Origin: Caballeronia novacaledonica
Lineage (GTDB): Bacteria > Pseudomonadota > Gammaproteobacteria > Burkholderiales > Burkholderiaceae
NCBI RefSeq assembly: GCF_900258035.1
Contig: NZ_OGTP01000029.1
Span: 1 to 64,000 of the forward strand
Reading direction: 5' to 3'
Length of the DNA stretch: 64,000 nt
Shown here: one piece after another, positions 1-64,000 of the stretch
Layout of the letters: each line of letters begins with the position of its first letter
How positions within the stretch are numbered: position 1 is the first letter of the stretch
The notes under the pieces: model-generated
The model's input: only the letters and a program-made list of their open reading frames with translations
The model's database searches: none
Told to the model about the DNA's origin: nothing
Program-made: the position numbers and the translations under genes

Positions 1-93
1 CACGAAATGCAGAAGCGCGACGCGAAGAAGGGTCTGGCGTCGCTGTGCATCGGCGGCGGGATGGGTGTCGCGCTGGCCGTGGAACGTCCGTAA
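1..93 (+). CDS. phaA: Acetyl-CoA acetyltransferase, C-terminal end (PhaA)
   Basis: Only the last 30 codons are present; the gene starts upstream of the window. The tail reads through [15 protein letters not shown] and stops at TAA. This is the C-terminal thiolase signature with the second catalytic cysteine, seen here in LCIGGG. Thiolases of this type condense two acetyl-CoA to acetoacetyl-CoA, the first step of polyhydroxybutyrate synthesis. The next gene is an acetoacetyl-CoA reductase 84 bp downstream, the usual phaA-phaB order, so this is very probably PhaA. A paralogue, BktB, lies at 4261-5445. Confidence 0.9.
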
Positions 94-177
94 TTCACCG
101 GCAGTCACTGGCGGGATAGGGAAGGGCAAGCGGGCGGCAAGGAGATCGCCGTCCGCATAACGAAAATGGAGTGAGGA

Positions 178-918
178 ATGACGAAGCGCATAGCGTATGT
201 AACCGGCGGGATGGGCGGCATCGGCACCAGCATTTGCCAGCGTCTGCACAAGGACGGCTTCACGGTCGTCGCGGGCTGCGGGCCGAATTCGCCGCGCCGG
301 GTGAAATGGCTGGAAGACCAGAAGGCGCTCGGCTTCGACTTCATCGCCTCGGAAGGCAACGTCGGCGACTGGGAATCGACCAAGAACGCGTTCGACAAGG
401 TCAAGTCCGAAGTCGGCGAGATCGATATCCTCGTGAACAACGCGGGCATCACGCGCGACGTCGTGTTCCGCAAGATGACGCACGAAGACTGGACCGCCGT
501 CATCGACACGAACCTGACGAGTCTCTTCAACGTGACGAAGCAGGTCATCGACGGCATGGTCGAGCGCGGTTTTGGCCGCATCATCAACATTTCGTCGGTG
601 AACGGTCAGAAAGGGCAATTCGGCCAGACGAACTACTCGACCGCCAAGGCCGGCATTCACGGCTTCACGATGGCGCTCGCGCAGGAAGTGGCCACCAAGG
701 GCGTGACGGTCAACACCGTGTCGCCGGGCTATATCGGCACGGACATGGTGAAGTCGATTCGCCCGGAAGTGCTGGAGAAGATCGTCGCGACCATTCCCGT
801 GCGGCGTCTCGGCACGCCCGACGAGATCGGCTCGATCGTCGCGTGGCTCGCGTCGGATGAATCCGGTTTCTCGACCGGCGCGGACTTCTCGCTGAACGGC
901 GGCTTGCATATGGGCTGA
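178..918 (+). CDS. phaB: Acetoacetyl-CoA reductase PhaB
   Basis: A 246-residue short-chain dehydrogenase that reduces acetoacetyl-CoA to (R)-3-hydroxybutyryl-CoA with NADPH, supplying monomer to PHA synthase in the cytoplasm. The N-terminal nucleotide-binding glycine motif TGGMGGIG is at residues 9-16, NNAG at 87-90, and the catalytic Ser140, Tyr153 and Lys157 lie in ISS and YSTAK. Length is normal for PhaB. The ATG at 178 is preceded by a purine-rich GGAGTGAGGA, which decides the start. It follows phaA directly and is followed by a strong hairpin, so phaA-phaB probably end one transcript here. A general SDR such as FabG is the alternative, but the gene order favours PhaB. Confidence 0.95.
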   Translation: MTKRIAYVTGGMGGIGTSICQRLHKDGFTVVAGCGPNSPRRVKWLEDQKALGFDFIASEGNVGDWESTKNAFDKVKSEVGEIDILVNNAGITRDVVFRKMTHEDWTAVIDTNLTSLFNVTKQVIDGMVERGFGRIINISSVNGQKGQFGQTNYSTAKAGIHGFTMALAQEVATKGVTVNTVSPGYIGTDMVKSIRPEVLEKIVATIPVRRLGTPDEIGSIVAWLASDESGFSTGADFSLNGGLHMG

Positions 919-923
919 CGGGC

Positions 924-963
924 GGAGGCTTCCCGCGCGCTTTCGGGCGCGCGGGAAGCCTCC
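924..963 (+). terminator. Hairpin after phaB
   Basis: A perfect 17-bp stem (924-940 with 947-963) encloses a 6-nt loop, 6 nt after the phaB stop. No T-run follows, so it is terminator-like or an mRNA 3'-end stabiliser rather than a classical intrinsic terminator. Confidence 0.6.
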
Positions 964-1072
964 ACTCGCCGGGTACATCAACGATGCGGCGAACACGCAG
1001 CAGCGCTTTTTTGCGACAACGCAAGACCTGCTTGCTGCCATCGCAGTAAAGTTTTGCGTTTAAAGGCGTTAA

Positions 1073-1648
1073 ATGACCACCACTACTACTACAAAGAAAG
1101 CCGCCGAACGACTTATCAAAAAGTATCCGAACCGTCGGCTGTATGACACGGAAACGAGCACTTACATCACGTTGTCGGATGTGAAGCAGCTCGTGCTCGA
1201 TCAGGAAGACTTCAAGGTGCTGGACGCGAAGAGCAGCGACGACCTCACGCGCAGCATCCTTCTGCAGATCATTCTGGAAGAAGAGAGCGGCGGCCTGCCG
1301 ATGTTTTCATCGGTGATGCTCTCGCAGATCATCCGCTTCTACGGTCACGCGATGCAGGGCATGATGGGCACGTATCTGGAAAAGAACATCCAGGCGTTCA
1401 TCGACATCCAGCAGAAGCTGACGGAGCAGAGCAAGGGCATCTACGACGGCAACGCGCTCAACCCGGAAGTCTGGTCGCAGTTCATGAACATGCAGGCGCC
1501 GATGATGCAGGGCATGATGACGAGCTACATCGAGCAGTCGAAGAACATGTTCGTGCAGATGCAGGAGCAGATGCAGTCGCAGGCGAAATCGATGTTCAAC
1601 ACGTTCCCGTTCCCGACGCCCACGCCTTCGCCGACCGAGAAGAAGTAA
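1073..1648 (+). CDS. phaR: Polyhydroxyalkanoate synthesis repressor PhaR
   Basis: A 191-residue cytoplasmic regulator. The N-terminal part (about residues 15-75) carries the PHB accumulation regulatory DNA-binding domain, with the recognisable stretch [16 protein letters not shown]. The central part (about 75-150) contains the second conserved PHA-accumulation region. The tail is rich in Met, Gln, Pro and Thr. In Cupriavidus and Burkholderia, PhaR binds both PHB granules and the phasin (phaP) and phaR promoters, repressing them until polymer is present. The position right after phaAB is the standard betaproteobacterial arrangement. The preceding ribosome binding site is weak (AAAGGCG). Confidence 0.95.
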
Positions 1649-1834
1649 TCCATTTTGGGGGCGGGTTCGCGCGCCCGGGAGAGCGAGCGCGCGCCGTCGA
1701 CTTTCACGAAGGCGTCGCTATCGATCGCGACGCGCTCGTGAATTCTCTTGCGCGAGCGTTCGCCGAGGCGGACGCGTAGCGGGACAGATGCGCTTGCTGC
1801 GACCGCGCGGAACCGGCGTCCCGGCAGTCCGGGG

Positions 1835-1840
1835 TAAAAT
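1835..1840 (+). promoter_or_regulatory. -10-like box upstream of rimO
   Basis: A TAAAAT hexamer sits 41 nt before the GTG chosen as the rimO start. No convincing -35 box is visible. Its position inside any longer rimO reading frame argues that translation starts downstream of it. Confidence 0.35.
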
Positions 1841-1880
1841 ATCGGATTGGCCTCGTGCGCTCCCCCAAGACACTGTCCCC

Positions 1881-3272
1881 GTGAAAAACTCTTTAGATTC
1901 AACCGCCAGAACGACTCCCGCGCCGAAAATCGGCATGGTGTCGCTCGGCTGCCCGAAGGCGCTCGTCGATTCCGAGCAGATCATCACCCAGTTGCGCGCC
2001 GAAGGTTACGAAATCTCCGGCACCTATGACGGCGCGGACCTGGTCGTCGTCAACACCTGCGGCTTCATCGACGAAGCCGTGCAGGAAAGCCTCGACGCCA
2101 TCGGCGAGGCGCTGAACGAAAACGGCAAGGTCATCGTCACCGGCTGCCTCGGCGCGAAAAAAAGCGCGAGCGGCTCGGGCCTTATCGAAGAAGTGCATCC
2201 GAAAGTGCTCGCCGTCACCGGTCCGCACGCGACCAACGAAGTGATGAACGCCGTGCACACGTATCTGCCGAAACCGCACGATCCGTTCACCGACCTCGTG
2301 CCGCCCGCCGGCATCAAGCTCACGCCGCGCCACTACGCGTATCTGAAGATTTCGGAAGGCTGCAATCATCGTTGCACGTTCTGCATTATTCCGTCGATGC
2401 GCGGCGATCTCGTGTCGCGCCCCGTCGCCGAAGTCATGCTCGAAGCCGAGAATCTCTTCAAATCCGGCGTCAAGGAACTGCTCGTCATCTCGCAGGACAC
2501 GAGCGCATACGGCGTCGACGTGAAGTACCGCACGGGCTTCTGGAACGGCAAACCGCTCAAGACGCGCATGACCGATCTCGTCGGCGCGCTGGGCGAACTG
2601 GCCGCGCAATACGGCGCATGGGTGCGGCTGCACTATGTCTATCCGTATCCCAGCGTCGATGACGTGATCCCGATGATGGCCGAAGGCCCGCTGCGCGGCC
2701 ACGTGCTGCCGTATCTCGACGTGCCGTTCCAGCACGCGCACCCCGAAGTGCTGAAGCGCATGAAGCGTCCCGCCAACGCGGAGAAAGTGCTCGAACGCGT
2801 GAAGACGTGGCGCGAAATCTGTCCCGACCTGACCATCCGCAGCACGTTCATCGCGGGCTTTCCGGGCGAGACCGAAGCGCAGTTCCAGACGCTGCTGGAC
2901 TTCCTCGAAGAAGCGGATCTGGATCGCGTCGGCTGCTTCGCGTATTCGCCGGTCGAAGGCGCCACCGCGAACGAACTCGACGGCGCATTGCCCGACGAAG
3001 TGCGCGAGGAACGCCGCGCGCGTTTCATGGAACTGGCCGAAGAGCTTTCGGCGAAGCGCATGAAGAAGAAGGTCGGCAAGACGCTGAAGGTGCTCGTCGA
3101 CGAAGTGAGCACGGACGGCGGCATCGGCCGCACGGCGGCGGATGCGCCGGAAATCGACGGCGTCGTGTACATCGCGCCGGCGGCGAAGGCATCGAAGCGC
3201 TACAAGGCCGGCGACTTCGTGTCGGTGAAGATCACCGGCGCCGATGGCCACGATCTCTGGGGCGAGGTGTAA
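1881..3272 (+). CDS. rimO: Ribosomal protein S12 methylthiotransferase RimO
   Basis: A radical-SAM enzyme of 463 residues that methylthiolates the conserved Asp of ribosomal protein S12. The N-terminal UPF0004 domain has cluster ligands Cys24, Cys60 and Cys89 (SLGC, VNTC, VTGC). The radical-SAM CxxxCxxC motif is Cys161, Cys165 and Cys168 in [12 protein letters not shown]-terminal TRAM domain occupies about the last 65 residues. The frame stays open to an ATG at 1788, but the GTG at 1881 gives the normal family length and lies after a -10-like box, so it is preferred. The stop is 3 nt before the next gene, so the two are probably co-transcribed. Confidence 0.93.
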
Positions 3273-3275
3273 GCC

Positions 3276-4199
3276 ATGGCGCAAACGCCGCACATTCTCG
3301 CGCTCGGCGAGGCGATGATCGAGTTCAATCAGTCAACGCGCGACCAGCCCGAGTATCTGCAAGGCTTCGGCGGCGACGTGTCGAACTTTCTGATCGCGGC
3401 ATCGCGCCAGGGTGCGGCGACGGGCTTCGTGTCGGCGGTCGGCAACGATCACTTCGGCCAATTGCTGCTCGACTTGTGGCGCGCGGAAAACGTCGATACA
3501 TCGACCGTGCGCGTGGACCAAGACGCCCCCACGGGCGTCTACTTCGTGTCGCACGGCGAGAGCGGGCATCGCTTCGACTATCTGCGTGCGGGCTCGGCGG
3601 CGAGCCGCTACGCGCCGCCGCATCTGCCGCTCGACGCGATCGCCGCGGCGAAGGTCGTGCATCTGTCGGGCATCAGCCTCGCGATCGGCGTATCGGCGTG
3701 CGACGCCGCGCTCGCCGCAATCGATCACGCGCGCACGCACGGCGTGAAGGTCAGCTTCGACACCAACCTGCGCCTCAAGCTGTGGCCGCTCGCACGCGCG
3801 CGCGCCGTGATGCTCGAAGCGATCCGCTCGACCGATATCTGCCTGCCGAGCTGGGACGACGTCACCCTGTTCACGGGCCACGACGACAAGGACGCGATCG
3901 TCGATGCGCTGCTGAATCTCGGCCCGAAAGTCGTCGCGCTGAAGCTCGGGAAGGAAGGCGCGTATATCGCGACGCCGGACGAGCGGCGCGTGGTGCCGGG
4001 CCGCGTCGTGCAGGCCGTCGATGCGACCGGCGCCGGCGATTGCTTCGGCGGCGCGTTCATCGCGCGCATCGTCGCGGGCGACGATCCCTTCGCGGCGGCG
4101 CGCTATGCGAACGTCGCGGCGGCGTTGTCGACGCAGGGCTTCGGCGCGGTGGCGCCGATCCCCGACAAGGCCACGGTCGAGCGCGCGCTCGCGCAGTGA
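3276..4199 (+). CDS. PfkB-family sugar kinase (2-keto-3-deoxygluconate kinase-like)
   Basis: A 307-residue ribokinase/PfkB kinase, probably phosphorylating a sugar acid such as 2-keto-3-deoxygluconate for the Entner-Doudoroff route. The N-terminal substrate region (ALGEAMIEF, FGGDVSN) and the C-terminal signature DATGAGDCFGGA with the catalytic base Asp255 are intact. It begins 3 nt after rimO and is followed by bktB after a 61-nt gap. A second PfkB kinase, assigned KguK, lies at 42730-43731; the two share the family fold but differ in sequence. The substrate is inferred from overall resemblance to KdgK and is not proven; fructokinase or another keto-sugar kinase is possible. Confidence 0.8.
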   Translation: MAQTPHILALGEAMIEFNQSTRDQPEYLQGFGGDVSNFLIAASRQGAATGFVSAVGNDHFGQLLLDLWRAENVDTSTVRVDQDAPTGVYFVSHGESGHRFDYLRAGSAASRYAPPHLPLDAIAAAKVVHLSGISLAIGVSACDAALAAIDHARTHGVKVSFDTNLRLKLWPLARARAVMLEAIRSTDICLPSWDDVTLFTGHDDKDAIVDALLNLGPKVVALKLGKEGAYIATPDERRVVPGRVVQAVDATGAGDCFGGAFIARIVAGDDPFAAARYANVAAALSTQGFGAVAPIPDKATVERALAQ

Positions 4200-4260
4200 C
4201 GTATCGGCTATCGAACATCGAACGAATCACCGGATCAACACAACCAGCGGAGATGGCAAC

Positions 4261-5445
4261 ATGCAACGTGAAGTAGTGGTGGTGAGCGGCGTGCGCACGG
4301 CAATCGGCGATTTCGGCGGTTCGCTGAAGGATTTCTCCCCGACGGATCTCGGCGCGCGTGTCGTGCGCGAGGCGCTTTCGCGCGCGAATGTCGCGGGCGA
4401 CGAAGTGGGTCATGTGGTGTTCGGCAACGTCGTTCATACCGAGCCGCGCGACATGTATCTCGCACGCGTCGCGGCGCTCGATGGCGGCGTCTCGCAGCAT
4501 GCGCCCGCGCTGACGGTGAACCGCCTGTGCGGTTCGGGCCTGCAGGCGATCGTGTCGGCGTCGCAGTCGATCCTGCTCGGCGATGCCGACGTCGCGATCG
4601 GCGGCGGTTCGGAAAACATGAGCCGCGCGGCGTACATCATGCCCGCCGCGCGCTTCGGCCAGCGCATGGGCGACACGCGCATCGTCGACATGATGGTCGG
4701 CGCGCTGAACGATCCGTTCGACAAGATCCACATGGGCGTGACGGCCGAAAACGTCGCGCAGAAGTTCGGCATCACGCGCGAGATGCAGGATGCGCTCGCG
4801 CTCGAATCGCATCGCCGCGCGGCGAAGGCGACCGAAGCCGGCTACTTCAAGGAACAGATCCTGCCGATCACGCTGGCGTCGAAGAAAGGCGACACCGTGT
4901 TCGAGCGCGACGAGCACATGCGCATGAACGCGACCATCGAAGACTTCGCCAAGCTGAAACCCGTCTTCGCGAAGGAAAACGGCACGGTGACGGCGGGCAA
5001 CGCGTCGGGCATCAACGACGCGGCGGCGGCCGTCGTGCTGATGGAACGGTCCGTCGCGGAGAAGCGCGGCGCGAAGCCGCTCGCGCGCCTCGTCGCTTAC
5101 GCGCATGCGGGCGTCGATCCGAAGATCATGGGCATCGGCCCGGTTCCCGCGACGCAGAAGGTGCTGGAGCGCGCGGGCCTGACCGTGAACGACCTCGACG
5201 TCATCGAAGCGAACGAAGCGTTCGCCGCGCAGGCGTGCGCCGTGTCGCAGGAATTGAAGCTCGATCCCGCGAAGGTCAATCCGAACGGCTCGGGCATTTC
5301 GCTCGGCCATCCGATCGGCGCGACCGGCGCGCTCATCACGGTGAAGGCGCTCTACGAACTGCAGCGCATCGGCGGACGTTACGCGCTGGTGACGATGTGC
5401 ATCGGCGGCGGGCAGGGCATCGCGGCGATTTTCGAGCGTATTTGA
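4261..5445 (+). CDS. bktB: Beta-ketothiolase BktB
   Basis: A 394-residue thiolase that condenses or cleaves 3-ketoacyl-CoA. The BktB type prefers longer substrates such as 3-ketovaleryl-CoA, so it supplies C5 monomers for PHBV as well as C4. Catalytic Cys90 is in NRLCGSG, the His is in SLGHPIGATGA and the second Cys in TMCIGGGQG near the C-terminus. The sequence closely resembles Cupriavidus necator BktB as I recall it, including the segments VVVVSGVRTAIG and HVVFGNV. The start is the ATG at 4261, preceded by GGAGATGGCAAC. It adds a second thiolase to phaA close by; acetyl-CoA acetyltransferase is the broader name. Confidence 0.9.
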   Translation: MQREVVVVSGVRTAIGDFGGSLKDFSPTDLGARVVREALSRANVAGDEVGHVVFGNVVHTEPRDMYLARVAALDGGVSQHAPALTVNRLCGSGLQAIVSASQSILLGDADVAIGGGSENMSRAAYIMPAARFGQRMGDTRIVDMMVGALNDPFDKIHMGVTAENVAQKFGITREMQDALALESHRRAAKATEAGYFKEQILPITLASKKGDTVFERDEHMRMNATIEDFAKLKPVFAKENGTVTAGNASGINDAAAAVVLMERSVAEKRGAKPLARLVAYAHAGVDPKIMGIGPVPATQKVLERAGLTVNDLDVIEANEAFAAQACAVSQELKLDPAKVNPNGSGISLGHPIGATGALITVKALYELQRIGGRYALVTMCIGGGQGIAAIFERI

Positions 5446-5456
5446 AGGACCGAAGG

Positions 5457-6110
5457 ATGATGCAAAGCAAGAAAGGGCCGCACCTCTGCGCGGCCTTTGC
5501 GATCTCGGCGGCGCTGGTTGCGCTGTCCGGCTGCAATTCGCCGATGCCGCCGGGTTCGTCCGGCGCGTCCGGTGTGCTTCCAGCCGATCAGCGCGAACCG
5601 GCGGGCGCCGATGCGCACGGCGCGCAGGCCGCCATCGAGAAGCTTGCGCTGCCGCCGCAAAAACCGTTGACGCCGAATCCGGAATACGCGCGTTTTCCGC
5701 GCTATGTCGGCACGCTCGGCGACAAACAGATCGAGATGAAGCTCGGCGCGAAAACCGACGAGCCGTCCGGCGTGCACGGCGAATACAAGTTCGCCGGCAG
5801 CCCGAACGTGATTCTGGTCGCCGGCGATCGTGACGGCGACACGCTCGAAATCGAGGAATCGAACGACGGCACGCATATCACGGGCAACTGGGTCGGCAAA
5901 TTCGCGGCGGACGGCAGCGTGTCGGGCGAGCGCATGGACCCGGACGAGTCGAACGCGCAGCCGTTCGATCTGCGCCCGGCGGTGCCCGGCAAGACCTTGC
6001 CGCGGACAAGCGCGAGCAAGCCATCGCCCGCGCCGTCGCTGGAACCCGCGCCGCCCGCGCCGCCGAAGAACGCCGTCGGCGGCACGAGCAACGTCACCAT
6101 CGGCGAATAG
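5457..6110 (+). CDS. Putative lipoprotein of unknown function
   Basis: A 217-residue protein with a lipoprotein signal peptide: a short charged start, a hydrophobic run, then a lipobox LSGC with lipidated Cys26. The mature protein begins Pro/Gly/Ser-rich, has a middle region of beta character (about residues 75-165) and a Pro/Ala/Ser-rich tail. No known domain was recognised. The ATG at 5457 follows AAGGACCGAAGG and is 11 nt after bktB, so it may be in the same transcript. Three nucleotides downstream a second ATG is equally usable. Confidence 0.75.
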   Translation: MMQSKKGPHLCAAFAISAALVALSGCNSPMPPGSSGASGVLPADQREPAGADAHGAQAAIEKLALPPQKPLTPNPEYARFPRYVGTLGDKQIEMKLGAKTDEPSGVHGEYKFAGSPNVILVAGDRDGDTLEIEESNDGTHITGNWVGKFAADGSVSGERMDPDESNAQPFDLRPAVPGKTLPRTSASKPSPAPSLEPAPPAPPKNAVGGTSNVTIGE

Positions 6111-6125
6111 CCGGTCCCATCTTCA

Positions 6126-6149
6126 CGCCGCCGGGCGTTTCCGGCGGCG
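6126..6149 (+). terminator. Hairpin after the lipoprotein gene
   Basis: A 9-bp GC stem (6126-6134 with 6141-6149) and 6-nt loop lie 15 nt after the stop, followed by a weakly T-rich GCTTGTCCTTATTT. It separates the lipoprotein gene from metC. Confidence 0.55.
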
Positions 6150-6180
6150 GCTTGTCCTTATTTCGCTCCATACCGCTCTC

Positions 6181-7380
6181 ATGACCGATTCCACCAACAA
6201 CGCCACCGACCGCGACCTGCAGACGCGCATCGTGCAGCCCGAGGATCGCATCACGCCCGGCTTCGAATCGTTCTCGGTGCCCGTCGCGCGCGCGTCGACG
6301 GTCGTGTTCCCCGATCTCGCGACCATGCGCTCGCTCGTCTGGAGCGACGATTCGAGGTGGCGCTACGGCCTGCACGGCACGCCGACGACCATCGCGCTCG
6401 CGCAGCGCCTCGCCGCGATCGAGGGCGGCGAATACGCGCTGTTGCAGCCGTCCGGGCTCGCGGCGATTTCCAACGTCTACTTCGGTCTGGTGAAGGCGGA
6501 CGATCACGTGCTCGTGCCCGACAACGCCTATTCGCCGAACCGCGATCACGCCGACTGGCTCGCCGACGACTTCGGACTCGAAGTCACTTACTACGATCCG
6601 ATGACCGGCGCGGGCGTCGCCGATGCAATCCGTCCCAACACGAAGCTGATCTGGCTCGAAGCGCCCGGCTCGGTGACGATGGAAGTGCAGGACGTCCCGG
6701 CGATCGTCGCGGTCGCGCGCGCGAAGGGCATCGTCACGGCGATCGACAACACGTATTCCGCGGGCCTTGCGTTCAAGCCGTTCGAACATGGCGTCGACAT
6801 TTCCGTGCAGGCGCTGACGAAGTATCAGTCGGGCGGCAGCGACATCCTGATGGGCGCGACCATCACGCGCGATCCGGAACTGCACAAGAAGCTGAAGCGC
6901 GCGCGCATGAGAATGGGCATCGGCGTTTCGGCGGACGATGCGTCGCTCGTGCTGCGCAGCCTGCCGTCGATGAAGGCGCGTTACGAAGCGCACGACCGCA
7001 CCGCGTTCGCGCTCGCGCAATGGCTCAAGACGCGCGCCGAAGTGACGGCGGTGCTGCATCCCGCGCTGGAAGATTGTCCGGGCCACGCGTTCTACGCGCG
7101 CGACTTCGAGGGCGGCGCGGGCGGCCTGTTCTCGATCGTGTTCGATGGCCGCTACACGGCGGCGCAGGTCGATGCGTTCGTCGAAGCGCTCGACCTGTTT
7201 TCGATCGGCTGGAGCTGGGGCGGCGCGCACAGCCTCGCGATGCCGTACAACATCCGCTCGATGCGCACCGCGTCGCAGTGGCCGCACGAGGGCGTGCTGG
7301 TGCGCTTTTACGTCGGCCTGGAAGCGGAAGCGGACTTGCGCGCGGATCTGGAAGCCGCGCTCGCCAAGGCGTTTGCCTGA
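6181..7380 (+). CDS. metC: Cystathionine beta-lyase (MetC)
   Basis: A 399-residue PLP enzyme of the Cys/Met metabolism family that cleaves cystathionine to homocysteine, pyruvate and ammonia. The PLP lysine is Lys214 in ALTKYQSGGSD. AIDNTYSAG (around 187-195) is the conserved pocket segment, and RYGLHGTPTT contains the Tyr/Gly phosphate-binding region. The glycine-rich SWGGAHSL near residue 345 is typical of MetC rather than MetB. The start ATG at 6181 gives full family length. It is convergent with serB, only 14 bp between stops. A different PLP sulfur enzyme lies at 33717-34958. Confidence 0.9.
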   Translation: MTDSTNNATDRDLQTRIVQPEDRITPGFESFSVPVARASTVVFPDLATMRSLVWSDDSRWRYGLHGTPTTIALAQRLAAIEGGEYALLQPSGLAAISNVYFGLVKADDHVLVPDNAYSPNRDHADWLADDFGLEVTYYDPMTGAGVADAIRPNTKLIWLEAPGSVTMEVQDVPAIVAVARAKGIVTAIDNTYSAGLAFKPFEHGVDISVQALTKYQSGGSDILMGATITRDPELHKKLKRARMRMGIGVSADDASLVLRSLPSMKARYEAHDRTAFALAQWLKTRAEVTAVLHPALEDCPGHAFYARDFEGGAGGLFSIVFDGRYTAAQVDAFVEALDLFSIGWSWGGAHSLAMPYNIRSMRTASQWPHEGVLVRFYVGLEAEADLRADLEAALAKAFA

Positions 7381-7394
7381 GAAGCCGGCGCCGG

Positions 7395-8234
7395 TCAGAA
7401 AAGACGCAACAATCCGTCGAGTCCGACGAAGTTGAACGCGACGCTCGCCGACTGCCGCACGACCGGCTTCGCGCGGAACGCCACCGACAAGCCGGCTTCG
7501 GCCATCATCTTCAGATCGTTCGAGCCGTCGCCCATCGCGATGGCGCGTTTCGGATCGATGCCGATCTTCGCGCACGTATCGACGAGCGTGCGCGCCTTCT
7601 CATCCGCGTTCACGATGTCGCCGACGACCTTGCCGGTCAGCTTGCCATCGACGATTTCGAGCGTGTTCGCACGCGTGTAATCGAGGCCGAGGCGCGCCTT
7701 CAGACGCTCGGTGAAGAACGTGAATCCGCCCGACACGAGCAAGGTTTTCAGGCCGGCGGCGCGCGCGCCTTCGAGCATGCGTTCCGCGCCCGGCGAGAGC
7801 TTCAGCCGTTCGTCGTAGACGCGCTCCAATGCGCTCGCGTCGAGACCTTTCAGCAGCGCGACACGCCGCGTGAGGCTTTCGTTGAAATCCTTGATCTCGC
7901 CGCGCATCGATGCTTCCGTGATCGCCGCGACTTCGGCCTTCAGCCCGCAGAAATCGGCGATCTCGTCGATGCATTCGATCGTGATGAGCGTCGAGTCCAT
8001 GTCCATCGCGACGAGGCCGAAGTCGGCGAGCTTCGCGTTCGGCTCGACGTAAGCGTAATCGAGCGCATGAGCGCCGCAATAGGCGTCGATGTCGGGGCGC
8101 TGAAGCGGATCGGCATCGACGAGGCGCAGCAGCGTGTCGTCGGCGCGTTGCGTCGCCCGCGAGCGGGCGAGCGCCGCGAGCGGCCGCAGATGCGAATCGG
8201 AGATGGCGTGGGGACTTTGAATGACGAGGTTCAT
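7395..8234 (-). CDS. serB: Phosphoserine phosphatase SerB
   Basis: A 279-residue HAD-superfamily phosphatase that makes L-serine from O-phosphoserine. The nucleophile motif is DMDST, with Asp78 and the general acid Asp80. The second HAD motif is LLVSGG, and GDGSNDLKMM carries the metal-binding acids. An N-terminal region of about 70 residues precedes the catalytic domain, as in many proteobacterial SerB proteins. The ATG is at 8234. It lies 46 bp downstream of a LysR gene on the same strand but is not obviously under its control. Confidence 0.93.
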   Translation of the reverse strand: MNLVIQSPHAISDSHLRPLAALARSRATQRADDTLLRLVDADPLQRPDIDAYCGAHALDYAYVEPNAKLADFGLVAMDMDSTLITIECIDEIADFCGLKAEVAAITEASMRGEIKDFNESLTRRVALLKGLDASALERVYDERLKLSPGAERMLEGARAAGLKTLLVSGGFTFFTERLKARLGLDYTRANTLEIVDGKLTGKVVGDIVNADEKARTLVDTCAKIGIDPKRAIAMGDGSNDLKMMAEAGLSVAFRAKPVVRQSASVAFNFVGLDGLLRLF

Positions 8235-8280
8235 CGGAGGGCAGGCGCGTGAAGGCGGAAACCGCCATTGTAAAGAACCT

Positions 8281-9237
8281 TCAGCGCTGCACGCGCGCCG
8301 GATCGACGTCCCAGTAAGGCGGCTCGCCGAACCGCGCCGCGAGGAAGTCGATGAACGCGAGCGTCTTCGGCGGCACGAACGCGCGGCTCGGATACACGGC
8401 CCAGATCGCGACGGTCTGCGCGAGCGGATAGTCGTCGAGCACGGTGACGAGCTCGCCGCTCGCGATGAGCGGCGCGACGCTCCACGTCGATTTGAGGCCG
8501 ATGCCGATGCCCGCCGCGAGCGCGTCGCGGATCACTTCGCCGTTGTCCGTCACGAGCCGCCCGGACACGCGCACGTCGATCACGCCGGTCGGCGTCACGA
8601 AGCTCCAGTCGCGCTGATCGGCGAGGATCACGCATTCGTGCGCGGCGAGATCGGCCGGATGACGCGGCGTGCCGTGCTCGGCGAGATACGCGGGCGACGC
8701 GCACAGCACGCGCCGGTTGCTCGCGAGCTTTTTCGCGACGAGCGTCGAATCCTTCAGCGCGCCGATGCGGATCGCGAGGTCGATGCCTTCATCGACGAGA
8801 TCGATGACCTGGTCGGTCATGCGCAGATCGACGCTCACGCCGGGATACGCGCGCAAAAACGCGGGAATCAGCGGCGAAATGTGCTGACGGCCGAGCGACG
8901 AGGGCATCGTCACGCGCAGCCGGCCGTGCGGATGCTCCCGCGCGCGCCCGACCGACGCCCGCGCGGCTTCGGCCGCGTCGAGCAGTTCGCGCGCGTGCGT
9001 CGCGAAGATTTCGCCTTCCTGCGTGACGGAGACGCGCCGCGTCGTGCGATGCAAAAGCCGCGCGCCCAGCATGCGCTCCAGCCCCGCGATGCGCGCGCTC
9101 GCCACCGCCGGCGACAAGCCGAACTCGCGCGCCGCCGACGACAGATTCGCCAGCGCCGCCGCCCGCATGAAGAGACCGACGTCGAGCAGATCGAGGCGTT
9201 CGCGGGTTGCGCTGTCCGTGAGAGGTTCGCTCGCCAT
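8281..9237 (-). CDS. LysR-family transcriptional regulator
   Basis: A 318-residue LysR regulator. The helix-turn-helix lies at about residues 20-80 (LSSAAREFGLSPAVASARIAGLE, interrupted here for length limits by its usual motif order) and the effector-binding domain follows from about 105. It is transcribed divergently from the zinc-type dehydrogenase at 9338 with about 100 bp between the start codons, the classical layout for a LysR controlling its neighbour. The first 15-20 residues before the HTH are longer than usual, so a start slightly downstream is possible. The effector is unknown. Confidence 0.88.
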   Translation of the reverse strand: MASEPLTDSATRERLDLLDVGLFMRAAALANLSSAAREFGLSPAVASARIAGLERMLGARLLHRTTRRVSVTQEGEIFATHARELLDAAEAARASVGRAREHPHGRLRVTMPSSLGRQHISPLIPAFLRAYPGVSVDLRMTDQVIDLVDEGIDLAIRIGALKDSTLVAKKLASNRRVLCASPAYLAEHGTPRHPADLAAHECVILADQRDWSFVTPTGVIDVRVSGRLVTDNGEVIRDALAAGIGIGLKSTWSVAPLIASGELVTVLDDYPLAQTVAIWAVYPSRAFVPPKTLAFIDFLAARFGEPPYWDVDPARVQR

Positions 9238-9337
9238 TCGATGGATTTCCCGAAAAATGTTTCATCGATTATGACGGTTTTCCAGATGGCGATCGCGCAC
9301 TAAGATCGAAGCACATCCACTCGACGGAGCCACCAGC

Positions 9338-10354
9338 ATGAAAGCCATCGGTCTGACGCGTTACCTTCCGATTTCCGATCCCGAATCGCTCGTCGACATC
9401 GAGCTCGACCAACCCGTGCCGGCGGGCCGCGACCTGCTCGTGAAAATCGAGGCGATCGCCGTCAATCCCGTCGATACGAAAGTGCGCGCGCCGAAGGACA
9501 AGGTCGAAGCCGCGCCGCGCGTGCTCGGCTGGGACGCGGCGGGCGTCGTGGCGGCGGTCGGTCCCGAGGTCACGCTGTTCAAGGCGGGCGACCCGGTCTA
9601 CTACGCGGGCGACATCACGCGCCAGGGCGCGAACAGCGAGTTTCATCTGATCGACGAGCGCATCGTCGGCGCGAAGCCGAAGTCGCTCGATTTCACCTGC
9701 GCCGCCGCGCTGCCGCTCACGACCATCACCGCGTGGGAAGCGCTCTTCGACCGCCTGCGCGTGTCGGCGGAAGGCAAGGACGCGGGCAAGTCGGTGCTGA
9801 TCGTCGGCGGGGCGGGCGGCGTCGGTTCGATCGGCATCCAGCTCGCCAAGCGCGTCGCGAAGCTTCAGGTGATCGCGACGGCCTCGCGGCCCGAATCGGC
9901 GAAATGGGCGGAAGATCTGGGCGCGGATCACATCGTCGATCACTTCGGCGACATTCCGAAGCAGATGAAGGACATCGGTTTTCCGCAAGTGGACTACGTG
10001 CTGATTTTCAACGACACCGACAAGCATTTTCCCGCCGCCGCCGATGTCATCAAGCCGCAAGGCGCGATCGCGACAATCGTCGAGAACGCGAAGCCGTTGC
10101 CGGTCGAAATGCTGAAGTCGAAGAGCGCGGCGTTTCACTGGGAGTTCATGTTCACGCGCGCGATGTTCAAGACGCCCGACATGATCGAGCAGCACAAGCT
10201 GCTTTCCGAAGTGGCGCGGCTGATCGACGCAGGCGCGATCCGCACGACGCTCGGCAAGGATCTCGGCAAGATTAACGCGGCGAATTTGCGTGAGGCGCAT
10301 CGCCTGCTGGAAGAAGGGCGGACGGTCGGCAAGCTCGTGCTGACCGGCTTTTGA
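9338..10354 (+). CDS. Zinc-type alcohol dehydrogenase / quinone reductase family (MDR)
   Basis: A 338-residue medium-chain dehydrogenase/reductase. The GroES-like catalytic domain spans about residues 25-130 (GWDAAGVV, GDPVYYAG) and a Rossmann domain follows with the glycine motif GGAGGVGS near 158-165. The cysteines and histidines that bind catalytic zinc in classical alcohol dehydrogenases are not evident, which fits the NAD(P)H:quinone reductase-like branch of the family. Starting ATG 9338 follows a GGAG. It is divergent from a LysR gene, its probable regulator. The substrate is unknown. Confidence 0.85.
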   Translation: MKAIGLTRYLPISDPESLVDIELDQPVPAGRDLLVKIEAIAVNPVDTKVRAPKDKVEAAPRVLGWDAAGVVAAVGPEVTLFKAGDPVYYAGDITRQGANSEFHLIDERIVGAKPKSLDFTCAAALPLTTITAWEALFDRLRVSAEGKDAGKSVLIVGGAGGVGSIGIQLAKRVAKLQVIATASRPESAKWAEDLGADHIVDHFGDIPKQMKDIGFPQVDYVLIFNDTDKHFPAAADVIKPQGAIATIVENAKPLPVEMLKSKSAAFHWEFMFTRAMFKTPDMIEQHKLLSEVARLIDAGAIRTTLGKDLGKINAANLREAHRLLEEGRTVGKLVLTGF

Positions 10355-10454
10355 CCACGCGTTGACAAACGTCACCGACGTTGCCGCGCACGCGGGTTTT
10401 CCACTAGGATGAGCCCGCATGCGGGGCGCTAGACTGATTCCCGCCCACAGTATG

Positions 10455-10474
10455 CCGGCGCCGCGCGGCGCCGG
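10455..10474 (+). terminator. 20-bp perfect GC palindrome
   Basis: A perfect palindrome, 100 bp after the dehydrogenase stop and 32 bp before the next start, is followed by TCTTCCTT. It is probably a terminator hairpin for the upstream gene, but could also act as an operator or 5'-leader hairpin for the downstream one. Confidence 0.5.
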
Positions 10475-10506
10475 TCTTCCTTAGCGCTCGATACGGAGGT
10501 GGCGGC

Positions 10507-11058
10507 ATGAATCGTCGTTTGATCGTTCGTCGCATCGTTTCCGTCGCCGCGCTCGCGATGTGCGCAGCGACCGCCCACGCGACGCCAGGCATCAAGGTTC
10601 TCTCCGAAGCGCCCAATGACGGTCCCATCAAGTACACGGTGAAGATGGCGTCGAAGAATTTCGGCAACGAGCAGGAAACGCGCACCATCCGTTCCGGCCA
10701 GACCGACGACTTCACGTGGCAAGGCACGGCGCCGAACGGCGCGCAAGCCGTGCCGGACGGCTGCCCGCAGGCGGCGTCGGTGCCGAAGAGCGCGGACGGT
10801 CAGGCGGTGCGGCAGGTGCAGATCCGCTTCGCGCCGGTCGTCGCCGACAACGGTTCCGCGAACGTGCAGATCAGCTTTCGCGCCTACGCGCCGAAGGGCA
10901 CGAGCAAGGTGAGCGTGGGCGGCAAGAGCCTGCAATGTCCGGTCGATAATCGCTTCAGCCAAATCGTGCGTTTTTCCATGCCGACGTCTACGGGTTCGAA
11001 GAAGACCGTCACGCTCGACGATGGCACGCAACTGACCGTCACGGCGAGCCGCAAATAA
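10507..11058 (+). CDS. Secreted protein of unknown function
   Basis: A 183-residue protein with a clear Sec signal peptide: MNRR, a hydrophobic core, and a likely cleavage after ATAHA near residue 25. The mature part is basic and beta-rich with two cysteines (in DGCPQ and LQCPV) that could form a disulfide in the periplasm. No family was recognised. The start has GGAGGTGGC just upstream, a strong ribosome binding site. It stands alone: a palindrome precedes it and a terminator follows it. Confidence 0.75.
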   Translation: MNRRLIVRRIVSVAALAMCAATAHATPGIKVLSEAPNDGPIKYTVKMASKNFGNEQETRTIRSGQTDDFTWQGTAPNGAQAVPDGCPQAASVPKSADGQAVRQVQIRFAPVVADNGSANVQISFRAYAPKGTSKVSVGGKSLQCPVDNRFSQIVRFSMPTSTGSKKTVTLDDGTQLTVTASRK

Positions 11059-11073
11059 TCGCTAACGTTGAAT

Positions 11074-11100
11074 GCGCCGATTACGATCGGCGCTTATTTT
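11074..11100 (+). terminator. Intrinsic terminator
   Basis: An 8-bp perfect stem (11074-11081 with 11086-11093) and a TACG tetraloop are followed by TTATTTT. It lies 16 nt after the stop of the secreted protein gene. Confidence 0.75.
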
Positions 11101-11301
11101 AATGCGTCGCTCGCAACTAACGGTCTTTTTACTCAACGCCTGCAACGACACTCGTCAGTAAAGCTTACAGATCGGCGGGGCGAATCGTTTCGCGAGTCGG
11201 CGCAAGCGGCCAGACGCGGCGCGCATCGGCGCACGTGCGCCGCTTGGCACGCTTCCTGCGAATCGGGTAGATCGACTCGATCCGACAGCGAAGGTGCCAA
11301 G

Positions 11302-12213
11302 ATGCCGCACATGATCTGGAAAGGCGCGATCAGCTTCGGGCTGGTCCACGTGCCCGTGCAACTCTATCCGGCGACGCAGTCGGAGAAGGTCGGCTTCAAT
11401 CTGCTCGACAAGCGCTCGATGGATCCGATCGGCTACAAGCAGATCAACAAGAACACGGGCAAGGAAGTCACCCGCGACAACATCGTGCGCGGATTCGAAT
11501 ACGAGAAGGGCAAATATGTCGTGATGACCGACGCCGAAATCCGCGCGGCCAATCCCGAATCGACGCAGACGGTCGATATTCTCGCTTTCGTCGATGCGCC
11601 CGAAATCTCCTTCCTCTCGCTCGATACGCCTTACTATCTCGCGCCCGATCGCAAAGGCGAAAAAGTGTACGCGCTGCTGCGCGACGCGTTGAAGGACACC
11701 GGCAAGGTCGGCATCGCGAGCGTCGTGCTGCACAACAAGCAGCATCTGGCGGCGCTGATTCCCGTCGGTCCCGCGCTCGCGCTCAACACGCTGCGCTGGG
11801 GCGACGAAGTGCGCGACTTCGACCAGTTCAAGTTCCCCGACGAAGACACGAAAAAGGCCGGCGTCACGCCGAAGGAACTGGAGATGGCGAAACGCCTCAT
11901 CGACGACATGAGCGACACGTGGGACCCGGCCAAATATCACGACACCTTCAAGGACGACATCATGGCGCTCGTCGACAAGAAGGTGAAGCAAGGCAAGGTC
12001 GCCGAAGTGATGAAGATCGACGAGGGCGGCGAGGAGAAAGCATCCGCCGATATTCTCGATCTCTCGGAATTGCTCAAGCGCAGTCTGAAGAAAGGCGGCG
12101 CGCCGACGAGACGCGGCGCCAAGGCCGCACCGTCCGACGACGATACCGGCGACGAATCCGGCGAGGAAACGGCGCGTCCCGCGCGCAAGACGACGCGTCG
12201 CAAACGCGCATAG
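11302..12213 (+). CDS. ku: Non-homologous end-joining protein Ku
   Basis: A 303-residue bacterial Ku that forms a homodimeric ring on DNA ends and recruits LigD. The Ku core starts at once (MIWKGAISFGLVHVPVQLYPAT) and spans about residues 5-245; a lysine/arginine-rich C-terminal tail of about 55 residues follows, which in the family binds DNA and LigD. The frame extends upstream to 11068, but that part has no Ku character and the ATG at 11302 aligns with known Ku starts. ligD begins 17 nt downstream, so both proteins come from one transcript. Confidence 0.93.
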   Translation: MPHMIWKGAISFGLVHVPVQLYPATQSEKVGFNLLDKRSMDPIGYKQINKNTGKEVTRDNIVRGFEYEKGKYVVMTDAEIRAANPESTQTVDILAFVDAPEISFLSLDTPYYLAPDRKGEKVYALLRDALKDTGKVGIASVVLHNKQHLAALIPVGPALALNTLRWGDEVRDFDQFKFPDEDTKKAGVTPKELEMAKRLIDDMSDTWDPAKYHDTFKDDIMALVDKKVKQGKVAEVMKIDEGGEEKASADILDLSELLKRSLKKGGAPTRRGAKAAPSDDDTGDESGEETARPARKTTRRKRA

Positions 12214-12230
12214 GTCACGCATAGACGACG

Positions 12231-14921
12231 ATGGCCGACAAACTCGAAACCTATCAGCGCAAGCGGACCTTCGACAAGACGCCGGAGCCGTCCGGCGCCG
12301 CGAGACGCAGTGCGCGCGCGAAGAAGTCCGCGAAGCACGCGTTGTCCTTCGTGATCCAGGAACACGACGCGCGCCGCCTGCATTACGACTTCCGTCTCGA
12401 ACTCGACGGCACGCTCAAATCGTGGGCGGTGCCCAAAGGGCCGAGCCTCGATCCGTCGGTGAAGCGGCTCGCCGTGCATGTCGAAGATCATCCGCTCGAT
12501 TACGGCTCGTTCGAAGGCGACATTCCCGAAGGCAACTACGGCGCGGGCAGCGTCATCGTGTGGGATCGCGGGACGTGGGCGCCGCAGTCGGGCAGCGTCG
12601 AGGAAGCGGAACGCGAGTACGAGAAAGGCAAGCTCAAGTTCGTGCTCGACGGCGAAAAGCTGCACGGCGGCTGGACGCTCGTGAAAAGCCACATGCGCGG
12701 CAGCGGCGACAAGGAGCAGTGGCTGCTCATCAAGGAACGCGACGACGAAGCGCGTCCCGAGGCCGAATACGACATTCTGCTGAAGCAGCCGGGCAGCGTG
12801 ATGTCGGCATCGCTCGGCGCACGCGACAAGAGCGGCGCCGTGCGCGAGCGCACCGAACGCAAGGCCGCCGCGAAGAAAGCGCCGGCGCGCAAGACGGCCG
12901 GCAAGCGGGCGAACGGACACGCGCATCCGGATATCGTCGCGAATCGCAGCGCCGAGTCGTTGCGCACGTTGTCGCACGAACCGGCGATAGAAGGCGCGGT
13001 CGAGGCGAAGCTGCCCCCGACCTTCAAGCCGCAACTCGCGACGCTCGTCGATGCCGCGCCGCCCGGCGATGATTGGTCCTACGAAATAAAGTTCGACGGC
13101 TATCGCGTGCTCGCGCGCATCGAAACGATCAAAGGCAAGCGCGAAATCCTTATTTTCACGCGCAACGGCAACGACTGGACCGCGAAGTTTTCGAAGCAGG
13201 TGAAGGCGCTCGAACGGCTCGATATCGAAAGCGGCTGGCTCGACGGCGAAGCCGTGGTGCTCGACGATCGCGGCCTGCCGGATTTTCAGGCGCTGCAGAA
13301 TGCGTTCGACGTGGGACGGCCGCAGGACATCGTCGTGTATTTTTTCGACGTGCCGTATCTGAACGGCTACGACCTGCGCAACGTGCCGCTCGTGCAGCGC
13401 CGCGCGATTTTGAAGGCGCTCGTCGAGCCGGTCGACGATCCCGTCCTGCGCTATTCGCAGGACTTCGCCTTTCACGCCGACGATCTCCTGAAAAGCGCCT
13501 GCGACATGGCGCTCGAAGGCATCATCGGCAAGCGGATGGACGGCACGTATGTGTCGGGGCGCAGCACCTCGTGGATCAAGCTCAAGTGCCGCCGCCGGCA
13601 GGAGTTCGTGATCGGCGGCTATTCGGAGCCTTCGGGCAGCCGCGGGCAGTTCGGCGCGCTGCTGCTCGGCGTGTACGACACCCACGGCAAGCTGCAGTAC
13701 GCGGGCCGCGTGGGCAGCGGCTTCGATCACGCGACGCTCGTCGCGGTGAAAAAGGAACTCGACAAGCGTGAAGTCAAGCGCATGCCGTTTGCGAGCGAGC
13801 CGCAGGAACGCAGCCGGACGCCCGTGCATTGGGTGAAGCCGGAACTCGTGGCCGAATGCAATTTCGCGGAATGGACCAAGGAGCGTATCGTGCGACAAGC
13901 CTCGTTCGTCAGTCTGCGCGACGATAAACCCGCGCGCCAGATCGTCAAGGAAGAGCCGGTGGCGGCCAGGAAAGTCGCGGCGAAAAAGACGGCTGCCGCG
14001 AAAAAGGTCAAGGCAGGCTCGGCTGAAATCGAAGGCGTGAAGATCAGCCATCCGGATCGCGTGATCGACAAGTCGACCGGCCTGCGCAAGATCGATGTCG
14101 TCGAGTATTACGCGTCCGTCGCCGGCTGGATGCTGCCGCATCTGAAGGACCGGCCGGTGTCGCTCGTGCGCGCGCCCGAAGACATCGCCGGCGAGTTGTT
14201 CTTTCAGAAGCACAGCGCCAAGCTCGCGATTCCGCATATCAAGCAGCATGCCGATATCGATCCGGGGCATCCGCCGCTGCTCACGATCGAATCGCCGAAA
14301 GCGCTCGTCGGCACCGCGCAGATGGGCACGATCGAGCTGCACACGTGGAACGCGGTGGCGTCGAACATCGAGAAGCCGGATCGCATGGTGTTCGATCTCG
14401 ATCCGGGCGAGGGCGTCGGCTGGGAGCGCATGATCGAGGCCGCGAAGCTGACGAAGCATCTGCTCGATGAACTCGGCCTCGCGTCGTTCTGCAAGACGAG
14501 CGGCGGAAAGGGATTTCATGTGGTCGTGCCGCTCGCGAAGCAGGCGGGCTGGGACGACATGAAGGACTTCTCGCAGGCAGTCGCGCAGCATATGGCGAGC
14601 ACGCTGCCCAAGCTCTTCTCCGCGAAAATGGGCATGCAGAATCGCAAGGGCAAGATCTTCATCGACTATCTGCGCAACAACCGCGGGTCGAGCACCGTGG
14701 CGGCGTTCTCGTTGCGTGCGCGGCCGGGGCTCGGGGCGTCGATGCCGCTTTCGTGGGACGAACTCGACGAGGTTGAGAGCGGCGATCAATGGAACATCGG
14801 CAACGTGCGCGAGCGGCTCGACGCGTTGAAGAGCGATCCTTGGGCGGGCTATGACAAGGCGCGTCAAAGACTCACGGCCGAGATGAAGAAACGGCTCGGC
14901 ATGAACGGCCCACGCAAGTGA
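12231..14921 (+). CDS. ligD: Multifunctional ATP-dependent DNA ligase LigD
   Basis: An 896-residue end-joining enzyme with the domain order phosphoesterase - ligase - polymerase, as in Pseudomonas LigD. The 3'-phosphoesterase domain (about 15-190) keeps His45, His51, Asp53 and Arg55 in HDARRLHYDFR. A basic linker (about 200-240) follows. The ligase domain has adenylated Lys287 in YEIKFDGYR and an OB-fold to about residue 560. A second Lys/Ala-rich linker leads to the primase-polymerase domain (about 605-890) with metal-binding Asp722 and Asp724 in FDLDPGEG. It works with Ku encoded just upstream to trim, fill and seal double-strand breaks. Confidence 0.95.
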   Translation: MADKLETYQRKRTFDKTPEPSGAARRSARAKKSAKHALSFVIQEHDARRLHYDFRLELDGTLKSWAVPKGPSLDPSVKRLAVHVEDHPLDYGSFEGDIPEGNYGAGSVIVWDRGTWAPQSGSVEEAEREYEKGKLKFVLDGEKLHGGWTLVKSHMRGSGDKEQWLLIKERDDEARPEAEYDILLKQPGSVMSASLGARDKSGAVRERTERKAAAKKAPARKTAGKRANGHAHPDIVANRSAESLRTLSHEPAIEGAVEAKLPPTFKPQLATLVDAAPPGDDWSYEIKFDGYRVLARIETIKGKREILIFTRNGNDWTAKFSKQVKALERLDIESGWLDGEAVVLDDRGLPDFQALQNAFDVGRPQDIVVYFFDVPYLNGYDLRNVPLVQRRAILKALVEPVDDPVLRYSQDFAFHADDLLKSACDMALEGIIGKRMDGTYVSGRSTSWIKLKCRRRQEFVIGGYSEPSGSRGQFGALLLGVYDTHGKLQYAGRVGSGFDHATLVAVKKELDKREVKRMPFASEPQERSRTPVHWVKPELVAECNFAEWTKERIVRQASFVSLRDDKPARQIVKEEPVAARKVAAKKTAAAKKVKAGSAEIEGVKISHPDRVIDKSTGLRKIDVVEYYASVAGWMLPHLKDRPVSLVRAPEDIAGELFFQKHSAKLAIPHIKQHADIDPGHPPLLTIESPKALVGTAQMGTIELHTWNAVASNIEKPDRMVFDLDPGEGVGWERMIEAAKLTKHLLDELGLASFCKTSGGKGFHVVVPLAKQAGWDDMKDFSQAVAQHMASTLPKLFSAKMGMQNRKGKIFIDYLRNNRGSSTVAAFSLRARPGLGASMPLSWDELDEVESGDQWNIGNVRERLDALKSDPWAGYDKARQRLTAEMKKRLGMNGPRK

Positions 14922-14943
14922 GCGTTCGAACAGGGAGACGATC

Positions 14944-15246
14944 ATGAAGCAGACGAACACCACGCCGGCGAGCGCGCCCGAACGCGGACGCGAGATGGCG
15001 AGCAAGGACCGCAAGACGCAGGCGCGCGACGATGCATCGAACGTGCCGCTGCCGCACGAGGCGGATCAGAACGTGGAATCGCAGCATGAACACGCGCCGC
15101 GCGATGTCGGCATGCAGGCGCATGAGGACATCGAACGCGGTCTCGTCGATACGGATCGACGCGGCGGCGACGACTATCAACGCGACACGCAGCGCGACGA
15201 ACACGTGAACGCGAACAGCGACGAAGGGCAGTCGCGCAAGCGGTGA
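14944..15246 (+). CDS. Small charged protein of unknown function
   Basis: A 100-residue protein made almost entirely of polar and charged residues (Asp, Glu, Arg, Lys, His, Gln, Asn), with no cysteine, no hydrophobic core and no predicted membrane segment; probably disordered. The ATG follows GGGAGACGATC, a good ribosome binding site, 22 nt after ligD, so it is likely the third gene of the ku-ligD transcript. No family recognised. It could be a stress-related hydrophilic protein or an accessory of end joining; neither can be shown here. Confidence 0.65.
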   Translation: MKQTNTTPASAPERGREMASKDRKTQARDDASNVPLPHEADQNVESQHEHAPRDVGMQAHEDIERGLVDTDRRGGDDYQRDTQRDEHVNANSDEGQSRKR

Positions 15247-15302
15247 ACCAAACGGTGAAGAGCCTTCGTACATGGCACCGGGCGGCTCGCTTGCGTAGAA
15301 TG

Positions 15303-15339
15303 AAACGTTGCTGACGAACGTATCTCGAAGGCAACGTTT
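15303..15339 (+). promoter_or_regulatory. 9-bp inverted repeat upstream of bphO
   Basis: AAACGTTGC at 15303-15311 is matched by its exact reverse complement at 15331-15339, with 19 bp between. It lies 112 bp before bphO. It may be an operator or the end of the upstream transcript; a TTTTTT run begins at 15345. Confidence 0.4.
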
Positions 15340-15450
15340 GAAGCGTTTTTTCTACCGACGCACACGCGGCAGGGATGTGCAAAACGGTAAGCCCTTCCGA
15401 TGCCCGTACTCCTTGCCCCGCTTTGTGGACCGAAGACAACATAACGGAAC

Positions 15451-16077
15451 ATGCCACTCGACCTTCTGTCCCGTCTGAAGAACGAAAGCGCCGCGTGCCA
15501 TACGCGGCTTGAGAATGCGCTCGACCTGATGCGCGACGATCTCGATCGAGATGAATACATCGCGCTGCTCGAACGATTCTATGGCTACGTCGCGCCGTGG
15601 GAAGCTGCGGTTGCCGCCTGCATGCCGGCATCGCTCGGGAACTTCTTCGATGCGCGCCGCAAGGCGCAACTCCTCGCCGCCGACCTCGCCGCGTTGACGG
15701 GCGAAACACAGCGGAGCGCTTGCGTGCCGCACGCCGATTCGCACGATGACCTGCCGCGCATGCGCAACATCGGCGATGCGTTCGGCTCGATGTACGTGAT
15801 GGAAGGCAGCACGCTCGGCGGGCGCTTCATCGCGCCTCATGTCGCGGAGCGTCTCGATCTCGCGCCGGGTCGCGGCAATGCCTATTTCGACGGCTACGGC
15901 GCGCGAACGGGCAGCATGTGGAACGCATTCCGCGAGACCGCCACGGCGAGCGTGCCCGAACATCAATACGACGACGCGGTGAAAGCTGCGATCGCCACCT
16001 TCGAAAGCCTGCACGCGTGGCTGTGCCCCGATTCGGCCGATGTTCGCCTCTTGCAGCCGGCGGCGGGAGCGGTCTGA
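15451..16077 (+). CDS. bphO: Biliverdin-producing haem oxygenase BphO
   Basis: A 208-residue haem oxygenase that opens haem to biliverdin, CO and iron in the cytoplasm. The likely proximal haem ligand is His17 in ACHTRLE. The distal-helix glycine region appears as GSMYVMEGSTLGGRFIA (around 110-126), characteristic of the BphO branch. Its stop overlaps the start of the bacteriophytochrome gene by one base, so the two are translationally coupled, and the biliverdin it makes is the chromophore of that photoreceptor. Confidence 0.92.
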   Translation: MPLDLLSRLKNESAACHTRLENALDLMRDDLDRDEYIALLERFYGYVAPWEAAVAACMPASLGNFFDARRKAQLLAADLAALTGETQRSACVPHADSHDDLPRMRNIGDAFGSMYVMEGSTLGGRFIAPHVAERLDLAPGRGNAYFDGYGARTGSMWNAFRETATASVPEHQYDDAVKAAIATFESLHAWLCPDSADVRLLQPAAGAV

Positions 16078-18449
16078 TGAGCACGTCCGCAAGCGAGCCG
16101 CCCATCGGGGCCGGGACTTCGCGCGAAGCATCGCAGGAACCGCCCGACGCCGAGGCGCGCCGGCGCACGCTCAGCTCGGGCGTCGCGAGCAAGGACTGCG
16201 ATGCCGAACCGATCCACATTCCCGGCGGCATCCAGCCGCACGGCTTTTTGCTCGTGCTCGCCGACGACCTGCGCATCGTGCAGGCGAGCGAGAACCTCGC
16301 ATCGCTTGCGGGCGCGAACGTCGGCGCATTGCTCGACAAGCCGCTCGATGCCGTGCTCGGCGCGGCGGCCGCGCAGCGCATCGCGCGGGCGGCCGTCACG
16401 TCGTCGCTCGAAGACGCGCCGCTTTACATCGGGCCGGTCGACGTGACGCCTCCGTCTTCCGACAGCGCACTGCGCTTCGATGTCACGATGCATCGTCATG
16501 ACGGCGCGCTCGTCGTCGAGCTGGAAGGCGCCGCGGCGACCCACGACGCGTTCGCCTCGATGTATCCGCTCGTGCGCACCTTCGCGCGCGGCCTTCAGGA
16601 CGCGGCGAACGTGCAGTCGCTCGCCGAACTCGCGGTGCGCGAAGTGCGCGCGATCACCGGCTTCGGCCGCGTCATGCTCTACAGCTTCGACGAGGAAGGC
16701 CGCAGCCATGTGCTCGCGGAAGATCGCGACGATGCGTATCCGTCGTTCCTGCATCAGTTCTTCCCGGCGTCGGACATTCCGCGCCAGGCGCGCGCGCTGT
16801 ATCTGAAGAACCGCATCCGCCTCGTCGCCGACGTGAACTACACGCCCGCGCGCCTCGTGCCTGACGTGAACCCGCTCACCGGCCGTCCCACCGACCTCAC
16901 GTACGCGACGCTGCGCAGTTTCTCGCCGGTGCATCTGGAGTACATGCGCAACATGGGCACGCATGCGTCGATGTCGGTGTCGATCGTCGTGCGCGGGCAG
17001 TTGTGGGGGCTCGTCTCGTGTCACGATCACGACGCGCGCATCGTGCCGTTCAACACGCGCATCGCGGTCGAGCATCTCGGGCACATGTTGTCGCTGCAGA
17101 TCGAAGCGAAGGAAGAGCGCGCCGAAGGCGAATATCTGGCCGCGCTGCGCCGCACGATGGGCCGCCTGATTTCCGCGATGGGCGAGCACGAGAACTTCGT
17201 CGCCGGCTTGCAGGCGTTGCCGACGGATGTGCTGAGCTTCGCGCGATCGGCGGGCGCGGCGATCGTCTTCGACGACCAGATCACGCTGCTCGGCTCGACG
17301 CCCGACGAGGACACGGTGCGCGCGCTCACGCACTGGCTCGCGGAAAATACGTCCGGCGTATGGGCGACGGATTCGCTCGCGCGCGAATGGCCGCCCGCGA
17401 AAGGGCACGAGGACGACGCGTGCGGCGTGCTCGCGGTGCCCGTTTCGCAGATTTTCCGTAACTATCTGCTGTGGTTCCGGCCCGAAGTGATGCAGACCAT
17501 CAAGTGGGCGGGCGAGCCGGTCAAGATAGAAGGCGCCGATGGCGCGAGCGCGCCGCGCACGAGCTTTTCGCCGTGGCTCGAAACGGTGCGCGGACATTCC
17601 GCGATGTGGCGTCAGGGCGAACTCGAAATCGCCGGCGAACTGCGCGGCGCGTTGCTGAACATCGTGCTGCGCCGCGCGGAAGAGCGCGCCGAACTCGCGA
17701 CCGAACTCGCGCGCGCGAACAAGGAGCTCGAGGCGTTCTCGTATTCGGTGTCGCACGACCTGCGCGCGCCGCTGCGCCATATCGCGGGTTACGGCGATCT
17801 GCTGCGCGAGCAGGAAGGCGAACGCATGTCGGACAAGAGCCGGCGCTTTCTGAACAACATGCTGGATTCGGCGCGCTTCGCGGGCACGCTCGTCGATGAT
17901 CTGCTGACCTTCTCGCAGATGGGCCGCGCGGCGCTCAGGCCCGCGCTGGCCGATCTCGGGCAACTCGTGCGCGGTGTCGTGGAGGAGTTCGAGACGGAGA
18001 GTGCGGGAAGGCGCATCGAATGGGTCATCGGCGAATTGCCGCGCGTCACCGGCGACGCGGCTTTCCTGCAGCTTGCGCTACGTAACCTGATTTCGAACGC
18101 GGTGAAATATACGCGGACGCGGGAATCGGCGAAAATCGAGATATTCGCGACCCGCAACGGCGATGAATACGTGATCGGCGTGCGCGACAACGGCGTCGGC
18201 TTCGACATGAAGTACGGCGCGAAGCTGTTCGGCGTGTTTCAGCGGCTGCATCGCGCGGAAGAGTTCGAAGGCACGGGCATCGGGCTTGCCAACGTGCGTC
18301 GCATCGTCGAGCGTCACGAAGGACGAACATGGGCCGAAGGGCGGCTGGGAGAGGGCGCAATATTCTATTTCTCCCTGCCGGTCGTTTTCCGCCATGCGAA
18401 TGGAACGCAGGGCGCGCCAGGTACAAAGTCAAGAAAAGACCATGCTTAA
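16077..18449 (+). CDS. bphP: Bacteriophytochrome histidine kinase BphP
   Basis: A 790-residue red/far-red photoreceptor kinase. Biliverdin-attachment Cys41 lies in DCDAEPIHIPGGIQPHG before the PAS domain (about 40-150). The GAF domain (about 170-340) has the diagnostic PASDIPRQAR motif. A PHY domain (about 350-520) follows, then HisKA with phospho-acceptor His560 in SVSHDLRAPLRH, and HATPase_c (about 655-775). It has no receiver domain of its own; a separate response regulator follows and overlaps by 8 nt. The ATG at 16077 overlaps the bphO stop, fixing the start. Confidence 0.94.
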   Translation: MSTSASEPPIGAGTSREASQEPPDAEARRRTLSSGVASKDCDAEPIHIPGGIQPHGFLLVLADDLRIVQASENLASLAGANVGALLDKPLDAVLGAAAAQRIARAAVTSSLEDAPLYIGPVDVTPPSSDSALRFDVTMHRHDGALVVELEGAAATHDAFASMYPLVRTFARGLQDAANVQSLAELAVREVRAITGFGRVMLYSFDEEGRSHVLAEDRDDAYPSFLHQFFPASDIPRQARALYLKNRIRLVADVNYTPARLVPDVNPLTGRPTDLTYATLRSFSPVHLEYMRNMGTHASMSVSIVVRGQLWGLVSCHDHDARIVPFNTRIAVEHLGHMLSLQIEAKEERAEGEYLAALRRTMGRLISAMGEHENFVAGLQALPTDVLSFARSAGAAIVFDDQITLLGSTPDEDTVRALTHWLAENTSGVWATDSLAREWPPAKGHEDDACGVLAVPVSQIFRNYLLWFRPEVMQTIKWAGEPVKIEGADGASAPRTSFSPWLETVRGHSAMWRQGELEIAGELRGALLNIVLRRAEERAELATELARANKELEAFSYSVSHDLRAPLRHIAGYGDLLREQEGERMSDKSRRFLNNMLDSARFAGTLVDDLLTFSQMGRAALRPALADLGQLVRGVVEEFETESAGRRIEWVIGELPRVTGDAAFLQLALRNLISNAVKYTRTRESAKIEIFATRNGDEYVIGVRDNGVGFDMKYGAKLFGVFQRLHRAEEFEGTGIGLANVRRIVERHEGRTWAEGRLGEGAIFYFSLPVVFRHANGTQGAPGTKSRKDHA

Positions 18450-18906
18450 ACCGATTTTGCTCGTCGAAGACAACCCGAACGATCTCGAACTCACGCTCGT
18501 CGCGCTCGACAAGAGTCAGCTCGCGAACGAAGTGATCGTCGCACGCGACGGCCAGGAAGCCATCGACTATCTCACCTGCGAAGGCGAATGGAAGGAACGC
18601 GCGCCCGGCAATCCGGCGGTGATCCTGCTCGACCTGAAGCTGCCGAAGATCGACGGTCTCGAAGTGCTCGACACGATCCGCTCGAACGCATCGCTGAAGA
18701 GCGTGCCGGTCGTCATGCTGACGTCCTCGCGCGAGGAACAGGACCTCGTGCGCAGCTACGAACTCGGCGTGAACGCGTACGTCGTCAAGCCTGTGGAATT
18801 CGGCGAGTTCGTCGAGGCGATCAGCGATCTCGGCGTATTCTGGGCCGTGCTCAACGAACCGCCGCCGGGCTCGACGCGCTTCCGGCGCCCCACGTCCGCG
18901 CAATGA
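18442..18906 (+). CDS. Single-domain response regulator (Rcp type)
   Basis: A 154-residue CheY-like receiver with acidic residues Glu9/Asp10, phospho-acceptor Asp64 in ILLDLKLPK, the conserved Thr/Ser in MLTSS and Lys in VVKPV. There is no output domain, as in the Rcp partners of phytochromes. The start codon lies within the last 8 nt of bphP, so translation is coupled and BphP is its expected kinase. It has no DNA-binding part, so the downstream target is probably another protein or the hybrid kinase encoded next. Confidence 0.9.
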   Translation: MLKPILLVEDNPNDLELTLVALDKSQLANEVIVARDGQEAIDYLTCEGEWKERAPGNPAVILLDLKLPKIDGLEVLDTIRSNASLKSVPVVMLTSSREEQDLVRSYELGVNAYVVKPVEFGEFVEAISDLGVFWAVLNEPPPGSTRFRRPTSAQ

Positions 18907-18980
18907 CCGAAGCGCCCATGTTCGCGAACCCGCCCCGTCCCATGCGCCCGCAAGCGTCCTTTGAAGAGGACGTCTAGATC

Positions 18981-20906
18981 ATGCAGCCTCTGCATCTGCT
19001 TCTCGTCGAAGACAACGCACTCGATGCGGAGCTGACGATCGCCCAACTGGAACGCGCGGATTACGCGGTCGATGCGTCGATCGTGTACGACTCCGCGGCC
19101 TTCATCGCCGAGCTGGATAAAAAGCGCTTCGACGTCATCCTCGCCGATTTCGTGATGCCGACGTTCTCCGGCATCGAGGCGCTCACGATCGCGACGGAGC
19201 GCTCGCCGGACACGCCGTTCATCTTCGTGTCGGGCCTGCTCGGCGAGGAACATGCCGTCGATATGCTCAAGCGCGGCGCGACCGATTACGTGCTCAAGCA
19301 GCGTCTGCAACGTCTGCCCGCCGTCGTGCGCCGCGCGATGCGCGAGAGCGCCGAGCGTGCGCAACGCATCGCGGTCGAGCGCGCGCTACGGGAAACGGAG
19401 ACGCATTTCCGGCTGCTCATCGACGCGCTGAAGGACTACGCCGTCATCACGCTCGATCCCGAAGGGCGTATCCGCACGTGGAACGCGGCGTCCGAGCGCA
19501 TTCTGGGCTTTCCCGCGCAGGACGTGCTCGGCCAGTCCGCGAGCATCTTCTATGCGCAGGAAGACCGCGAAGCGGGCGTGTTCGAAGCCGAGCTGGAGAC
19601 GGCGCGGCGCGAAGGCAGCGCGAGCGACGACCGCTGGCTCTGGCGCAAGGACGGCCATTCGTTCTTCGCCTCGGGCGTGACGACCGCCATCCGCAGTGAG
19701 CATGACGAGCTAATCGGCTTCTCGAAGATCGTGCGCGACGCGACCGACGCCCACATGGCCGCCGACGCGCTGCGTCTCGCGAAGGATCAGGCGGAATCCG
19801 CGAATCGCGCGAAGGACCATTTTCTGGCGGTGTTGTCGCATGAACTGCGCACGCCGCTCACGCCGATTCTCGCGGCCGTGCGCCTGCTCGAGATGAAACA
19901 CGCGCTGCCGCGCGACGCGCATCCGACGCTCGATCTCATTCGCCGCAACGTGGAACTCGAAGCGCGTCTGATCGACGATCTGCTCGATCTCACGAGCATC
20001 GCGCGCGGCAAGCTGTCGCTCAATTTCGCGAGCGTCGCGCTCGATACCTTGCTGACGAGCGCGCTCGATATGTCCGAGGCCGATCTGCGCGCGAAGGGCC
20101 TCACGCTCGACACACGTTACGATGCGAGCCGCTTCGTCGTGCTCGGCGATGCCGCCCGTCTGCAGCAAATCGTCTGGAATCTGATGAAGAACGCGGTGAA
20201 GTTCACGCCGGCGGGCGGGCGCATCGAGGTGCGCACCTGGAACCCCGATCCGGCGACGATCGCGGTTTCGGTGACGGACAGCGGCATCGGCATCAGCGCC
20301 GAGGCGCTGCCGCGCATCTTCTCCGCGTTCGAGCAGGCCGACGATTCGATCACGCGCTCGTTCGGCGGCCTGGGGCTCGGCCTCGCGATCGCGAGCACGC
20401 TGGCGCAGAAGCACGGCGGCACGCTCTCCGCCTACAGCGAAGGGCGCGATGCCGGCGCGCGTTTCACGCTCACGCTGCCGCTCGCCCGCGTTCAGCCTGC
20501 GCACGAAGACGCGCCGCTCGTCGAGGCCGCGAGCCGGGAGCAGGGACGCGCGCTGAAGGTGCTGCTCGTGGAGGACAACGAGCAGACGTCGTCGGCAATG
20601 GCCGAGGTGCTCGAAATGCTCGGCCACGAAGTGACGGTCGCGGTGACTGTCGCCGAGGCGCTCGAACGCTCGAAAAGCGGGCCGTTCGATCTGCTCGTCA
20701 GCGATATCGGCCTGCCCGACGGCAGCGGGCTCGACATCGCGCGTGCGTGGCAGACCGTTCAGCCCGACAAGCCTTCGGTGGCAATCACGGGTTATGGCAT
20801 GGACGAGGACATTCGCCGCTGCCGCGAAGCGGGGTTTCGCGATCATCTGACCAAGCCCGTCAATTTTTCGCGGCTCGAAGCACTGATCCAATCGCTCGCG
20901 GATTAG
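18981..20906 (+). CDS. Hybrid sensor histidine kinase (REC-PAS-HisKA-HATPase-REC)
   Basis: A 641-residue soluble hybrid kinase. An N-terminal receiver has Asp56 in ILADFVMP. A PAS domain spans about 135-255 (FRLLIDALKDYAVITLD). HisKA has His287 in VLSHELRTPL, followed by HATPase_c (about 395-510, with GLGLGLA). A C-terminal receiver has Asp575 in LLVSDIGLPDG. No membrane segments. It starts 74 nt after the response regulator, in the same direction, and is probably the fourth gene of the light-sensing operon, able to take phosphate on its first receiver and relay it through the second. Confidence 0.92.
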   Translation: MQPLHLLLVEDNALDAELTIAQLERADYAVDASIVYDSAAFIAELDKKRFDVILADFVMPTFSGIEALTIATERSPDTPFIFVSGLLGEEHAVDMLKRGATDYVLKQRLQRLPAVVRRAMRESAERAQRIAVERALRETETHFRLLIDALKDYAVITLDPEGRIRTWNAASERILGFPAQDVLGQSASIFYAQEDREAGVFEAELETARREGSASDDRWLWRKDGHSFFASGVTTAIRSEHDELIGFSKIVRDATDAHMAADALRLAKDQAESANRAKDHFLAVLSHELRTPLTPILAAVRLLEMKHALPRDAHPTLDLIRRNVELEARLIDDLLDLTSIARGKLSLNFASVALDTLLTSALDMSEADLRAKGLTLDTRYDASRFVVLGDAARLQQIVWNLMKNAVKFTPAGGRIEVRTWNPDPATIAVSVTDSGIGISAEALPRIFSAFEQADDSITRSFGGLGLGLAIASTLAQKHGGTLSAYSEGRDAGARFTLTLPLARVQPAHEDAPLVEAASREQGRALKVLLVEDNEQTSSAMAEVLEMLGHEVTVAVTVAEALERSKSGPFDLLVSDIGLPDGSGLDIARAWQTVQPDKPSVAITGYGMDEDIRRCREAGFRDHLTKPVNFSRLEALIQSLAD

Positions 20907-20972
20907 GCGTCGAAATAGGCGATCGACGCGCCGCCAAACAAAATTTGACGGCGGGATGCGTAGTCGTGTCGA

Positions 20973-21000
20973 TTGACCGGCTGCCCGTTCGTTGTAGGGT
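20973..21000 (+). promoter_or_regulatory. Possible sigma-70 promoter
   Basis: TTGACC (20973-20978) and TAGGGT (20995-21000) are spaced by 16 bp, 50 bp before the first VOC gene. The -10 is a poor match, so this is tentative. Confidence 0.3.
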
Positions 21001-21049
21001 AGAGAGCCGCGCCGAATCCGGCGCGCCTCATTCACTACACGGAGCCGAT

Positions 21050-21520
21050 ATGTCCAATTCCGCCGTCAAGCCGATCCCCGAAGGCATGCATTCGTTGACC
21101 CCGCATCTCGTGTGCGCGGGCGCCGCCGAAGCAATCGAGTTCTACAAGCGCGCGTTCGGCGCCGTCGAGCTGGGCCGCATGCCCGGACCGGACGGCAAGC
21201 TCATGCACGCACTGGTCAAGATCGGCGATTCGATGCTGATGCTCGTCGACGAATTTCCGCAATATGGCTCGGTCGGTCCGCAGGCGCTCAAGGGATCGCC
21301 GGTCACGATCCACCTGTATGTCGAAGACGCCGACGCCACCGTGAAGCAGGCCGAAAGCGCCGGCGCGAAAGTGACGATGCCCGTCGCCGACATGTTCTGG
21401 GGCGACCGCTACGGGCGTCTGGAAGACCCGTTCGGCCATCAATGGTCGGTCGCGACGCACACGCGCGACGTCACGCCGGAAGAAATGAAGCAGGCGATGG
21501 GGCAGCAACCGTGCGCATGA
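21050..21520 (+). CDS. VOC-family (glyoxalase/PhnB-like) protein
   Basis: A 156-residue vicinal oxygen chelate protein, similar to PhnB and other glyoxalase-fold proteins. Recognisable parts are the N-terminal LTPHLVCAGAAEAIEFYKRAFGA-type beta-alpha unit and the C-terminal DPFGHQWSVATH, where His and Glu side chains normally bind metal. Such proteins include dioxygenases, isomerases and antibiotic-binding proteins; the substrate cannot be read from sequence. The ATG at 21050 follows GGAGCCGAT. A second VOC gene follows after 40 nt, so both are probably co-transcribed. Confidence 0.8.
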   Translation: MSNSAVKPIPEGMHSLTPHLVCAGAAEAIEFYKRAFGAVELGRMPGPDGKLMHALVKIGDSMLMLVDEFPQYGSVGPQALKGSPVTIHLYVEDADATVKQAESAGAKVTMPVADMFWGDRYGRLEDPFGHQWSVATHTRDVTPEEMKQAMGQQPCA

Positions 21521-21560
21521 CGCACGCATGACGCACGCATCCACGAACGGAGATCCGCAC

Positions 21561-22037
21561 ATGCACAAGATTTCACCCTGTCTGTGGTTCGAAGGCGGCA
21601 ACGCCGAAGCGGCCGCGAACTTTTATGTCGAGACATTCAGGAACGCGCGCATCAAGGACATCATGCGCAGCACCGAATCGGGCCCGAGTCCGGTCGGCAG
21701 TGTCATCGCCGTGATGTTCGAGCTCGAAGGCGAGGCGTTTCTGGCGCTGAACGGCAATCCCGAATTCAAGTTCTCGCCGGCGCTTTCCATGTTCATCAAA
21801 TGCGAGACGCAGGAAGAAATCGACCATTACTGGGACACGCTGCTGGAAGGCGGCCAGTCGATGGCCTGCGGCTGGCTCACGGACCGCTTCGGCGTGACGT
21901 GGCAAATCGCGCCGACGCGTCTGCTCGGGATGCTGCAGGACCCGGATCCGGTGAAGGCCGATCGCACCATGAAAGCGATGCGCGAGATGATCAAGCTCGA
22001 TATCGCGGCGCTCGATCGGGCCTACAACGGCCAGTAA
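21561..22037 (+). CDS. VOC-family protein (3-demethylubiquinone methyltransferase-like fold)
   Basis: A 158-residue protein of the PhnB-like group often labelled 3-demethylubiquinone-9 3-methyltransferase. Typical segments are ISPCLWFEGGNAEAAANFY at the start and CGWLTDRFGVTWQIAPT towards the C-terminus. The family label is historical; no methyltransferase motif is present. The ATG at 21561 is preceded by GGAGATCCGCAC, favoured over an in-frame ATG 33 nt upstream. The stop is one base from that of the convergent fetB-like gene. An 11-bp tandem repeat lies just upstream (21514-21540). Confidence 0.8.
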   Translation: MHKISPCLWFEGGNAEAAANFYVETFRNARIKDIMRSTESGPSPVGSVIAVMFELEGEAFLALNGNPEFKFSPALSMFIKCETQEEIDHYWDTLLEGGQSMACGWLTDRFGVTWQIAPTRLLGMLQDPDPVKADRTMKAMREMIKLDIAALDRAYNGQ

Positions 22038-22038
22038 G

Positions 22039-22854
22039 CTACGCGGCGCGCTTGCGGGGCTTTCGTTCGACGAGCTTCGACGCGATGAACCGGTGGTCGG
22101 GCGAAAACAGCCGCCGGTACGTCAGCACGACCGCGCCGACCACGCCGAGCCCCGACGCCGCCGCGATCAGAAACATGATGACGATCTGATAGCGCACCGC
22201 CTGCAACGGCGACTGCCCGGCCAGCACCTGGCCCGTCATCATGCCCGGCAGGCTGACGAGACCGACCACGGCCATCTGGTTCAGCGTCGGAATCATGCCC
22301 GCGCGCACGGCCTGGCGCGCGGGCCCTTGCGCCGCTTCCCAGCGCGAGGCGCCGAGCGCGAGCGACATCTCGACCGCCGCGCGTCCGGCGGTCAGTTCCT
22401 CCGTCATGCGCTCGATGCCGAGCGACACGCCCGTCAGGCAGTTGCCGAGGATCATGCCGAGAATCGGAATCGCGTATTGCGGCTCGTACCACGGATGAAT
22501 CCGGATCACGACGAAGAGCCCGAACGCGCCGATCACCCACGAACTGCCCCAGATCGACAGAATGCTGTCCGCGCGCTGTCCCGCGTAGGTCCGCCGTCCG
22601 CGTCCGGAGGCGGCGAAGCCCGCGATGATCGTCATCAAAGCCATTAGCGGCAGCACCACATACCAGCGGCTGAACGCGAACACCCAGCCGAGCACGTAGC
22701 CGATCAGCAGCAGTTGCACGACAGTCCGGATCGCTGCGACGAGCAGCTTGCGCTCGAGCCCGAGATCGAGCGCAACCGACAACGCGCCATTCACGACGAT
22801 CAGCGCCGCCGCGAGACCGATATCGAAGAGACTGAGGGTCTGATAGCCGTTCAC
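22039..22854 (-). CDS. fetB: FetB-type ABC transporter permease
   Basis: A 271-residue membrane protein of the FetB (UPF0014) family, about seven hydrophobic segments, which with FetA forms an iron exporter protecting against iron or peroxide stress in E. coli. Characteristic cytoplasmic stretch: MTEELTAGRAAVEMSLALGAS (shown here as the last 21-residue region near positions 140-160). The GTG start at 22854 overlaps the fetA stop by 4 nt (GTGA), so synthesis is coupled. Substrate by family only; some members carry other cargo. Confidence 0.83.
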   Translation of the reverse strand: MNGYQTLSLFDIGLAAALIVVNGALSVALDLGLERKLLVAAIRTVVQLLLIGYVLGWVFAFSRWYVVLPLMALMTIIAGFAASGRGRRTYAGQRADSILSIWGSSWVIGAFGLFVVIRIHPWYEPQYAIPILGMILGNCLTGVSLGIERMTEELTAGRAAVEMSLALGASRWEAAQGPARQAVRAGMIPTLNQMAVVGLVSLPGMMTGQVLAGQSPLQAVRYQIVIMFLIAAASGLGVVGAVVLTYRRLFSPDHRFIASKLVERKPRKRAA

Positions 22855-23564
22855 TTCGCGCCGCCTCCGAGCGTGCCCGCGTTCATCGTGAGATGACGCG
22901 TGGCGACGCGCCGCGCCTGTTCCAGATCGTGCGACACCCAGATGCACGCGCGCTCCGCGTCCGCTTCGAACCAGGCACAGACGAGCGCTTCGATCGAACG
23001 GGCGGAAGCCGGATCGAGCGACGCGGTCGGTTCGTCGAGCAGCAGCACGTCCGGCGCGAGTTGCAGCACGCGCACGAGCGCCGCGATCTGCGCTTCGCCG
23101 CCCGACAGATCGCTCGCGAGCTTGTCGAGGAAGTCGTCGGCGCGGCCGGCCGCGAGCGCCAGTTGCATCGCGATATCGCGATCGAAATGCGCGTCGCGAT
23201 AGGTCTTCAGCGTGAACGGATAGCGAAGATTGTCCTCGACGGTGCCATCGAGCATCGCGGGCCGCTGCGCGATATACGCGACGCGCCGCCGGTAGGCCGG
23301 AATGCGCGCCCGCGCGATGCGCTCGCCGCGCCACGCGACATGACCGGCATCGCATGCATCGAGCAGCGCGAGCGTGCGCAGAAAGACGCTCTTGCCCGAG
23401 CCCGACGGTCCGGTGATCGCCGCGCGCTGACCCGCGTGGAGCGCGAAGTCCGTGGGATGCAGCAGCACCGCGCCGCGCACGGCGTCGCGACGCACGACGC
23501 CGTGCGCGGCGACGAGTTCGAGCGACGGCGAAGGCGAAAGAGCAGGCGATGTCGCGTCGGGCAT
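22851..23564 (-). CDS. fetA: FetA-type ABC transporter ATP-binding protein
   Basis: A 237-residue ABC ATPase with Walker A GPSGSGKS, signature LSGGEAQ, Walker B VLLLDEPTASLD and switch His in VSHD. It is the partner of the permease encoded directly after it with a 4-nt overlap. A longer start at 23600 adds 12 residues (MCARRTRPPLTT) with no family counterpart, so 23564 is preferred, though neither start has a strong ribosome binding site. Probable role: ATP-driven iron efflux across the inner membrane. Confidence 0.82.
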   Translation of the reverse strand: MPDATSPALSPSPSLELVAAHGVVRRDAVRGAVLLHPTDFALHAGQRAAITGPSGSGKSVFLRTLALLDACDAGHVAWRGERIARARIPAYRRRVAYIAQRPAMLDGTVEDNLRYPFTLKTYRDAHFDRDIAMQLALAAGRADDFLDKLASDLSGGEAQIAALVRVLQLAPDVLLLDEPTASLDPASARSIEALVCAWFEADAERACIWVSHDLEQARRVATRHLTMNAGTLGGGAK

Positions 23565-23709
23565 CGTTGTTAGAGGTGGTCTCGTTCTTCGAGCGCACAT
23601 CTTACGGACATTCTGCGTTCAGCGGCTACATAACCGGGCCGACGTACGCGTTGCGCGGGCACACTATGTGCTGCCGCACTCATAATCAGAAAAAACGGAT
23701 GGAGCCGTC

Positions 23710-26085
23710 ATGCCGCAGGCCCGAACGACCGGAAAAAAAATCGGAAGGATCGTCGCATGGTTTTTTGCCGCTCTCGCGGTTCTGATCGCAATTCTGGTGG
23801 TCATATTCCTGACTTTCGACTGGAACCGCCTGCGGCCCTGGGTCGATGACAAAGTGTCCGAGGCAATCGGCCGCCGCTTCGAGATCACGGGCGATCTGAA
23901 AGTCGGCTGGCATCGTCCGCCGAACGAAACGGGCTGGAAACGCTGGGTGCCTTGGCCGCGCTTTTCCGCCGAAAAAATCACCATCGCGAATCCGGACTGG
24001 ACGCGCCAGAAATTCTTCGCGACGCTCGACGAGATCGACTTTCAGGTGGCCGTGCTGCCGCTGCTCGCGCACGACATCGTGGTGCCGACGATCAATCTCG
24101 TGAATCCGTCCATCGATATCGAGCGGCTCAAGGACAATCGCAACAACTGGACGTTCAAGTTCAAGCAGTCGAACGAACCGTCCACCTGGAACCTGAAGCT
24201 CGGCGATATCTCGCTCGCGAAGGGCACCGTCGACGTGCGCGATGAAGTCACGAAAGCCGAGATGCACGTGGTCATCGATACGCTCGGGCAGCCCGTGCCG
24301 ATCGGCGAAGCGATGAAGCAGCAGGAAGCGGCGTCCGCGAAGTCGTCGGCGGAAATGGTCGGCAAGAGCGGCGCGGCGAAGCTCAACAAGCAGGCCGACG
24401 TTGCCGCGGCGTCCGAAGCGTCGGCCGCGTCCGCTGCATCGGCTGCGGCCGCGGCGAACGCATCGACGCCGAATCCGGCGAGCACGTCGGCCAATACCAG
24501 CATCACGACCAAGGAAGGGCCGAAGCCGCCGATTCCGCCGTACGCGTTCGGCTGGACCGTGAAGGGCACGTACAACGGCGGCAAGGTGTCCGGCGACGGC
24601 AAACTGGGCGGCGTGCTCGCCGTGCAGGACGCGACGCGCCCGTTCCCCGTGCAGGCCGACGTGCGTCTGGGCGATACGCATATCGCGTTCGTCGGCACCG
24701 TGACCGATCCCGCGCATCTCGCGGCGCTCGATCTGCGGCTGTGGATTCAGGCCGTCAGCATGGCGCATCTCTATCCGTTCACCGGCGTGACATTGCCCGA
24801 AACGCCGCCGTTCGCCACCGAAGGGCGGCTCACGGGCCAGTTCCGCGAAGACGGCAACGTGTTCCACTACGAGAATTTCACCGGGCGCGTGGGCGGCAGC
24901 GACATCAACGGCTCGCTCGTCTATGCGGGCAAGAAGCCGCGTCCGCTGCTGCAGGGCGAACTGGTGTCGCATCTGTTGCAGTTCAAGGATCTCGCGCCGA
25001 TCATCGGCGCCGATTCCAACGCGAGCAAGGCCAAGCGCGGCGACACGGAAAAGCAGCCGTCGTCGAAGGCGCTGCCGACCGAGGAGTTCAAGACCGATCG
25101 CTGGAAGGCCATCGACGCCGATGTGAAGTTCACCGGCGAGCGCATCATCAAGGATCCCGATCTGCCGATCACGAACCTCTACACGCACGTCATCATGACG
25201 AACGGCGTGCTCTCGTTCGAGCCGCTCAAGTTCGGCGTGGCGGGCGGCTCGCTCGCCTCCAACATTCATCTCGACGGCAGCGCCGCGCCGCTGAAGGGCC
25301 GCGTATCGGCGCAGGCGCGGCATCTGAAGCTGAAGCAGCTTTTCCCGACCGTGAAGACGATGCAATCCGCGCTCGGTGAAATCAACGGCGACGCCGCGCT
25401 CTCCGCCACCGGTAACTCGCCGGCGGCGCTCGCGGCGACATCGAACGGCGAGGTGAAGGCGCTCATCACGCAGGGCACCGTCAGCCGTCTCTATATGGAG
25501 GCGGCGGGGCTGAACGTGGCGAACGTCGTGTACGAAAAGCTCTTCGGCAAGCGCGACGTGAACATCAACTGCGCGGCGGCGGATTTCGTCGTGACCGACG
25601 GCGTGCTCGATTCGCGCGTCTTCGCGCTCGATACCGACGACGCGGTCATCAACGTCGATGGCACGATCAATCTCAAGAGCGAGGACATGGATCTCGGTAT
25701 CCATCCGCACACGAAGGGCCTGCGCATCTTCTCGCTGCGCTCGCCGCTGTACGTGAAGGGCACGTTCAAGGATCCGCATGTCGGGGTGAGCCCGGTTCTG
25801 GCGCTGCGCGGCGCCGCCGCCGTGGGGCTCGGGCTGATCAATCCGTTCGCGGCGCTGATTCCGCTCATCGCGCCGAGCAACAGCAAGCCGCTGCCTTGCC
25901 AGCAGATGCTCGCCGACATCGGCCGTCCGCCGACCGCGCCGCCCGCCGGGCAGAAGCAGCAGGCGAAGGCGGCGCCGGCGTATATGTCGTCCGATGCGGC
26001 GGCGAGCGGCGCGGCGAAGGACAAGGGCGCGAAGAAGCCCGCCGCGCCCGCGCCGGCGAGCGCGGCGCAGTATCGCGGAAGCTGA
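23710..26085 (+). CDS. AsmA-family protein
   Basis: A 791-residue protein with an N-terminal membrane anchor (about residues 13-37, rich in Ile, Leu, Val and Ala) and a long periplasmic AsmA domain. Typical segments are the initial FDWNRLRPWVDDKVSEAIGR, the LNGSLVYAG/ALxGxxxL beta-helical stretches and a C-terminal AsmA_2-like region around 560-690. A low-complexity Ala/Ser insert lies at about 225-265 and the C-terminus is Ala/Lys/Pro-rich. Family members are thought to bridge the periplasm and affect lipid transport or outer-membrane assembly. GGAGCCGTC precedes the ATG. Convergent with the TonB receptor gene, 15 bp between stops. Confidence 0.87.
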   Translation: MPQARTTGKKIGRIVAWFFAALAVLIAILVVIFLTFDWNRLRPWVDDKVSEAIGRRFEITGDLKVGWHRPPNETGWKRWVPWPRFSAEKITIANPDWTRQKFFATLDEIDFQVAVLPLLAHDIVVPTINLVNPSIDIERLKDNRNNWTFKFKQSNEPSTWNLKLGDISLAKGTVDVRDEVTKAEMHVVIDTLGQPVPIGEAMKQQEAASAKSSAEMVGKSGAAKLNKQADVAAASEASAASAASAAAAANASTPNPASTSANTSITTKEGPKPPIPPYAFGWTVKGTYNGGKVSGDGKLGGVLAVQDATRPFPVQADVRLGDTHIAFVGTVTDPAHLAALDLRLWIQAVSMAHLYPFTGVTLPETPPFATEGRLTGQFREDGNVFHYENFTGRVGGSDINGSLVYAGKKPRPLLQGELVSHLLQFKDLAPIIGADSNASKAKRGDTEKQPSSKALPTEEFKTDRWKAIDADVKFTGERIIKDPDLPITNLYTHVIMTNGVLSFEPLKFGVAGGSLASNIHLDGSAAPLKGRVSAQARHLKLKQLFPTVKTMQSALGEINGDAALSATGNSPAALAATSNGEVKALITQGTVSRLYMEAAGLNVANVVYEKLFGKRDVNINCAAADFVVTDGVLDSRVFALDTDDAVINVDGTINLKSEDMDLGIHPHTKGLRIFSLRSPLYVKGTFKDPHVGVSPVLALRGAAAVGLGLINPFAALIPLIAPSNSKPLPCQQMLADIGRPPTAPPAGQKQQAKAAPAYMSSDAAASGAAKDKGAKKPAAPAPASAAQYRGS

Positions 26086-26100
26086 TGAATCGCCGCGTGG

Positions 26101-28209
26101 CTAGAACGCGTAGCGCACGCCCGCGAAGATGCTGCGGCCTTCGCCCGGATAGAAGATCGCGGTGGACGACGCCGTTTGCGCATTCGCGATGGTGCTGATG
26201 TCGCTCACGTAGCGCTTGTTGGTCAGATTGCGCGCATCGAGAAAGACCGACAGTCCGTTGCGAAAATCCATTCCCGCCTGCACGCCGAGCAGCGTGTAGC
26301 CCGGCACGCGCAGCGTGTTGGCGTCGTCGGCCCAGGCGCCCGCCGGCACCCAGTCGACCGATGCCGACAGGTGAAACCCGTTCGGCCGCGCGTAGCCGAG
26401 CACCGCGCGCAGCACATTCACCGGCACGCCCGCGATGCGGTTGTTGCCGTACTGCGGATCGTCCTTGAAGCGGAAATCGCTCAGATTCCACAAGCCCGAC
26501 AGCGTGATCTTGTCGCCCGCGCCCGCCCGCGTGACGTCGCGCCACACATCGACCGACACGCCCGCCTCGATGCCCTGCAACACCGTCTTGTTCGCGTTGA
26601 ACGTCGATGCCGGGATGTCCGGATTCGTCGTGTATTGCAGCAACTGGTCGCGCACGAGCGAGCGATAAGCGGTCAAGTCCCAGCTCACCCGATCGCGCGT
26701 GCCGCGCGTGCCGAGTTCGAGCGTCCACGCGTGTTGCGACGTGAGCGGCGTGAAGCGCGTCGTGTTCGCGAAGGTTTGCGTGAGATCGGTGAAGTCGGGC
26801 ACGTCCTGGCTGCGCGTGATGTCGATATACGCCTGAATCTCGCGATTCGGTTGCCACATCAGGCCGAGCTTCGGATTCACGCCGCTGAACGTCTCGCTCG
26901 CCGACTTGTAGTTCGGGTCGGCCGCGAGCCCGCCGTGATCGACGTACTTGCGCACGTCGCGCAGCGCCTTGAAGCCGGCCATCAGCGCGACCGTCGGCAG
27001 GAAGAACAGGCGGTCTTCGACGTACGCCTCGTAGTTGTACGCGCGTTGCGTCGAGTCGAGCGTCTGCGCGCCTTCGTTGCCCGACACGTTGACGTACTGC
27101 CGCGCCTGCGTGGTGCCGCCGAAGACGCGCGCGCCGGCGATCAGGTCGTTGCGCATTCCACCGACGTTGAACGTCGCGGTGTAGCGCGGCGCGAAGCCGT
27201 AGGTCCAGCCGTCCTGATCGATGACCTGAAAGATCGGGTGATAAAGACTCTTGTGGATCGCCCATGTGACGAAGTCGAGCTGGCCGACATCGAGCCTGAC
27301 TGTCGTCTTGTTGGCGATGCGCTCGGTCCGCGTATCGCGCGCCTGATCGCCGGCGAGCGCGCTCGCGGATGCCTTCGTCGGATTGTTCAGGGCGTCGCTC
27401 AGCGACAGCGTGCCGGGAAGCTGCTGATCGACGACATAGGCGCCGAGATAGAAGCGCGTTTCGACGTCCGGCAAGAAGCGATAGCCGATATTCGCGTTGA
27501 ACTGCTCGTACTGGCCGCGCTCGTGATCGCGATAACCGTCCGCATGATTCACCGAAAACGTGCCGATGAAGTCCAGCGGCCCCATCACGCGCGAGAACTG
27601 CGCGCTGCCTCTGACCGTGCCGAAACTGCCGCCTTCGAGGCGCAGGATGTTCGGTGCATCGGCGGTGTAGGCGCTGGGCGTGACGAAATCGATCGCGCCG
27701 CCCATCATCGACGATCCATACGCGAGGCCGTTGCCGCCTTTGTAGACATCGACGGACTGCAGCGCGAGCGGATCGATCTGGTAGTAGTCGCCGCTGCCGT
27801 CGGCGAGATTGGTCGGAATGCCGTCCTGGAGAATCTCCAGGCCGCGCGTATGGTAGCCGCGCGCGATGCCGGAGCCGCGAATCGACACGCGCAACTCCTG
27901 CCCGTAGCGGTTCTGCACGAACACGCCGGGCACGTTCTTCAGCACGTCGCGCAGCGTGAAGGCGTAGGTGTTCTGGTAGTCGGCGCTATCCACGAAGCCG
28001 ATGGAACCGACCGTCTGATCGAGCGTGCGCTTCTCGTCGGCGACGTTTTGCGATGTCAGCGAACGTTGCGCCTGACCTTGCACGATCACCGCGGGAAGTG
28101 TTGTCGGCTCGCCGTTATACGGCGCTTGTGCGGCTTGCGCGAAGGCGCGTGTGGCGAACAGCGCCGTGATGCCGGTGACGAGGGCGCTTTGCCGGGCGAG
28201 TCGCTTCAT
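26101..28209 (-). CDS. TonB-dependent outer-membrane receptor
   Basis: A 702-residue outer-membrane receptor. The signal peptide ends near ATRAFA (residue 24). A TonB-box-like TLPAVIV follows, then the plug domain (about 60-170, with NVPGVFVQNRYGQELRVSIRG-type motif) and the 22-strand barrel ending in the terminal aromatic residue (RYAF). It takes up a ligand using TonB energy. The gene is last in an operon with DUF2946 and a 36-codon ORF whose stop overlaps its start. DUF2946 proteins resemble small copper-related proteins, so a metal (copper) or metallophore ligand is plausible; siderophore uptake is the alternative. Confidence 0.88.
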   Translation of the reverse strand: MKRLARQSALVTGITALFATRAFAQAAQAPYNGEPTTLPAVIVQGQAQRSLTSQNVADEKRTLDQTVGSIGFVDSADYQNTYAFTLRDVLKNVPGVFVQNRYGQELRVSIRGSGIARGYHTRGLEILQDGIPTNLADGSGDYYQIDPLALQSVDVYKGGNGLAYGSSMMGGAIDFVTPSAYTADAPNILRLEGGSFGTVRGSAQFSRVMGPLDFIGTFSVNHADGYRDHERGQYEQFNANIGYRFLPDVETRFYLGAYVVDQQLPGTLSLSDALNNPTKASASALAGDQARDTRTERIANKTTVRLDVGQLDFVTWAIHKSLYHPIFQVIDQDGWTYGFAPRYTATFNVGGMRNDLIAGARVFGGTTQARQYVNVSGNEGAQTLDSTQRAYNYEAYVEDRLFFLPTVALMAGFKALRDVRKYVDHGGLAADPNYKSASETFSGVNPKLGLMWQPNREIQAYIDITRSQDVPDFTDLTQTFANTTRFTPLTSQHAWTLELGTRGTRDRVSWDLTAYRSLVRDQLLQYTTNPDIPASTFNANKTVLQGIEAGVSVDVWRDVTRAGAGDKITLSGLWNLSDFRFKDDPQYGNNRIAGVPVNVLRAVLGYARPNGFHLSASVDWVPAGAWADDANTLRVPGYTLLGVQAGMDFRNGLSVFLDARNLTNKRYVSDISTIANAQTASSTAIFYPGEGRSIFAGVRYAF

Positions 28210-28316
28210 GATTGCGTTCCCGCGATGTCGAGCGTTCGGGACGCGCGTTCGATGCGCGCGCGCGCGTGCGGATAGGCGGACGGCACGGAGCCGCCGCTCG
28301 TTGAGAGAGTGAGCAT
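28206..28316 (-). CDS. Possible 36-codon leader ORF before the TonB receptor
   Basis: A short frame starts with ATG after AAGAAGAACC and ends with TGA overlapping the receptor ATG by 4 nt (ATGA). The predicted peptide has no signal sequence or cysteine. The overlap is typical of translational coupling, so it could be a real leader that sets receptor translation, or chance in high-GC DNA. Confidence 0.4.
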   Translation of the reverse strand: MLTLSTSGGSVPSAYPHARARIERASRTLDIAGTQS

Positions 28317-28412
28317 GGTTCTTCTTGAATTCGTGGTGAAGGAGCGCGGCGCGACGTTACGGACGCGCGACGCCGTCCGATGCCGCGATGGCATCGAACC
28401 GTCTGGACGAAG

Positions 28413-28796
28413 TCAGATGAGAACCGGTGGCGCGCGTGGTTGCGCGGTGGTGAAGGCGGGAGCCGGACGTTCGGCACGAACCGGCGCGACGGCGACGGTG
28501 CGGCGCGCGGGAACGTCGAGCGTCGCGGAGGCGCGTACGCTCGAAATCGCCGGCGCATGCGCGAAGAAATGACAGTAGCCGCAGGCCTGATCGTCCAGAT
28601 GCGCGAGCGCGTCCGGAGCGTGATGGCCGCTATTCAGCTCGATTGCGGATGCATGCGCCGAGCAGAGTTCGGCGCTGAAGTCACCGGCGCGCGCATTGGA
28701 CGCGAGCAGTTGCGAGACCATCGGCGCGAACGTGATCAGCAGCATGGCAAGCAATGCCAGCAGTGAACCCGTCCGTTGATGGAAGCGACCGCGCAT
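28413..28796 (-). CDS. DUF2946 family protein
   Basis: A 127-residue protein with an N-terminal hydrophobic segment (about 10-33, signal peptide or anchor) and a His/Cys-rich middle: CSAH, a pair of His in GHH, and CGYCHFFAH, all possible metal ligands facing the periplasm. This pattern defines DUF2946. Such genes commonly sit beside metal TonB receptors or copper-handling genes, which is the case here. The C-terminal third is Ala/Arg/Pro-rich. It heads a three-ORF transcript (this gene, a 36-codon ORF, TonB receptor) behind a promoter at 28826-28857. Confidence 0.75.
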   Translation of the reverse strand: MRGRFHQRTGSLLALLAMLLITFAPMVSQLLASNARAGDFSAELCSAHASAIELNSGHHAPDALAHLDDQACGYCHFFAHAPAISSVRASATLDVPARRTVAVAPVRAERPAPAFTTAQPRAPPVLI

Positions 28797-28825
28797 GAAG
28801 GTTTGTTCAGATCCCGAGTGCCGGG

Positions 28826-28857
28826 ATTATGCCATCGGGTTACTTTGTATTACAAAG
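28826..28857 (-). promoter_or_regulatory. Promoter with palindromic operator for the DUF2946-TonB operon
   Basis: On the minus strand a TTGTAA -35 (28855-28850) and CATAAT -10 (28831-28826) are spaced by 18 bp, about 30 bp before the gene. The -35 lies inside a perfect 7-1-7 inverted repeat, CTTTGTATTACAAAG (28843-28857), so a repressor or metal sensor bound there would block the promoter. The regulator is not encoded next to it. Confidence 0.5.
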
Positions 28858-29309
28858 CGGGAAGGGCATAAATTCCGGGGATTACGCGGCAGGCATGTCG
28901 TCGCGGGTTGTCCCCATGAACTGTTGAGCACTCTGTTGAAAAGACGCCTAAAAGTCTTCTAAATGCTTGATGCCCAAGCAAAAGTCAGGCGCGCTTCATG
29001 GTGCATCAAAGCGCGTCGGGCTTTGCATAACTTATCCCCAGCGCACGGGGAAAGGGCTGTGGAAAACCGCTTGGCGACTCATCTAGATTCTTGATTTCGC
29101 GCTGAAATCCCCGCGCGACGCGGATCGCGCCACTTTTTCGTACTCGTGAAGCACATCAGCAAGACGGCCGAGTTATCCACAATTTCTGTGGATAGCGGTG
29201 TTGAAAAGACGCGCGTATCGGTGTTAAGTGTTTGATGCACAACGTTTTGTACGACCTGACCCGAGCCGCGCGAGCGACGGCGCACAAATTCTGCGCGCCT
29301 CGACGCCGA
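28858..29309. other. Intergenic region with DnaA-box-like sites and spaced direct repeats
   Basis: No gene is seen in this stretch. It is visibly richer in A and T than its surroundings. It contains a consensus DnaA box TTATCCACA (29173-29181) facing CTATCCACA on the other strand (29187-29195), and one-mismatch boxes at 29032-29040 (plus) and 29058-29066 (minus). A bipartite direct repeat occurs at 28934-28979 and 29199-29244: TGTTGAAAAGACGC, exactly 18 bp, then YTTGATGCMCAA. An inverted copy of TTTGATGCAC is at 29001-29010. This looks like an initiator or DnaA-binding region, active or relic; function not proven. Confidence 0.5.
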
Positions 29310-29552
29310 TCAGATTGAAATGCCCGGTCCGCCGTTGCTGCCGAGAAGCTGCTCCACGGAATTCGCGTCCGTGTAGTCCTGTTCGGGCAAGCCGTCGAAC
29401 ACGGTGATGACGTCGTTGGAGACGCCCGCTTCGCGCGCCGCATCGACGATCGCGTCCTTGTTGGCGGGGTACTTCACGAGGCGCAGCACCTGAGCGATTT
29501 CGTCGTCGATCGGCTCGTCGTTCAATGCGTGTTTTGCGGGCGTGTCGGTCAT
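29310..29552 (-). CDS. DUF2795 domain protein
   Basis: An 80-residue acidic protein carrying a DUF2795 domain (about residues 17-70, VLRLVKYPANKDAIVDAA and VFDGLPEQDYT). Members are small cytoplasmic proteins of unknown function, often called stress-related by association only. It is the last gene on the minus strand before the repeat-bearing intergenic region. Confidence 0.8.
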   Translation of the reverse strand: MTDTPAKHALNDEPIDDEIAQVLRLVKYPANKDAIVDAAREAGVSNDVITVFDGLPEQDYTDANSVEQLLGSNGGPGISI

Positions 29553-29588
29553 TCCGAGGTCCAGGGTCGAGTCGTGAAGGGAAGGGCG

Positions 29589-29855
29589 TCAGGTCTGCAC
29601 CTGAATGGGCTGGCTCGCCATGCCGTGGCTCGGCGCTCGCGACTTCGGCAGCGGCACATGACGCCAGCGCGCATGATCGAGATCCTGCGCCGAGACGTCG
29701 GGCGCGGGCGGCGCAACGGGCGCGGCGTTGATGCGCAGCGCGGCGCGCGTCGCGGCGATCGTGGCGGTGGATACATCGGTCGAACTCGTGTGCAGCGGCG
29801 CGGCATAGCACGAGACCGAAACCAGCGCCATCGACAACAACGTTGAGGTCTTCAT
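29589..29855 (-). CDS. Small secreted protein of unknown function
   Basis: An 88-residue protein with a signal peptide (MKTS, hydrophobic core, cleavage near SCYA at residue 18). The mature part is Ala/Pro/Ser/Thr-rich with one HARWRHVPLP motif, giving a basic, probably extended periplasmic peptide. The ATG at 29855 has GAGGGG just upstream; a longer frame to 30071 lacks any signal and is not preferred. No family recognised. Confidence 0.6.
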   Translation of the reverse strand: MKTSTLLSMALVSVSCYAAPLHTSSTDVSTATIAATRAALRINAAPVAPPAPDVSAQDLDHARWRHVPLPKSRAPSHGMASQPIQVQT

Positions 29856-30083
29856 CGGGCAACCCCTCCTCACGTAAGCAGCGAAAGGCACCAAGCAAAG
29901 CCTATGCCGACGGGCTTTTGCGCTGCTCGCCGTGCACGCGGTCCGTTCGGACGATGCGCGCACGGGCGCGACGAGTGGGCGTCGCGCGGACGTATTTCGA
30001 GTGAAATGTGAAGTTGGTCCGACTTGCGCGCGTGACGCGCGTACGCGCCGTTGCACGCCGCGAAATTGCACGGCTGCGCAGTT

Positions 30084-31880
30084 TCAGCGCGACGTCGGAT
30101 TCAAACGGAAGTATGCGTCCAGAAGGGAGGTTTTGTACACGACGCCGAGCAGGAGCGGCTGCGTCTTTTTCTCGATCACCGGAAGCCGCTCGCCCTGAAA
30201 CGCGAGGAAGTGCTGCAACGCTTCGCCGAGCGACATGTCGGGCGTGAGCACGTCGAATTGCGGCTGAAGATAGTCGGCGGCCGTCTTGGTTTTGGTGTCG
30301 TGCTCGTCGAGAAGATCAGACGTGATGTCCTTCAGCGCAACCACGCCGCGAAAGCACTCGGCTTCATCGACCACGTACAGATACTTCACCGGATATTCGA
30401 GGAACACGCGCGTCATGTCCTTGATGTTCGCGGTGAGCGGCACGACGGTGTCCGCCGGCTTGACGAGTTCGCGCATCTGCGTCGCGGCGAGGCGCAGGCG
30501 CTCCTTCTCGTCACGATTGCGGCGCAGCGTGACTTCGTACATCGACGTCTGCTCGGACGTGCGCGCGATGAAGTAGGCGATTACGCACGCGAGCATGAGC
30601 GGCAGCATGACCTGATACGAGAGCGTCATCTCGAAGATCATCAGGATCGCCATGAGCGGCGCGTGCGTGGCGGCGGCGAGAAACGCGCCCATGCCGACCA
30701 TCGCGTAGGCGAACGGCGCGGAAGTCGAGTCCGGCCAGATCGAATGCACGCCGATGCCGTACAGACACCCGAACACCGCGCCGACGAAGAGCGTCGGCGT
30801 GAAGATACCGCCGACCGCGCCCGAGCCGGCCGTGGCCGCCGTCGCGATGATCTTGAAAACGAGCACGGTGAGCAGCGCGGTCCACGTCCACGGCTCGTGC
30901 AGCAGCGAGTTCACGACTTCGTAGCCGTTGCCCCAGACCTCGGGCCACCAGATCGAAATCACGCCGACGATCAGGCCGCCGAGCGCGAGGCGCACCGGCA
31001 ACGGCAAGGGCAGCGTCGAAAAGCGCTTTTTCGATGCCGCGAGCAGCCGCAGGAAATGCGGCGCGAGCACGCCCGACAAGAGCCCGAGCACGACGAAGAG
31101 CAGCACTTCGACGCCCGTGACGGTCGGAAACACCGGCATCTCGTACGGCGGACGATAACCGGCGAACTCGCGCATCGTGATATTGGCGACGACCGACGAC
31201 ACGACGATCGGCCCGAAGCTTTCCATCGCCATCGAGCCGAGCACGAGTTCGGTGACGAAAAACGCGCCGGCGATGGGCGCGTTGTACGCCGACGTGATCC
31301 CGGCCGCCGCGCCGCACGCGACGAGCAGACGCAAACGCGGCGGATCGAAGTGAACCCAGCGCCCGACGAGCGACGACACGAGCGCGGCGAGCTGCACCAT
31401 CGAGCCTTCGCGACCGATGGAGCCGCCGCTCGAAATGGTGATGAGCGAGGACAGGCTGCGCCAGAGGCTTTGCCAGACAGGCACGACGCCGTCGCCGATG
31501 GTGACGGCTTCCATGTAGTCCGTGCTCACGTTCTTGCTGGCGTGCCTGCGCGCGATCAGCAGACAGACGCCCGCGATAAGGCCGCCCACGGCCGGCAGAA
31601 GGACGCGCACGGGCCAGGGCAGCGTATGCGCGAGCGCGACGAGCCCTTCCGACGGATTGCCGAGAAGACGTTGCAGAACCTGAATGCCTTCGCGAAAGAC
31701 GGACGTCGCGAAGGCGCCCGCCACGCCGACGACGACCGCCCAGACGAGCATCGTATGCGAGTCCGAGAGACGGAAGAGATGTTGGGCGCGTGTCCGCAGC
31801 TTGAGCAGGAATGAGAGCACTTTTGCTTGATTCGTGGAAAGCTTAGAAGCAAACGGAATAAGGAGTCGCAAGGATAGCAT
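30084..31880 (-). CDS. ClC-family chloride channel/antiporter with CBS domains
   Basis: A 598-residue inner-membrane ClC protein. The membrane part (about 45-440) holds the selectivity motifs: GGSIGREGS with the gating glutamate, GAFFVTELVLG where the inner proton-pathway glutamate of exchangers sits, and GSGAVGGIFTP. Two CBS domains occupy about 455-590 on the cytoplasmic side and may sense nucleotides. Likely a chloride/proton exchanger. The N-terminal 43 residues before MLVWAVV are amphipathic and basic; a start at the internal Met (about 31751) is possible. Confidence 0.9.
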   Translation of the reverse strand: MLSLRLLIPFASKLSTNQAKVLSFLLKLRTRAQHLFRLSDSHTMLVWAVVVGVAGAFATSVFREGIQVLQRLLGNPSEGLVALAHTLPWPVRVLLPAVGGLIAGVCLLIARRHASKNVSTDYMEAVTIGDGVVPVWQSLWRSLSSLITISSGGSIGREGSMVQLAALVSSLVGRWVHFDPPRLRLLVACGAAAGITSAYNAPIAGAFFVTELVLGSMAMESFGPIVVSSVVANITMREFAGYRPPYEMPVFPTVTGVEVLLFVVLGLLSGVLAPHFLRLLAASKKRFSTLPLPLPVRLALGGLIVGVISIWWPEVWGNGYEVVNSLLHEPWTWTALLTVLVFKIIATAATAGSGAVGGIFTPTLFVGAVFGCLYGIGVHSIWPDSTSAPFAYAMVGMGAFLAAATHAPLMAILMIFEMTLSYQVMLPLMLACVIAYFIARTSEQTSMYEVTLRRNRDEKERLRLAATQMRELVKPADTVVPLTANIKDMTRVFLEYPVKYLYVVDEAECFRGVVALKDITSDLLDEHDTKTKTAADYLQPQFDVLTPDMSLGEALQHFLAFQGERLPVIEKKTQPLLLGVVYKTSLLDAYFRLNPTSR

Positions 31881-31916
31881 TGCGGGGCGGCGCTGCGGGC
31901 ACGCGTGCGGCGCACG

Positions 31917-31944
31917 AAAAAAAGCCCGGCGCTCAGGTCCGGGC
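31917..31944 (-). terminator. Intrinsic terminator of the GST-AKR operon
   Basis: Reading the minus strand, GCCCGG pairs with CCGGGC around a 9-nt loop and is followed directly by seven T residues, 20 nt after the reductase stop. Confidence 0.75.
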
Positions 31945-31964
31945 CGTGTCGGCTACGCCGCGCG

Positions 31965-32768
31965 TCACCACTTGGGCGCGAACGGCGGGTTCGCGTGGCG
32001 CCTGCCTTCGTCGAGCGCGTCGATTTTCGCGATGTCGTCGGCGTCGAGCTTGAGCTTTTGCGCGTCCCAGTTCGCTTGCTGATGGTCCGGATTCGTCGAT
32101 GCCGACAGCACCACGATATCGCGCGACAGCAGCCACGCGAACGTCACCTGCGCGGGCGTCGCATCGTGCTTTTCCGCGATCGCCTCGAGCGTCGCGTCGG
32201 TATGCGCGCGGCCTTCGCCGAGCGGCATGTAGGCGGTCACCTTCACGCCGAGCTGCTGCGTCGCGTCGACGAGCTTGCGGTTCGCGAGAAACGGGCTCAC
32301 TTCGAACTGGTTCGTGACGATCTCCTTGCCGCCCGGCGCCTTCAGCGCCTCGTCGAGCAATGGAGCGGTGAAATTCGACACGCCGTAATGACGGATCAGT
32401 CCGAGCTTCTGCGCTTCCTGCATCGCAGCGAGCGTTTGCGCGATAGGCACCGCGCCGTCGGGCGACGGCCAGTGCACGAGCGCGAGATCGATCGTGCCGA
32501 TATCGAGCTTCGCGTGGCTGTCCTTCAGGCTCGCGATGAGCGCATCGCGCGAGAGCCGCTCCCACCAGACTTTCGTCGTGACCCAGATGTCGTCGCGCGG
32601 CACGCCCGAGTCGCGCACGCCCTGGCCGACGGCCGCCTCGTTGTTGTAGAACTGCGCCGTGTCGATATGACGGTAACCGATTTGCAGCGCGCTCTTCACC
32701 GCATTCGTGGTTTTCGCGGCATCGACGCGAAACGTGCCGAGACCGAAGGAAGGAATCGTTTCTACCAT
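31965..32768 (-). CDS. Aldo/keto reductase (DkgB-like)
   Basis: A 267-residue NADPH-dependent aldo/keto reductase resembling 2,5-diketo-D-gluconate reductase B. The catalytic tetrad is complete: Asp36, Tyr41, Lys66 and His99 (DTAQFY, TTKVWW, LVHWP). The ATG at 32768 has a GGAG 11 nt before; a longer open frame upstream runs into the GST gene and is not used. It lies 25 nt behind the GST gene and shares its terminator, suggesting joint use in detoxifying reactive carbonyls or electrophiles. Confidence 0.88.
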   Translation of the reverse strand: MVETIPSFGLGTFRVDAAKTTNAVKSALQIGYRHIDTAQFYNNEAAVGQGVRDSGVPRDDIWVTTKVWWERLSRDALIASLKDSHAKLDIGTIDLALVHWPSPDGAVPIAQTLAAMQEAQKLGLIRHYGVSNFTAPLLDEALKAPGGKEIVTNQFEVSPFLANRKLVDATQQLGVKVTAYMPLGEGRAHTDATLEAIAEKHDATPAQVTFAWLLSRDIVVLSASTNPDHQQANWDAQKLKLDADDIAKIDALDEGRRHANPPFAPKW

Positions 32769-32793
32769 GCTGGCTCCTGATCTGTGTTGAGGG

Positions 32794-33528
32794 TCAAGCG
32801 TCCTGATCGAGTTCGGGATAGTGCCGGAAAATGCCCGATTCGTTGAACGGAATGCGCCGCTCCGAATCGACATAAGCCGCGATGTTCGGCCGCTGCAGCA
32901 CCGCGTCGTGGATCGCGGCGACGCGCGGATACTGTGCGCCAAACTTCTTCATCGCGCGCGGAAAGGCGTAATGCAGGCCATCGACGATCTGGAAGATCGA
33001 AAGATCCACGTAAGACGTCGAGTCGCCGATCATCTGCGTGTCGCCGTGCGGATTCTGCTTCAGCACGTGCTCGAAATACTTCATGAACTTCGGCACGCGC
33101 TCGTCGAGAAAATTCTGCGTGCGGATCTTCGCCGCGTCCTTCTGATCTTCGTAGTAGAGATCGGTCGCGAGCGGATGATGCGTGTCGTGCACTTCGGTGA
33201 CGAAATCGGCGATCGTCAGTTGCAAGCCATGCGCGACGTGGCGCAGGCCTTCGTCCTTCGGCGCGAGTCCGAGCGTCGGCCCGAGATACAGCAGAATATT
33301 CGCGACGTGCGGCACGATCAGCTCGCCGTCTTTCAGGAACGGCGGAGCGAAGGGAATGTGCGGCTCGGTCTTGCTGTTGAGGACTTTCATCATCGCGTCC
33401 ATGCCGTAACCGTGCTTTTTCGATTCGCGCGCGACGTCGATGTATTCGGCGCCGGCGTCTTCCAGCGCGAGCCGGACGAATTCGCCGCGGCCTTGCAATC
33501 CGTCCCAGTAATGGAGTTCGTAAGCCAT
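32794..33528 (-). CDS. Glutathione S-transferase
   Basis: A 244-residue GST with a thioredoxin-like N-terminal domain (about 1-85, with YWDGLQGRGEFVRLALEDAG and the Glu/Asp-type site around PHVANILLYL) and an all-helical C-terminal domain (about 100-235). The general resemblance is to the sigma/mu side of the family. It conjugates glutathione to electrophiles in the cytoplasm. GGAGCC precedes the ATG at 33528. Divergent from the cystathionine synthase-like gene with 188 bp between, and followed by the aldo/keto reductase. Confidence 0.85.
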   Translation of the reverse strand: MAYELHYWDGLQGRGEFVRLALEDAGAEYIDVARESKKHGYGMDAMMKVLNSKTEPHIPFAPPFLKDGELIVPHVANILLYLGPTLGLAPKDEGLRHVAHGLQLTIADFVTEVHDTHHPLATDLYYEDQKDAAKIRTQNFLDERVPKFMKYFEHVLKQNPHGDTQMIGDSTSYVDLSIFQIVDGLHYAFPRAMKKFGAQYPRVAAIHDAVLQRPNIAAYVDSERRIPFNESGIFRHYPELDQDA

Positions 33529-33716
33529 CGAAAAGGCTCCTCGTCGATGCGGGCCGCGTCTGCGGCGACAGTTGAGTGTGCGCGTGTTCACTGCGCAATG
33601 AAACGCGCGTGCGAAGCAACGGGCGAGCAACACGCGTTCCCGTTTCGCAACGACGCCATGATCCCCGCGGATCGTGCCAAAATCGATGTTTTGCGATTCG
33701 ACGTAGCGGAGAGGAG

Positions 33717-34958
33717 ATGGACAAGCAAGGCTTCACCACAGGCATCGTTCACGGCGACAGAATCGTGGGCGCCGAGCATGGCGGCGTGCGTCAGCCGATC
33801 CACACATCGGTCCAGTACGGATTCGAGCGCGTGGAAGATCTGATCGGCGTCTTTCAGGGCACGAAAAAAGGCGGCTTCAACTACGCGCGCCAGGGCACGC
33901 CGACGACCGCCGCGCTCGAACGCAAGATCACGAGCCTCGAAGGGGGCGTCGGGTCGATCTGCTTCGGCACCGGCATGGCGGCGCTGACCGCCGTGTTCCT
34001 CACCTTGCTGCGCGCGGGCGATCACGTGGTGTCGAGCCGCTATGTGTTCGGCAACACGAACAGCCTTTTCGGCACGTTGAGAACGTTCGGCATCGAAGTG
34101 ACGATGGTCGATGCCACGTCGACAGCCAACGTCGCGAACGCGATCCAGCCGAACACGCGCATGGTGTTCGTCGAGACCATCGCGAATCCGGGCACGCAGA
34201 TTCCCGATCTGGCGGGCATCGGCGAACTGTGCCGCGAGCGCGGTCTCGCGTATGTCGTCGATAACACGATCACCTCTCCCGCGCTCTTTCGCCCGAAGGC
34301 GGTCGGCGCGAGTCTCGTCGTCAATTCGCTGACGAAGACCATCGCCGGACATGGCGCGGCGCTCGGAGGCGCGGTGACGGACACGGGTCTTTTCGACTGG
34401 AGCGCATATCCGAACATCGCCGACGACTATCGCCGCTCGCCGTCGAAGGAGCAAGGGCTCCTGCAGATCCGCAAGAAGGGGCTGCGCGACATGGGCGGGT
34501 CGCTCTCGTCGGAGCAGGCGCATTCGATCGCGATGGGCGCCGAAACGCTCGCGCTGCGCGTCGCGAAATGCAGCGAGAATGCGCTCGCGCTCGCGCAGTT
34601 TCTGGAGCAGCACGAGGCCGTCGGGCGCGTGTTTTATCCGGGGCTCGAGAGTCATCCGCAATACGAGATCGCGCAGGCGCTGTTCAAGGGCGCGTCGTGG
34701 CTGCTGTCGTTCGAGCTGCGTAACGCGGATCGCATGATCGAGGTCGTCAACGCGCTGCAATTGCCGGTCAAGGCGACGGGACTCGGCGACACGCGCACGC
34801 TGATCATCCCGGTCGCGCCGACCATCTTCTACGAAGCCGGCCCGGAAGTGCGCAAGTCGATGGACATTTCCGACGGCATGCTGCGCTTGTCCGCGGGCAT
34901 CGAGGATATCGACGATCTCATCGCCGATTTCGATCAGGCGCTCAAGCTCGCGGCCTGA
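33717..34958 (+). CDS. Cystathionine gamma-synthase-family PLP enzyme
   Basis: A 413-residue trans-sulfuration enzyme of the MetB/MetZ/MetC family. PLP lysine Lys207 lies in NSLTKTIAGHG; FNYARQGTPTT (54-64) and VDNTITSP (181-188) are the conserved pocket segments. The GAGGAG immediately before the ATG fixes the start. It could make cystathionine or homocysteine from an acylhomoserine, or lyse a sulfur amino acid; the family cannot be resolved by eye. It is convergent with the molybdoenzyme operon that probably handles sulfite, making a sulfur-metabolism context likely. Confidence 0.82.
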   Translation: MDKQGFTTGIVHGDRIVGAEHGGVRQPIHTSVQYGFERVEDLIGVFQGTKKGGFNYARQGTPTTAALERKITSLEGGVGSICFGTGMAALTAVFLTLLRAGDHVVSSRYVFGNTNSLFGTLRTFGIEVTMVDATSTANVANAIQPNTRMVFVETIANPGTQIPDLAGIGELCRERGLAYVVDNTITSPALFRPKAVGASLVVNSLTKTIAGHGAALGGAVTDTGLFDWSAYPNIADDYRRSPSKEQGLLQIRKKGLRDMGGSLSSEQAHSIAMGAETLALRVAKCSENALALAQFLEQHEAVGRVFYPGLESHPQYEIAQALFKGASWLLSFELRNADRMIEVVNALQLPVKATGLGDTRTLIIPVAPTIFYEAGPEVRKSMDISDGMLRLSAGIEDIDDLIADFDQALKLAA

Positions 34959-34971
34959 AAAACATCGCGAA

Positions 34972-35910
34972 TCACGAAGCGCGCGCGTAGTAGATGTTCT
35001 GCGGATGCCGCGCTTCGGCGAAGAAAAACCATCGCTCGGCGACGAGTCCCAGATACTGCGCGACGCAAGCCAGACAGAACAGCGTCACGGACTGCGCGCC
35101 GATCCCGAGCAGCATCAGGACGAACGGCACGCCGAACGCGCCGACGAGAAACGTCCACTTGATGCGCGCGATCGCTTCGGCCGATCGTCCATGAAAGAAC
35201 TCGCGCAGATTGAACGCGCCCGCCGTGAAGCCGCGCGATTTCTGCACGACGTTCGGTCCTTTGATGCCCGTCGCGCTTTGCACGGTCGACTTCGGCCGCA
35301 GGCGGGCATTGCGCCTGAGCGACGCGACGCGCGTCGCGCAGCCTGCGAGCGTCAGCGTGCATGCGCAGGCCGCAAGTCCCGCCGCGAGCGACGGCGCGAG
35401 CCACGCGGCGCATGCCGTCGCGAGCGTGAACCCGGACGCGCAGCCGAGCAGCACGAAGTTGACCATCGTGAGCGGCGTCGCCCATTCCTGCAGGAAGCGC
35501 AGGCACGCGTAGATCATCGCGGTGCAGACGAAGAGCGCCGCCGACGCGATCACGCCGATCACACCGATGACGAGCGACCACGGCGTGCCCAGCCAATGCG
35601 CGACGCCGTACAGCGCGGCACACGCGAGAAACGCGGGCAGGCACAGGCATTCGCGCGAGAGCCAGGACGTGCGCCACATCGCGATGGCGCGCCACGCGCG
35701 CTCCGGATGCCCGAGATGAAAGAACGACGCGACGAGTCCGAGCCCGCCGAGCACGACCGACAACGCCGCGCCGGCGACGAAGAACATCTGCGAGGGCGCG
35801 CCGGTCGAGCCGAGCTTCGCGAACAGTTCGACGCCGACGAGCGCGATCAGCAAGCCTTGCGCGGCGCCACTCAACGTCGTGAGAAACACGACGGAAAACG
35901 CGGGTTTCAT
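34972..35910 (-). CDS. DmsC/SoeC-type membrane anchor subunit
   Basis: A 312-residue integral membrane protein with about eight hydrophobic segments, of the DMSO reductase anchor (DmsC) family. It would exchange electrons between the quinone pool and the iron-sulfur subunit. It is the last gene of the operon yeiH - molybdoenzyme - FeS protein - anchor, 18 nt after the FeS gene. Because the catalytic subunit lacks a Tat signal, the complex probably faces the cytoplasm, as described for the sulfite dehydrogenase SoeABC; that assignment is inference. Confidence 0.8.
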   Translation of the reverse strand: MKPAFSVVFLTTLSGAAQGLLIALVGVELFAKLGSTGAPSQMFFVAGAALSVVLGGLGLVASFFHLGHPERAWRAIAMWRTSWLSRECLCLPAFLACAALYGVAHWLGTPWSLVIGVIGVIASAALFVCTAMIYACLRFLQEWATPLTMVNFVLLGCASGFTLATACAAWLAPSLAAGLAACACTLTLAGCATRVASLRRNARLRPKSTVQSATGIKGPNVVQKSRGFTAGAFNLREFFHGRSAEAIARIKWTFLVGAFGVPFVLMLLGIGAQSVTLFCLACVAQYLGLVAERWFFFAEARHPQNIYYARAS

Positions 35911-35928
35911 GTGTGAGCTCCGATGCAG

Positions 35929-36648
35929 TCAGACGCGCACGGCCATCGCCGCGAGGTTCAGGTCGCCGTGCGCTTCGGGCGCGGCTTCGTCGCTGGAATG
36001 ACAGCCGCACGCGCCGCCGCTGCCGCATGAATTCACCGGACGCCGCGGCAAATAATGATTCGCGGGCTTCGTGTCCCATTCGGGCATCAACTGATAGCCG
36101 CCGCGTTCCTCGATCGCTTTCGACACCACCGACTCGGGATCGTGGATATCGCCGAAGAGCCGCGCCGAAGTCGGACAGGCGAGCACGCATGCGGGCTTGC
36201 GATCGCGCTCGGGCAGCGCCTCGTTGTAGATGCGATCGGCGCACAGCGTGCACTTCGTCATTTCCTTGCGCGCTTCGTCGAGCTCGCGCGCGCCGTACGG
36301 ACACGCCCACGCGCAGTACTTGCAGCCGATGCACTTGTCGAAGTCGACGAGCACGAGGCCGTCTTCCTTGCGCTTGTAGCTCGCGCCGGTCGGACAGACG
36401 GGCACGCACGGCGGGTCTTCGCAGTGCAGGCAGGACTTCGGAAAGTGGATGGTGTCGGCGAGCGGAAACTCGCCCGCTTCGTAGGTCTGCACGCGGTTGA
36501 AGAAGGTGCCGGAAGGATCGGCGTCGTACGGGCGCTGATCCGCGAGACTGCCCGCTTCGCCGGACGTGTTCCACTCCTTGCAACTCGTCACGCAGGCGTG
36601 GCATCCGACGCACACGTTCAGGTCGATCACGAGGGCCATTTGAGTCAT
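35929..36648 (-). CDS. 4Fe-4S ferredoxin-type electron-transfer subunit (DmsB/SoeB-like)
   Basis: A 239-residue iron-sulfur protein with four cysteine clusters: CVGCHACVTSC near residue 13, CLHCEDPPCVPVC near 75, CIGCKYCAWAC near 105, and CTLC plus CVLAC around 135-160. This is the DmsB/NrfC layout with four [4Fe-4S] centres that wire the molybdenum site to the membrane subunit. The C-terminal third has an extra Cys/His group (SCGSGGACGCHSS) not part of the usual clusters. It starts 11 nt after the molybdoenzyme gene. Confidence 0.88.
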   Translation of the reverse strand: MTQMALVIDLNVCVGCHACVTSCKEWNTSGEAGSLADQRPYDADPSGTFFNRVQTYEAGEFPLADTIHFPKSCLHCEDPPCVPVCPTGASYKRKEDGLVLVDFDKCIGCKYCAWACPYGARELDEARKEMTKCTLCADRIYNEALPERDRKPACVLACPTSARLFGDIHDPESVVSKAIEERGGYQLMPEWDTKPANHYLPRRPVNSCGSGGACGCHSSDEAAPEAHGDLNLAAMAVRV

Positions 36649-36659
36649 GACGGTCTCCT

Positions 36660-39584
36660 TCAGTCGTTACGCTTGATGGCGTTGCGCAGGCGCGCCGCGA
36701 ACTCGCCGCGCCCGGCGAAATACGTCTGCACGACGCGCTGGATCGAGCCGGCCATGCCCGGCGATGGAGGCATCGGCGCGAATTGCGGCAGCGTGTGGCG
36801 CGCGTCAGCTTCGGCGGGATAGACGCGCACGCGCACGTCGTACCAGGCCGCCTGTCCGGTGATCGGGTCCGAGTTGGAGAAGCGCGCGCCTTCGTTTCTG
36901 GATGCCGGAAGCTCGTCGGTGATGAGGTGATTGAGCAGGAAGCCGCGTTGCGATTCGTTGGCGTCGGGGCCGAGACTCCACGCGCCCGACGCCTTGCCGA
37001 TCGCGTTCCATGTCCAGACCGTGCCCGGTTCGACCGCCTCGCTGTAACGCGCCATGCAGCGCACCTTGCCCCATTGCGATTCGACGTAGATCCAGCCGCC
37101 GTCCTCGATGCCGTTCGCCTGCGCCATGCGCGGATTCATGTACAGCATGTTCTCGCCGTGAATCTGCCGCAGCCACGCGTTCTGCGAGTCCCACGAGTGA
37201 TACATCGCCATCGGGCGCTGCGTGACGGCTGCGAGCGGATACGTCGCGAGATCGGTCGTGGCGAGTTCGAGCGGCGCGTACCAGAACGGCAGCGGATCGA
37301 AATACTGCTCGATGCGCGCGCGCAGATGCTCGGGCGGCTGCCTGCCTTGCGTGCGTCCCCGTGCGGCGAGACGGAACTTCTGCATCACGTCGGAGTAGAG
37401 CTGGATCAGGATCGGCTCGCCGAACTTTCGAAAGCCCTTGTCGACGGCGAATTGCAGATAAGGCCCGTTGCAGTTGCGCATGTATTGCAGCGGCTCGGGC
37501 AAGGTGTAGTGATAGACGCAATCGTGCTTCGCGTACTCTTCCCACTGGTTCGGATTCGGCTCGCCGACGAGCGCATCCTTGCCGTCCTTGCCGCGCCAGC
37601 CGATCAGAAAGCCGACGCCCGATCCCGGCGCCGTCTGATGATTGACGATGAAGTCCGGATAGTCCCGATACTTGCGCGCGCCTTCGGGCGTCGTGAACGC
37701 GGGCAGCTTGAGCCGGCTGCCGAGTTCGACCAGCACTTCCTGAAACGGCCGGCATTCGCCCGTGCGCGGCACGACGGGCACGCGCACCGAATCGACGGGG
37801 CCGTCGAACTCGGAGATCGGGCGATCGAGCATCGACATCGCGTCGTGGCGTTCGAGATAGGTCGTGTCGGGCAGGATGAGATCCGCGAACGCGGTCATCT
37901 CCGACTGGAACGCGTCGCACACGACGATGAACGGAATCTTGTACTCGCCGTTCTCGTTCTTGTCGGCGAGCATCTTGCGCACTTCCATCGTGTTCATCGA
38001 CGAGTTCCACGCCATGTTGGCCATGAAGATCATCAACGTGTCGATGGGGTAGGGATCGCCGCGCCACGCGTTCGTGATGACACTGTGCATCACGCCGTGG
38101 ACCGCGAGCGGATATTCCCACGAAAACGCACGGTCGATGCGCACGGGCGTGCCGTCGTCGTGAATGAACAGGTCTTCGGGCGAAGCGGGCCAGCCGAGCG
38201 GGCCGCTCGCGAGCGGCGTGTTCGGCTTGACCTGATCGGGATGATTCGGCGGCTTGGCGGACGGCGGCACCGCGCGCGGAAACGGCGACTTGTGACGGAA
38301 GCCGCCCGGGCGGTCGATCGTGCCGAGCAGCGACATCAGCACCGCGAGCCCGCGGATCGACTGGAAGCCGTTCGAATGCGCGGCGAGCCCGCGCATCGCG
38401 TGAAACGCGATGGGATTGCCCGTCACGGTAGCGTGCTTCTTGCCCCAACTGTCCGTCCATTCGATCGGCAGCGTGATCTTGTGATCGCGGCTCACCTGGA
38501 TCATTTCGGCGGCGAGGCGCTTGATCGTCGCGGCGGGAATGCCGGTGATATCGGCGGCCCATTCGGGCGTACACGACTTCACCTGCTCGCGCAGCAGCGC
38601 GAAGGACGGCGCGACGGGCGTGCCGTCGTCGAGCGTGTAGCGGCCGTCGAGCGCGGGCTCGGCGTCAGCGGCGTGATGCGCGACCGCGCGATTCGTCTTC
38701 GTGTCCCACCACAGATGATTTTGCGGAAAGAGCGCGTTGCGCTCGGGCGTATCGCCGTTTTTCACGAAAAGCCCGAACGTATCGCTCGCTTCGTTCATGT
38801 CGAGCAGTTCCGCCGCGTTCGTGTAGCGCGTGACGAACTCGTGATCCCAGGCGTCGGCGGCGATCAGTTCGTGGATGAGCGCCATGAAGAGCGCGCCGTC
38901 GGTGCCGGGGCGGATCGGCACCCATTCGTCGGCGATGGCCGCGTAGCCCGTGCGGATCGGATTGATCGCGATAAAACGCCCGCCCGCGCGCTTGAACTTG
39001 GAAATGGCGATCTTGAGCGGATTCGAATGATGATCTTCCGCCGTGCCGATCATGAAGAAGAGCTTCGCGCGATCGAGATCGGGGCCGCCGAATTCCCAGA
39101 ACGAGCCGCCGATCGTGTAGATCATCCCGGCCGCCATGTTGGCCGAGCAGAAGCCGCCGTGCGCCGCATAGTTGGGCGTGCCGAAGTTCTTCGCGAAGAG
39201 GCCGGTCAGCGCCTGCATCTGGTCGCGGCCGGTGAAGAGCGTGAACTTCTTCGGATCGGTGGCGCGAAGGTGGGCGAGACGTTTTTCGAGCGTGTCGAGC
39301 GCGACGTCCCACGAGACCGGCTCGAACTGCGCTTCGCCGCGCAGTGCGCCGGGCTTGCGCATCAGCGGCTGCGTGAGACGCGCGGGCGAGTACTGCTTCA
39401 TGATGCCCGAAGCGCCTTTCGCGCAGATCACGCCTTGATTGAGCGGATGGTTCGGATTGCCGTCGATGTACCGGACTTCGCCGTCGCGCAGATGCACGCG
39501 GATGCCGCAGCGGCATGCGCACATGTAGCACGTCGTGGTCTTGACATCGAGCTTCTCGTTCTGGGTGCGAGCGCCGTGTTCCAT
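36660..39584 (-). CDS. Molybdopterin oxidoreductase, catalytic subunit (SoeA-like)
   Basis: A 974-residue enzyme of the DMSO-reductase superfamily with bis-molybdopterin guanine dinucleotide. An N-terminal [4Fe-4S] motif (TCYMCACRCG, then GVICAKG) lies at about residues 18-60, followed by the molybdopterin domains and a C-terminal cofactor-binding domain (MLYMNPRMAQANG near 835). No twin-arginine signal is present, so the enzyme stays in the cytoplasm. AAGGAG precedes the ATG at 39584; the frame extends upstream without support. With its FeS and DmsC-type partners and a YeiH exporter gene in front, sulfite oxidation (SoeABC type) is the best guess; polysulfide or other sulfur substrates remain possible. 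Confidence 0.85.
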   Translation of the reverse strand: MEHGARTQNEKLDVKTTTCYMCACRCGIRVHLRDGEVRYIDGNPNHPLNQGVICAKGASGIMKQYSPARLTQPLMRKPGALRGEAQFEPVSWDVALDTLEKRLAHLRATDPKKFTLFTGRDQMQALTGLFAKNFGTPNYAAHGGFCSANMAAGMIYTIGGSFWEFGGPDLDRAKLFFMIGTAEDHHSNPLKIAISKFKRAGGRFIAINPIRTGYAAIADEWVPIRPGTDGALFMALIHELIAADAWDHEFVTRYTNAAELLDMNEASDTFGLFVKNGDTPERNALFPQNHLWWDTKTNRAVAHHAADAEPALDGRYTLDDGTPVAPSFALLREQVKSCTPEWAADITGIPAATIKRLAAEMIQVSRDHKITLPIEWTDSWGKKHATVTGNPIAFHAMRGLAAHSNGFQSIRGLAVLMSLLGTIDRPGGFRHKSPFPRAVPPSAKPPNHPDQVKPNTPLASGPLGWPASPEDLFIHDDGTPVRIDRAFSWEYPLAVHGVMHSVITNAWRGDPYPIDTLMIFMANMAWNSSMNTMEVRKMLADKNENGEYKIPFIVVCDAFQSEMTAFADLILPDTTYLERHDAMSMLDRPISEFDGPVDSVRVPVVPRTGECRPFQEVLVELGSRLKLPAFTTPEGARKYRDYPDFIVNHQTAPGSGVGFLIGWRGKDGKDALVGEPNPNQWEEYAKHDCVYHYTLPEPLQYMRNCNGPYLQFAVDKGFRKFGEPILIQLYSDVMQKFRLAARGRTQGRQPPEHLRARIEQYFDPLPFWYAPLELATTDLATYPLAAVTQRPMAMYHSWDSQNAWLRQIHGENMLYMNPRMAQANGIEDGGWIYVESQWGKVRCMARYSEAVEPGTVWTWNAIGKASGAWSLGPDANESQRGFLLNHLITDELPASRNEGARFSNSDPITGQAAWYDVRVRVYPAEADARHTLPQFAPMPPSPGMAGSIQRVVQTYFAGRGEFAARLRNAIKRND

Positions 39585-39660
39585 GACTTGCTCCTTCAAA
39601 AGCGTTATCGCGCGAGGGGACACTCGCGCGCATCGATGCATCGGTACTTCAGTGCATCGT

Positions 39661-40731
39661 TCAGCCGAACAGCCGCTCGACGCCGAGCGTGATCGCGAGG
39701 CCGCCGCCGACGAGCCACGCATACAGGATCGCGCCGGTGGCGAGGGCGCGCGGGCCGGCTTCGCGGATCTGCGCGATGCGCGTCTCCATGCCGAGCGCGG
39801 TCATGGCCATCGTGAGGGCGAACGTGTCGAGCGTGTTGATCGTGCTGGTCGCGACATCGGGCAGCACATGCAGCGAGTTCACGACGACGAGCGCAAGAAA
39901 GCCGAGCGCGAACCAGGGCACCGCGATCTTGCCTTTGCCTTGCGCCGCGCCTTCCGAACCGGCACGCGAGCGGCTGATCCAGAAACCGACCACGAGCAGC
40001 ACGGGGACCAGCAGCATCACGCGCGTCATCTTGACGATGGTCGCGATGTGCGTCGCTTCCGGGCTCACGTTGCTCGCCGCGCCGACGACCTGCGCCACTT
40101 CGTGGATCGTGCCGCCGAAGAACAGACCCGCGCCGAGCGTATCGAGATGCAGCCAGCCGGCGTTGAGCGCGAGCGGGTAGAGGAACATCGAGAGCGTGCC
40201 GAACAGCACGACGCTGCCGACGGCCATCGCGCTCTTGTGCGGCTTCGATTGCAAGGTCGATTCGAACGCGAGCACCGCCGCCGCGCCGCAGATCGCGCTG
40301 CCGGCCGCGGTGAGGAGCGCCGTGTCGCGGTCGAGCTTCATCAGCTTCATGCCGGCCCACGTGCCGATCACGAGCGTGCTGACGACGACCAGCACCGACA
40401 CCGTGAAGCCCGACAAGCCGACTTGCGCAATTTCCTGGAGACTCACGCGCAGCCCGAAAAACGCGACCGCGATTCGCAGCAGCTTGCGCGCGGAGAAGTT
40501 GACGCCTGCCGCCCAGCTATCGGGCATGCCGTGACGCAGCGCGTTGCCGTACACCGCACCCGCGACGATACCGACGATCAACGGGCTGATCCCGAGACCG
40601 GCGACGGCGGGAATGCTGGCGAGTCGCGTGACGGCGGCGGCGAACAGCGCGACGAACAGGATGCCGTTGAGCTGGCCGCGCGTCGAGGACGCGGCTGGCG
40701 CGAGTGTGTGTGCGGACTGAACCGTAGACAT
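39661..40731 (-). CDS. yeiH: YeiH-family putative sulfate/anion exporter
   Basis: A 356-residue inner-membrane protein with about ten hydrophobic segments, of the UPF0324/YeiH family of putative sulfate exporters. Conserved parts include ISPLIVGIVAGAVYGN near the N-terminus and FFGLRVSLQEI, and FGGTIHEVAQVVGAA near residue 210. It is the first gene of the operon and is divergent from a LysR gene, just as yeiH and yeiE are paired in enterobacteria. If the downstream enzyme oxidises sulfite, this protein could remove the sulfate or sulfite. Confidence 0.85.
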   Translation of the reverse strand: MSTVQSAHTLAPAASSTRGQLNGILFVALFAAAVTRLASIPAVAGLGISPLIVGIVAGAVYGNALRHGMPDSWAAGVNFSARKLLRIAVAFFGLRVSLQEIAQVGLSGFTVSVLVVVSTLVIGTWAGMKLMKLDRDTALLTAAGSAICGAAAVLAFESTLQSKPHKSAMAVGSVVLFGTLSMFLYPLALNAGWLHLDTLGAGLFFGGTIHEVAQVVGAASNVSPEATHIATIVKMTRVMLLVPVLLVVGFWISRSRAGSEGAAQGKGKIAVPWFALGFLALVVVNSLHVLPDVATSTINTLDTFALTMAMTALGMETRIAQIREAGPRALATGAILYAWLVGGGLAITLGVERLFG

Positions 40732-40760
40732 GGATGAACCCGTTTTGAATTGGATGATTC

Positions 40761-40835
40761 GATGGGCTAATCCTATTCCCGATATATCAATATGAAAAAT
40801 CGTGATTTAGAATGGGAAATATCGGATGGGCTGAT
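40761..40835. promoter_or_regulatory. Divergent yeiH / LysR control region
   Basis: GATGGGCTAAT (40761-40771) recurs as GATGGGCTGAT (40825-40835). Between them ATTCCCGATAT and, about 40 bp on, GGGAAATATCGG form an imperfect inverted repeat. The tract is AT-rich, unlike the coding flanks. This is the expected place for LysR binding sites. Confidence 0.5.
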
Positions 40836-40846
40836 ATTTGATCGAA

Positions 40847-41737
40847 ATGACCCCGGAACAACTGATAACTTTTGCAACAGTCGCGGAGCACGGCAACATA
40901 AGTCGTGCGGCGGTGGCGTTGCACCTGTCGCAGCCTGCCGTGTCCGGGCAGTTACGGCTCTTGCAAGAGGAATTCGGCGAGCCGCTGTATCAGCGCGATG
41001 GCCGCGGCGTGCGTCTGACCGCCGCCGGCGAACAGTTGCTGGGCCACGCGGAGCGCCTGCGCGAGACGTATCGCGCGGCGCATGCGCTACGCGACGCGCT
41101 GCGCGGGCTGGAGCGCGGCACGCTGCGCATCGGCGCGAGCACGACGCCCGCGAGCTATCTGCTCCCGTATCTGATCGCGGCGTTTCACAAGCGCTTTCCG
41201 GATGTTCTCGTCACGACCATCGACGGCAATACGGCCGATATCGTCGCGGCCCTCGGTTCGCTCGATATCGCGCTGGTCGAAGGCTCGCCCGGCCACGATC
41301 TGCCGCTCGGCACGACCGTGACGTCGTGGCGCGAGGACGAGATCGTCGCGATTCTGCCGAACGGCCATCCGCTCGCCGACGGGCGCGAATCCGTCACGCT
41401 CGATGAACTCGGCGCGCATCCGCTCGTGCTGCGCGAGCCGGGCTCGGGCGTGCGGCAGGTCATCGAGCGCGCGTTCGCGGATGGCGAAGCGCCGATGCGC
41501 GTCGCGCTGGAAATCGCGGGTGTCGAGGGCGTGAAGGAGGCGGTGCGCGCGGGCATGGGCATCGGCTTCGTGTCGGCGATGTCGATCCGTCACGAAGACA
41601 ACGCGTTGCAGCGCGTGCGCATCGCGCCGAACCCGCTCACGCGGCGCTTTTCCATCCTGCTGCCGCATGCGGCCACGCCGTCGCGCGTCGCCGCGCGCTT
41701 TCTGGAACTGTGCGACGAGCCCGGTCTGCTCGGCTAG
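40847..41737 (+). CDS. LysR-family regulator (YeiE/CysB-like)
   Basis: A 296-residue LysR protein. The helix-turn-helix is at about residues 10-65 (ISRAAVALHLSQPAVSGQL). The effector domain starts near 90 with GTLRIGASTTPASYLLPYLI, which resembles the corresponding region of enterobacterial YeiE as I recall it. YeiE has been linked to sulfite response, so this gene is the probable regulator of the divergent yeiH-molybdoenzyme operon. An in-frame TTG 9 nt earlier is an alternative start; no clear ribosome binding site separates the two. Confidence 0.85.
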   Translation: MTPEQLITFATVAEHGNISRAAVALHLSQPAVSGQLRLLQEEFGEPLYQRDGRGVRLTAAGEQLLGHAERLRETYRAAHALRDALRGLERGTLRIGASTTPASYLLPYLIAAFHKRFPDVLVTTIDGNTADIVAALGSLDIALVEGSPGHDLPLGTTVTSWREDEIVAILPNGHPLADGRESVTLDELGAHPLVLREPGSGVRQVIERAFADGEAPMRVALEIAGVEGVKEAVRAGMGIGFVSAMSIRHEDNALQRVRIAPNPLTRRFSILLPHAATPSRVAARFLELCDEPGLLG

Positions 41738-41825
41738 GGAATTCCACTATGGCGCGTCGGTGGCGGTCTGACGCACCATTCGTTCTCAACGGAGGCGCTG
41801 CGGCGTCTTTTTTGAAAATTGTTTA

Positions 41826-41839
41826 TGGAACCGGTTCCA
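41826..41839. promoter_or_regulatory. PtxS/LacI-type operator before kguE
   Basis: TGGAACCGGTTCCA is a perfect 14-bp palindrome with the central CG typical of LacI-family operators. It differs by one symmetric base pair from the published PtxS operator TGAAACCGGTTTCA. It lies 38 bp before kguE, and a ptxS-like gene ends the cluster. Confidence 0.8.
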
Positions 41840-41876
41840 AACGAGTTTTGGCATCGAAATCGACAGCGAGACGCAA

Positions 41877-42686
41877 GTGAACGAGATTTCCCGGATCGAC
41901 AAGGCAAGCGCCGAAATCGTGATCGTCGCGAGCGCGTTCGGCGCGGACGCGATCCGGCGCGATGGCCACGCCGTCTGGGCCGCCGCCGCGGCACGCGCGG
42001 GCGCGGACGGCGTCGAAGTCCGCCGCGAATTGTTCGCGAGCGAAGCCGATGCGCGGCGCGAATCACTCGCGCTGCTCGGCGAACGGCTCCGCGCGCTGGA
42101 TTTGTGGTCCGTCTATTCGACGCCCGCGACGCTTTTTCACGACGACGGCTCGCTCGACCGCGAAGCACTCGGACTCGCCATCGACGAGGCGGCGGCGCTG
42201 AACGCGCGCATCGTCAAACTGCAACTGGGCGGCACGGAAAGCGGCGTCGCGACCGATCCGGCCACGCTCGACCGCCTGATGACGGGACTCGCCGCCTCGA
42301 AGGCGCGTGTCGTCGTGGAGAACGGGCAACTGAAGGCGGGCGGGACGATCGGCGCGTTCGAAGCGCTTTTCGCCGCGCTGCCGGAGAAAAGCGGTCTCGC
42401 CATGACCTTCGACACCGGAAACTGGCACTGGGCCGAACAGGATCCGCTCGACGCCGCCAAGCGCCTCGCGCCGTATGTCGCCTACGTGCACTGCAAGGCG
42501 GTCATGGGCGAAGGCGCGCGCCGTTTCGCCGCCGCGCCCGCGAACGGCGACGCGCGTTTCGCGACGCTGCTCGCGCACTTGCCGGGCGACGTGCCGCGCG
42601 GCATCGAATATCCGTTCATTCCCGGCGCGGACGTTTCGCTCGACGGCGACGCCGCGCGTCAGGTCGCGCGAATCGCGGCATTCTGA
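41877..42686 (+). CDS. kguE: Sugar-phosphate isomerase/epimerase-like TIM-barrel protein KguE
   Basis: A 269-residue xylose-isomerase-like TIM barrel. Acidic and His residues expected at the metal site appear in VVENGQ (around 143), TFDTGNWHW (around 180) and YVHCK (around 205). It is the first gene of the 2-ketogluconate cluster, matching the Pseudomonas order kguE-kguK-kguT-kguD; its exact reaction is unsettled there too. Translation probably starts at the GTG at 41877, since the frame is closed shortly upstream. A LacI-type operator sits 38 bp before it. Confidence 0.82.
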   Translation: MNEISRIDKASAEIVIVASAFGADAIRRDGHAVWAAAAARAGADGVEVRRELFASEADARRESLALLGERLRALDLWSVYSTPATLFHDDGSLDREALGLAIDEAAALNARIVKLQLGGTESGVATDPATLDRLMTGLAASKARVVVENGQLKAGGTIGAFEALFAALPEKSGLAMTFDTGNWHWAEQDPLDAAKRLAPYVAYVHCKAVMGEGARRFAAAPANGDARFATLLAHLPGDVPRGIEYPFIPGADVSLDGDAARQVARIAAF

Positions 42687-42729
42687 ATTACGCATTTTGC
42701 ATTCAGCATTCATCTGCAAAGGACACGAC

Positions 42730-43731
42730 ATGCAAGCCAAGTCTGAAGCACTCGACGTCGTCACCTATGGCGAAGCGATGACGATGTTCGTCGCGGCCGT
42801 CACCGGCGATCTCGCGAAGGCCGGTCAGTTCACGAAGCGCGTCGCGGGCGCGGACCTGAACGTGGCAATCGGCCTGTCGCGCCTCGGGTTCAAGGTGGGC
42901 TGGATGAGCCGCGTCGGCAACGATTCGTTCGGCCGCTACGTGCTCGACGTGCTCGCGTCCGAAGGCATCGACGCACGCCGCGTGACGATCGACGAGCGCT
43001 ATCCGACCGGCTTTCAGCTCAAGGGCAAGTGCGACGACGGCAGCGACCCGGCCGTCGAATACTTCCGCAAGGGTTCGGCCGCAAGCCACCTGTCGCTCGA
43101 CGATTACGCCGCGGACTACGTGCTCGGCGCGCGTCATCTGCATCTGACGGGCGTTGCGCCGGCGATTTCGGCGACCTCGCGCGAGCTCGCGTTCCACATG
43201 GCCCGCGAAATGCGTGCGGCAGGCAAGACGATCTCGTTCGATCCGAACCTGCGCCCGACGCTCTGGCCGTCGCGCGAGGCGATGGCCGAGTCGCTCAACG
43301 CGCTCGCCGCGCTGGCCGACTGGGTGCTGCCCGGCGTATCCGAAGGACTGACGCTGACGGGCCGTGCGAAGCCGGAAGACATCGCCGCGTTCTATCTCGA
43401 CCGTGGCGCGAAGGGCGTCGTCGTCAAGCTGGGCGCGCATGGCGCGTACTTCCGCACGGCGGATGGCGAAGCGGGCATCGTGCCGGGCGTGCCGGTCGAC
43501 AACGTCGTCGATACGGTCGGCGCGGGCGATGGCTTCGCGGTCGGCGTCGTGAGCGCGCTGCTCGAAGGACGCGACGTGCGCCACGCGATCGCGCGCGGCA
43601 ACCGTATCGGCGCGCTGGCGATTCAGGTGATCGGCGACAGCGAAGGGCTGCCGACGCGCGCCGCGCTCGATCTGCTCGAAGCACAGGATTTCAACGACAA
43701 GACGGCCAAAGCCGCGTTCGATCTGGCCTGA
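42730..43731 (+). CDS. kguK: 2-ketogluconate kinase KguK (PfkB family)
   Basis: A 333-residue PfkB kinase expected to phosphorylate 2-ketogluconate at C6. The glycine-rich substrate loop is at GADLNVAIGLSRLG (about 40-53) and the catalytic base Asp267 lies in DTVGAGDGFAVG. It is in the middle of the kgu cluster, between kguE and kguT. The assignment to 2-ketogluconate rather than 2-keto-3-deoxygluconate rests on the neighbours and the PtxS-type operator. Confidence 0.85.
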   Translation: MQAKSEALDVVTYGEAMTMFVAAVTGDLAKAGQFTKRVAGADLNVAIGLSRLGFKVGWMSRVGNDSFGRYVLDVLASEGIDARRVTIDERYPTGFQLKGKCDDGSDPAVEYFRKGSAASHLSLDDYAADYVLGARHLHLTGVAPAISATSRELAFHMAREMRAAGKTISFDPNLRPTLWPSREAMAESLNALAALADWVLPGVSEGLTLTGRAKPEDIAAFYLDRGAKGVVVKLGAHGAYFRTADGEAGIVPGVPVDNVVDTVGAGDGFAVGVVSALLEGRDVRHAIARGNRIGALAIQVIGDSEGLPTRAALDLLEAQDFNDKTAKAAFDLA

Positions 43732-43785
43732 CGAACAAGAGGCCATCCGCCGGGAAACACAACCGAATTGCGTCCGGAGACAACC

Positions 43786-45066
43786 ATGCAATCCTCAACT
43801 CCCAAACTCGCGATGCGCCGCTGGTGGGCGATCATGCCGATCGTCTTCATCACGTACAGCCTCGCGTATCTCGACCGCGCCAACTACGGTTTCGCCGCGG
43901 CTGCGGGCATCAATCAGGATCTCGGCATCAGCAAGGGATTGTCGTCGCTGATCGGCGCGCTGTTCTTTCTCGGCTACTTCTTCTTCCAGATTCCCGGCGC
44001 GATCTATGCCGAGCGCCGCAGCGTGAAGAAGCTCGTGTTCTGGAGCCTGGTGTTGTGGGGCGGATGCGCGACGCTCACGGGCATGGTGAGCAACATTCCG
44101 TCGTTGATGGTGATCCGCTTCGTGCTCGGCGTCGTCGAGGCCGCGGTGATGCCGGCGATGCTCGTCTTCATCGCGAACTGGTTCACGAAGTCGGAGCGCT
44201 CGCGCGCGAACACGTTCCTTATCCTCGGCAATCCGGTGACGGTGTTGTGGATGTCGGTCGTATCGGGCTATCTCGTGAATTCGTTCGGCTGGCGGCACAT
44301 GTTCATTGCCGAAGGTGTGCCTGCGATCGTCTGGGCGGTGATCTGGTGGTTCATCGTGAAGGACAAGCCGGCGCAGGTGAACTGGCTGACGGACCAGGAA
44401 AAGAAGGATCTCGATGCGACGCTGCGCGCTGAACAGGCCGCGATCAAGCCGGTGAAGAACTATCGCGAGGCGTTCAAGTCGCCGGCGGTGATCAAGCTGT
44501 GCGCGCAGTATTTCTGCTGGAGCATCGGCGTGTATGGTTTCGTGCTGTGGCTGCCTTCGATTCTGAAGAGCGGATCGACGCTCGGCATGGTCGAGACGGG
44601 CTGGCTCTCGGCGGTGCCGTATCTGGCGGCGACCATCGCGATGTTGCTGGCTTCGTGGGCATCCGACAAGCTCCAGGCGCGCAAGGCGTTCGTGTGGCCG
44701 TTCCTGCTGATCGGCGCGGTGGCGTTCGCGGGATCGTATTTGCTTGGTTCAACGAACTTTTGGGCTTCGTATGCGTTGCTCGTGATCGCGGGCGCGGCGA
44801 TGTATGCGCCTTACGGACCGTTTTTCGCGATCGTGCCGGAGTTGCTGCCGAAGAATGTCGCTGGCGGGGCGATGGCGCTCATCAACAGCATGGGCGCGCT
44901 GGGATCGTTCGTCGGATCGTATTTCGTGGGCTATCTGAATGGGGCGACCGGGTCGCCGGCGGCCTCGTATGTGTTCATGAGTGCGGCTTTGTTGCTTGCT
45001 GTCTGGCTCACTTTGGCGGTTAAGCCGCAGGCTGCGGTGCGGGCGGGGGTTGTTGTGAGGTCTTGA
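43786..45066 (+). CDS. kguT: MFS transporter KguT (2-ketogluconate uptake)
   Basis: A 426-residue major facilitator of the anion:cation symporter group, twelve hydrophobic segments. The signature LAYLDRANYGFAAA follows the first segment, and GNPVTVLWMSVVSGYL in segment 5 region is typical of ACS-type sugar-acid carriers. It would import 2-ketogluconate with protons. The ATG at 43786 is preferred over an in-frame TTG 18 nt earlier because GGAGACAACC precedes it. The repeat element at 45071 begins 5 nt after its stop. Confidence 0.85.
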   Translation: MQSSTPKLAMRRWWAIMPIVFITYSLAYLDRANYGFAAAAGINQDLGISKGLSSLIGALFFLGYFFFQIPGAIYAERRSVKKLVFWSLVLWGGCATLTGMVSNIPSLMVIRFVLGVVEAAVMPAMLVFIANWFTKSERSRANTFLILGNPVTVLWMSVVSGYLVNSFGWRHMFIAEGVPAIVWAVIWWFIVKDKPAQVNWLTDQEKKDLDATLRAEQAAIKPVKNYREAFKSPAVIKLCAQYFCWSIGVYGFVLWLPSILKSGSTLGMVETGWLSAVPYLAATIAMLLASWASDKLQARKAFVWPFLLIGAVAFAGSYLLGSTNFWASYALLVIAGAAMYAPYGPFFAIVPELLPKNVAGGAMALINSMGALGSFVGSYFVGYLNGATGSPAASYVFMSAALLLAVWLTLAVKPQAAVRAGVVVRS

Positions 45067-45070
45067 ATGC

Positions 45071-45689
45071 TTTTTTTGTTGTTTTCGCAGGATCCCGATT
45101 TGCTTCTGGTTTATTAGCGTTGCCCCTGTGCGGGGCGGCAGTCACATTCTTTGCTGCTGCAAAGAAAGTAACCAAAGAAAGCAGCTTTTGAGGCCCGCGG
45201 TCACACGCAAGTTGGCCACGTTTCTCCTTGCAGATGGCCCTCGCCTAAGTGTCGCCCTCACAGGCCCAATCGGGCTTGGATCGCGCACGGTTTGCCGCGC
45301 CAGTCACCAAGGCCGCTGGTTCAGCACGAAAGAGTTCCGGCACAGCGCTGTGCGCTGCCGTTGGGTATGTGGGGGAAACCGTCGAGAAAGAAGCGCACGC
45401 GGCCCCCCGATTGACCCATCGGCCGCGAAGCGGGCTGGAGCCATTTCGTGCTGAGCCAATCTGGCGTGTGGTGCGATGTGTCAGATCGTGCGCGATCCAA
45501 GCCCGATAAGACCTTTGAGGGCACTCGCTACTCTGGGGGCCATTCAGCCAATCGCCTGTGCCGCGGCCGGTGTGAGGTACTTTGGATGGGGATAGCTGCT
45601 TTCTTTGGTTACTTTCTTTGCAGCAGCAAAGAAAGTGACTGCCGCCCCGCACAGGGGCAACACAAATAGACCGACACGAATTCAGGATT
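45071..45689. repeat. TIR-flanked repeat element, copy A
   Basis: About 620 bp between kguT and kguD, with no credible gene. The left arm (45090-45186) and right arm (45595-45689) are near-perfect inverted repeats of each other. Each arm holds an inner hairpin: ACTTTCTTTGC, 4-nt loop, GCAAAGAAAGT, next to GCCCC/GGGGC. The same arms and much of the interior recur at 56550-57197. Reading frames in the element (for example a frame with RLTHRPRSG) differ from copy B at all codon positions, which argues against protein coding. Resembles a non-autonomous mobile element (MITE-like) or a structured RNA unit. Confidence 0.85.
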
Positions 45690-45721
45690 TCACAGAAGCC
45701 CAAACCGACCGAAAAAAAGCC

Positions 45722-46690
45722 ATGCTGAAAAAAATCGTAGTCTACAAACCCTTGCCAACCGACGTGGAAGCCTACCTTCGCGACAAAGCGGACGTAATCA
45801 ACGTCGATCCAAAAGATCAAGCCGCATTCACAGCGGCGCTAGAGCACGCTGACGGTGCCATCGGCGCAAGCATAAAGATCACCCCGTCCATGATCGAAGG
45901 CGCCAAAAACCTGAAAGCGCTGTCGACCATCTCCGTAGGCTACGATCAATTCGACGTCGATGACCTCACGCGCCGCGGCATCGTGCTCACGCACACACCC
46001 GACGTGCTCACCGAATCCACCGCCGACACCGTCTTCGCGCTGATCCTCGCAAGCGCGCGCCGCGTCGTCGAACTCGCGGAATGGGTGAAGGAAGGCCACT
46101 GGACATCGAGCATCGGCGAGGCATGTTTCGGTGTCGACGTCCAGGGCAAGACGCTCGGCATCGTGGGCCTCGGACGCATCGGCGGAGCGGTCGCACGGCG
46201 CGCCGCGCTCGGTTTTCGCATGAACGTGCTTTACACGAACCGCAGCGCGAACGAGCAGGCGGAAAAGGAATTCGGCGCGAAGCGCGTCGAGCTCGACGAA
46301 CTCCTCGCGCAATCCGATTTCGTCTGCCTGCAAGTGCCGCTTACGCCGCAGACGCGCGGGCTCATCGGCGCGAACGAGTTGAAGAAGATGAAGCAGAGCG
46401 CGATTCTGATCAACGCATCGCGCGGGCCGACCGTCGACGAAACCGCGCTCGTGGAAGCACTGAAAAACGGAACGATTCGCGGCGCGGGCCTCGACGTGTT
46501 CGAGCAGGAACCGCTGCCCGCCGGCTCGCCGCTCCTCGCGATGAAGAACGTCGTCGCGCTGCCGCATATCGGCTCGGCCACGCACGAAACGCGTCACGCG
46601 ATGGCGCGCAACGCCGCCGAAAATCTCATCGGCGCACTGGACGGCACGCTCACGCGGAACATCGTCAATCGCGGCGTGCTCGCGCGCTGA
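45722..46690 (+). CDS. kguD: 2-keto-6-phosphogluconate/2-ketogluconate reductase KguD
   Basis: A 322-residue D-2-hydroxyacid dehydrogenase. NAD(P)-binding motif GLGRIGG begins at residue 150, and the catalytic Arg234, Glu263 and His282 are in NASRGP, EQEP and PHIGSATHE. In the kgu pathway it reduces 2-keto-6-phosphogluconate to 6-phosphogluconate, which enters the Entner-Doudoroff or pentose phosphate route. The start is the ATG at 45722; it lies 33 bp after the repeat element, which separates it from the rest of the operon. Glyoxylate/hydroxypyruvate reductase is the alternative. Confidence 0.87.
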   Translation: MLKKIVVYKPLPTDVEAYLRDKADVINVDPKDQAAFTAALEHADGAIGASIKITPSMIEGAKNLKALSTISVGYDQFDVDDLTRRGIVLTHTPDVLTESTADTVFALILASARRVVELAEWVKEGHWTSSIGEACFGVDVQGKTLGIVGLGRIGGAVARRAALGFRMNVLYTNRSANEQAEKEFGAKRVELDELLAQSDFVCLQVPLTPQTRGLIGANELKKMKQSAILINASRGPTVDETALVEALKNGTIRGAGLDVFEQEPLPAGSPLLAMKNVVALPHIGSATHETRHAMARNAAENLIGALDGTLTRNIVNRGVLAR

Positions 46691-46794
46691 AAGCGTGGGG
46701 CCGGGCGGGCATGCGCTAACATGCGCGATGCGAGGAGAACGATAATGACGGCATCGCGTCCCGCCTCACGGCGAAGCGCGCGCCCACGACCACT

Positions 46795-47874
46795 ATGTCC
46801 GACGATCCCACATTGACGAACCGCCCGGCCGCATTCGGCGCGCGCCGCGCAACGATCACCGATGTCGCCCGCGAAGCCGGCACGGGCAAGACCAGCATTT
46901 CGCGCTATCTGAACGGCGAAATGGGCGTGCTGTCGCCCGACTTGCGCGAGCGCATCGAGGCGGCCATCGCGAAGCTCGACTATCGGCCGAATCAGATGGC
47001 GCGCGGCCTGAAGCGCGGGCGCAATCGCCTGATCGGCATGCTGCTCGCCGATCTGACCAATCCGTATTCCGTCGAAGTGCTGCAAGGCGTCGAGGCCGCG
47101 TGCCACGCGCTCGGCTACATGCCGCTCATCTGTCACGCCGCGAACGAGATCGACATGGAGCGGCGCTATCTGCAACTGCTGACCACCTATCGCGTCGAAG
47201 GCGTGATCGTCAACGCGCTCGGCGTGAAGGAAGAACTGCTGCAAGGCTTCGCGCAAGGCGGCATTCCCGTCGTGCTCGTCGATCGTTCGGTCGATGGTTT
47301 CATCACCGACATGGTCGGCCTCGACAATCCCGCCGCCGTGCAGCGCGCCACGCGTCATCTCGTCGACGAAGGCTTCGACGAACTGCTGTTCATCGTGCAG
47401 CCCGTCACGCACGTAAGCTCGCGGCGCATTCGTGAAGCCGCGTTTCGCGAGACCGTCGCCGCGCTCGGCGCCAGCGGCTCGACGCTCGTCATCGATCTCG
47501 CCGATGCATCGCCCGCGCTCGCGGAACTCGACACGCGGGTCGCGGCGGCGAAAGCGGCGGGCAAACGCGTCGCGCTCTTCGCGGCGAACGGGCCGGTCGC
47601 GCTGCGCGTCGCGGTGCATCTGAAGGAGCGCCACGGCGCCGACTGGCAAGCGAGCGTCGCGCTGATGTCGATCGACGATTCCGAATGGGCGCAACTCGCC
47701 GGCATGACGACCGTCCGCCAGCCGACGTACGATATCGGCCGGCGCGCGGTCGAATTCCTGCACGAGCGGCTCGGCGGCGCCGCGATGCCCGCGCGCGAAT
47801 GCCTGCTGCCGGGCGAACTCGTCGTGCGCGCATCGACGACACGGGAAACTCACCAAGCATCACAGGGAATCTGA
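46795..47874 (+). CDS. ptxS: LacI-family regulator PtxS
   Basis: A 359-residue LacI/GalR repressor. The helix-turn-helix is at about residues 20-75 (ITDVAREAGTGKTSISRYLNG, reduced here to its start and end), the hinge and a periplasmic-binding-like sensor domain follow, with FAANGPVALRVAV near 260. It closes the kgu cluster, and the palindrome before kguE matches the known PtxS operator closely, so it most likely represses kguEKTD until 2-ketogluconate binds. An upstream short frame at 46745 has a stronger ribosome binding site than this gene. Confidence 0.86.
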   Translation: MSDDPTLTNRPAAFGARRATITDVAREAGTGKTSISRYLNGEMGVLSPDLRERIEAAIAKLDYRPNQMARGLKRGRNRLIGMLLADLTNPYSVEVLQGVEAACHALGYMPLICHAANEIDMERRYLQLLTTYRVEGVIVNALGVKEELLQGFAQGGIPVVLVDRSVDGFITDMVGLDNPAAVQRATRHLVDEGFDELLFIVQPVTHVSSRRIREAAFRETVAALGASGSTLVIDLADASPALAELDTRVAAAKAAGKRVALFAANGPVALRVAVHLKERHGADWQASVALMSIDDSEWAQLAGMTTVRQPTYDIGRRAVEFLHERLGGAAMPARECLLPGELVVRASTTRETHQASQGI

Positions 47875-48666
47875 ATGGTCAGTGTTTCGACGTTGCTGAG
47901 CCTCGCGCTCGCGACGCTCATCATCGCGGCGATGCCCATCGTGCTGTACAAGAAGGTGCGGCCGCGCTTCGGCATCGTGCCGCGCGAGGCGATCCTCGGC
48001 ATCGCCGTGTTCGCGCTCTTCGCGATGGTCATCGAACGCGCGCTGCACGGCTTCGTGCTGAGCAATCCGGTCACGTCGGCGTGGCTCGCGAATCCCGCGA
48101 TATTCGTGATCTACGGCGCGATCGCGGCGGGCTTGTGCGAGGAAGTCGGACGTTTTCTCGCGATGAAATGGCTGATTTCGCGCGAGCCGGGCGCGCTCGA
48201 TCGTCACGGGCCCGCGCTCGGCTACGGCATCGGGCACGGCGGGGCGGAAGCGTGGATCGTCGGCGTGCTCGTGCAGGTGCAATGGATCGTCTACGCGGTG
48301 CTCGCGGATCGGGGTACGCTCGACTCGCACTTCGCGAGCGCGCCGCTTGAAGCGCTCGCGCGCATCCATCTGGTGCTGATGAGCCTGTCGCCGTTATCGG
48401 CGGGCATTTTCGTCGTCGAGCGGGCGAGCGCCTTCGTGTTGCAACTCGGTTTTTCCGCGCTGATGTGGCAGATGTTGCGCGAACGCTCACGCCACGCGCT
48501 CGCGTTGCTCATCGCCGCGCATGCGCTCGTCGGCTTGCCCGCCGCGCTGTTTCAGGCGCGGCTCGTGCCGCTCGTCGCCGCCGACGCCGTGTATCTCGTG
48601 CTCGGCGTGATCGTCGCGGTGGCGCTCGTGCGCTACTATCGGCGCGCCGCTGGTCGCGTCGCCTGA
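47875..48666 (+). CDS. YhfC-family intramembrane metalloprotease-like protein
   Basis: A 263-residue membrane protein with about seven hydrophobic segments. The motifs GLCEEVGR (about 82-89) and GIGHGGAEA (about 119-127) put Glu, Glu and His in membrane segments, as in YhfC/CPBP-type proteases. Its ATG directly follows the ptxS stop (TGAATG), so it is translated from the same mRNA. No link to 2-ketogluconate is known; the target is unknown. Confidence 0.75.
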   Translation: MVSVSTLLSLALATLIIAAMPIVLYKKVRPRFGIVPREAILGIAVFALFAMVIERALHGFVLSNPVTSAWLANPAIFVIYGAIAAGLCEEVGRFLAMKWLISREPGALDRHGPALGYGIGHGGAEAWIVGVLVQVQWIVYAVLADRGTLDSHFASAPLEALARIHLVLMSLSPLSAGIFVVERASAFVLQLGFSALMWQMLRERSRHALALLIAAHALVGLPAALFQARLVPLVAADAVYLVLGVIVAVALVRYYRRAAGRVA

Positions 48667-48705
48667 ACGCGAACAAGCTGGCTTCAAACCGGATTTCGAC
48701 ATCGA

Positions 48706-49071
48706 ATGGACGACTATCAATACGACTGTCCGAGCGCGGACATCGACATGCTCGCGCACGTGATCTGCGATCTCTTTCCCGAGCAGACGCAATTCGCCGA
48801 ACGCAAGGACGATGCAGGCCGGACTTCGCTCGTGATTCACTACGTGGCGATGCGCTTCGGGTCGAGCGCGCGGCGCATCACCATCGACGTGCGTTTCGAT
48901 CCGGCCGCGCTCGCGCGATATCGTGCGCTGCCGGCGCGCATGCACGCGCGCAGTTATGCGGTGCTGCGCGCCTATGTGGAAGCGACGCTCGGCTCGCTCG
49001 AAGAGATGTACGCGGACGGCCAGACCGTGCCGCGCGAAGTGGACATCGAGATGGGCGAGGACTTCGCCTAG
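48706..49071 (+). CDS. Hypothetical protein, possibly DUF3022
   Basis: A 121-residue acidic cytoplasmic protein without signal or membrane segment. Segments such as ITIDVRFDPAALARYRALP and TLGSLEEMYADGQ suggest a small alpha/beta domain. It recalls a Burkholderia family labelled DUF3022, but this was not verified. Its stop TAG lies inside a CTAG shared with the convergent gene, so the two genes overlap by 4 nt. Confidence 0.65.
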   Translation: MDDYQYDCPSADIDMLAHVICDLFPEQTQFAERKDDAGRTSLVIHYVAMRFGSSARRITIDVRFDPAALARYRALPARMHARSYAVLRAYVEATLGSLEEMYADGQTVPREVDIEMGEDFA

Positions 49072-49496
49072 GCCTCGCGATAGACCTTCGCGAAGCGCGC
49101 CGCCTTCACGACGCCATAATCGCCCGGCGCGTATTGCATGACCCAGTCGCCGGCGTCGCCGGTGAGGATGTCGCCGGCGGCGGACCGGGCGATGGAGAAG
49201 GGCTCGTGCATCTCCTTCGCGAGCACGACGCTCGGACGGTTGCGATACGTGCCCGCCTCGCCGTGCGCGATGCCGCCTTCCGGCACGTACCGGGCGTCGA
49301 AGCGCTCGCGCGACACAACCCAGCGCTCGCCGCCGCTGCCGGTGACGATCGCGTCGCCGCTCGCGTAGCGGTTCGGGCCTTCGAGACTCATGAGTTCGCC
49401 CGATGCCGCCGCAAATTCGACGGCGACGGCTTCGTCTTTCACGACGCGGCGCGCGGCGGGATCGGTGGCGAGGTCGAGGTTTGACAGATGGAGCAT
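49068..49496 (-). CDS. PGDYG-domain protein of unknown function
   Basis: A 142-residue protein ending in the motif PGDYGVV and KAARFAKVYREA, the hallmark of the PGDYG family. The rest is beta-rich with GERWVVSRERFDARYVPEGG near the middle. No signal peptide. The function of the family is unknown. The ATG at 49496 is chosen because the longer frame upstream runs into the Spy-like gene. Stop codon overlaps that of the convergent gene through a CTAG. Confidence 0.7.
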   Translation of the reverse strand: MLHLSNLDLATDPAARRVVKDEAVAVEFAAASGELMSLEGPNRYASGDAIVTGSGGERWVVSRERFDARYVPEGGIAHGEAGTYRNRPSVVLAKEMHEPFSIARSAAGDILTGDAGDWVMQYAPGDYGVVKAARFAKVYREA

Positions 49497-49567
49497 GGTG
49501 CGATCCGGAGTGACGTTGGCGGAGCGGGATCGTAACGGCATTCGCGCCATTTTGCACCCGGCGGACG

Positions 49568-49599
49568 AAAAAAAGCCCGCATCGCGCGATGCGGGCTTT
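49568..49599 (-). terminator. Intrinsic terminator after the Spy-like gene
   Basis: A 13-bp stem (49572-49584 with 49587-49599) is read on the minus strand and followed by seven T residues. It ends the Spy-like transcript 17 nt after its stop. Confidence 0.85.
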
Positions 49600-49615
49600 C
49601 CGGTTCGGCAAACGC

Positions 49616-50134
49616 TCAGGGCTTGGTCGCCGAAGCCGCGTCCGCACCCGCCGCATGCGGCCGGCGATGCGCGTGAGTGCGCTTCGACTTGCCGTGCTCG
49701 TCGCGGAAACTCGTATCGGCGAGCTTCTTCTGTTCGGGCGAAAGGCTCGCGTAAAGCGGCTCGAAAGCTTCGACGAGGCGCTTCGTGCCGTCCGCGTTCG
49801 CTTGCGTGATCTGCTCGTATTGCTTCATGTCGTCGAGCGCGGACATGGTCTCGCGCTGCGCAATGCGCTGGCGATACAGATCCGCCATCGTGCGGCCGTT
49901 GTCGCGCATCACGTCGGCGAACTTCGACCACTGATCTTCCTGCTGCGGCGTGATCTTGAGGCTCGAATGCAGATCCGCGATACGCTCTTCGACGCGCGCT
50001 TCGCGCTTGCTCGCGCCCGGAGCGGATGCCGCGGCCTGCGCGGCAGGCGCCGATGCCGAAGCGGGCGCCGACGTCTGCGCGAAAACCGGGCTCAATGCGC
50101 ACAATGCGGCCAATGCAACGAGTGTTCTTTTCAT
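49616..50134 (-). CDS. Spy/CpxP-like periplasmic protein
   Basis: A 172-residue periplasmic protein with a signal peptide cleaved near VFAQ (residue 20), an Ala/Ser/Pro linker, and a helical domain with LTxxQ-type motifs (LKITPQQEDQW near 58, LSPEQKKLAD near 135). Spy/CpxP proteins act as ATP-independent chaperones or as envelope-stress sensors. The C-terminus is His/Lys/Arg-rich. It is followed by a strong intrinsic terminator and preceded by a divergent LysR gene. Confidence 0.82.
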   Translation of the reverse strand: MKRTLVALAALCALSPVFAQTSAPASASAPAAQAAASAPGASKREARVEERIADLHSSLKITPQQEDQWSKFADVMRDNGRTMADLYRQRIAQRETMSALDDMKQYEQITQANADGTKRLVEAFEPLYASLSPEQKKLADTSFRDEHGKSKRTHAHRRPHAAGADAASATKP

Positions 50135-50298
50135 TCGGGTTACCTTCGATCGATATGGAAAGCGGCGTGCTTCGTTAGCCGCGCTGAAAGGCAGCGCGAT
50201 GAGCACGCCATCGGCGGATATTAGTATCACGATTGCATGCGAATTCGCCTGCATTGCCACAACTGCTTACATTCGAAACGTCTCTGGAAAATAACGCA

Positions 50299-51189
50299 GT
50301 GGATACCTTGTTGAGCATGCGGGTCTTTGTCGCGATCGTCGAGGCCGGGAGCCTGAGCGCGGCGGCCGAGCGCTTTTCGATCTCCGCGCCGATGGCGGGC
50401 AAGCATCTGCAGGCGCTGGAAGCGCGGCTCGATGCGCGTCTTCTCGTGCGCACGACGCGGCGTCAGAGTTTGACCGAGATCGGCCGCGAATACTACGAGC
50501 GCTGCCGCCGTATTCTGTCGGAAGTCGATGACGCCGATTCACTCGCCGAATCGATGAGCGCGACGCCGCGCGGCGTACTGCGCGTGACGGTGCCGCTCAC
50601 GTACGGCGTGCAGTTCGTCACGCCCGCCGTGACCGAGTTCCTCGCGGCATTCACGCAGATCAGCGTCGAGCTCGATCTGACCAACCGCGTGGTCGATATC
50701 GTGGAAGAGGGTTTCGATGCCGCCGTGCGCATCGGCGCGCTGGCCGATTCGAGCTTCGTCGCGCGTCCGCTCAAACCGTATGCGATGACGGTGTGCGCAT
50801 CGCCGTCCTATCTCGCGCGAGCGGGCACGCCCGCGACGCCAGCCGATCTCGCGAGTCACGAGTGCCTGGGTTTCGTGCATCTGGGCCGCGAGGCGGGCTG
50901 GCGGCTCGAAGGCGAGGACGAAGCGATGCACGCGCATCGCACGCAGTCCGCGCGCTTTCGTGCGAACAACGGACAGGCGCTCAAGAAGGCGGCGCTCGCG
51001 GGATTCGGTCTCGTGCTTCAGCCGCATGCGCTCGTTGAAGACGAGCTAAAAAGCGGCACGCTCGTCGCGGTGCTCCAGAATTGCCTGCCGAAACCTTCGC
51101 CCGCGCATCTCGTCTATCCACGCGATACGCGCGCAACGCCCAAGCTCGCGAGCTTCGTCGATTTCATGATGACGAAGCTAGGCGTCTGA
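50299..51189 (+). CDS. LysR-family transcriptional regulator
   Basis: A 296-residue LysR regulator starting VDTLLSMRVFVAIVEAGS, the pattern of the large Burkholderia subgroup that starts MDTLxSMRVF. HTH is at about 15-70 and the effector domain from about 90. The GTG at 50299 matches that subgroup start; the frame stays open upstream. Divergent from the Spy-like gene with 164 bp between. The target is unknown; the Spy-like gene is one candidate. Confidence 0.85.
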   Translation: MDTLLSMRVFVAIVEAGSLSAAAERFSISAPMAGKHLQALEARLDARLLVRTTRRQSLTEIGREYYERCRRILSEVDDADSLAESMSATPRGVLRVTVPLTYGVQFVTPAVTEFLAAFTQISVELDLTNRVVDIVEEGFDAAVRIGALADSSFVARPLKPYAMTVCASPSYLARAGTPATPADLASHECLGFVHLGREAGWRLEGEDEAMHAHRTQSARFRANNGQALKKAALAGFGLVLQPHALVEDELKSGTLVAVLQNCLPKPSPAHLVYPRDTRATPKLASFVDFMMTKLGV

Positions 51190-51222
51190 CGAAGGTTCGT
51201 TTCGCAATGTCTCGGCGATAAT

Positions 51223-51286
51223 GCAAAACACAAAACGCCGGATGCCAGATGGCATTCAAAACGCATAGCGCAAAACACAAAATGCC
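51223..51286 (+). repeat. Short A-rich direct and inverted repeats before the Lrp gene
   Basis: GCAAAACACAAAACGCC (51223-51239) recurs as GCAAAACACAAAATGCC (51270-51286). Between them GGATGCCAGATGGCATTC forms a small palindrome. Similar GCATTTTGC and ATGCCAGAT motifs occur at 42692 and 60493. Confidence 0.5.
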
Positions 51287-51301
51287 AACGGAGACGCCTA
51301 C

Positions 51302-51757
51302 ATGAGACCACCGCGCCTCGACCAGCTCGACGACATCGATCGCAATCTTGTCGCGCTCTTGCAGATGAACGCGCGGGAGAGCGTCGCGAATCTCGCGCGG
51401 CAACTGGGCGTCGCGCGCACGACGGTGATCGCGCGCATTGCGCGGCTCGAAAAGAACAACGTGATCGCCGGCTATGGCGTGCGGCTCGGGCAGGACGTCC
51501 TCGACGCGAGCATTCAGGCTTATGTCGGCATCAAGCTCACGCCCAAGTTCGGCCGCGATCTGCAAAAGCGCTTTGCGCGCATGCCGGAGATTCAGTTGCT
51601 CTGCGCGGTGAGCGGCGAGTTCGATTACGTCGCGTGGCTGCGCGCCGATTCGCCCGACCGGCTGAACGATCTGCTCGACGAAATCGGCGCGCTGGAAGGC
51701 GTCGAGCGGACGACGACCTCCATCATCCTCGCGCGGAAGATCGATCGCGCCGGCTGA
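51302..51757 (+). CDS. Lrp/AsnC-family regulator
   Basis: A 151-residue Lrp/AsnC protein: HTH at about 8-60 (LDDIDRNLVALLQMNAR, then VANLARQLGVARTTVIARI) and a RAM effector domain (about 70-140) with VSGEFDYVAWL. Such proteins bind amino acids and often control a neighbouring amino-acid enzyme; the saccharopine dehydrogenase-like gene begins 159 bp downstream in the same direction. Confidence 0.87.
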   Translation: MRPPRLDQLDDIDRNLVALLQMNARESVANLARQLGVARTTVIARIARLEKNNVIAGYGVRLGQDVLDASIQAYVGIKLTPKFGRDLQKRFARMPEIQLLCAVSGEFDYVAWLRADSPDRLNDLLDEIGALEGVERTTTSIILARKIDRAG

Positions 51758-51916
51758 GCGCGTGCGCTGCACATTGCAGCGTTCGATCGTCGGAATGACG
51801 AAAATCATCGTCGAAGCGCATCATTTTGCGTCTAGGATCAGTATTCCCGCGCTCCTAAACTGTGTGAAGAAGGACATCGGATTGACCCGCCATCCGCACA
51901 CACCAAGGAGATGAAT

Positions 51917-53026
51917 ATGAAAGTGGCCCTCGTCGGCGCCGGATTGATCGGTCAGAGCATTGCCCATTTGCTGCGTGAAACGGGGGACTTCGAAGTCGTC
52001 GCGTTCGATCGCGACGAGCACGCGCTCGCGCTGCTCGAGGCGCAAGGCATCCCGACGCGCCGCGTCGATTCCGCCGATACGCCCGCGCTGCGCCAGGCGC
52101 TGGTCGGCTTCGATGCGCTCGTCAACGCGCTGCCGTATTACCTCGCGATCAATGTCGCGTCGGCGGCGAAAGCGGCGGGCGTGCATTATTTCGATCTGAC
52201 CGAGGACGTGCGCGCGACCCACGCGATCCGCGCGATCGCCGACGATTCCGAGCTCGCGTTCATGCCGCAATGCGGCCTCGCGCCGGGCTTCATCGGCATC
52301 GTCGCGCACGATCTGGCAAAGCGTCTCGACGACGTGCGCGAAGTGAAGATGCGTGTCGGCGCGCTGCCCGAGTTTCCGACGAACGCGCTGAAGTACAACC
52401 TGACGTGGAGTATCGACGGCCTTATTAATGAATATTGCCAGCCGTGCGAGGCGATCCGCGAAGGGCGCACGCAATGGGTGCAGCCGCTCGAAGGCGTCGA
52501 ACATTTTTCGCTCGACGGCACCGAGTACGAGGCGTTCAATACGTCGGGCGGACTCGGCACGCTATGCGAAACGCTCGCGGGAAAGGTCGAGACGCTCGAC
52601 TACAAATCGGTGCGCTATCCGGGTCATCGCGACCTGATGAAGTTCCTGCTCGACGATCTGCGCATGTCCACGGACCGCGACGGCCTCAAGACGATGCTGA
52701 AGCGCGCGGTGCCCTCGACGGCGCAGGATGTCGTGCTGATTTTCGTCACCGTGACGGGCATGCGTCGCGGGCAACTCGTGCAGGACGTGTTCACGCGCAA
52801 GATCTTCGCGAAGGACGTGTGCGGCGTGCCGATGAGCGCGATCCAGATCACGACCGCCGGCGCGATCTGCGCGGAACTCGATCTGTTCCGTGAAGGCGCG
52901 CTGCCGCAAAGCGGCTTCGTGCGTCAGGAGCAGGTGCCGCTCGGCGCATTCCTCAATAACCGCTTCGGCAAGCTGTACGAAGGCGCGAACGCGGTCGCGA
53001 CGGCGCGCCAGCTCGCCGCCGCTTAA
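51917..53026 (+). CDS. Saccharopine dehydrogenase-like oxidoreductase
   Basis: A 369-residue enzyme with an N-terminal Rossmann fold (MKVALVGAGLIGQS) and the saccharopine dehydrogenase C-terminal domain. The resemblance is to LYS9/lysine 6-dehydrogenase-type enzymes, but the substrate cannot be deduced. GGAG lies 7 nt before the second ATG (51917), better spaced than the first (51911). The Lrp gene upstream suggests control by an amino acid. Its TAA shares a TTAA with the stop of the convergent ATPase gene. Confidence 0.78.
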   Translation: MKVALVGAGLIGQSIAHLLRETGDFEVVAFDRDEHALALLEAQGIPTRRVDSADTPALRQALVGFDALVNALPYYLAINVASAAKAAGVHYFDLTEDVRATHAIRAIADDSELAFMPQCGLAPGFIGIVAHDLAKRLDDVREVKMRVGALPEFPTNALKYNLTWSIDGLINEYCQPCEAIREGRTQWVQPLEGVEHFSLDGTEYEAFNTSGGLGTLCETLAGKVETLDYKSVRYPGHRDLMKFLLDDLRMSTDRDGLKTMLKRAVPSTAQDVVLIFVTVTGMRRGQLVQDVFTRKIFAKDVCGVPMSAIQITTAGAICAELDLFREGALPQSGFVRQEQVPLGAFLNNRFGKLYEGANAVATARQLAAA

Positions 53027-53601
53027 GCGACGAGGCGTGCGAGCAGTTCGTCGCACGCCTGACCGGACGGCGCCGTGTTGTCGAACATGACGAGCGTCTG
53101 CGCGAGCGCCGCGTCCGGCACGAAAAGGCGCTGACGATATTCCTCCCAATGCGCGAGCTTGTACGCATCGTTCGGATCGCCACGCGCGACGATACGCTCG
53201 CGCGCCACGTTCTCCTGCACATGCACCCAGACGACGCGAATGGCGACGTCGTCATCGATGCCGAGCCATGCGCGATCGAAGAGGCGCGACGTGCGCACTT
53301 CGCGCGTGAGCGGCGCGACGATCACGACACTCACGCCGAGCGCGAGATTTTCAGCGGCGGTATCGACGAGACAGCGATACTCCGGATCGCGAAAATGTTC
53401 GATGAAAAGCGGACTGTCCCGGTCGTGCGGGTCGCCCGTCAGCGCACCGATCGCCGCCGCGCTATAGGCGCCGTAGAGCGTGTCCTTGTCGAGCAGGCAG
53501 AAGGGCTCGCCGGCCACCTGCATGAGCGGCGCAAAGAGCCGCCTGGCGAGCGTCGTCTTGCCGGTGCCGGCATGGCCGCAGAAGAAGATCAGATGCTTCA
53601 C
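53023..53601 (-). CDS. P-loop NTPase/kinase-like protein
   Basis: A 192-residue ATP-binding protein with Walker A GHAGTGKTT at the start (about 9-17) and an LDKDTLYG-type second motif. It resembles small zeta/chloramphenicol-phosphotransferase-like kinases, but no substrate motif was recognised. The GTG at 53601 gives MKHLIFF directly before the P-loop; a TTG 15 nt earlier is possible. It follows the antiporter gene on the same strand after 30 bp and overlaps the convergent dehydrogenase gene by 4 nt. Confidence 0.65.
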   Translation of the reverse strand: MKHLIFFCGHAGTGKTTLARRLFAPLMQVAGEPFCLLDKDTLYGAYSAAAIGALTGDPHDRDSPLFIEHFRDPEYRCLVDTAAENLALGVSVVIVAPLTREVRTSRLFDRAWLGIDDDVAIRVVWVHVQENVARERIVARGDPNDAYKLAHWEEYRQRLFVPDAALAQTLVMFDNTAPSGQACDELLARLVA

Positions 53602-53631
53602 GCGTGATCGGTCCAAAAAAGAAAGGGCGAA

Positions 53632-54945
<1,314 letters not shown>

Positions 54946-55164
54946 GAATGCCTTCGGGTTTCGTGTGCCGATGGTTGGACGGACCGCGCGACGTGGCGCG
55001 CGTCACATTCATGACATCGACAGCACGCGCCATGCCTGTTTTACTTTTGCGCGCTTCGGGCAGGGCCGCTGCCTCGCGGTTCACTTGCGCGTAAGATGCA
55101 TTTCGATCCTTGTAGCGCGATTCGTCATCCGCTTCATTCGCTTCATTCGAACGGAGAATCCAGC

Positions 55165-56547
55165 ATGGCACAGCACTTCGATGCGGTCGTCATCGGCACG
55201 GGGCAGGGCGGTTCACCGCTTGCCGTGCGGCTCGCGCAAAGCGGCAGGCGCACGGCCGTGATCGAGCGGCATCTGTTCGGCGGCACCTGCGTGAACGTCG
55301 GCTGCACGCCGACCAAGACCTATGTCGCGAGCGCGCGGGCCGCGCATGTGGCGCGCACGGCGGCGCAATACGGCGTGATGATCGGCGGCGATATCACCAT
55401 CGACATGGCGCGCGTGAAGGCGCGCAAGGACGAGGTGATCGGCGGCTCGCGCACGGGCATCGAGAAGTGGCTGCGCGGGACGAAGAATCTCACGGTGTTC
55501 AAGGGACATGGACGCTTCACGGGACCGCGCACGCTTTGCATCGAGGCGAGCGATGGCTCGACGCAGGACATCGATGCCGAACTCGTGTTCATCAACACGG
55601 GCACGCGCGCGCTGGTGCCGGAGATCGACGGGATCGAGCGTGTGCCGTATCTGACCAATGCGTCGATTCTCGAACTGACCGAGGTGCCCGAGCATCTCGT
55701 GATCGTCGGAGCGAGCTATATCGCGCTCGAATTCGGGCAGATGTTCCGTCGCTTCGGCAGCCGCGTGACCTTGCTCGTGCGCGGCGAGCGCATTTTGACG
55801 CGCGAGGACGAGGACGTCGCGCGCGCGATGCAGGACGTGTTCGTGCGCGAAGGCATCGAGTTCCGGTTCGGCACGCAGATCGAGCGCGTGGAGCCGTCGG
55901 CAGGCGGCGTGCGCATTTTTTGCGGCGATGAAACCATCGACGCGTCGCATCTGCTTTGCGCGACGGGACGTACGCCGAACACCGACGATCTCGGCCTCGA
56001 GCATGCGGGTATCGCGGTGAACAGGCACGGCATGATCGACGTGGACGGTCAATTGCGTACGCAAGCGGAAGGCGTGTATGCACTCGGCGATGTGAACGGG
56101 CGCGGTGCGTTCACGCATACGTCGTGGAACGACTACGAGATCATCGCTTCGAATTTGCTCGATGGCGAGTCGCGCAGCGTCGATACGCGGATCATGGCTT
56201 ATGCGGTGTTCGTCGATCCGCCTTTCGCGCGTGTGGGGATGAGCGAGGAGGAAGTGCGCAGGGATGGCCGCGAGGCGCTCATCGCGACGATGCCGATGTC
56301 ACGCGTGGGGCGCGCACGCGAGCGCGGCGAGATTGATGGTTTCATGAAGGCGCTCGTCGATGCGCGTACCCGGCGGTTCTTAGGCGCGGCGATTTATGGC
56401 ATCGAAGGCGATGAAGTCATTCACACTTTTATCGAAATTATGAATGCGGACGCGCCGTTTACTACGCTGCAGCGGGCTATGCATATTCATCCTACGGTGA
56501 GTGAGTTGGTTCCTACTTTGCTTGAAGGGCTTAAGCCTTTGCGGTGA
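55165..56547 (+). CDS. FAD-dependent pyridine nucleotide-disulfide oxidoreductase (mercuric reductase-like)
   Basis: A 460-residue flavoprotein with FAD-binding GTGQGGSP (11-18), redox-active Cys42 and Cys47 in GGTCVNVGCTPTKT, a central NAD(P)H-binding domain with VGASYIALEFG, and a C-terminal dimerisation domain ending with the HPT(V)SELVPT motif. No C-terminal vicinal Cys pair or N-terminal metal-binding domain is present, so it is not classical MerA; labels such as mercuric reductase-like or dihydrolipoamide dehydrogenase-like fit. GGAGAATCCAGC precedes the ATG. A repeat element begins 3 nt after the stop. Confidence 0.85.
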   Translation: MAQHFDAVVIGTGQGGSPLAVRLAQSGRRTAVIERHLFGGTCVNVGCTPTKTYVASARAAHVARTAAQYGVMIGGDITIDMARVKARKDEVIGGSRTGIEKWLRGTKNLTVFKGHGRFTGPRTLCIEASDGSTQDIDAELVFINTGTRALVPEIDGIERVPYLTNASILELTEVPEHLVIVGASYIALEFGQMFRRFGSRVTLLVRGERILTREDEDVARAMQDVFVREGIEFRFGTQIERVEPSAGGVRIFCGDETIDASHLLCATGRTPNTDDLGLEHAGIAVNRHGMIDVDGQLRTQAEGVYALGDVNGRGAFTHTSWNDYEIIASNLLDGESRSVDTRIMAYAVFVDPPFARVGMSEEEVRRDGREALIATMPMSRVGRARERGEIDGFMKALVDARTRRFLGAAIYGIEGDEVIHTFIEIMNADAPFTTLQRAMHIHPTVSELVPTLLEGLKPLR

Positions 56548-56549
56548 GG

Positions 56550-57197
56550 TTTTTTTGTTGTTTTCGCAGGATCCCGATTTGCTTTTGGTTTATTAGCGTT
56601 GCCCCTGTGCGGGGCGGCAGTCACTTTCTTTGCTGCTGCAAAGAAAGTAACCAAAGAAAGCAGCTTCTCAGGCCCGCGGTCACACGCACGTTGGCCACGT
56701 TTCTCCCTGTCGATGGCACTCGCCTAAGTGTCGCCCTCAAAGGCCCAATCGGACTTGGCTCGCGCACGGTCTGGTGCACCACATGGTTTAGGGCGCTGGT
56801 TCAGCACGAAATAGCTTCGGCACAGCGCTGCGCGCTGCCGCCGGGTCTGCAAGGGAAACCAACCTTCCGCGAATGCGGTGAGATAGACGCGTTAGCAACG
56901 AAGCACACGCAGACCCGATTGACCCATCGGCCGCGTAGCGGGCCGGCGCCATTTCGTGCTGAGCCAACTTGTTGTGTGGTGCGATGCGTCAGACCGTGCG
57001 CGATCCAAGCCCCGTGAGTTTTGTGGGAGCACTCGCTACTCTGGGGGCCATTAGGTCAATCGCCTGTGCCGCGGCCGGCATGAAGTACTTTGGATGGGGA
57101 TAGCTGTTTCTTTGGTTACTTTCTTTGCAGCAGCAAAGAAAGTGACTGCCGCCCCGCACAGGGGCAACGCTAATAGACCGACACGAAATCGGGATCC
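56550..57197. repeat. TIR-flanked repeat element, copy B
   Basis: Homologue of the element at 45071-45689, about 650 bp, between two convergent genes. The left arm (56569-56665) and right arm (57102-57197) are almost exact inverted repeats, from GGATCC at each outer end. Each contains the inner hairpin ACTTTCTTTGC/GCAAAGAAAGT. The left outer tract TTTTTTTGTTGTTTTCGCAG is shared with copy A. The interior keeps blocks such as GCACTCGCTACTCTGGGGGCC and GACCCATCGGCCGCG. No transposase and no clear target-site duplication were found. Confidence 0.85.
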
Positions 57198-57213
57198 GGC
57201 GGAGAAAACCCCC

Positions 57214-58455
57214 CTAAACCCCCACCGAAGGCTTAGCCTCATCACCAGGGACCCCATGCGCAGTCCGTGTCTCCGGCATAGCGAGCCACACCATCAGCAC
57301 TGCAAGCGCGCCGGCACCGGCGAGTCCGAAGAAGCTTATCGCCGTGCCGAAGCGGTCGGCGGCGAATCCGGCCGCAGCAGTCGAGAGTGTCGCGCCCACT
57401 CCCGCCGCCAAACCGAAAAACCCGATCGTCAGGTTGTAGTGCCCGCGTCCACCCGCGACATCGGCGGCAATGAGCGGCAGCATCACACCGAACACGGCAG
57501 CGCTGATGCCATCGAGCATCTGCACCGGCACGAGCAGATAGGGGCTGCTCACGCCCGCAAACAAAATCGCCCGCACCGGCAATGCGCAGAACCCGAGAAT
57601 CAGCACCGGCCTGCGGCCCCACTTCTGCGCCTGTCGCCCGACCCAGGGCGACAACGCCGCCACGATGAACTGCGGCACGATGATGCACGCCGCGATCACG
57701 AGTTGAACGTTGTCGCCCATGTGCGCGGTCACTTCGCCGGCGGCGAGATTGAGCATCGCCGCGTTCGACAAGTGAAACAGCACCACGCACGCCGCGAAAA
57801 TCAAAAGCCGTCTGTCCTTCAGCAACTCGCGCAAGGACTCGCGCTCCTCACCCTCGGGCGTGAGCTTGGGCTTGCCGGGCGATGTGCGCGGCACGACAGG
57901 CGGCGCATCGTAATGAATCATGCGCAGCGCGACGATCGCCGGCAACGCGAGCGCGGCCGTCAGGAAGAACACCGATCGCAACGACAGATACTCGCCGAAC
58001 GCGCCCATCAAAGCCGCAGTAAGCGCGCTGCCGATCGACGCCCAGCGCGCATTGCGGCCGAGCCGGTCGCCGAGATCGGCGCGCGAGACGAGGGCGAGCG
58101 AGATCGCCGCCATCGCCGGGACGAGCATGCAGCTCGCGAAGCCGTGCAGCACTTCGGCAGCGAAAACGGGGACGAACGTCGGGCTCGCGGCGAGCAGCAG
58201 CGCACTCACGATGATCGCGATGATCGCGGAGAGCGCTGCGAACTTCTTGTTGCGCATCGCATCGACGAGCGCGCCTGCGGGAAGCTGGCTCGCCATCGCG
58301 CTGATCGTGCCGACGGAGAGCATCAGGCCGATCTCGCCCTGCGTCCACTTGTTGGCCGCGAGGTACGAAGCAATGAAAGGGCCGAAGCCGGTCTGCACGT
58401 TGGCGACGAAGAAGTTCAGCCAGTCGAGCGCGCGCAGACTGCGTGCAATTACCAT
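57214..58455 (-). CDS. MFS transporter of unknown substrate
   Basis: A 413-residue major facilitator with twelve hydrophobic segments, beginning LDWLNFFVANVQTGFGPFIA. The loop between segments 2 and 3 has AGALVDAMRNKKF, the usual charged motif of the superfamily, and the central loop (about 195-225) is charged and contains PGKPKLTPEGE. The group resembles bacterial drug/unknown exporters. It ends 17 bp before the right end of repeat copy B. Confidence 0.8.
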   Translation of the reverse strand: MVIARSLRALDWLNFFVANVQTGFGPFIASYLAANKWTQGEIGLMLSVGTISAMASQLPAGALVDAMRNKKFAALSAIIAIIVSALLLAASPTFVPVFAAEVLHGFASCMLVPAMAAISLALVSRADLGDRLGRNARWASIGSALTAALMGAFGEYLSLRSVFFLTAALALPAIVALRMIHYDAPPVVPRTSPGKPKLTPEGEERESLRELLKDRRLLIFAACVVLFHLSNAAMLNLAAGEVTAHMGDNVQLVIAACIIVPQFIVAALSPWVGRQAQKWGRRPVLILGFCALPVRAILFAGVSSPYLLVPVQMLDGISAAVFGVMLPLIAADVAGGRGHYNLTIGFFGLAAGVGATLSTAAAGFAADRFGTAISFFGLAGAGALAVLMVWLAMPETRTAHGVPGDEAKPSVGV

Positions 58456-58486
58456 GTTGTGAATCGGTTCTCGATGTCGTTATCCG

Positions 58487-59521
58487 TTATCTGGCCGGGC
58501 GCGCGCCCGATGCCTGCACCGTGCCGGAGACCGTCGCTCCGGCCGCGCCCGACGAAGCCGGCGCCGACGCCGCGCTCGCCGCCGACGCCGATGCCGCTGC
58601 CGGCGCGGGCACGACCGGCGACACGATCTTGATCGGCTGCTCGGCCGAATAGGTCGGCGCGGCCTTCAGTTGCGCGTCGTTGAAATCCATCTGCAGTTGC
58701 CATTGTTTGTTGCGCGAAAGCACATGCAGGTCGCCCCAACTGGCCGCGACATGGCGCTTGTCGCCCGCGAGCGAGCTGGACAGATCGAGCACGAGCGCCT
58801 GGGGTTGCGCCTGAGCATCGACGAGCACGTCCACCACGCGTCCGATGCGCGCGCCGTTTTTCTGCGTCACCGTCGAATCGACGAGCTGCATGAAATTGGC
58901 CGGCGCCTCCGCGACGGGCTGCGGCTTCGGCACCGGATCCGCCGGCTTGCCCTTCGCGGGCGGCGGGGGCGGCACGAAGGTGATCGGCGCGGTCTTCGAG
59001 TTCGGCGTGAAGCGGAAGGCCGTCCACGGAAAATTGACCTTGCGGTCGCCGACGCCCATGAAGCCCGCGAGATTCACCATCAGGAGCTTCGGCTTCGCGG
59101 AGGCATCGACATACATGTCCACCGCGCGTCCGACGACCTTGCCGTCCGGACGCTGCACCTCGGCATCGAGCAGGCCGTGGAGTTGATCGTGCTGCATGAT
59201 GCGCGTCGAGATGATCTGCGGCGGAGGCGGCGGCTCGGGCGGTTCGGGCGGCGGCGCAACGGCCGGCTCGGGCGGCTTCGGCTTGACGACGCGGCGCTTC
59301 GGCTTCGGCGCGGGCGCGGGCTTCACGGCGGACGCCGGTTCCGGCGCCTGCACGGCGGGCAACGGCTCTTCGGGCTCGCCGGAGCCGGCTTCGTCAGGCG
59401 CGGGAATATACGAGTGCTCGACGATCGGCGCGGGCACTTGCTTGGGCATCAGCCCGCATGCGGAGAGCGCGAGCGCGGCGATGATCGGAAGGCTCGCGGT
59501 GAGACGCAGCGCGCGCAACAT
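58487..59521 (-). CDS. PRC-barrel lipoprotein with proline-rich linkers
   Basis: A 344-residue predicted lipoprotein: signal peptide with lipobox LSAC and Cys22 if started at 59521, a Pro/Ala/Lys-rich segment with many PP and PEP repeats (about 45-105), then two PRC-barrel-like domains (about 105-195 and 215-300) separated by a second proline-rich linker, and an Ala/Ser-rich tail. PRC barrels occur in photosynthetic reaction centres and RNA-processing proteins; here the role is unknown, probably periplasmic. The open frame extends to 59704, which has a better-spaced GGAG, but that start would put the lipobox about 80 residues in. A 39-bp tandem repeat lies in that extension. Confidence 0.7.
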   Translation of the reverse strand: MLRALRLTASLPIIAALALSACGLMPKQVPAPIVEHSYIPAPDEAGSGEPEEPLPAVQAPEPASAVKPAPAPKPKRRVVKPKPPEPAVAPPPEPPEPPPPPQIISTRIMQHDQLHGLLDAEVQRPDGKVVGRAVDMYVDASAKPKLLMVNLAGFMGVGDRKVNFPWTAFRFTPNSKTAPITFVPPPPPAKGKPADPVPKPQPVAEAPANFMQLVDSTVTQKNGARIGRVVDVLVDAQAQPQALVLDLSSSLAGDKRHVAASWGDLHVLSRNKQWQLQMDFNDAQLKAAPTYSAEQPIKIVSPVVPAPAAASASAASAASAPASSGAAGATVSGTVQASGARPAR

Positions 59522-59530
59522 ACGCGCAAT

Positions 59531-59608
59531 GGCGACGATGAGCGCAGCCACGCGCAGCATCGAACGTGCGGCGACGATGAGCGCAACCACGCGCAGCATC
59601 GAACGTGC
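59531..59608 (-). repeat. 39-bp tandem duplication in the lipoprotein N-terminal extension
   Basis: Two units (59531-59569 and 59570-59608) differ at one base and keep the reading frame, each encoding the 13-residue block ARSMLRVxALIVA on the minus strand. A third, diverged unit follows the second. Confidence 0.8.
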
Positions 59609-59850
59609 GGCGGCGTTGAAGGCGCTGCTCGTCCGGCACGCTCGCGCAGGCGCGTAATGGCTGATCGGCGACGCATCATCCCGACGCGGGATACCGCCTG
59701 TCATCGCAAAAGCTCCATGGTTCCGGGTCACCTGCTTGTCTGGTTCGTTGTTGGATCGGCGGTTACAAGATCGATTCGACGTGCGCGAGGCGTCGTTCGT
59801 TCAGCGGACTGAATTTTGCACGCAAAGTGCATCATGCCGGTTGGATGCCT

Positions 59851-60411
59851 TCACGCTTCAGGCGGTCGCGTCCGCTCAGCGGATGCCCGTGCAAGCCGCG
59901 CCGCCGTGTCGGGCGCGCCCATCTTCTCGGCGGCGTCTCGTGCGGAAAAGCCGCCCGCGTCGCGCGCATCCGGATCGGCGCCGCGCGCGATCAGCAGTTC
60001 GACGATCTCCACGCGATTGAACATCGCCGCGATCATCAGCGCCGTGCGTCCGTCGGGCGATGCGCCTTCGACATCCGCGCCGTGTTCGAGCAGGGTTTCG
60101 ATCACATCTCTGAAGCCCTTGAACGCGGCGCCCGCGATCGGCGTCTGGCCATTGTCGTTGCGCAGGTTCGCGTCGGCCTTGTGCTCCAGCAGCACGCGCA
60201 CCGCGTTCGCGTGGCCGTGATAACTCGCGAGCATCACGAGGCTGTCGCCCTTGTCGTTGCGCAGATTGGGCGGCAAGCCCTTGCTCAGAAGCGCATCGAG
60301 CATCGCGGCATCGCCACGGCGGGCGACGTCGAACACTTCGCTCGCGAACGCGATCATGTCGTCGTCAGGGCCGTCGTTCGATTGCTTCGTCGGGTTCCGA
60401 TCGTGCTGCAT
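59851..60411 (-). CDS. Ankyrin-repeat protein
   Basis: A 186-residue cytoplasmic protein with about four ankyrin repeats, recognisable from the pattern GDSLVMLASYHGHANAVRVLLEHKADAN, GQTPIAGAAF and GRTALMIAAMFNRVEIVELLIARGADP (positions about 50-165). Ankyrin repeats bind other proteins; the partner is unknown. Such short bacterial ankyrin proteins are sometimes paired with catalase genes, which are not present here. Confidence 0.85.
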   Translation of the reverse strand: MQHDRNPTKQSNDGPDDDMIAFASEVFDVARRGDAAMLDALLSKGLPPNLRNDKGDSLVMLASYHGHANAVRVLLEHKADANLRNDNGQTPIAGAAFKGFRDVIETLLEHGADVEGASPDGRTALMIAAMFNRVEIVELLIARGADPDARDAGGFSARDAAEKMGAPDTAARLARASAERTRPPEA

Positions 60412-60757
60412 GGCTCACTCCATTTCGATCGCGCCGCGTGCGCGGTTCCGGGTTCATCTGAATGCGTTCGGCGCGCGTGTCTCGTCGCGCCGGCATTTTG
60501 CATTTCGGTCGAATGCATTCGATCTGGCATTCGGAATGCAATACGCATGTATGCAAAATGCGAAAGCGGACGCGGGATCAACCGGGAGCATACACAGGTT
60601 TACTTGCTGCCCGCGCTTTCCGCGTGGCCGGGTTGGCAGGGAGCGGCAGCACGAATCGCGCCATGGCATCCCGGAAGCGCGCCGCTTGACGGTTCTTCGT
60701 GCGTCCCGTTAGGCTCGATGCGACTTTCACTCCAAGCACAGGCATGTGCCATTGCAT
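60412..60757. other. Intergenic region with nested short palindromes
   Basis: A 346-bp gap without a gene. The part 60493-60561 is AT-rich: GCATTTTGCAT (60493-60503) is matched by ATGCAAAATGC (60551-60561), with GAATGCATTC and GCATTCGGAATGC palindromes between. It could fold into a cruciform or a bidirectional terminator. The rest shows nothing recognisable. Confidence 0.5.
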
Positions 60758-61378
60758 ATGAATCAGGCACCATCCGGCTCCGAGCGTCGTTGCGCGCCCG
60801 CCGCCGAACGCAATCGCGATGCGATTCTATCGGTCCTCGCGCGCGTGCTGCCGCGAAGCGGCGTCGTCCTGGAGATAGCGAGCGGCACCGGACAGCACGC
60901 CGTGCATTGCGCGGCGGCGCTGCCGGGCATCGTCTGGCAGCCGAGCGATCCCGATGCGGACGCGCGCGATTCCATCGACGCCTGGCGCGCGCATGCGGGG
61001 CTCGCGAACCTCAACGCGCCGCTCGCACTCGACGTGCTGCATCACGATTGGGGCATCGGGAACGTGGCGGCCATCGTGTGCATCAACATGATCCACATCG
61101 CGCCGTGGGAAGCCGCCGAGTCGCTTTTTCGCGGTGCGGGCGAGCGATTGACCGCGGGCGGCGTGCTGTATCTGTACGGGCCGTATCGGCGCAACGGTGC
61201 GCATACCGCGCCGAGCAACGAAGCCTTCGATCAGCAATTGCGTGCGCGCGATGCGCGTTGGGGCGTGCGCGACATGGAAGCGGTCGCGGCGCTCGGAGAC
61301 CAAGCCGGCTTGACGCTCGTGGAGACGGTCGCGATGCCGGCCAACAACTTCAGCGTGGTATTCAAAAAACAGGCGTAG
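60758..61378 (+). CDS. DUF938 family, SAM-dependent methyltransferase-like
   Basis: A 206-residue protein of the DUF938 family. The SAM-binding motif LEIASGTGQHAVH is near residues 38-50 and INMIHIAPW near 107 matches the family. Methyl acceptor unknown. The ATG at 60758 is chosen over an in-frame GTG 12 nt upstream. Convergent with the DMT exporter gene, 12 bp between the stops. Confidence 0.85.
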   Translation: MNQAPSGSERRCAPAAERNRDAILSVLARVLPRSGVVLEIASGTGQHAVHCAAALPGIVWQPSDPDADARDSIDAWRAHAGLANLNAPLALDVLHHDWGIGNVAAIVCINMIHIAPWEAAESLFRGAGERLTAGGVLYLYGPYRRNGAHTAPSNEAFDQQLRARDARWGVRDMEAVAALGDQAGLTLVETVAMPANNFSVVFKKQA

Positions 61379-61390
61379 CGAAGTCCGCGC

Positions 61391-62320
61391 TCACGCCCGA
61401 CCCGGACGCGCCACGAACACGCCTCGCCAGGGCACGGTCGCCATCAGCGACGCCGCGACGATCATCCCGCCGCCGATCCAGCCTGCCGTCGACACATGCT
61501 CGCCGAGCCACGCGCTTGCGAAGAGCGCGCCGAACGCGGGCTCGCTGCCCATCAATAGCGAGACGCGCGTCGGACTGCTGCGGCCGATCGCGTAGTTTTG
61601 CGCGAAGAATGCAAAGAGCGTGCATGCAAACACGAGATACAGGACCGAGCCCCAGAACACGCCGTGACCGGCGAACGCGGGCAAAGTCTGCCACTGCGAC
61701 GGCGCGAAAATCAGTGCGATCGCCGCGCTTCCCGATGCGACGACGCCCGCCTGCACGGCCGTCACAGTGAGCGCGGGCAGCGCCGCCGCGCGCATCACGC
61801 GCTTGGTCACGCAGACCGACAGCGCGCGCAGCACGGCGGCGGCGAGGATGAGGCCATCGCCGAGATTGAAGTCGAAGGACAACGCGCCATCCCCCGCGAG
61901 CAGCCACGCGCCCGCGAACGACACGCCGACAGCGAGCCACTCGGCCGCGCCGGGACGGCGTTTCAGCAGCGCCCATTCGACGAGCGGCGTCAGCACGACG
62001 CACAAGCTGATGAGAAACGCGGCGTTCGCGGCGCGCGTGTGCAAGATGCCGAAGGTTTCGGCGAGAAAAATCGAGAGCAGCAGCAGGCCGAGGACGAGCA
62101 CGCCGCGCAAGGTCGCCGCGTTCGCGTGCCGCAGATGGCGCAAGTTCGCGGCAAGCAGGCAGAACGTGATGCCGAAGCGCAACGCGAGCAGCGTGAGCAC
62201 CGGACAGAATGCGAGCGCGGTTTTGGCGACGCCGTAACTGCTGCCCCACACCATCGCGACGAGGAAAAGCAGCAGATCGGAGAGAGGAAGCAGGCGTCGG
62301 ACGGGCGATTCGATGGTCAT
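61391..62320 (-). CDS. EamA-family (DMT) transporter
   Basis: A 309-residue inner-membrane protein with ten hydrophobic segments and two EamA repeats (MVWGSSYGVAKTAL in the first, SSPTRVSLLMGSEPAFGALFA in the second). Typically an exporter of amino acids or other small metabolites. The ATG at 62320 gives the normal DMT length; the frame stays open far upstream, but only in antisense to the LysR gene. Divergent from that LysR gene, 96 bp between starts. Confidence 0.85.
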   Translation of the reverse strand: MTIESPVRRLLPLSDLLLFLVAMVWGSSYGVAKTALAFCPVLTLLALRFGITFCLLAANLRHLRHANAATLRGVLVLGLLLLSIFLAETFGILHTRAANAAFLISLCVVLTPLVEWALLKRRPGAAEWLAVGVSFAGAWLLAGDGALSFDFNLGDGLILAAAVLRALSVCVTKRVMRAAALPALTVTAVQAGVVASGSAAIALIFAPSQWQTLPAFAGHGVFWGSVLYLVFACTLFAFFAQNYAIGRSSPTRVSLLMGSEPAFGALFASAWLGEHVSTAGWIGGGMIVAASLMATVPWRGVFVARPGRA

Positions 62321-62353
62321 GCGGCGGCTCCGGTGAGAGGAGCCGTCATTGTG

Positions 62354-62366
62354 GAATGATGCATTC
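62354..62366. promoter_or_regulatory. Small inverted repeat in the DMT/LysR intergenic region
   Basis: GAATG-ATG-CATTC lies between the divergent start codons, in an AT-rich patch with GTGATAAT downstream. It may be part of a LysR binding site. Confidence 0.35.
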
Positions 62367-62416
62367 AAAGTGATAATCGGGTTCCAGCGCACAGCTTTCC
62401 TGTCGCGAATGCACAA

Positions 62417-63337
62417 ATGAATCCCGCCGATCTTTTCGACCTGATGCCCGATATGGCCGTGTTCGCGCGCGTCGTCGATGCGGGCAATTTCTCGGTCGCC
62501 GCACGGCAACTGGGCAGCACGCCGTCGACGGTGAGCCGCCAGATCAAGCGTCTCGAAGAGGCGCTCGCCACGCGCCTCTTCGAACGTTCGACGCGCAAGA
62601 TCCGCGTGACCGAGTCGGGCTATCAGGTGTACCGCCATTGCCGCGACATGGCGGCGGCCGCGTCGGGCGCGGTCGATGCGGCAGGGCAGTCGTCGGGCAA
62701 GCCGCAGGGGCGCGTGGCGTTGTCGGCACCCACGGCGTATGCAAAATCCGTAATTCATCCGCTCGTGCCGGCGTTTCTCGCGGCGTATCCGGAGGTCGAC
62801 TTGCAACTCGTTTTCGCCGATCACGACATCGATCCGCTCGACAGCGACGTCGATCTCGTCATCCGCGTGACGAGTCAACCGCCGCAAGGGCTCGCCGCGC
62901 GGCCGCTCGGGCGCGTGCGCTGGCTGCTGTGCGCATCGGCGGAATATGTGCGGGAGCGCGGCGTGCCGGATCATCCGCGCGAACTGGCGCATCACGATTG
63001 CATTCATCTCGGCGAGACCGCCGACGACAACCGCTGGCGCTTCACCCGAAGCGGCGAAACTGTGACGGTCGCGGTGCGCGGGCGTTATATCGCCAATCAC
63101 GCGGGCGCGCGGCTGGAAGCGGCCGAAAGCGGGCTCGGCATCGCGGCGCTGCCGGAATTCGCCGCTCGCGATGCGCTTTCGTCGGGCAGCGTGGCGGCCG
63201 TGCTCGCGGATTGGGAAATGCAGGCGCGCGCTTATCAGGGGCCGGTGTGGCTGCTTTATCCGCCGAACCGTTTCTTGCCGCCGAAGGTGCGCGCGCTCAT
63301 CGATCATCTGCACGCGCATCTTGGCCAGCAGGCGTGA
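62417..63337 (+). CDS. LysR-family transcriptional regulator
   Basis: A 306-residue LysR regulator. HTH at about 15-75 (FSVAARQLGSTPSTVSRQIKRLE spans it), effector domain from about 100. It is divergent from the DMT exporter gene and probably controls it. The ATG at 62417 is the only well-placed start. Confidence 0.87.
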   Translation: MNPADLFDLMPDMAVFARVVDAGNFSVAARQLGSTPSTVSRQIKRLEEALATRLFERSTRKIRVTESGYQVYRHCRDMAAAASGAVDAAGQSSGKPQGRVALSAPTAYAKSVIHPLVPAFLAAYPEVDLQLVFADHDIDPLDSDVDLVIRVTSQPPQGLAARPLGRVRWLLCASAEYVRERGVPDHPRELAHHDCIHLGETADDNRWRFTRSGETVTVAVRGRYIANHAGARLEAAESGLGIAALPEFAARDALSSGSVAAVLADWEMQARAYQGPVWLLYPPNRFLPPKVRALIDHLHAHLGQQA

Positions 63338-63475
63338 AGGGCGCGCGGGCGCACCGCCCCGGCCATTCGCCACGCGCCTAAATGACCGGCGCCGTGTAGA
63401 CTGCGAATGGTCGTTCATTGCGTCGCGCGCGAGTGCGGCGCTCAATCCGATCTCCTTTTACCGGAGGCGTCGTAC

Positions 63476-64000
63476 ATGCACGCAGCGTTGCCGCAGGGCG
63501 AGCAGGAAGCCGGTTCCTTCGATACACCGACGAAGCCGCCGCGCGATCTGCGCCGGGTCGACATTCATCCCGATCACTGGTATCCGCTCGCGTGGTCGCG
63601 CGAAGTGAAAACCGGCCATGCGCACGGCGTGCGCTTCGCCGGCGATCCGATCGTGCTCGTGCGCACGGAGTCGGGCAAGGTGTTCGCGCTCGAAGACCGC
63701 TGTGCGCATCGGCAGGTGCCGTTGTCGGCGGGCGTCGTCGATGGCGAATCGATCCGTTGCTGCTATCACGGCTGGACCTACGACTGCACCGGCCGCTGCA
63801 CCGACATTCCCTATCTCGGGCGCGAGCGCCTGCCCAACGGCGTGCGCGCGTATCCGTGCCGTGAAGCGGGCGGGCTCGTCTTCGTGTTCACGGGCGATCC
63901 GGCGCGCGCGGAAGCCGCGAAGTTTCCCGATCTCGGCTCCGTCACGGATCGCGCGTACAAGACGCGCCGCTTCGGGCGCGAAGTGAAGTGCCACTATTCC
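63476..64000 (+). CDS. Rieske [2Fe-2S] oxygenase, N-terminal part
   Basis: The first 175 codons of a gene that runs off the window. A Rieske domain is complete: Cys76-x-His78 in CAHRQ and Cys95-x2-His98 in CCYHGW, separated by 16 residues, the normal spacing. This is the electron-entry domain of a ring-hydroxylating or sterol/lipid-type monooxygenase alpha subunit; the catalytic iron domain lies outside. GGAGGCGTCGTAC precedes the ATG at 63476. Confidence 0.85.
   Translation, partial: MHAALPQGEQEAGSFDTPTKPPRDLRRVDIHPDHWYPLAWSREVKTGHAHGVRFAGDPIVLVRTESGKVFALEDRCAHRQVPLSAGVVDGESIRCCYHGWTYDCTGRCTDIPYLGRERLPNGVRAYPCREAGGLVFVFTGDPARAEAAKFPDLGSVTDRAYKTRRFGREVKCHYS

What the first reader, a model, noticed from the sequence alone, without database searches (positions are those of the whole stretch)
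45071..57197. Two homologous 0.6-kb elements with long terminal inverted repeats
45071-45689 and 56550-57197 share a left tract (TTTTTTTGTTGTTTTCGCAGGATCC), terminal inverted repeats of about 95 bp and much of a 400-bp interior. Each inverted repeat carries an 11-bp hairpin of its own, so an RNA copy would form a long stem with branched ends. Seen directly. Interior frames vary between copies at all codon positions, so they look non-coding. I recall frames like VTFFAAAKKVTKE annotated as hypothetical proteins in Burkholderiaceae, which suggests that a repeat family is being mis-annotated as genes. No transposase or target duplication was found, so the means of spread is unknown.
Basis: partly seen in the sequence, partly recalled or inferred. 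Interest (0 to 1): 0.75.

Follow-up and report, generated by a model that had tools for sequence, protein, structure and literature searches.

The report
Giant intergenic palindromes that swap content
The two repeats belong to a large family of 0.6-0.7 kb near-palindromes that sit behind genes in Caballeronia and Paraburkholderia, code for no protein, keep their ends almost letter-perfect, and seem to exchange their insides between places in the genome much faster than the DNA around them changes.

Summary
Each element (45085-45689, 56564-57209) is one imperfect palindrome over its whole length. This genome has at least 44 complete copies and 40 lone or tandem arms. Of 399 sampled Burkholderiales genomes, only this one and one of another genus carry the arm motif. 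The interior is non-coding. Arms of complete copies are nearly invariant (79 of 88 exact over 59 nt); lone arms are decayed (9 of 40). Copies avoid divergent gene pairs and mostly lie nearer stop than start codons. Both window sites are filled, shortened or empty in related species. Two P. caribensis strains with flanks 98.4-99.7% identical hold elements 89-98% identical at four shared sites. One changed tract matches the neighbouring element, inverted. Two of five sites are flipped between species. Copies close together on the chromosome are more alike. I read this as ectopic gene conversion and inversion at fixed sites. The architecture is REPIN/BIME-like but several times larger. The one Y1-transposase relative here lacks its catalytic residues, so the means of spread stays unknown. 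Covariation is absent in this genome, so an RNA role is not supported. Assembly error is not fully excluded.

The parts
45085..45689 (+). Element 1, whole-length imperfect palindrome between an MFS gene (stop 45064-45066) and a 2-hydroxyacid dehydrogenase-like gene (gene names from my reading of the frames, not searched)
45092..45186 (+). Left arm of element 1, with internal hairpin 45141-45172
45594..45688 (-). Right arm of element 1, with internal hairpin 45608-45639
45187..45593 (.). Interior of element 1, itself palindromic (45254-45294 pairs with 45482-45522, 85%), non-coding
56564..57209 (+). Element 2, between two convergent genes (stop codon 56545-56547; stop-side end of the minus-strand gene 57214)
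56557..56659 (+). Left arm of element 2, with internal hairpin 56620-56651
57107..57209 (-). Right arm of element 2, with internal hairpin 57115-57146
56660..57106 (.). Interior of element 2, palindromic and non-coding
57136..57242 (+). Match to Rfam RF02421 (Bp1_684, putative Burkholderia sRNA) on the outer right arm, 48.1 bits, cut-off 44; the three other arm ends score 39.5-43.0, below it

Best explanation
Giant REPIN/BIME-like repeats: non-coding, whole-length imperfect palindromes (about 300 base pairs of stem) that form a dispersed population behind genes in Caballeronia and Paraburkholderia. Shown: two nearly invariant inverted arms around a variable palindromic interior; decayed lone arms; avoidance of divergent gene pairs; sites that are filled, shortened or empty in relatives; content at shared sites that differs far more than the flanks, is sometimes flipped, and resembles neighbouring copies. 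Inferred: the palindrome breaks or stalls replication, repair copies from another element through the arms (ectopic gene conversion), and pairing of the two arms flips the interior, so that the population evolves in concert at fixed sites. Also inferred: new sites arose rarely, by an unidentified hairpin-recognising transposase now lost or dead, or by conversion of short hairpins into full elements. Transcript-end protection or insulation is a possible side effect, untested.
For: Population: 44 complete elements and 40 other arms in the fetched loci of this genome; 126 hairpin motifs, reversed control 0. Whole-length palindromes also in Paraburkholderia and another Caballeronia with different interiors (z -21, -52, -28); 136 of 136 extracted elements over 500 bp have 76-93% Watson-Crick pairs. 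Arms exact in 79 of 88 (complete) against 9 of 40 (lone). Place: 27 tandem, 12 convergent, 1 divergent, 3 unresolved of 43, against 41/8/8 in the window. Sites filled, shortened, empty. Exchange: strains 852011 and MWAP64 have flanks .984-.997 but elements .976.904.937.887; a MWAP64 R2s2 tract best matches 852011 inside R2s1, inverted, 97.1%; flips at R2s2 and R3s2; copies under 40 kb apart .837 against .791 on different contigs, 0 of 5000 permutations; elements at the same Caballeronia sites .80-.88, own-genome copies median .87-.88 and best .90-.91.
Against: Among 38 quartets paralogues are closer in only 19, and in 6 of 6 quartets of the closest strain pair orthologues are closer, so replacement is partial. 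The R3s2 tract had no near-exact donor in the plasmid collection. Two Caballeronia sites show no flip in the species compared (orientation reasoned). No enzyme or mechanism was seen at work. Repeats may be misassembled and I do not know the sequencing methods. P. caribensis interiors show weak left/right coupling (44 and 102 of 2000 permutations, n 13).
Confidence: 0.62

Rival explanations
1. An ordinary active MITE: the arms are terminal inverted repeats served in trans by a present-day transposase, and differences at a shared site are repeated insertions into the same hot spot.
For: Inverted ends, many copies, intergenic, empty sites in relatives; arms conserved only in complete copies.
Against: No target duplication seen by eye at the ends of 30 copies or at empty sites. 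Site 1 keeps the same kind of right end (CAGGAT.. or close) in most filled and shortened forms (by eye), which fits one old insertion. Four of five Paraburkholderia sites are filled in each caribensis-group record in which both flanks aligned. No copy with a transposase gene between the arms was met, but I did not search for one systematically.
Confidence: 0.15
2. A REPIN-RAYT system in the strict sense, moved by the single Y1_Tnp protein.
For: 57 of 58 same-genus genomes have a Y1_Tnp match and 52 exactly one, like a vertically kept RAYT; REPIN-like layout and decayed singlets (PMC3116915 passages).
Against: In all 19 proteins my filter extracted from the 30 loci tested the HxH motif reads QAVHLL; 16 of the 19 show RVVE..PVRA where the tyrosine motif is expected (the expected motifs are recalled). 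No RF02421 match in the 3.3-kb locus of the gene nor on its contig among the 133 listed. All 14 same-genus genomes without an RF02421 match have a Y1_Tnp match too.
Confidence: 0.07
3. A conserved structured RNA (RF02421-like sRNA or transcript-end hairpin) under selection for base pairing.
For: Very stable fold; RF02421 over its cut-off at 22 of 133 matches in this genome; the B. pseudomallei candidate is in the RT-PCR-validated table of PMC3521395 (passages); location behind genes; oriented G-T mismatches outnumber A-C in this genome (483 to 407), in 17 related Caballeronia copies (193 to 144) and in 10 from named contigs (112 to 69).
Against: No covariation at variable arm pairs; halves of one element not matched beyond chance in stem and interior; the G-T excess is modest, copies are not independent, and the larger sets whose orientation is uncertain show none (548 to 558 in 50).
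Confidence: 0.1
4. Assembly artefact: mosaics, flips and unlike orthologues come from misassembled repeats.
For: Several contigs in draft assemblies begin or end at arms, so assemblers struggle here; a segment between inverted repeats is a classic ambiguity (recalled).
Against: The P. caribensis records are titled complete sequences; differences run through the interior, not only at the arms; neighbour similarity and the inverted neighbour tract fit a process.
Confidence: 0.08

Closest known systems
REPINs (REP doublets forming hairpins; PMC3116915, passages read)
   Same: Two conserved inverted ends, less conserved spacer, whole unit folds as a hairpin, intergenic, tandem clusters, singlets less conserved than doublets.
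   Different: Several times longer (REPIN starts lie 71 bp apart in SBW25); no compensatory changes found in this genome; no intact RAYT found beside them; content exchanged and flipped at fixed sites.
BIMEs / REP families (PMC3733652, passages read; BIME recalled)
   Same: Mosaic palindromic units behind genes, alone, paired and in arrays. That survey also reports RAYT genes flanked by long inverted repeats and families of such repeats in some species.
   Different: REPs are 20-40 bp with an unpaired GTAG or CGTC tag; here the unit is 0.6-0.7 kb and I saw no such unpaired tag.
MITEs
   Same: Non-coding, inverted ends, many copies.
   Different: No target duplication seen, no partner transposase found, palindromic throughout.
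Rfam RF02421 Bp1_684 (PMC3521395, passages read)
   Same: Covers the outer arm; one of four arm ends in the window passes the cut-off.
   Different: Described as a single sRNA candidate; the passages read do not mention a repeat family (the word 'repeat' does not occur in the main text).

Membership tests
REPIN-RAYT | Two conserved inverted units flank a less conserved spacer; the whole forms a hairpin | tested here: met
   arms .941, interior .855 mean pair identity
REPIN-RAYT | Singlets decayed relative to doublets | tested here: met
   79 of 88 against 9 of 40 exact
REPIN-RAYT | REP units of 20-40 bp in a doublet of about 0.1 kb | tested here: not met
   arms 95-103 nt, element 0.6-0.7 kb
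REPIN-RAYT | Compensatory changes across the hairpin | tested here: not met
   for this genome; weak signal in P. caribensis interiors (44 and 102 of 2000)
REPIN-RAYT | Catalytically intact RAYT flanked by the repeats | tested here: not met
REPIN-RAYT | Unpaired GTAG or CGTC tag beside the hairpin | tested here: inconclusive
   By eye only: Caballeronia arms read GTAA there; in Paraburkholderia GTAG is paired with CTAC in the arm hairpin
MITE | Terminal inverted repeats | tested here: met
MITE | Target-site duplication | tested here: inconclusive
   None seen by eye; relatives too diverged for exact junctions
MITE | Autonomous relative with a transposase between the same ends | not tested
   None met; the C42 island has none that I recognised
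RF02421 sRNA | Score over the curated cut-off | tested here: met
   1 of 4 arm ends in the window, 22 of 133 matches in the genome
RF02421 sRNA | Transcribed as a discrete RNA in this host | not testable with these tools
   No expression data
Protein-coding gene | Frame kept and codon-position bias | tested here: not met

The most novel reading that the evidence does not exclude
A distinct class of bacterial repeat: fixed intergenic docking sites, each a giant palindrome whose near-invariant arms let the interior be exchanged and inverted between sites by hairpin-provoked recombination. The family keeps its palindromic form while its sequence is replaced wholesale, and spreads by converting short hairpins rather than by transposition.
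Probability: 0.28. Interest if true: 0.82.

Novelty: new variant of a known kind. Interest (0 to 1): 0.63.

Why it matters
Palindromes of this size are held to be unstable in bacteria (recalled), yet tens to hundreds stand in one genome: 11 of 144 Paraburkholderia genomes have 100 or more arm hairpins. If they are recombination hot spots that rewrite themselves within a species, they are a natural system for palindrome-provoked breakage, ectopic gene conversion and the upkeep of REPIN-like repeats without a working transposase. They may also explain some spurious 'hypothetical proteins', the sRNA family RF02421, and contig breaks in these genera.

Tried and rejected
SbcCD tolerance. In Caballeronia, a bona fide SbcD and six or more RF02421 matches rarely go together (3 of 17 SbcD+ against 31 of 41 SbcD- genomes, Fisher 7.5e-5; only 52 candidates per genome were scored). 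In Paraburkholderia there is no such link (12 of 15 SbcD+ against 82 of 129 SbcD- with six or more arm hairpins, p 0.26; one SbcD+ genome has 495). Rejected as a general rule; shared ancestry may make the first result. In three SbcD+ genomes (15 elements) pairing quality is similar and most loops are longer than the SbcD- median of 58.

Y1/RAYT as mover and one-strand RNA selection: see the rivals. Intrinsic terminator: one weak prediction at an element end; 20 sites found in 13.3 kb against 12.7 expected. Phages: no match. Plasmids: 15 records, all 0.67 Mb or larger, all Burkholderiaceae. Peptide search for misannotated frames: no match, query probably too short. Search for an intact donor of the R3s2 tract: none.

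Limits: elements were collected with an arm pattern allowing 3 substitutions, so copies with badly decayed arms are missed. 195 detections gave 143 unique elements; 7 are under 500 bp and were left out of most counts. A1 holds 42 of the 43 full-length copies then held of this genome (one of 935 bp dropped). One search compared 7 of the 10 other filled site-1 species (not L091, L098, L105). Gene orientations come from a simple codon-usage script of mine.
Full report
Check. The two elements are real and at the stated places. Direct identity is 93% over the first 232 bp and 86% over a 207-bp block of the right half; the arms are 95-103 nt inverted repeats. The symmetry is greater than was reported: the first element aligns with its own reverse complement over 565 bp at 70%, and both fold into one rod with z-scores of -20 and -22.

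Host and copies. The window lies in a 6.78-Mb draft genome in 72 contigs. I take the genus to be Caballeronia: a match of the same-genus genome G034 (C6:604152) has the same coordinates as one in Caballeronia sp. NK8 (NZ_AP024327.1). This is an inference. BLAST gives 173 matches to the element on both strands, self-palindrome matches included; RF02421 gives 133; the arm hairpin pattern gives 126, with 0 for the reversed control. Among the loci I fetched there are 44 complete elements (88 paired arms) and 40 further arms. Arm arrays with regular spacing, elements nested in others, and a stretch of about 8 kb between two arms also occur.

Range. In 399 genomes drawn from the order only this genome (126) and one genome of another genus of the family (17) have the arm hairpin. 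In 144 genomes of that second genus, which I take to be Paraburkholderia, 117 have it and 11 have 100 or more. In the window's genus 44 of 58 genomes have an RF02421 match.

Anatomy. I took out 143 unique elements; all 136 over 500 bp are palindromic over their length, 76-93% Watson-Crick. Elements of P. largidicola, P. caribensis and Caballeronia sp. M1242 share the arms but have other interiors (27, 20 and 27% of the query covered) and still fold as rods (z -21, -52, -28). In 42 aligned copies of this genome the arm core is almost invariant while the interior varies: mean pair identity 0.941 against 0.855. The interior is a mosaic: its left half comes in two types, one of which is the reverse complement of the right half, and the outermost ends come in about four types, often unlike on the two sides (by eye). 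Arms of complete elements match a 59-nt core exactly in 79 of 88 cases, other arms in 9 of 40.

Not a protein and probably not a selected RNA. Variability is the same at the three codon positions, and the frame annotated by the ORF list is broken in 26 of 42 copies; no Pfam match for four frames. Variable arm pairs combine at random (columns 44/751: CG 13, UG 11, CA 10, UA 8; 13.1 CG expected from the margins) and the covariation term is -2.86 of -215 kcal/mol. The left half of an element matches its own right half no better than another element's in stem and interior; only the outermost 16 bp do (0.751 against 0.682, 1 of 2000 permutations). P. caribensis (13 copies) shows a weak signal in the interior (44 and 102 of 2000). 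G-T mismatches exceed A-C mismatches modestly (483 to 407 in this genome, 193 to 144 and 112 to 69 in two other Caballeronia sets; no excess in the sets of uncertain orientation). The palindrome is thus mainly a property of the family rather than of the single copy.

Place. With a simple codon-usage gene caller, 40 of 43 copies in this genome resolve: 27 between tandem genes, 12 between convergent and 1 between divergent ones, against 41/8/8 for the gene pairs of the window. From that list I count 22 of 27 tandem copies nearer the stop than the start, 4 nearer the start and 1 tie. Other sets: 12/6/0 with 4 of 22 unresolved, and 31/22/5 with 13 of 71 unresolved.

Sites in relatives. Both window sites were searched in 58 same-genus genomes; one search examined 30 loci for each. 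At site 1, 25 of 30 have both flanks. Besides the window's own, ten are filled (L084-L091, L098, L105), four hold short hairpins in 112-220 bp (L095, L096, L100, L110), four have 57-93 bp (L097, L099, L102, L112), and six have 121-174 bp that I did not class. At site 2, 15 of 30 have both flanks: besides the window's own, three are filled (L114-L116), one is a short hairpin (L127, 145 bp), five have 62-79 bp (L129, L130, L132, L133, L142), and the rest hold 108-183 bp or other repeats. Elements at the same site in other species (0.80-0.88) are no closer to the window copies than other copies of their own genome (median 0.87-0.88, best 0.90-0.91).

Exchange at fixed sites. Three syntenic stretches of P. 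caribensis MBA4, MWAP64 and 852011, PGU16, PGU19 and P. phymatum hold five complete sites in MBA4. R2s1, R2s2 and R3s2 are filled in each caribensis-group record held, R3s1 in the four that aligned; R1s1 is filled in MBA4, 852011 and PGU19, interrupted in MWAP64 and has no element in PGU16 (gap 4.9 kb). P. phymatum has no element at R1s1, 84 bp at R2s2, and an 83-bp hairpin with the same outer ends at R2s1. Strains 852011 and MWAP64 have 1-kb flanks of 98.4-99.7% identity, but their four shared elements are 97.6, 90.4, 93.7 and 88.7% identical. Over 38 quartets paralogues are closer than orthologues in 19; for this closest pair orthologues are closer in 6 of 6, so replacement is incomplete. 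The Caballeronia quartet G000/G054 has orthologues at .818 and .830 and paralogues at .886 and .900. A tract of MWAP64 R2s2 has its best match in 852011 inside the neighbouring site R2s1, inverted, at 97.1%; a tract of R3s2 had no near-exact donor (best 90.6%). Elements at R2s2 and R3s2 are flipped between the P. caribensis strains and PGU16 or PGU19. In the window's genome, copies under 40 kb apart are more alike (0.837; different contigs 0.791; 0 of 5000 permutations), and the closest copy lies on the same contig in 7 of 42 cases against 2.0 expected. The two window copies, 11.5 kb apart, fit this: each is among the other's three nearest relatives and they share a left tract that no other aligned copy has in full.

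Mechanism. I infer that a palindrome of this size provokes breaks or fork stalls, that repair uses another element through the invariant arms, and that pairing of the two arms in one element flips the interior. How the first copies spread is open. The Y1_Tnp relative occurs in 57 of 58 genomes, with or without elements, and the 19 proteins extracted lack the HxH motif. Conversion of short hairpins into full elements is possible (P. phymatum R2s1; L095, L096), but the direction is not shown.

Known kinds. Layout and the singlet/doublet contrast are those of REPINs (PMC3116915, passages); placement and mosaicism are those of REPs and BIMEs. A 2013 survey reports RAYT genes flanked by long inverted repeats and families of such repeats in some species (PMC3733652, passages; 'Burkholderia' does not occur in its main text). 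Size, lack of an intact RAYT, lack of compensatory change and exchange at fixed sites set this family apart. I file it as REPIN-like, not as a member. I found no description of it in ten searches of the paper library; six papers were read in passages, the others seen only as listings, and subscription journals are mostly missing.

Noticed in passing
L146 1490-1747; ends of L020, L023 and L028 (G000 contigs C61, C43, C18, C21): A transposase gene, IS30-like by my reading, seems to interrupt several elements near contig ends; one N-terminal fragment gives only a weak HTH_38 match below its cut-off, the C-terminal fragment none.
   Followed up: partly
L143 about 840-8670 (G000 C42): About 8 kb with near-repeated genes lies between two facing arms, one carrying a PAAR-like stretch, so it looks like a type VI secretion island; read by eye, not searched.
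   Followed up: no
Caballeronia and Paraburkholderia genomes: A SbcD over the TIGR00619 cut-off is found in only 17 of 58 and 15 of 144 genomes, although E. coli and other controls ring.
   Followed up: partly
L061 1126-1881 (G000 C45): A conserved Y1_Tnp relative without HxH, next to a frame that looks like an OmpW-type outer-membrane gene, may be a domesticated transposase.
   Followed up: partly
L135 2000-3080 (G038, site 2): The orthologous gap holds a different repeat family with GGCATTC..GAATGCC palindromes at intervals of roughly 50-150 bp.
   Followed up: no
L066 1600-2100, L065 1380-1750, L063 470-1620: Tandem arrays of single arms with regular spacing of about 140 and 74 bp, and nested arm-linker-element-linker-arm palindromes.
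   Followed up: partly
NZ_AP025261.1 and NZ_AP024960.1 (Paraburkholderia terrae, 65 and 70 kb): Two small plasmid-collection records carry a piece of the interior at about 80% identity, unlike the large replicons that hold the rest.
   Followed up: no
L100 (G006), site 1: A shortened element has a different hairpin (CCAGAGT...ACTCTGG) in its middle, as if another palindrome had been captured in the loop.
   Followed up: no
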